A stretch of DNA of 16,788 bases. Origin: Acidobacteriota bacterium (GTDB taxonomy: Bacteria > Acidobacteriota > Terriglobia > Terriglobales > Acidobacteriaceae). A program made the translations under genes and the position numbers. The notes beneath the pieces are model-generated. The model made no database searches. It was not told the DNA's origin and was given only the letters and a program-made list of their open reading frames with translations. Numbering within the stretch: position 1 is the first letter of the stretch; the number at the start of each line of letters is the position of its first letter. The DNA is taken from positions 1-16,788 of the forward strand of contig JAJZIF010000030.1 in assembly GCA_021810735.1 (NCBI GenBank), in the 5' to 3' direction. Positions 1 through 16,788 of the stretch are shown here, in pieces.

Positions 1-300
1 CTTCCTTGACCGTCCGGCTCCCCCCGGGCGATCCAGCAATAAAGGCCTCATGGTATAAATAGACTGTTTTGCTTTCGGATCCGGTTATTTATGGCGTGAT
101 TCTAGCAACTCGATCATTCCCAGATCGTGCGACCGAATGGTCGTTACTGGCTTCGATCGGCGAGAGCGGCACGCTCGACCAACACCGAGACGAGGAAAGA
201 ATAGTTAGGTTGTCGCTGCCTAGGTATTCAGCCTTCGTTCTCGATCCATCCCAAGCCATCAACCCGTAGTCTACTGGCGAGACAGAATGGAGTGAGCTAA
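1..300. other. Non-coding left edge and 5' region of the uronate operon
   Basis: I see no convincing gene here. A short + frame from about 69 to 269 ends with residues resembling the last strand of glycosidase C-terminal sandwiches (LSLPRYSAFVLDP), but it has a stop just upstream, no plausible ribosome site and only a TTG start. It could be a remnant but I do not call it a gene. An AT-rich TATAAA lies at about 55-60 without a matching -35. A short inverted repeat (CGACC gaat GGTCG, 130-143) may be an operator or simply chance. The Shine-Dalgarno GGAG of the next gene is at 289-292. Confidence 0.4.
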
Positions 301-1593
301 GTGCAGCCGTCTGACATGGAAGTGATGCATAAGCCAGGCAATGGAATTGGCCGAGTGCGTTGGTTTGTTTGTGCTTTGCTGTTCCTGGCTACAACCACCA
401 ACTACATGGACCGCCAGGTACTCGGCATTCTGGCTCCCGTGCTGCAAAAAGACCTGCACTGGACCGAAGAAAGCTACGGCAATATGATAGCCTGCTTCAC
501 GTTCGCTTATGGGCTGTCCTATATTCTGGCGGGACGAGTCATAGACCGCCTTGGAACGCGCAAGGGGTACGGTCTTTTCGTGGCCATCTGGAGCATATCC
601 TCAGCGGCACATGCATTTGTGAATAGCGCTTTTGGATTTGGCGTGGCGCGGTTCTTTCTAGGCATCGGAGAGTCCGGTAACTTCCCGGCCGCATTGAAGG
701 CAGTCGCAGAATGGTTCCCGAAGGAAGAACGAGCGCTCGCAACAGGCATCTTCAACTCCGGCACTAACTTTGCCGCGTTGCTGGCTCCGATAATAATTCC
801 ATTCATTGCGCTTCGGTGGGGATGGCGTTATGGCTTTATCTTCACTGCGAGCATGAGCATGCTTTGGCTCATTGGATGGATGCTGTTCCCATATAACCGC
901 CTGCGTCCCGATGAGACGCAGTTGACTGACAGCCATCTCACACCTGCGGAACTGGCCGAAAAACGTTCGCTTTGGTCGTTTTTGACCGACCGTGGAGCCA
1001 TCGCCTTCGCCGCCGCCAAATTTCTTACAGACCCAGTCTGGTGGTTTTATCTTTTCTGGGGCCCGCTGTTTCTCACCAGCCGATTCCACATTTCCATTGC
1101 CCAGATGAGCATTCCTCTCGTAGTCATTTACTTCGGCGCCAGTATTGGAAGTATCTTCGGAGGGTGGCTCTCTGGATTCTGGATCAAGCATGGGCATTCG
1201 GTAAATTTCAGTCGAAAGATGGCAATGAGCCTATTCGCGTTGGCTGCTCTGCCCGTCATCTTTGCCGCCCAGGTTTCAACCTTGTGGATGTCCGTGGCCT
1301 TGATTACGATTGCAGCGGCTGCACACCAGGGTTTCTCGTGCAACATTTTTTCCACTCCTTCCGACATGTTCCGCGCACGGTCGGTGGCTACGGTGGTGGG
1401 AATTGGGGGAACCGCGGGCTCGCTGGGCGGAACGGTATTTGCAGCAGTCGCCGGATATCTACTCAGCCGCACCCATAACTATTCCATGCTGTTCGCCGTT
1501 TGCGGATGCAGCTATGTCGTGGCAATGGCGCTTTTCCAGCTGCTGGTGCCGCAGCTCCGGCATCAGGACAGCGACGCCGAACTGAGCGCCTGA
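301..1593 (+). CDS. MFS transporter, hexuronate (ExuT-like) family
   Basis: This is a 430-residue, about 12-helix major facilitator of the anion:cation symporter type, predicted to import a hexuronate such as galacturonate or glucuronate across the inner membrane. Helix 1 is followed by the family signature NYMDRQVLGILAP (about residues 35-47). The loop between helices 2 and 3 carries the MFS motif GRVIDRLGTRKG, and helices 4-5 contain GIGESGNFPAA and the glycine-rich segments usual in ExuT proteins. The start is a GTG with GGAG eight bases upstream. An internal ATG at codon 6 is less well spaced. The stop is 100 bp before the preferred start of altronate dehydratase, on the same strand, which supports a uronate substrate. 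Family assignment is strong; the exact substrate is inferred from the neighbour. Confidence 0.88.
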   Translation: MQPSDMEVMHKPGNGIGRVRWFVCALLFLATTTNYMDRQVLGILAPVLQKDLHWTEESYGNMIACFTFAYGLSYILAGRVIDRLGTRKGYGLFVAIWSISSAAHAFVNSAFGFGVARFFLGIGESGNFPAALKAVAEWFPKEERALATGIFNSGTNFAALLAPIIIPFIALRWGWRYGFIFTASMSMLWLIGWMLFPYNRLRPDETQLTDSHLTPAELAEKRSLWSFLTDRGAIAFAAAKFLTDPVWWFYLFWGPLFLTSRFHISIAQMSIPLVVIYFGASIGSIFGGWLSGFWIKHGHSVNFSRKMAMSLFALAALPVIFAAQVSTLWMSVALITIAAAAHQGFSCNIFSTPSDMFRARSVATVVGIGGTAGSLGGTVFAAVAGYLLSRTHNYSMLFAVCGCSYVVAMALFQLLVPQLRHQDSDAELSA

Positions 1594-1684
1594 GATGAAT
1601 TTCATGAAGCGCCGCAACGCACATCTGCTCGTCCACGATATCCTGAAATGTGAAAACCCTTGCTGTCCATCAGGGGTTTTGAGA

Positions 1685-1696
1685 GGACTGCTTGTG
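1685..1696 (+). promoter_or_regulatory. Ribosome site that decides the uxaA start
   Basis: AGAGGA at 1682-1687 lies six bases before GTG 1694. The upstream in-frame ATG at 1595 sits one base after the transporter stop and has no Shine-Dalgarno of comparable quality. Confidence 0.5.
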
Positions 1697-3331
1697 CCAG
1701 ACATTCGTAGAATTCTAAAGCTCGATCCACGCGACAACGTGCTGGTTGCGTTAACGCCTCTTGCGGCCAATGAACCGATAACGTACGCAGACGCCACATA
1801 TGTTCCCGTCACCGACGTTCCCGCGAAATTCAAGTTTGTCGAACATGACATGCCGCTTGGCGCCGAGATCATCATGTACGGCGTTGTAGTGGGCAAGGTT
1901 CGGGAGCCGATCCCGGCGGGTGGCGTCGTGACCACAAGGAATCTGCAGAACGACTCTAGTGCATATTCCACGACGCGCATGAGTCATCCGTGGAATGCGC
2001 CCGATATTTCATCGTGGCGGCAACGTAGTTTTCTCGGCTACCACCGTGGTGACGGCAAGGTAGGAACCAGAAACTATTGGCTGGTTTTGCCTCTAGTGTT
2101 CTGCGAGAACCGGAATGTCGAATTGCTCCGGGAGGCCTTCGAGGAGGAATTGGGCTATCGCAGGCACAACGACTATCGTCGTCAGGTAAGGGATCTGATC
2201 GCTCGCCGCAGCACCCCACGGTCGGAAATCCGGGTCGCCGAGCCAGAGTCCGACGCAACTCCCATTTTCCAAAACCTGGATGGAGTCAGGTTTCTCTTCC
2301 ATGAAGGCGGCTGTGGCGGCACCCGACAGGATGCTCGCGCACTGTGCGGTCTCCTTGCAGGATACATCCAGCACCCGAATGTTGCGGGCGCCACCGTGCT
2401 GAGCCTCGGCTGCCAGAATGCAGAAATTTCGATGCTGCTCGAGGAAATACGCAAACGAGACCCGCAAACGAGCAAGCCTGTACTCATCTTCGACCAGCAG
2501 GCGTTGGGGCTGCAATCGAACATGCTCGGTCGGGCCATCGACCAGACATTTACCGCTCTTGAGGAAACCAACAAGTTGCACCGCGCTCCCGCATCCCTGA
2601 CGCAATTGACAGTCGGCCTGAAGTGCGGCGGCTCCGACGGCTTCTCCGGCATTTCAGCAAACCCGGCGCTCGGCCATCTGTCAGATATGCTGGCCGCGCT
2701 CGGAGGCAAGTCGATTTTGTCGGAGTTCCCCGAGTTATGCGGGGTCGAGCAAGATCTCATCAATCGCTCCGTAAGCCAGGCTGCAGCAGATCGCTTCGCG
2801 CATCTTATGACGACCTATGCAGGACGGGCCAAGGCGGTCCACTCCGGCTTTGAGATGAATCCTTCCCCCGGAAATATCCGCGACGGGCTTATTACCGATG
2901 CCATGAAATCTGCTGGAGCTGCGCGAAAAGGCGGAACGTCGCCAGTTGTTGATGTACTCGACTACCCCGAATACGCGACCACGCCAGGACTAAGTCTGCT
3001 TTGCACTCCAGGCAATGACGTGGAGTGTGTTACCGCCCAGGTCGGCGCGGGGGCGAACCTGGTACTGTTTACCACCGGCATGGGAACCCCCACGGGCAAT
3101 CCCATCGCTCCTGTCGTGAAGGTGGCGACCAACACACCAATGGCTACCCGGATGTCCGACATCATCGACATCGACGCCGGAGGCATTCTCACCGGTGACT
3201 CCACCGTCGAGGAGATGGCAGAAGACATCCTGGAGTTGGTCATCGACGTTGCCAGTGGACGCAGACAAACAAAAGCGGAGATCAACGGACAGAACGACTT
3301 CATTCCGTGGAAACGCGGGGTTTCGTTGTGA
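1694..3331 (+). CDS. uxaA: Altronate dehydratase (UxaA family, SAF plus catalytic domain)
   Basis: The protein converts D-altronate to 2-keto-3-deoxy-D-gluconate in galacturonate catabolism. An N-terminal SAF domain (about residues 1-85, beginning near KLDPRDNVLVAL) precedes the long UxaA/GarD catalytic domain. Family hallmarks are GYHRGDGKVGTRNYW, the Cys/Gly segment HEGGCGGTRQDA, LKCGGSDGFSG and the late GMGTPTGNPIAPVVKVATN. The frame is open from an ATG at 1595, but that ATG has no clear ribosome site and adds 33 residues unlike any SAF domain. A GTG at 1694 has AGAGGA six bases upstream and starts right at the SAF domain, so I prefer it (545 aa). The gene follows the transporter on the same strand and is probably cotranscribed. 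The enzyme acts in the cytoplasm and is a lyase that likely needs a divalent metal, as known for the family. Confidence 0.9.
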   Translation: MPDIRRILKLDPRDNVLVALTPLAANEPITYADATYVPVTDVPAKFKFVEHDMPLGAEIIMYGVVVGKVREPIPAGGVVTTRNLQNDSSAYSTTRMSHPWNAPDISSWRQRSFLGYHRGDGKVGTRNYWLVLPLVFCENRNVELLREAFEEELGYRRHNDYRRQVRDLIARRSTPRSEIRVAEPESDATPIFQNLDGVRFLFHEGGCGGTRQDARALCGLLAGYIQHPNVAGATVLSLGCQNAEISMLLEEIRKRDPQTSKPVLIFDQQALGLQSNMLGRAIDQTFTALEETNKLHRAPASLTQLTVGLKCGGSDGFSGISANPALGHLSDMLAALGGKSILSEFPELCGVEQDLINRSVSQAAADRFAHLMTTYAGRAKAVHSGFEMNPSPGNIRDGLITDAMKSAGAARKGGTSPVVDVLDYPEYATTPGLSLLCTPGNDVECVTAQVGAGANLVLFTTGMGTPTGNPIAPVVKVATNTPMATRMSDIIDIDAGGILTGDSTVEEMAEDILELVIDVASGRRQTKAEINGQNDFIPWKRGVSL

Positions 3332-3355
3332 ACACACAGCGAGTTCCCTGCTTCA

Positions 3356-3458
3356 AGACCAGTTTCACAGTTGCTTGTAATGCGGACATAGCGCTATCCC
3401 ACCCTAGCTGCGCTAGGATGGGGCACCCAAACCTTACGCTATCTGTGAAAATTCTCTA
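3356..3458. repeat. Hairpin-containing ~103-bp interspersed repeat, copy 1
   Basis: This copy matches 6199-6300 along its whole length apart from a one-base indel (ttgcttgtaa here, ttgttgtaa there). It has nested inverted arms: TTTCACAG (3363-3370) against CTGTGAAA (3443-3450), ATAGCG (3388-3393) against CGCTAT (3437-3442), and a central hairpin CCCACCCTAGC-tgc-GCTAGGATGGG (3398-3422, one mismatch). It sits between the convergent ends of uxaA and the glycoside hydrolase gene, so it may also act as a bidirectional transcription stop. The central hairpin reminds me of REP-like GGTGGG/GGATGGG hairpins common between acidobacterial genes; that is recollection, not a search. Confidence 0.85.
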
Positions 3459-3542
3459 GTCTAGCTGCGGATTTCAGGTTACCTGAGTTGGCAACAAGGT
3501 CGATTAATTCTTAGCCGTTCGTCGCGCAAACTCAGACTTGGA

Positions 3543-6026
3543 TCATCGACTGCCCTGGTATCGCTGGTTTTTTAAAGGTGCGAACTTGGTGGATATCGAG
3601 CCAGCTACCGGAAACTGAAAGCTATCTACAGAAGTAAGCCCATCAAGAGCTTGCGCAGTCAGCTTCACCGAGTAGTTACCAGCTTGTGTGTATGCGTGGC
3701 TTACCTGCGCGCCGGCGAGAGATACCCCGTCGCCAAAATCCCATCGATAAGAAATAACGGGCGCCGTCGAACTCGCGAGTTGCGCAGAAAACAACACCAC
3801 CTCACCGGTTGCTCCCGCAGACGGATGCTCAGCTTGAACAACAGGTACCTGCGCCGGGACGGCAGTATCGATGATCTTCAGAACTCTGACGGAATGAGAC
3901 GGCTGCGTCACAGTAAGGGCATTCGATTCCGACAATGAAGCGTGTTTCTTGTCGAATACTTCCTCCACACTGTAGGAGCCGGTTCTACTTAGCCTCAAGC
4001 TGGCAAGAGTTACCGTGTGACTTCGTGCACCGTCCGTCCAATTGAAGATGGTCAGGATGGTTTGTCTCGGACTTTCCTTCAGCAGAAACATGCTCGGCTG
4101 GCTGTCGCTCGGCAGATACGACATTAGATCCAAGGGCCTCGACGAGCGACCGAGGCGGACCATATCGATCAAATCTTGACTTTGGACCAATGCGAGCCGG
4201 TTCGGTTCGGACCCGAGGGTAGGTAAGTCATCCCCGATTTCATACATGCCTCCCGATACTGCGGACAGTGCGATGGAGACTTCGGCTTCATCCAACGTAA
4301 GAGGGTGTTTCCCACCATGCCAAGACTGATCATTCAAGGTTTGTTTGGAGACACTAAAGGCATCGGGATCCGCGACAAAGTAGTTGCGATTCATGTAATA
4401 CCGCGCGGCAATCCCTGATGCCGCATCCTTACTGGCACCGAATGTATGCCCAGTGTCTTGAGAGATGCGGCCAAAATCAACGTAGCCGACAGGATCCAGC
4501 ATTACACTCCCGTCTTTATCTAATAAGACATTGTTTCCAACGGCCTGGCGGATGATGCCCAAACCTATCCTCTGCGCTTCCATGGCTGTTGTATGAGGAC
4601 GATAGTAATACCCTTCGATCGCAGTGTCATCCATGAAATCCATCTTGATATAGCGGATTCCCCATAGATCGACAAGGGTCGTGTACGTCTTCCGCAGATA
4701 TTCCTGTGCGCCTGGGTTGGTGCAATCCAGCACGAACAAACGGTCATTGCGATCTGTCACCCAACCAATATGGATGGGCTCGCCTTTTGCGTTGTGGACT
4801 AGCCAGTCGCGGTGGTTCCGGTACACCCAGGAGCGCTCGGAAACTTCGAATGGCGCTGTCCAGATTCCCGGAACGAGGCCGAGACTTGTTACCTTGCGTT
4901 CCAGTCCTGCCAGTCCGTGAGGGAAGAGGGTTGCGTCCGGCGTGCTGTATTCTCCACGAGCATACTGGTAGCCCTCATCGATATGAAAAAAATCATATCC
5001 GAGCGACTTCAGGTTCTGTGCTTCCCATTGTGCGTTGGTCAGCGCAGTTCCCGCGTTCAAGCCGAAATAGTAAGAGGTCCAACTCCACCATCCCATGGGT
5101 ACGGGTGCCGTGACCCGAGATTGATGAATCTTCCGGATGATGGTTCCATAGGTTTCGAGTTGCCGATGATAGTCCGTATCTAGGCTAAGCAGCAACTTCT
5201 CTGACGATAACTGCGCTCCCGGTGCGACCGGCAATTGCAAGCTCACTTGATCGTCAGCAACGGCGTGGCGAAGAGATCCCCACTGGTCCGTTTCTAACTC
5301 CGTTGTTCCAGTGGAATCCACCTCATACGCAGTGATGTGCTTTTGAACGGCGCTTCCTTCCAAATGGATGCGAAGAATTGTCAGGAAATGGTCTGAGGTG
5401 AGCGCGCCGGCAAAAAAACTTTCATGGCTCTGCCTGCTATAAAGCAGTTGACTGCCAACGCCGCGGTACATCGCTGCGTCGCCCAGGTCGTGAATTGTGA
5501 TATTTGGCCGATCCTCGCTGAAGCTATCGGAAAGCACTCTATCTTCAAGAGGAGAGCCACCCAGGTCAAGTATGGAATTTCCGACTGCCGCAACAGGACG
5601 AATCGATTCTACTTCGACAGGCTTCGTCGTGGTGTTACGAACGAATACCTGGATATCTGCGAACGGCTGACTGGGATATGCGCGTAAGCGATAAATAAGA
5701 TCCGGCTCGCCGGGCAAGCCGGAAAAGGTAACCGTCCACTCGTCCGCAGTACCCAGGTCGTCCGACACGCTGGAATGAGCGATGGCATGATGCGGATAAT
5801 CTTTAGATTCAATCCAGCGACCGTGCAACTGAACAGCAACTTCAGCATGGAGTACCGGCCGATCCAATTTCAACGCGCCGATTGTGTAACTTCCATCGGA
5901 AGGATCGACCTTCACCAGGAGCGCATGTCCCACAGTTTGCGCAGTCAAATGCACGACATGGCAGAAGGCAGCCAGAAAAGCTCCCGCTATCATGAGAGCG
6001 CAAGTCCTGACATGCGTCAGACGCAT
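3543..6026 (-). CDS. Secreted GH36-like alpha-galactosidase with C-terminal PKD domain
   Basis: This 827-residue exported glycoside hydrolase of clan GH-D probably releases alpha-linked galactose from plant oligo- or polysaccharides. Residues 1-30 form a signal peptide. A beta-sandwich (about 35-300) precedes the (beta/alpha)8 barrel (about 305-600), which starts at MGWWSWTSYYFG (311-322) and contains FFHIDEGY. The predicted nucleophile is D463 in IKMDFMDD and the predicted acid/base is D524 in GRISQDTG, spaced as in GH36. The barrel ends with SGGMYEIGDDLP. A C-terminal sandwich (about 640-720) is followed by a PKD domain (about 725-808) with the hallmark YRWDFGDG. The start ATG has only a weak GGGA upstream; an ATG 11 codons later would shorten the signal. 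The gene is flanked by two copies of a hairpin repeat and converges with uxaA. Substrate is inferred; a GH27-like or other clan-D specificity is possible. Confidence 0.8.
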   Translation of the reverse strand: MRLTHVRTCALMIAGAFLAAFCHVVHLTAQTVGHALLVKVDPSDGSYTIGALKLDRPVLHAEVAVQLHGRWIESKDYPHHAIAHSSVSDDLGTADEWTVTFSGLPGEPDLIYRLRAYPSQPFADIQVFVRNTTTKPVEVESIRPVAAVGNSILDLGGSPLEDRVLSDSFSEDRPNITIHDLGDAAMYRGVGSQLLYSRQSHESFFAGALTSDHFLTILRIHLEGSAVQKHITAYEVDSTGTTELETDQWGSLRHAVADDQVSLQLPVAPGAQLSSEKLLLSLDTDYHRQLETYGTIIRKIHQSRVTAPVPMGWWSWTSYYFGLNAGTALTNAQWEAQNLKSLGYDFFHIDEGYQYARGEYSTPDATLFPHGLAGLERKVTSLGLVPGIWTAPFEVSERSWVYRNHRDWLVHNAKGEPIHIGWVTDRNDRLFVLDCTNPGAQEYLRKTYTTLVDLWGIRYIKMDFMDDTAIEGYYYRPHTTAMEAQRIGLGIIRQAVGNNVLLDKDGSVMLDPVGYVDFGRISQDTGHTFGASKDAASGIAARYYMNRNYFVADPDAFSVSKQTLNDQSWHGGKHPLTLDEAEVSIALSAVSGGMYEIGDDLPTLGSEPNRLALVQSQDLIDMVRLGRSSRPLDLMSYLPSDSQPSMFLLKESPRQTILTIFNWTDGARSHTVTLASLRLSRTGSYSVEEVFDKKHASLSESNALTVTQPSHSVRVLKIIDTAVPAQVPVVQAEHPSAGATGEVVLFSAQLASSTAPVISYRWDFGDGVSLAGAQVSHAYTQAGNYSVKLTAQALDGLTSVDSFQFPVAGSISTKFAPLKNQRYQGSR

Positions 6027-6143
6027 GAAAATCCCAGTGCGCGACTACCTCGGAGACATTCTGCCAGGACTCGCCAATCCATCCAGCGCCTCTCCAAATT
6101 TACTCCTACCGCCTGGGCCGCGAACCATCAGTAATTTTCAGCC

Positions 6144-6183
6144 GCATGGCTGGAACAGTCATAAAAGTCTATCACAGCCATGC
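6144..6183. promoter_or_regulatory. 9-bp perfect inverted repeat upstream of the glycoside hydrolase
   Basis: GCATGGCTG (6144-6152) and CAGCCATGC (6175-6183) are perfect inverted arms separated by 22 bases. Read leftward, the spacer includes TTTTATGAC, a plausible -10 region, about 120 bp before the hydrolase start. This is the geometry of an operator around a promoter, but no regulator is seen nearby. Confidence 0.35.
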
Positions 6184-6198
6184 ACTGCTGAATAGACT

Positions 6199-6300
6199 AG
6201 ACCAGTTTCACAGTTGTTGTAATGCGGACATAGCGCTATCCCACCCTAGCTGCGCTAGGATGGGGCACCCAAACCTTACGCTATCTGTGAAAATTCTCTA
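6199..6300. repeat. Hairpin-containing ~102-bp interspersed repeat, copy 2
   Basis: This is the second copy of the element at 3356-3458, in the same orientation and nearly identical. The central hairpin is at 6240-6264. It lies downstream of the stop of the 7705-6425 gene and upstream of the hydrolase, so it may terminate the electron-transfer operon. The flanking bases outside the repeat differ from copy 1, and I see no obvious target-site duplication. Confidence 0.85.
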
Positions 6301-6424
6301 ATGTGGTTGCCCACACGCATATCTTTCACACGCTGTGGATTGAGAAACAGAAAGACGCGAGCTGCCGTGAGATGAATTGATCAAAAGAACAGCCAAGCCG
6401 AAGCTCATAGCCGTGGCGGGTAGC
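6301..6424. other. Short intergenic stretch
   Basis: Between repeat copy 2 and the end of the duplicated-domain gene I see no ORF and no separate T-run terminator. Confidence 0.4.
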
Positions 6425-7705
6425 CTACTCGACAAGCTGTAAATTGAGGGCAATCCGCACGCCGTTCACCAGAACGACGCTTTGGTTGATGACATCCTGA
6501 CTGGTAATTTTGTTCTCGACGAAGGAACGAATGGAGTTCAGAGGACAAATGTAATCGACAGTTTCAGAAGGAGACTTCTCTGCCCCGAGGCGATTGCGTA
6601 CGGAAAAGTCGAGCGAGTCGTATTCCGCGTTTGCCGGCAGTTCCTTCAGCAGGCCCTTCAACTCCGGCGCAAGAAAAAGATCGAAAGTTTGAGCGGCACG
6701 CTTATAAATTGAACTCGTACCCGTCTCGAAGGACAGGGTATTTCGCATCGTGAGATGTAAAACTGTCTGATCGCCGCGACTTTCAAACACAGGTGGCGCG
6801 CTTTCCATCAGATGAAACCTTGTTCCATCTACTTTCAGCATCGCATTGAGTTGCGGCTGAAACTGCGCCTGCAACCGCATTGCATCCGCAGATGGTGGAG
6901 GCTTCAAGTCGGACTTCGATTGTGCAACCGCCGGAGAGGCCATGACTGCAGAAGCGGCGCCGCCAGGAGTGGAAGCCGTACTTGCTGAAACAGAGGAAGA
7001 CTGTGTTCGCTCCTGACGCGGGACCGAGCGCTCAAGGGCCTGCACGTTGAGCGGGGCCCTCTGGCCAAGCGCAAGACCGAAGGCCTTGCCATCCACAAAA
7101 ATGTCCGAACGATTGAGAATCTCCTGCCGCTGCGTATTCCCGGATGTATTCAGATAAGCGAATGCGTCCTTCCGATCGAACACGACAGTCAGGACCTCCT
7201 GGCCCTCAAAGTCGTAAACCTTGTTTGCGTCGCGCGTGTCATAAATGATTTCAAAGCCGATACCATCGCAGTCGATGTTCGCGGGGATTTGCCGCGTGAC
7301 GAGTCGCAGGATGGGAACAAGCACGTCCTGAAAGGTCCGACTAGCGCGCTCGTTCTCCGAAAGCTGCGTCGAGTTGAAGGCCGCCTGATAAATCCCGGAG
7401 ATCTTCAATACCTCCCGACCTTCAAAGTAAACAAATTCGATCCCGTTGCGATCCGATGCCGCGCGTTGGCCAGGTTTTGCGTTCAAATAGCGGGCCAGCT
7501 TGAAGGGATAGGGGAATTTCGTCGCGGCAATCGATTGCTGGAGGGATTGGAGTTGCGGAAGATACTTGGCTTCGTCGGCTTTCAACTTTGGATTCAGTAT
7601 TCCATCTGGAGCCACCTGGCCGAATGCCGCTATCGTCATGCCAAGAAGCAGACCCACCGTGATGGGCCCGCGCGCGGCGCTGAAAAACCGGGCGGCGCAT
7701 CTCAT
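6425..7705 (-). CDS. Secreted protein of unknown function with internal duplication
   Basis: I do not recognise a family for this 426-residue protein. Residues 1-29 look like a signal peptide ending at AAFG-Q. The rest is two related halves joined by a Ser/Ala/Pro-rich linker (about 216-270). Half A (about 45-215) has SRTFQDVLVPILRLVTRQIPAN and QEILNRSDIFVDGKAFGLAL. Half B (about 277-425) has AQTFDLFLAPELKGLLKELPAN and QDVINQSVVLVNGVRIALNL at the same spacing. There is no CxxCH and only a few scattered Cys. Its ATG overlaps the stop of the upstream cytochrome gene by 4 nt (ATGA), so it is almost certainly translated with the cytochromes. It is the last gene of the operon. A periplasmic or outer-membrane-associated accessory role in the electron-transfer module is inferred from position only. 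Confidence 0.75.
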   Translation of the reverse strand: MRCAARFFSAARGPITVGLLLGMTIAAFGQVAPDGILNPKLKADEAKYLPQLQSLQQSIAATKFPYPFKLARYLNAKPGQRAASDRNGIEFVYFEGREVLKISGIYQAAFNSTQLSENERASRTFQDVLVPILRLVTRQIPANIDCDGIGFEIIYDTRDANKVYDFEGQEVLTVVFDRKDAFAYLNTSGNTQRQEILNRSDIFVDGKAFGLALGQRAPLNVQALERSVPRQERTQSSSVSASTASTPGGAASAVMASPAVAQSKSDLKPPPSADAMRLQAQFQPQLNAMLKVDGTRFHLMESAPPVFESRGDQTVLHLTMRNTLSFETGTSSIYKRAAQTFDLFLAPELKGLLKELPANAEYDSLDFSVRNRLGAEKSPSETVDYICPLNSIRSFVENKITSQDVINQSVVLVNGVRIALNLQLVE

Positions 7706-8265
7706 GAAGGCTTATTTTTCCGGTCCCGGGGAGACCCGCTCGACGACTTGCGATATGCCGGCACGGCAATGGCCCGCATATAAGCAATCAGATTGCGGAT
7801 GTCGTCCTGCGTCAGCGACTTGCCGTAGGGCGGCATCATGGCCGATTTTCCCATGGCCCGTCCTCCCCGCGCAATGATTTGTTGCAGAGACGCATCGCTC
7901 ATTCCATTGAACACTGTTCCGTCGTTCATCAACGGAGGCGCAGGCGTAACGTTGGAGCGATTGGAAGGTCCAGCCGGCGTAGAGTCCGCATGGCACCATA
8001 CGCACTGTTGGTAGAAAATGAGCTTACCGTGTGCCGCATGATAATCCAGTGGAATGATGCGTTGCGGGTCGTTCCAGTCAGTCTCAGTTCCATAGGAACC
8101 AAAAGAGGCGTACTGGTGCCATGCCGGATGCGGCACGGATGTGACGATCGCGCCCTGACCCCGCGACCAGCACCAGCAGGGCGGGTTGGGAAAGCGTTCC
8201 ATCACGTATGCGGCCAGCCCTAGACATCCAACCACAACAGAGAAGAAAATCAGCAGGTACTTCAT
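7702..8265 (-). CDS. Membrane-anchored monohaem cytochrome c
   Basis: This 187-residue class I-like cytochrome c is predicted to sit on the periplasmic face. The N-terminal hydrophobic segment (about 3-21) is either an uncleaved anchor or a signal; VVGC at 11-14 resembles a lipobox, though the signal would be very short. The haem motif is CVWCH at 88-92. The likely axial Met is in SAMMPPYGKSLTQDDI (M143 or M144), followed by the usual C-terminal helix LIAYMR. An unusual Cys-Trp-Cys (30-32) lies just after the anchor and may form a disulfide or bind metal. Both ends overlap neighbours by ATGA: the start with the stop of the six-haem cytochrome, the stop with the start of the duplicated-domain protein. 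This points to tight translational coupling and a likely stoichiometric complex. Confidence 0.85.
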   Translation of the reverse strand: MKYLLIFFSVVVGCLGLAAYVMERFPNPPCWCWSRGQGAIVTSVPHPAWHQYASFGSYGTETDWNDPQRIIPLDYHAAHGKLIFYQQCVWCHADSTPAGPSNRSNVTPAPPLMNDGTVFNGMSDASLQQIIARGGRAMGKSAMMPPYGKSLTQDDIRNLIAYMRAIAVPAYRKSSSGSPRDRKNKPS

Positions 8266-10205
8266 TGCCCCCCTCCCGCTACCGCGGCAGATGCAGCGCT
8301 CCCCGATGCCGGGGCCTGCTTCAATGTCAGCAAATATGCGGTCAGGTCCCGGATCTCATCTTCAGTAAAGGAATGTCGCGGCTCGATTGTGCCCGGGACC
8401 AATGACTGAGGATCGTGCAACCACGCCTCCATCCACGCGGGAGTCAGCCAGTTGCCCGCATTGTTCAGGCTCGGGCCGACATACCCCCCGGACGCGCCGA
8501 TCGTATGGCAGGACTGGCACTGATATTTTGCCGCGTAGAGTTGCTTCCCGCGTTCCGCCATCTGCGGCGTAAATTCTTTTTCATCGATCGCTGTGGGATT
8601 CACATGCGGGTCTTGAAGCGAGGCCGATAGATAATCTGCGATTATGGTTGCGTCCTCTTTGGACATATTGAACTCCGGCATTCGCACCGTAAGTGTTGGG
8701 CGAAGCGTTTGCGGATTCTGTAGGAATGCGATCAGCCATGCGTGTTGCGACCGGCTGCCCTCATACGAGAGGCTTGGCGCCAAAGTCCCACCATATCCGT
8801 TGAACGCATGGCACACATAGCACTTATACCGATTGTAGAGTTGCTGAAATTGGCCATCGGGATGAAATTCCGGGTGCGGACGCGGAACGATCAAAGACTT
8901 CTGCGTACTGCCCGTGATCGGTGGGCCGCTCATACTGAGCAGGGCGGTCGTTAAATCGTCCAGGTCGGCCTGGCCCAGATGAAATTGGGGCATGTGCGTC
9001 TCAGGGCTGACGGAAACCGGGTTGGTTACTTTTGCCTGGATGTAAGAAATCATGAACTTTGGAACTTTCGACACACTGATGTCGAGTTGCGATACATTCC
9101 CTTTCACAAAATGCAATGGCTGTGACTGTTTCTGTGCCACCTTGACCTGAACAAGATAAGGACCTGCCGCCATGCCGAACGCGGAAAGATCGGGGGCGAA
9201 GTTGCTGCGCGGGGTGACTCCTCGGATTACATGGCACTCGGCGCAGCCCTTTTCGACGAACAACTGCCGGCCAAGTTGTATCTCCGCATCGGTGGGCGCC
9301 CCCAACTGCGGCACATCCTTCAACAGGTCCGGATCGGTAAGCCGTTTCAGGATGTACTGCGTCACTTCATACAAGTCCTGGTCGGACCACTGAAACTGCG
9401 GCATTTTGGTGTGCTGTAGATAGCTCTGCGGGTCGCGCAACCAGGCCACCAGCCAGTCCGGCTTCACTTTGCTGCCGACCTTCGTCAGCTCCGGTCCGAT
9501 GTCTCCTCCGATGAGCGTGGTCTCTCCGCCTCGGTCAACGGCAAGCGCATGGCACGTGACACAAAACATCTGGTCAAACCGTATCTTGCCCTGGTCCGCC
9601 GCATCTCCCTTTTTGGCCACGGCAGCAACGACGTGCGGGCTGAATCTATACGGCGCAACTGGCTTTGCCCGCTGGACGCTCAGGTACGCCGAAAGCGCGC
9701 GCAACTCCTGATCGCTCAGTTGGAATTTCGGCATGCGTGGATCGGTGTCCACGCCGTCAACAGTCACGTTGCCATCCGCGTCGGTGAGTGTGCGCGGCTC
9801 TTTTAGCCACTTGTAGATCCATTCGCGGCTCACCTTGGTCCCCACGCCGGTCAGGTCCGGTCCCAGCATGGCGGGGCGATCGATGTCCTGTAGTTGATGA
9901 CATGCGATGCAATTGAACTTTACGATCAACTGCCGGCCATGGTTCAGACGGGGCGTCTGGTGAAGGTCATCTCGATGGCATGCTCCGCAGCTACCTTGCA
10001 CGTATTGTGTTGGCAGGACCGGCTGCTTCCATGCGAGTATGCCGGGCCGCATGTCTACGGACCGGACGGGCCCCCGCTTGTACTGTTTCCAAGCGTGCCA
10101 ATCCGTTCTTACCTGCCAGAAGATCAGGACCAGCAGAACGGCTATACAGAGGGCGAACACATAAGACGCCCAGGAAACGGTCTTTTGCAGTTTTTCAGAT
10201 GACAT
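8262..10205 (-). CDS. Membrane-anchored six-haem, multi-domain cytochrome c
   Basis: This is a 647-residue periplasmic electron carrier with an N-terminal anchor (about 13-31). Six haem c motifs are visible: CGACH (73), CIACH (99), CVTCH (215), CAECH (321), CYVCH (462) and CQSCH (563). They form about five class I-like domains, the first carrying two haems. Most domains end with a Met ligand motif followed by an acidic helix start: RMPKF (M158), KMPQF (M268), HMPQF (M405), RMPEF (M509). The last domain has EPRHSF instead, so H611 replaces the usual Met. The frame is open from an ATG at 10265, but the ATG at 10205 has GGAG five bases upstream and leads directly into the anchor, so I prefer it. 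The stop overlaps the next cytochrome start (ATGA). Its role as an electron wire between porin-cytochrome, cupredoxins and the membrane chain is inferred. Confidence 0.88.
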   Translation of the reverse strand: MSSEKLQKTVSWASYVFALCIAVLLVLIFWQVRTDWHAWKQYKRGPVRSVDMRPGILAWKQPVLPTQYVQGSCGACHRDDLHQTPRLNHGRQLIVKFNCIACHQLQDIDRPAMLGPDLTGVGTKVSREWIYKWLKEPRTLTDADGNVTVDGVDTDPRMPKFQLSDQELRALSAYLSVQRAKPVAPYRFSPHVVAAVAKKGDAADQGKIRFDQMFCVTCHALAVDRGGETTLIGGDIGPELTKVGSKVKPDWLVAWLRDPQSYLQHTKMPQFQWSDQDLYEVTQYILKRLTDPDLLKDVPQLGAPTDAEIQLGRQLFVEKGCAECHVIRGVTPRSNFAPDLSAFGMAAGPYLVQVKVAQKQSQPLHFVKGNVSQLDISVSKVPKFMISYIQAKVTNPVSVSPETHMPQFHLGQADLDDLTTALLSMSGPPITGSTQKSLIVPRPHPEFHPDGQFQQLYNRYKCYVCHAFNGYGGTLAPSLSYEGSRSQHAWLIAFLQNPQTLRPTLTVRMPEFNMSKEDATIIADYLSASLQDPHVNPTAIDEKEFTPQMAERGKQLYAAKYQCQSCHTIGASGGYVGPSLNNAGNWLTPAWMEAWLHDPQSLVPGTIEPRHSFTEDEIRDLTAYLLTLKQAPASGSAASAAVAGGGQ

Positions 10206-10350
10206 GCCTGCTCCACGGCGAGGGTACAGCGTATCGTACGCAGCTTCGGCAGATTGAACGAGCATTCTTACATTTGCAATTGAATTTCAATCCGCTCAGG
10301 TTCACAACTTTGCCTATAGCATCCACACGCAAACCCCCATTGTTCAACGC
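10206..10350. other. Gap between second cupredoxin and six-haem cytochrome
   Basis: This is the longest gap inside the operon. It contains a 13-bp odd palindrome ATTGAA-T-TTCAAT (10279-10291), which could be an internal regulatory site or chance. No terminator-like hairpin with a T-run is seen. The upstream in-frame ATG of the cytochrome (10265) lies here. Confidence 0.35.
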
Positions 10351-10364
10351 TTATTGCTTCACGG

Positions 10365-11024
10365 TCAGATCCACGTTCGTTGTCTGCTGCATAGCACAGC
10401 CGCATGGGACGCAGTTGCAGTCAGGCTTGGCCCTGCGCCCGTATCGGCTTGCACAGTCACCGCCTGCGTTGTAGGCTTGGCGTCTTCGCTCCACGTCTTC
10501 AACAACGTGTACCGGCCTGGGGGGACATTTTCGATCGTGTAGATCCCTTCTTTGTCAGTTACCGCAAAATACGGTGTCGGCACAACGAGAATGTAGCCCG
10601 ACATTCCGGAGTGGACTTTGCAGAGCAATGGGGCCACGCCCAGTTCATCGAAGGTGAAGGATTTCACAATCCTTTGCGGCCATGTGCCCATATTGCGCGC
10701 CAATTTATGGTCGTTATCGATGGCGGGCCAATACACGTTGTGTTGGACCGGGTCATCGTTGAGAAAGTTGACTGAGGTCCCTTTTAAAATAACAAGCACA
10801 TGCGGAACGAATTCCATGCGTACTTGGTCCATGACCGCATGCAGCACCGGCGGCGGAAATGTCTTCCCTGGAATGCGATCGATGTATACAACGATGCCTT
10901 CCGGGGAATGCATTCCTTGCGCTGCGATCTTTCCTTGCACATCTCCTGCCTGGGCAAAGCGTGCCAGCGATATCGCCAGGACAAAAACAGCGGACAACAC
11001 AGCGAGCTTCTTATGTTCGGCCAC
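10365..11024 (-). CDS. Secreted cupredoxin with carboxypeptidase-regulatory-like tail (copy 2), C-terminus frameshifted
   Basis: The protein is a predicted periplasmic type-1 copper electron carrier of 219 residues. Residues 1-26 are a signal peptide (ending AQA-G). The cupredoxin part carries the copper ligands H95 (QHNVYWP), C135, H138 and M141 (CKVHSGM). A short CarboxypepD_reg-like strand region follows (TPYFAVTDKEGIYTIENVPPGRYTL, about 150-175, quoted in part for position). The start is a GTG with AAAGGAG eight bases upstream; the longer frame from 11078 has no such site. The protein is closely similar to the upstream gene's product over residues 27-190, with identical ligand numbering. 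The last ~28 residues diverge, but another frame encodes NVDLTVKQ-stop (ending 10351), matching the sister's NANLTVKR-stop. The C-terminus therefore looks shifted by an indel or a sequencing error. Confidence 0.82.
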   Translation of the reverse strand: MAEHKKLAVLSAVFVLAISLARFAQAGDVQGKIAAQGMHSPEGIVVYIDRIPGKTFPPPVLHAVMDQVRMEFVPHVLVILKGTSVNFLNDDPVQHNVYWPAIDNDHKLARNMGTWPQRIVKSFTFDELGVAPLLCKVHSGMSGYILVVPTPYFAVTDKEGIYTIENVPPGRYTLLKTWSEDAKPTTQAVTVQADTGAGPSLTATASHAAVLCSRQRTWI

Positions 11025-11031
11025 AGCTATG

Positions 11032-11046
11032 TCTCCTTTCAGGAGA
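11032..11046 (-). promoter_or_regulatory. Hairpin that sequesters the ribosome site of cupredoxin copy 2
   Basis: In the leftward mRNA, TCTCCT-GAA-AGGAGA is a perfect 6-bp stem with a three-base loop. Its 3' arm contains the AGGAG of the Shine-Dalgarno used by the GTG at 11024. Folding would hide the site and could tune translation of the second cupredoxin relative to the first. Confidence 0.45.
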
Positions 11047-11082
11047 TTGTGAAAGTTGCAACGGTCTCCGCCGCTCAATGCG

Positions 11083-11694
11083 CTATCTCTTTACTGTCAA
11101 GTTAGCGTTCGCGATGGCGGCGCCCACAGTCACTGCCTGCGTCGTAGGTTTGGCTTCCTCGCTCCACGTCGTCAAGGTGTACTTGCCAGGCGGAACATTC
11201 TTGATGGTGTAGTTGCCATCTTTGTCCGTCAACGCAAAATACGGCGTCGGCACGACAATTATGTAGCCGGACATCTCCGGATGGACATTGCAGAGCAAGG
11301 GAACGTCGCCCAGCACGTCGAAGGTGAATGGTTTTGAAATTCCCTGCGGCCATGTTCCCATATTGTGCGCCAGCTTGCGATTCCGGTTGATGGCCGGCCA
11401 ATATACGTTGTGGCCGAACGGATCCTCATTTGTAAAGTCGACCGTTGTTCCCTTCAGGATGACGAGCACATGGGGGACATAGGCCATATGTTGCTGGTCC
11501 ATCACGGCATGCTGTGCCGGCGGAGGAAATGTCTTACCCGGTATGGCGTCGATGTAAACAGCAATGTTCTCTGGAGAACGTATACCTTGCGCTGTGACCT
11601 TTCCTTTCACATCTCCCGCCAAGGCGGAACTCGCGATGAGTCCCAGGACAAGCAAAACGGCGGCCGGAAAAACGATCTTCTTTAAATTGGTCAT
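11083..11694 (-). CDS. Secreted cupredoxin with carboxypeptidase-regulatory-like tail (copy 1)
   Basis: This is a predicted periplasmic type-1 copper protein of 203 residues that would shuttle single electrons. Residues 1-26 form a signal peptide (SSALA-GD). The cupredoxin fold includes HAVMDQQHMAYVPHVLVILKG (in part) and the ligand set H95 (FGHNVYWP), C135, H138 and M141 (CNVHPEM). The tail (about 150-190) has the TDKDGNYTIKNVPPGKYTL pattern of CarboxypepD_reg-like domains. The preferred ATG at 11694 has AGAGGAG eight bases upstream; an ATG two codons earlier is too close to it. It lies 58 bp after the porin-cytochrome stop, and its near-duplicate follows 58 bp later, so tandem duplication is evident. 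Such proteins are often annotated loosely as methylamine-utilisation or plastocyanin-like. The electron partner is inferred from the neighbouring cytochromes. Confidence 0.85.
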   Translation of the reverse strand: MTNLKKIVFPAAVLLVLGLIASSALAGDVKGKVTAQGIRSPENIAVYIDAIPGKTFPPPAQHAVMDQQHMAYVPHVLVILKGTTVDFTNEDPFGHNVYWPAINRNRKLAHNMGTWPQGISKPFTFDVLGDVPLLCNVHPEMSGYIIVVPTPYFALTDKDGNYTIKNVPPGKYTLTTWSEEAKPTTQAVTVGAAIANANLTVKR

Positions 11695-11752
11695 TTCCAT
11701 ATCTCCTCTTGTAGCAGTTTGTGTTGGTTTGGCAGCGATCTATCACGCGTTG

Positions 11753-13222
11753 TTAAAATACAAAATCAACCCCCGATATGAACTGGTTGTCGCGATAAAA
11801 TGTGTTGGTCCCAGGGACAGGCTGTTGGTAGCTGAAGGAATACTGCGACTCCAACTTAATATTGGGGCGCGCAAAGATTTGCAATCCAGGACTGTAGATG
11901 TTCCGCGTGTCATAGCGTGAGATGCCATTTAGGCGGTCCGTGGGAGAGTTCACCCCGTCATAGCGCATCAGGCCGATGAGCCACGGATAGAACCAGTACT
12001 CTGCTTCGAGGAAGCCCCCGGAAAAAGTTACCGGCGTGGCGGACACAAAGGCCGTGCTGTTTGCGTTCAGGGCCTCATTCGAATCATGACCATGCTCCAT
12101 AAGACCCCAGAGTTCAAAGTCTCCGCGGAACCTATAATCGAACGCGCCACCGGCACGATAGAAAGGCTCGTGAATTGTCGGCAGCCCTGCATATTGGGTC
12201 CCTCCTTGATTGAGGGCGTTGCTGCCGAAGTAACCGAAGGCGTTGAACTTTATCCATGTGTGGTCATGAATGCCGGTCGGGCCAGAGGCCTGGATTTGTT
12301 TGCGGATCGCAGGATTCCGCTCTAAGTTCCAGCCTTGCCAAAGATTGACATAGACATCTTTGGAATTGCGCGCGGACAGCGGCGCGGTTCCGTATAAAGC
12401 GTTCTCTCCGTCCACGATGGAGACTGTCCACCATGTATAGCCTTTGTGCGGATATCCGCCAAACTCAATTCCACGCTGCGGCGATGCAAAGGTAAACGGG
12501 TTGGCCGTCGTCCCGGGGAGCGGGCCAGTGCCTGTGGGATTGACATAGGCCGTCTCGTCGTAAATTGCATAGTCGGTCAGGTTGATGGTGCGCGCCTGGG
12601 TGAACGGAAGATCGAGTTCAAATTGCCCATACCGGACATTGAGATCGTTTTTGGGAACATGCAGGTAATATCCAATGAAATTGTTTGCCTTGATGTAGGC
12701 ATCTCCCAAGCCCCCGTCGGCCCCAGAACCGCCTGTAGCTAGGTCATCGTCGATCCAGAACTCGAGCGAGGGCCCAAGGCTGCTGGCGGCAATGATGGTA
12801 AAGGTGTTGGGTTCAAAAATATCAGTTTGCGGAACAAATCCTTGCGTAGCAATTAGTGCAGGCGGCTGAGGGCTGTTGTAATTGAAGTAGCCGGAATAGC
12901 GAAATGCGATCGGTAGAATCGGAAGTTCTCCTGGCCACATGGAATGGGGAAATGACTCTTTCTGCGCCGGGGCCCCCAGCATAAGAGGCGGCTCTTTCAC
13001 AAAATCCTCATCATCCTCTGGGAACTTAAATCCGTTCATCTTGAACGCCAGCCCAAAATCATTGAGCTCTGGCCAATTGTTGTGGCAGGTGGAGCAGGCG
13101 GTATGGTACTTCCGCGCGAAGGCTGGAATCGCCGCCGCACGCGGTGCAGTAGCTTGAATCGCTATCAAAATGCCTGCCACCAAGAACGTTGTGGCAAGGG
13201 ACAACCTGACTTCCCGATCCAT
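11753..13222 (-). CDS. Cyc2-like outer-membrane cytochrome c-porin fusion
   Basis: This is a 489-residue exported protein with one haem c and a beta-barrel. A signal peptide (about 1-31, ending AAA) is followed at once by AIPAFARKYHTACSTCH, haem site C43-x-x-C46-H47. Then comes NWPELNDFGLAFKMNGFKF, matching the FAR...CxxCH...PxLxxFGxxFKxxG pattern of Cyc2-type fused cytochrome-porins as I know it. The remaining ~400 residues are alternating polar/aromatic strands with Gly/Asn/Pro turns and end in GVDFVF, with a terminal Phe as expected for Bam-assembled barrels. An in-frame TTG at 13231 lies too near the GGGAGGA site; ATG 13222 fits better. It is the first gene of the operon. Cyc2 proteins oxidise Fe(II) at the cell surface in known iron oxidisers. 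For this protein, electron passage across the outer membrane is a fair inference and the donor is unknown. Confidence 0.78.
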   Translation of the reverse strand: MDREVRLSLATTFLVAGILIAIQATAPRAAAIPAFARKYHTACSTCHNNWPELNDFGLAFKMNGFKFPEDDEDFVKEPPLMLGAPAQKESFPHSMWPGELPILPIAFRYSGYFNYNSPQPPALIATQGFVPQTDIFEPNTFTIIAASSLGPSLEFWIDDDLATGGSGADGGLGDAYIKANNFIGYYLHVPKNDLNVRYGQFELDLPFTQARTINLTDYAIYDETAYVNPTGTGPLPGTTANPFTFASPQRGIEFGGYPHKGYTWWTVSIVDGENALYGTAPLSARNSKDVYVNLWQGWNLERNPAIRKQIQASGPTGIHDHTWIKFNAFGYFGSNALNQGGTQYAGLPTIHEPFYRAGGAFDYRFRGDFELWGLMEHGHDSNEALNANSTAFVSATPVTFSGGFLEAEYWFYPWLIGLMRYDGVNSPTDRLNGISRYDTRNIYSPGLQIFARPNIKLESQYSFSYQQPVPGTNTFYRDNQFISGVDFVF

Positions 13223-13525
13223 CGCTGACAATTCCTCCCGTGTCGTGTTTTCTCTTGTCGTATTCCGGAGCGCTTGCTTTGAATTTCTTTAGGTATATAA
13301 CTGCGTTACAGATGAGTGCCTACTTCACAGAGAGACCATGGATGTTTCCCTTTGACCGTATCGCCCGGGAGCAACTCGGCTGCGCGCGCGGCAAACTCTG
13401 CCACCCTAACAGGCGATCCCGCGCTCGGCCTTGACGCCTTCAACAAATTCGACCGGAAAACACCGGCAATAGGTGTCATCCGCCAGCAACGCACATCCAT
13501 AATTTGCCGCGTAGAACTTCGCACA
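13223..13525. other. Leader region upstream of the cytochrome-porin operon
   Basis: The operon's Shine-Dalgarno GGGAGGA (leftward) lies at about 13232-13238. An AT-rich TTATATACCT (leftward, about 13290-13300) could be a -10, but I find no good -35. Overlapping open frames on both strands look non-coding. One leftward frame directly after the Cys-rich ORF's stop stays open for about 39 codons (YAANYGCALLADDTYCRCF and onward), possibly a read-on remnant. Confidence 0.3.
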
Positions 13526-13897
13526 TTATGCTTGCACGCATGCGCCGGGCTTCTCCGCATTGAGTAACTCCCGCAGCCGAGGTAAAACGGAGGCCCTGGG
13601 GCAACTGCCGGTCCCGCATGCGCAATCCACGAACTTTTCCGCGTTGCCCACTGCTCTTGTCTGCCCATTGCCATGTCCGTTAGACGCATTCCAACTACTC
13701 GTGTATCTTGTACCTACTTCATCACATCCACTACAAGCGTGAATGTGATGGCCGTCACACCCATGCTTGCGACTTATGTCGCAGGCATCACCAGAACATG
13801 GGAATCCTGAAGCGGAGGATTTCCTTTGCGGCGCGCTGTTTGTAAAACAGCACGGGCGAACGAGAGAATTGCAAAAATGAAAGGCCTCATGTTCCAT
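13526..13897 (-). CDS. Possible small Cys/His-rich protein
   Basis: This 123-residue frame is rich in Cys and His (for example CDGHHIHACSGCDEV at about residues 47-61 and DCACGTGSC at about 91-99), a pattern that could bind metal. The HHIHACSGC stretch resembles the metal-binding loop of Fur-family regulators, but nothing around it fits that family. Its ATG overlaps the last 11 bases of the upstream membrane-protein gene, which would allow coupled translation, but the ribosome site is weak. A CRP-like palindrome lies inside it. No signal peptide is obvious. It may be real, a decayed gene or a chance frame, and I give it low weight. Confidence 0.25.
   Translation of the reverse strand: MEHEAFHFCNSLVRPCCFTNSAPQRKSSASGFPCSGDACDISRKHGCDGHHIHACSGCDEVGTRYTSSWNASNGHGNGQTRAVGNAEKFVDCACGTGSCPRASVLPRLRELLNAEKPGACVQA
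13744..13759. promoter_or_regulatory. CRP/FNR-family-like palindrome 1
   Basis: TGTGATGGCCGTCACA matches TGTGA-N6-TCACA exactly. It lies about 520 bp upstream of the porin-cytochrome start. A nearly identical 16-mer occurs at 15149-15164. Confidence 0.45.
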
Positions 13898-14552
13898 TAA
13901 CTCTCGGTTCCCGCAGATATGGCCGGTTGGCCCCTATTGCCCCCAGGTCAACAGAACGAGTTACTTTTGCCGTTCTATTCTCCCAATTGCGAAACAGGTA
14001 CGGAGCGGTCAAAAGGGCCTGAATTCCAATCCATGTTAGATAGCAAGCAACTGCTGTTACGGCGCTGATGCTACTAAGGTGAGATTGTGTGGACAGAATA
14101 ATTCCGATAACGGACGTTATCCCTGCAAGAACACACAGCACGCCTGTCTTTCTGGGTGAGGCATGCAAATGAAACGTCAGTCCTATATACAACATGCTCC
14201 AAAAGAGACCGTACAATCCAGCAAGCAGAACAAGTGCATCCAAAGGGGCCAACCGGTACAGCCAAAAGACCAGCCAGCAAACAACAGAAAATATTCCGAC
14301 CCAAAAGTAAATATATAGATCGCGACGGCGCGATGCCCTATTTGCCAACATGCCGATACCGGCAACAAGGGCTTGTCCCAGCAGACAAATGGCTGTTAGG
14401 AATACAGTCACGATGTAACCTAATGCCTCAACCCGCGGATTTGTCATGAAGGAACCCAAGAAACAAAGCGCCATTCCGACAGCTAGCGTGAACACTCCCT
14501 GTCCCATCAAAAAACGATGGCCAACTTTCCACCCCTTTACCATTGCATGCAT
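13887..14552 (-). CDS. Multi-pass membrane protein of unknown function
   Basis: The protein has about 221 residues with roughly six hydrophobic helices (GQGVFTLAVGMALCFLGSF, then YIVTVFLTAICLLGQALV, then the YIYFWVGIFSVVCWLVFWLY segment, and three more). I do not recognise a family. The C-terminal ~30 residues are hydrophilic and Arg-rich. The frame is open from an ATG at 14624, but that ATG lacks a ribosome site; the ATG at 14552 has GGAG ten bases upstream and lies just before the first helix. Wobble positions are less GC-rich than in the neighbouring cytochrome genes, hinting at different ancestry. It is on the same strand as the operon but 660 bp away, so cotranscription is uncertain. Confidence 0.6.
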   Translation of the reverse strand: MHAMVKGWKVGHRFLMGQGVFTLAVGMALCFLGSFMTNPRVEALGYIVTVFLTAICLLGQALVAGIGMLANRASRRRDLYIYFWVGIFSVVCWLVFWLYRLAPLDALVLLAGLYGLFWSMLYIGLTFHLHASPRKTGVLCVLAGITSVIGIILSTQSHLSSISAVTAVACYLTWIGIQALLTAPYLFRNWENRTAKVTRSVDLGAIGANRPYLREPRVNGT

Positions 14553-15385
14553 CTTCCATCTTCTCCGATAAAAGCCGTCAAGAAAAAGTACTGCCCATCC
14601 TAAACCTCTGGAAACTAGGGTCATGCCGTCGTCGCATTCTTGATTGCCCGTAGGTGCGTCCAGAGGACGCGTTGCCGCGCTTCAGTTCAAGCTACTGTCA
14701 AACATCCTCCGCAGTCCCCAAGCCCGTTCCTGTTTGAGCAAGGAGACGGGACGCTGAGATTCAAAACAGCACTCCAAACGCCGTGCCTGGAATAAAGCGC
14801 GAACCAAAGGCGACGTGTGCGGAATGATTATGCCGGCAGCGCGGCTGTTCGTATATACCCATATTGCATCTATTGGCGGATTACCACTGGCAGGAGGTTG
14901 TGTCCTTGCACAACTCTACGCGGCGGCCTGCCAATTGTCATTCTTTCCATCTGTCTGCGACCCGTACGACTTCCTCTACTACCATCCCGGTCGCCAAACT
15001 GGAGGAACATGCATACCGGCACATTCCACCGTTGCGACGGACTTCTTCAGAGTGTTCTTAGCGGTCTTTGCATCCATCAAGGAGAGCAACAGGATTCCAT
15101 AATCTATCGATCTTTCCAGTAGTGTATGTGACGGGGCGCATGCCCCACTGTGATGGCTGTCACATTGGCGGCGTCCATTGAATTATGTCGGGTGTGTGGC
15201 TTGCTGACGAATGGCCGATAGGTCTGCACAAGCAGATCTACGGCATCATTTTTGAGGGATTAAGTGATCGAGGCCTGACTGTGGGAGCTTCGCTAGTTGG
15301 CAATGTGTTTTTTCGATTGCAGCACGTAAAACCAATTACATCACCAGCTTGTCGATCCTAGAAACATCTGCGCTGCGTGTCGCGT
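14553..15385. other. Gene-poor region
   Basis: No intact gene is convincing on either strand. Several frames of 60-100 codons overlap one another around 14815-15120, and none has a good ribosome site or recognisable motif. A leftward frame near 15090-14990 (MDAKTAKNTLKKSVATVEC) looks protein-like but is only about 34 codons. Structural elements seen are GCGTCC-aga-GGACGC (14656-14670), a GGGGC-gcat-GCCCC hairpin (15133-15146) and a CRP-like palindrome directly after it. Confidence 0.4.
15149..15164. promoter_or_regulatory. CRP/FNR-family-like palindrome 2
   Basis: TGTGATGGCTGTCACA is a perfect TGTGA-N6-TCACA site and differs from the site at 13744 by one spacer base. Read leftward, TACACT at 15126-15121 could be a -10 at class II spacing. 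Read rightward, TTATGT at 15183-15188 is an alternative. The target gene is unclear. Confidence 0.45.
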
Positions 15386-15732
15386 ATGCCCGCGATTTCC
15401 CTGATTCCGCACATAGACGGTCGCATGACGATGCGTGCCAGCATGAAACAAGTAGAACCCGATTAAGACAGTGCAGGACCTTATATCTGGCAGGCAATCA
15501 ACGCGGTGCTCCGTCCGCTGCCGGAAGACGAGGCTCCGCCGCAGGTGGAGAGCTGGGTCGGGCTGCAGCCGTACCAGCCGGATGGCCCGCCAATTTTTCC
15601 GGGCCTCCGAAACCGCACGCTACCGGGACTTCTCAGGGAGGGGGATCCTGCTTGCGGCAATACAAGGAGAATCCCCAGATGCATCTTTCGAGGTCTTCAG
15701 TTCCGTGCGATTCCGAGACGCGGTAGGGACAT
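15386..15732 (+). pseudogene. Decayed, frameshifted gene of unknown family
   Basis: Coding-like sequence is split over two frames. The first frame opens with ATG 15386 (MPAISLIPHIDGRMTMRASM), meets an in-frame TAA after 26 codons, then continues as PYIWQAINAVLRPLPEDE and QVESWVGLQPYQPDGPPIFPG to about 15605. From about 15606 the coding-like text moves to another frame: SETARYRDFSGRGILLAAIQ and then SFEVFSSVRFRDAV. The biased codon use in both parts and the lack of one continuous frame suggest a nonsense mutation plus a frameshift. I do not recognise the family. Reading it as one former gene is an inference. Confidence 0.4.
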
Positions 15733-15740
15733 GCTTCCAC

Positions 15741-16097
15741 TTACATAGGCATGCCGTCCTTCATACCACCCAGTACGCCACCCGTCTTTGTAATCTTGTC
15801 CACATGAATGCTCTTCCCGGACGGATTCACTTCTGCAATTACCTTCACGTTATAGCCGTAGTAATCTTTTACGGCGTAGGGATTTTCAATCGCCCAAACC
15901 TTCTTCTCGGCATCGACAAAAACCGGCAGATACCCGTCCTCGATGCATTTCTTCACGCAGCCCAGACCATTATCCATGTGCATGGAGCCGCACTTTGAAT
16001 CGCTGATGTAGCCAGCAAGCGTTTGGGGTTTAGGGGTTTGGGCAGCGCTGAATACCGTGATGCCGCCAAGGGTCAGAATGAGTGCCAGCCGTTTCAT
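15741..16097 (-). CDS. Small secreted Cys-containing conserved-type protein
   Basis: This is a 118-residue exported protein. Residues 1-19 are a clean signal peptide (MKRLALILTLGGITVFSAA-Q). The mature part has a three-Cys cluster, SKCG (C36), GCVKKC (C47, C51), with H40 nearby, followed by PVFVDAEKKVWAIENPYAV and a strand pair YYGYNVKVIAEV...KSIHVDKI reminiscent of small OB-like folds. The tail GGMKDGMPM is Gly/Met-rich. I recall similar small secreted proteins in acidobacteria (GYISDSKCG start, KVW...NP...V.V), annotated only as domains of unknown function. The Cys/His/Met content could bind a metal. The start ATG has GGGAGA six bases upstream. It is monocistronic as far as can be seen. Confidence 0.75.
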   Translation of the reverse strand: MKRLALILTLGGITVFSAAQTPKPQTLAGYISDSKCGSMHMDNGLGCVKKCIEDGYLPVFVDAEKKVWAIENPYAVKDYYGYNVKVIAEVNPSGKSIHVDKITKTGGVLGGMKDGMPM

Positions 16098-16149
16098 GAT
16101 CGTCTCCCATGAATCATTCGCCCCGCGAAGGGCGATTGCTACCAGCGTA

Positions 16150-16449
16150 CTATCGTTGTATCCGGACGCATGCTACATTGACAAGCCATCTGTGTAGCCA
16201 TATCAAAGTATATTGTATGCCGACGGGGACTAGCCGATCGCGCCGCCCTTCTGAGGAGACTTTTAGCTCGGCGACATATCTGGTAGTCGCCTCTGAAAAG
16301 GAGCGGATACGCCATTCGGGCCAGGACTAAGGATTGGTTTTCACTTGCCAGCCGTTGCGCCGGAAGAGCTCGGCGAGCATCTCCAAATACACCTGCCCGC
16401 TCTGTGGGGTGTTGGATCCTTTGCTGCTCGATCCTGTCTTCTTCATCAT
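16150..16449 (-). pseudogene. Remnant of a PD-(D/E)XK-like nuclease, interrupted by an amber stop
   Basis: From ATG 16449 the frame reads MMKKTGSSSKGSNTPQSGQV then YLEMLAELFRRNGWQVKTNP and meets TAG at 16329-16327. The same frame then continues open for 58 codons and contains RYVAELKVSSEGRRDRLVP (about 16281-16225). An N-terminal helix of the AELFRRNGWQV type followed by a V-x-E-L-K strand and a basic helix is the layout of restriction-endonuclease-like PD-(D/E)XK folds (E and K of the motif at about 16269 and 16263). After DRLVP the sequence loses character. I infer a nonsense-mutated, C-terminally truncated nuclease gene. The alternative is a genuine 40-residue protein ending at the TAG. 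There is no strong ribosome site. Confidence 0.5.
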
Positions 16450-16554
16450 CAGGTGTGTCATCAATACGGATATACATTGCAAGTTTCGGAGTCCAATCCA
16501 CTCTCATTCTTAGAGGTCTAGCAATAATAACTTGAACAATAAAGCGTCTGCTGA

Positions 16555-16788
16555 TGCCGTGCAAGTGTGCGTGCCGCCGGTGGCGGACGCAGGAAACTTG
16601 TCGCCAAGGATGCAACCCTGTTGAGCGACCTGGATGCACTGGTCGAGCCTACGACGCGAGGAGACCCGCAGTCTGCGTTGCGCTGGACTTGCAAGAGCAC
16701 AACGCGATTGGCCCGGTATGCGGATGCGATTGCACTGGGGCAAGTGAGTGACGGCCTGATCCTGGTTCTCGAAGCGGACTCGACGCGG
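16555..16788 (+). mobile_element. 5'-truncated ISAzo13-type transposase, runs off the window
   Basis: The frame is open from 16555 to the window end. It reads GGGRRKLVAKDATLLSDLDA then LVEPTTRGDPQSALRWTCKS. This matches the region of ISAzo13-family (Rhodopirellula-type DDE) transposases that precedes the catalytic domain, where GGGRK...DP.LL.DL..LV.P.TRGDP.S.LRWTCKST is strongly conserved in members I know. No transposase-like sequence precedes it: an in-frame TGA lies at 16552-16554 and the N-terminal helix-turn-helix part is missing. After CKSTTRLA the match weakens (RYADAIALGQVSDGLILVLE), suggesting small indels. It is probably an inactive fragment. Confidence 0.65.

Follow-up and report, generated by a model that had tools for sequence, protein, structure and literature searches.

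Gene content and conservation of the operon

The window (the whole stretch of DNA analysed, 16,788 nucleotides) contains a six-gene operon and a neighbouring membrane-protein gene.

11753..13222, minus strand: putative Cyc2-family porin-cytochrome; signal peptide, CSTCH at residue 43, predicted 16-strand barrel, 489 aa
11083..11700, minus strand: cupredoxin A; plastocyanin/amicyanin-like and carboxypeptidase-regulatory-like domains
10365..11024, minus strand: cupredoxin B, a local tandem copy; copper ligands, likely GTG start
8262..10205, minus strand: six-haem cytochrome; N-terminal membrane-helix-like stretch, no N-terminal dihaem domain, likely ATG start at 10205
7702..8265, minus strand: monohaem class I cytochrome c; one CxxCH
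6425..7705, minus strand: secreted protein of unknown fold class, seen here in acidobacterial operons only
13887..14624, minus strand: multi-pass membrane protein, operon neighbour; no Pfam match

All six operon genes were present on the minus strand in the ORF list of the window. Two junctions were 4-nt overlaps (8262-8265 and 7702-7705) and the remaining intergenic gaps were 52, 58 and 159 nt, in agreement with the sequence-only reading, which had described six same-strand genes with short gaps or overlaps. Co-conservation in other genomes, on which that reading had made itself depend, was observed: the order porin, cupredoxin, multihaem cytochrome, monohaem cytochrome, secreted protein was kept in 10/10 related loci with contigs spanning the operon (L004-L011, L014 and L015). 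The closest relatives of the window locus were Acidobacteriaceae/Acidobacteria MAGs. The cut-down form is also carried by a cultured relative, strain AB60, from which L015 comes. A cupredoxin gene lay no more than 2.5 kb downstream of the porin in 62 of the 67 porin loci whose sequence extended far enough to show one, and the membrane-protein gene adjoined the operon in 15/17 loci of the window's lineage. The secreted protein was assigned to no family in Pfam or NCBIfam, and its model gave no structural match at E ≤ 0.001.

The porin-cytochrome

As given in the available text of Keffer 2021 (PMC8406198), Cyc2 proteins have a single N-terminal CXXCH, the motif AXPXFAR[Q/K][T/Y] upstream, PXL 4 aa after and a length of at least 365 aa, with a 16-stranded barrel (templates OprO/OprP) and the haem placed in the pore. 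The 11753..13222 product has one CxxCH only, and its motif string, AIPAFARKY HTA CSTCH NNW PEL, fits the published consensus. Five residues separate R37 from C43 and three follow Y39, where the available text gives 5 aa upstream; the R-to-C spacing was identical in three proteobacterial comparators, in which the motif ends QT instead of KY. By its sequence, the product thus falls within the published definition, and the earlier label 'Cyc2-like' was upheld. Retrieval of the related loci used AIPAFARK as the pattern, and motif invariance among them therefore arises partly by construction. The broad family set was chosen otherwise (2470 proteins among 7999 scored candidates).

A structure prediction, which the sequence-only reading had proposed as a check for a 16-strand barrel, was made for the porin. 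The model (pLDDT 80.5) had 16 strands of at least 7 residues by our own count, the strand number of the published barrel. A Foldseek search against solved structures ranked OprP (2o4v) first (E = 3.5e-10) and OprO tenth. At E ≤ 0.001, 225 PDB chains matched, those listed being ordinary porins, and the fold is therefore not specific to Cyc2. An ordinary porin, which the fold by itself would permit, was rejected on the CXXCH and the Cyc2 motifs. The model contains no haem, and pLDDT was under 50 in segment 28-34 and most of 71-101. Pfam and NCBIfam scans of the porin returned no match, and the A2 profile found three proteobacterial plasmid homologues (E = 1.1e-16, 3.1e-15 and 1.5e-7). Tested members of the Cyc2 family oxidise Fe(II) according to the available text of PMC8406198, which describes the function of cluster 3 as uncertain; the members with tested iron oxidation, as named, are all distant from the window porin.

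Cupredoxins

Complete type-1 copper sets were found in cupredoxin A (H97 C137 H140 M143) and cupredoxin B (H95 C135 H138 M141), and the ligand pattern was kept in 85/89 cupredoxin ORFs. Both proteins matched plastocyanin/amicyanin profiles weakly. For cupredoxin B, a GTG start behind AAAGGAG was likelier than the TTG at 11078. The twin cupredoxins highlighted by the sequence-only reading are both present with full ligands; as a hallmark of the operon they did not hold, since among the 14 loci of the window's lineage in which the region from cupredoxin to multihaem gene is visible, five had a second copy (window, L001, L002, L004 and L011). The twin is a recent local copy and not a defining part of the operon.

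The full form in other phyla

Relatives of the operon in other Acidobacteriota, Gemmatimonadota, Bacteroidota/Ignavibacteriota, Nitrospirota and Zixibacteria carry a full form, with about 3.9 kb of additional sequence separating the cupredoxin and multihaem genes. This extra stretch encodes a flavin NAD(P)-type oxidoreductase, a Rieske protein, a cytochrome b6 and a subunit IV, and the multihaem cytochrome is an octahaem protein with an extra N-terminal dihaem domain. Among all PDB sequences, the best matches of the full-form Rieske protein were 9rk4 and 9rk3, which the available source text describes as the two Rieske proteins from NAD(P)-linked Rieske/b complexes of the anammox bacterium Kuenenia. 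Neither a Rieske protein, b6-like cytochrome b or subunit IV nor an NAD(P) oxidoreductase was found in the window by ORF and Pfam inspection. The sequence-only reading had taken the six genes for a complete route, a description that does not stand next to relatives in several phyla with these four components, which were lost in the window's lineage.

Six-haem cytochrome and paired loss of the dihaem domain

The multihaem cytochrome of the window has six CxxCH motifs in 647 aa; several homologues start at an internal ATG, which is preceded by GGAG in the window. Seventy-four distinct multihaem genes were compared, leaving out L001, L002, L003, L018 and L156 (multihaem ORFs cut or broken) and the duplicates L138 and L162; G776, G450 and G452 lay outside the locus set. 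Eight CxxCH were present in 58/58 genes with cytochrome b and six in 16/16 without, where 'with cytochrome b' means a match anywhere in the retrieved stretch; a Rieske protein was found by BLAST in 47 of the 58 cytochrome-b rows. The 81 residues missing from the six-haem form correspond to the N-terminal dihaem domain, with both flanks kept. A profile of this domain matched none of the 16 six-haem rows better than E = 0.61; the 58 eight-haem rows supplied its training set, so their own worst value (E = 2.1e-18) is circular.

In the tree, full-form acidobacterial rows surround the window's clade (11 rows, 100/100), and two independent changes are required to account for the six-haem state. The window's lineage lost the Rieske/b module together with exactly the dihaem domain, and a separate module loss took place in Zixibacteria. 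As evidence, the paired loss amounts to two events and not to 16. Total haem number was overturned as a rule by the multihaem genes of three second loci (L173, L174 and L176), which have six haems yet lie beside cytochrome b and carry the dihaem domain (E = 2.9e-29 to 4.7e-28, outside the training set); the rule therefore concerns the dihaem domain. The joint loss of core and domain provides sequence evidence on which haems dock, and the lost domain may have been the docking domain for the Rieske/b core. In the available text of an AlphaFold3 comparison of anammox complexes, the two membrane-nearest haems are placed alike (PMC12954380).

The six-haem protein exceeded the cut-off for SoxX (NCBIfam TIGR04485; 146.5 bits against 61) through five repeated matches. 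This identity was rejected for a six-haem protein of 647 aa, SoxX being small and single-haem, and no other Sox family was found among the proteins scanned with NCBIfam.

Second loci, Zixibacteria and oxidases

Whether the module had moved or been lost was assessed by a search for the flavin oxidoreductase in 17 genomes (E ≤ 1e-100; MAG completeness not given). It was found elsewhere in 5/11 cut-down acidobacterial genomes, and was absent at this threshold from 5/5 Zixibacteria genomes and one further acidobacterial genome. Four stretches were read of the five second-locus matches, and the oxidoreductase was accompanied by Rieske, cytochrome b and a divergent porin. A multihaem gene and a cupredoxin were visible at three of the four, the fourth stopping at a contig end. 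Since the second locus keeps oxidoreductase, Rieske and cytochrome b, those cells have not lost the NAD(P) branch as a whole.

The cut-down operon of Zixibacteria opened with a COX4_pro-cytochrome c fusion (oxidase subunit IV) in 3/3 tested, no catalytic oxidase subunit being found in the Zixibacteria stretches. An ExtP model detected no cytochrome b in one Zixibacteria genome (G019). At the Zixibacteria locus L038, a PF10634 'Fe2+ transport' protein lies between porin and cupredoxin. The earlier remark that no oxidase was in view is right for the window, and none lay beside the operon in the four relatives examined; a haem-copper oxidase (COX1) was encoded elsewhere in 19/19 related genomes searched.

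Proposed mechanism and alternatives

Beside the observed gene content, motifs, modelled barrel fold, conserved order, paired losses and tree position, we infer a substrate, direction, redox partners, redox steps and oxidase as follows. The operon is probably an inward electron-uptake conduit that feeds an oxidase, with Fe(II) as the most likely donor, and derives from a larger Rieske/b-linked system. Electrons would enter one at a time through the outer-membrane porin-cytochrome from a small donor outside the cell, Fe(II) being the likeliest, and the periplasmic cupredoxins A and B would pass them to the six-haem cytochrome, which looks inner-membrane anchored, and to the monohaem cytochrome. 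These two would feed the haem-copper oxidase encoded elsewhere. In the ancestral larger system, the first two haems of the octahaem cytochrome would serve to dock it on a b6-like Rieske/cytochrome b core joined to a cytoplasmic flavin NAD(P) oxidoreductase. The window's lineage would have dropped core, oxidoreductase and docking haems, so that the oxygen-facing downhill branch was probably kept and the quinone/NAD(P)H branch given up at the locus.

Uptake from a donor other than Fe(II), such as Mn(II), reduced humics, an electrode or a partner cell, is the strongest of the alternatives and still somewhat unlikely. The breadth of the porin family is consistent with it, as is the inclusion of Cyc2 among the candidates proposed for Mn(II) oxidation in Manganitrophaceae in the available text of PMC9040806; the Fe(II) oxidation reported for tested family members argues against it.

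The opposite direction, with respiratory electrons exported to Fe(III), other extracellular acceptors or oxyanions, is unlikely. A Rieske/b core is able to oxidise quinol, and the cytochrome b, subunit IV and multihaem cytochrome of the full form resemble ExtP, ExtQ and ExtS from the selenite/tellurite cluster of Geobacter, with every score short of the curated cut-off. Outward flow is argued against by the loss of this quinol-oxidising core, and with it the accompanying domain, from the window. Carriers such as blue copper proteins and class I cytochromes usually have high potentials. The window porin also bears a haem, whereas, according to the available text of PMC5877670, ExtI lacks a cofactor motif.

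A metal or oxidant stress device, in which Cu, Fe or some other metal is bound or oxidised close to the cell surface by the porin-cytochrome and the copper proteins with no energy gain, would accommodate the copper proteins, the unexplained secreted protein, the Rrf2-type regulators that precede some related operons and the PF10634 protein of L038, but is decidedly improbable given that seven c-type haems and a porin haem are costly for detoxification and that relatives couple the system to Rieske/cytochrome b and an NAD(P)-type oxidoreductase.

Within the preferred reading of an inward conduit, a two-form system is proposed tentatively, at rather less than even confidence. An ancestral Cyc2-type porin and blue copper protein would have been joined to an anammox-type NAD(P)H-forming Rieske/b complex, and module and docking domain would have been cut out together in at least two phyla to leave a dedicated oxidase feeder; the full-type locus of another subtype kept in 5/11 acidobacterial genomes may point to a division of labour. 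If so, both the quinone pool and NAD(P)H could be supplied from extracellular Fe(II) by a single operon. It has long been asked how iron oxidisers divide electrons between oxygen and uphill NAD(P)H formation. In the full form, one operon brings together a Cyc2-type entry, a blue copper carrier and an NAD(P)-type Rieske/b complex; the cut-down form is the same minus one branch, and the two are a natural comparison pair. The reading would place Acidobacteriota, common in acid soils, among candidate lithotrophs.

Comparison with known systems

The window porin resembles Cyc2 of iron oxidisers (Acidithiobacillus, Mariprofundus; Cyt572 of Leptospirillum) in CXXCH, motifs, length and predicted 16-strand OprP/OprO-like barrel, and differs in its partners, a plastocyanin-like cupredoxin and a six-haem cytochrome. 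Of the three proteobacterial comparators, two have a single c-type cytochrome as neighbour, in one case with a HiPIP nearby as well, and the third has three such neighbours. The rus operon of Acidithiobacillus ferrooxidans encodes Cyc2, Cyc1, rusticyanin and an aa3 oxidase. The window shares with it an outer-membrane Cyc2, a blue copper protein and c-type cytochromes, and would work alike; its cupredoxin is of another type, a six-haem protein stands in place of the dihaem Cyc1 and the operon has no oxidase genes. A rus-type operon, defined by Cyc1, rusticyanin and aa3 oxidase genes together, was accordingly rejected.

The Geobacter extHIJKLMNOPQS cluster likewise groups a porin gene with Rieske, cytochrome b, a subunit and c-type cytochromes. 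Full-form proteins reached 277.6 of 290 bits for ExtP, 51.4 of 150 for ExtQ and 99.2 of 100 for ExtS, and the window six-haem protein 73 of 100 for ExtS. The window porin bears a haem, which ExtI does not, and has no NCBIfam match; no cupredoxin is among the ext genes described in the available text of PMC5877670. An Ext-type selenite/tellurite system was rejected for the window on the porin, the sub-cut-off ExtS score and the ExtI difference.

A parallel to the full-form relatives is found in the Rieske/cytochrome b complexes of anammox bacteria (Kustd1480-1485 and Kuste4569-4574), with b6-like cytochrome b, subunit IV, Rieske, octahaem cytochrome and flavin NAD(P)-type oxidoreductase. Unlike the anammox complexes, the full form connects to a porin-cytochrome and a cupredoxin. 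No component of the core is present in the window, and an anammox-type NAD(P)-linked complex was rejected for it. Neither the full nor the cut-down form was found described in the literature searched. Judged by its genes, the window operon is a cut-down form of a larger multi-phylum system with an inner-membrane NAD(P)H-linked module.

Gene content of the operon

The sequence-only reading had claimed six same-strand genes with short gaps or overlaps, and all six are present on the minus strand between 13222 and 6425, two junctions being 4-nt overlaps and the other gaps short. These genes, and two neighbours, were assigned as follows:

Porin-cytochrome, minus strand, first gene of the operon; no Pfam or NCBIfam family matched
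Two plastocyanin-like cupredoxins, minus strand, each with a carboxypeptidase-regulatory-like C-terminal domain (Pfam)
Six-haem cytochrome, minus strand (CxxCH count)
Monohaem cytochrome, minus strand
6425-7705, minus strand, secreted protein; no family matched in Pfam and NCBIfam scans
1595-3331, altronate/galactarate dehydratase family protein
3543-6026, melibiase-type glycosidase with a PKD domain

The first cupredoxin exceeded two Pfam cut-offs and the second lay just under. For the secreted protein, a structure search with the predicted model gave no structural match; the protein resembles two related halves, alike in strand and helix order in the model, with a low-complexity linker (230-270, pLDDT under 50). 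The region adjoining the operon at 301-6026 comprises an MFS-like transporter and the two neighbours listed, genes of sugar-acid and glycan use. A multi-pass membrane protein at 13887-14624, with no Pfam family, adjoins the operon in 15/17 loci of the window's lineage, mostly on the upstream side and, in L008-L010, on the downstream side. None was detected in L016-L028, loci with a longer, full form of the operon; protein P0008 has a similar sequence joined to the porin N-terminus.

Assignment of the porin-cytochrome

In the part of Keffer 2021 (PMC8406198) used here, Cyc2 is marked by AXPXFAR[Q/K][T/Y], CXXCH and PXL, a minimum length of 365 aa and a barrel of 16 strands resembling OprP/OprO. 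The claimed Cyc2-like haem c-beta-barrel was supported, as the window's porin carries every mark, the 16-strand barrel being that of a predicted model (pLDDT 80.5). At least 2470 homologues were found among 7999 candidates scored, the closest of which was 95% identical and named from an Acidobacteriaceae MAG. A porin-family profile also recognized three proteobacterial plasmid proteins (E 1.1e-16 to 1.5e-7), with the motif AXPXFARQT in two and AIPLFNRQT in the third; all three adjoin c-type cytochrome genes, and one is also near a HiPIP gene. Because the sequence marks are present and the profile recognizes proteobacterial proteins, membership of the Cyc2 family is well supported at the sequence level.

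Synteny of porin loci

Genome contigs were scanned with the patterns AIPAFARK and C[AS]TCH[NS]NW, and the best 80 of 528 confirmed loci were taken, a sample therefore biased to the window's porin type. A cupredoxin lay within 2.5 kb downstream of the porin in 62 of the 67 loci having at least 2.5 kb of downstream sequence, and none within that distance in L055, L061, L072, L076 and L080. The window's arrangement recurred in L004-L011, L014 and L015.

Another arrangement (13 loci: L045, L046, L048, L053, L054, L057, L063, L070, L073, L074, L075, L079, L080) has a porin-cytochrome, in most loci of the AIPAFARKYGLPC type, a dihaem cytochrome and then a more distant cupredoxin, with the multihaem gene absent; no cupredoxin was seen in L080. 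At L019:5964-14004 the porin has a cupredoxin on either side; next come a cupredoxin/COX2-like protein, a ferritin-like ORF, a Fer4_5 membrane protein and a COX2 (CuA-type) protein, ahead of the secreted-protein gene, and no multihaem gene was found there.

The full form and its distribution

Four extra genes (~3.9 kb) separate the cupredoxin from the multihaem gene in other Acidobacteriota; loci whose titles name Ignavibacteriae (L033), Gemmatimonadales (L039), Bacteroidota (L060, L065) or Nitrospirae (L062) have them too:

Flavin oxidoreductase, Pyr_redox_2 and 4Fe-4S domains; the nearest NCBIfam family is an NAD(P)-binding protein, with a score under the cut-off
Rieske protein
b6-type cytochrome b
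petD-like subunit

A second set of searches, seeded with the multihaem protein instead of the porin, left the picture unchanged. In Acidobacteriota, 28/297 genomes matched at E <= 1e-60, one being AB60 (L015, cut-down form); 28 stretches from the other 27 all had cytochrome b and eight haems (28/28), with a porin-cytochrome in 26, after the monohaem gene instead of ahead of the operon in three, and a cupredoxin in 27. Among 132 Zixibacteria-group genomes, nine matches were obtained at E <= 1e-50: the six-haem form in five genomes, the full module in two, and a longer paralogue in the rest. At E <= 1e-90, 3/200, 7/296 and 4/198 genomes matched in the L039, L060 and L062 groups, and ten of ten stretches read had cytochrome b and eight haems. 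The Rieske/b/multihaem core also exists without the porin, since some of these groups' stretches (e.g. L167-L169) lack porin or oxidoreductase.

In L158, L159 and L163-L169, related octahaem genes adjoin Rieske and cytochrome b genes, with long N-terminal stretches of ~870-aa proteins or single-CxxCH proteins upstream (783-784 aa in L167-L169).

Paired loss of the module and the dihaem domain

Each of the 74 distinct multihaem genes compared has six or more CxxCH; all 58 that share their stretch with cytochrome b have eight haems, and all 16 that do not have six. Compared with its nearest full-form relatives, the window's multihaem protein is missing exactly 81 residues with two CxxCH; its N-terminal helix is retained, as is the LAWKQP stretch. 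A dihaem-domain profile found the domain in none of the 16 six-haem genes (best E 0.61) and was positive in three second-locus genes kept out of its training, each lying beside cytochrome b and having six haems in total; the rule therefore ties cytochrome b to the domain, not to the haem total. In a first tree the window's clade (11 rows, support 100/100) sits among full-form acidobacterial rows. In a second, quick tree of 74 rows (N-terminal part removed, SH-aLRT support only, midpoint root), the six-haem state requires two changes; the paired loss is two events and its statistical weight is two, not sixteen.

Second loci and direction of electron flow

The NAD(P) branch persists at another locus in some cells, because a flavin oxidoreductase of the full-form kind is present at a separate locus in 5/11 acidobacterial genomes with the cut-down operon, accompanied in the four read (L173, L174, L175, L176) by a Rieske protein, a fused cytochrome b and a second, divergent porin-cytochrome (e.g. 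IPAFARRYKLRC); a 2+4-haem cytochrome and cupredoxin were also seen in three. In the Zixibacteria, the porin gene of the cut-down operon follows a gene that fuses COX4_pro and cytochrome c (3/3 loci tested), itself preceded by an Rrf2-type regulator in 2/2 tested, and no catalytic oxidase subunit was found in the three stretches listed. COX1, expected in most aerobes, was present in 19/19 genomes searched. In L038 a PF10634 'Fe2+ transport' protein lies between porin and cupredoxin.

The operon probably serves as an electron-uptake conduit, a reading held with some reserve. Electrons would flow inward, which is favored because the sole quinol-oxidizing module was removed, the carriers are of high-potential types, and the second cut-down lineage, Zixibacteria, has the oxidase-subunit fusion. 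The favored donor is Fe(II), since biochemically tested Cyc2-family porins oxidize it, according to the part of PMC8406198 used. Neither form was found described in the open-licence literature covered.

Comparison with anammox complexes

In the part of PMC12954380 drawn on here, the Kuenenia Rieske proteins Kuste4569 (9rk4) and Kustd1480 (9rk3) belong to complexes with a b6-like cytochrome b, subunit IV, an NAD(P) oxidoreductase and a cytochrome c of six or eight haems, for which electron bifurcation yielding NAD(P)H is proposed. The parts of the multihaem subunit placed alike in both models are its transmembrane helices and the two membrane-nearest haems; together with the paired loss, these models suggest that the dihaem domain docks on the Rieske/b core. 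The likeness to these anammox complexes lies with the full-form relatives: for the Rieske protein at each of two such loci, the closest matches among PDB sequences were 9rk4 (E 5.2e-26 and 2.6e-26) and then 9rk3 (E 1.3e-20 and 4e-22).
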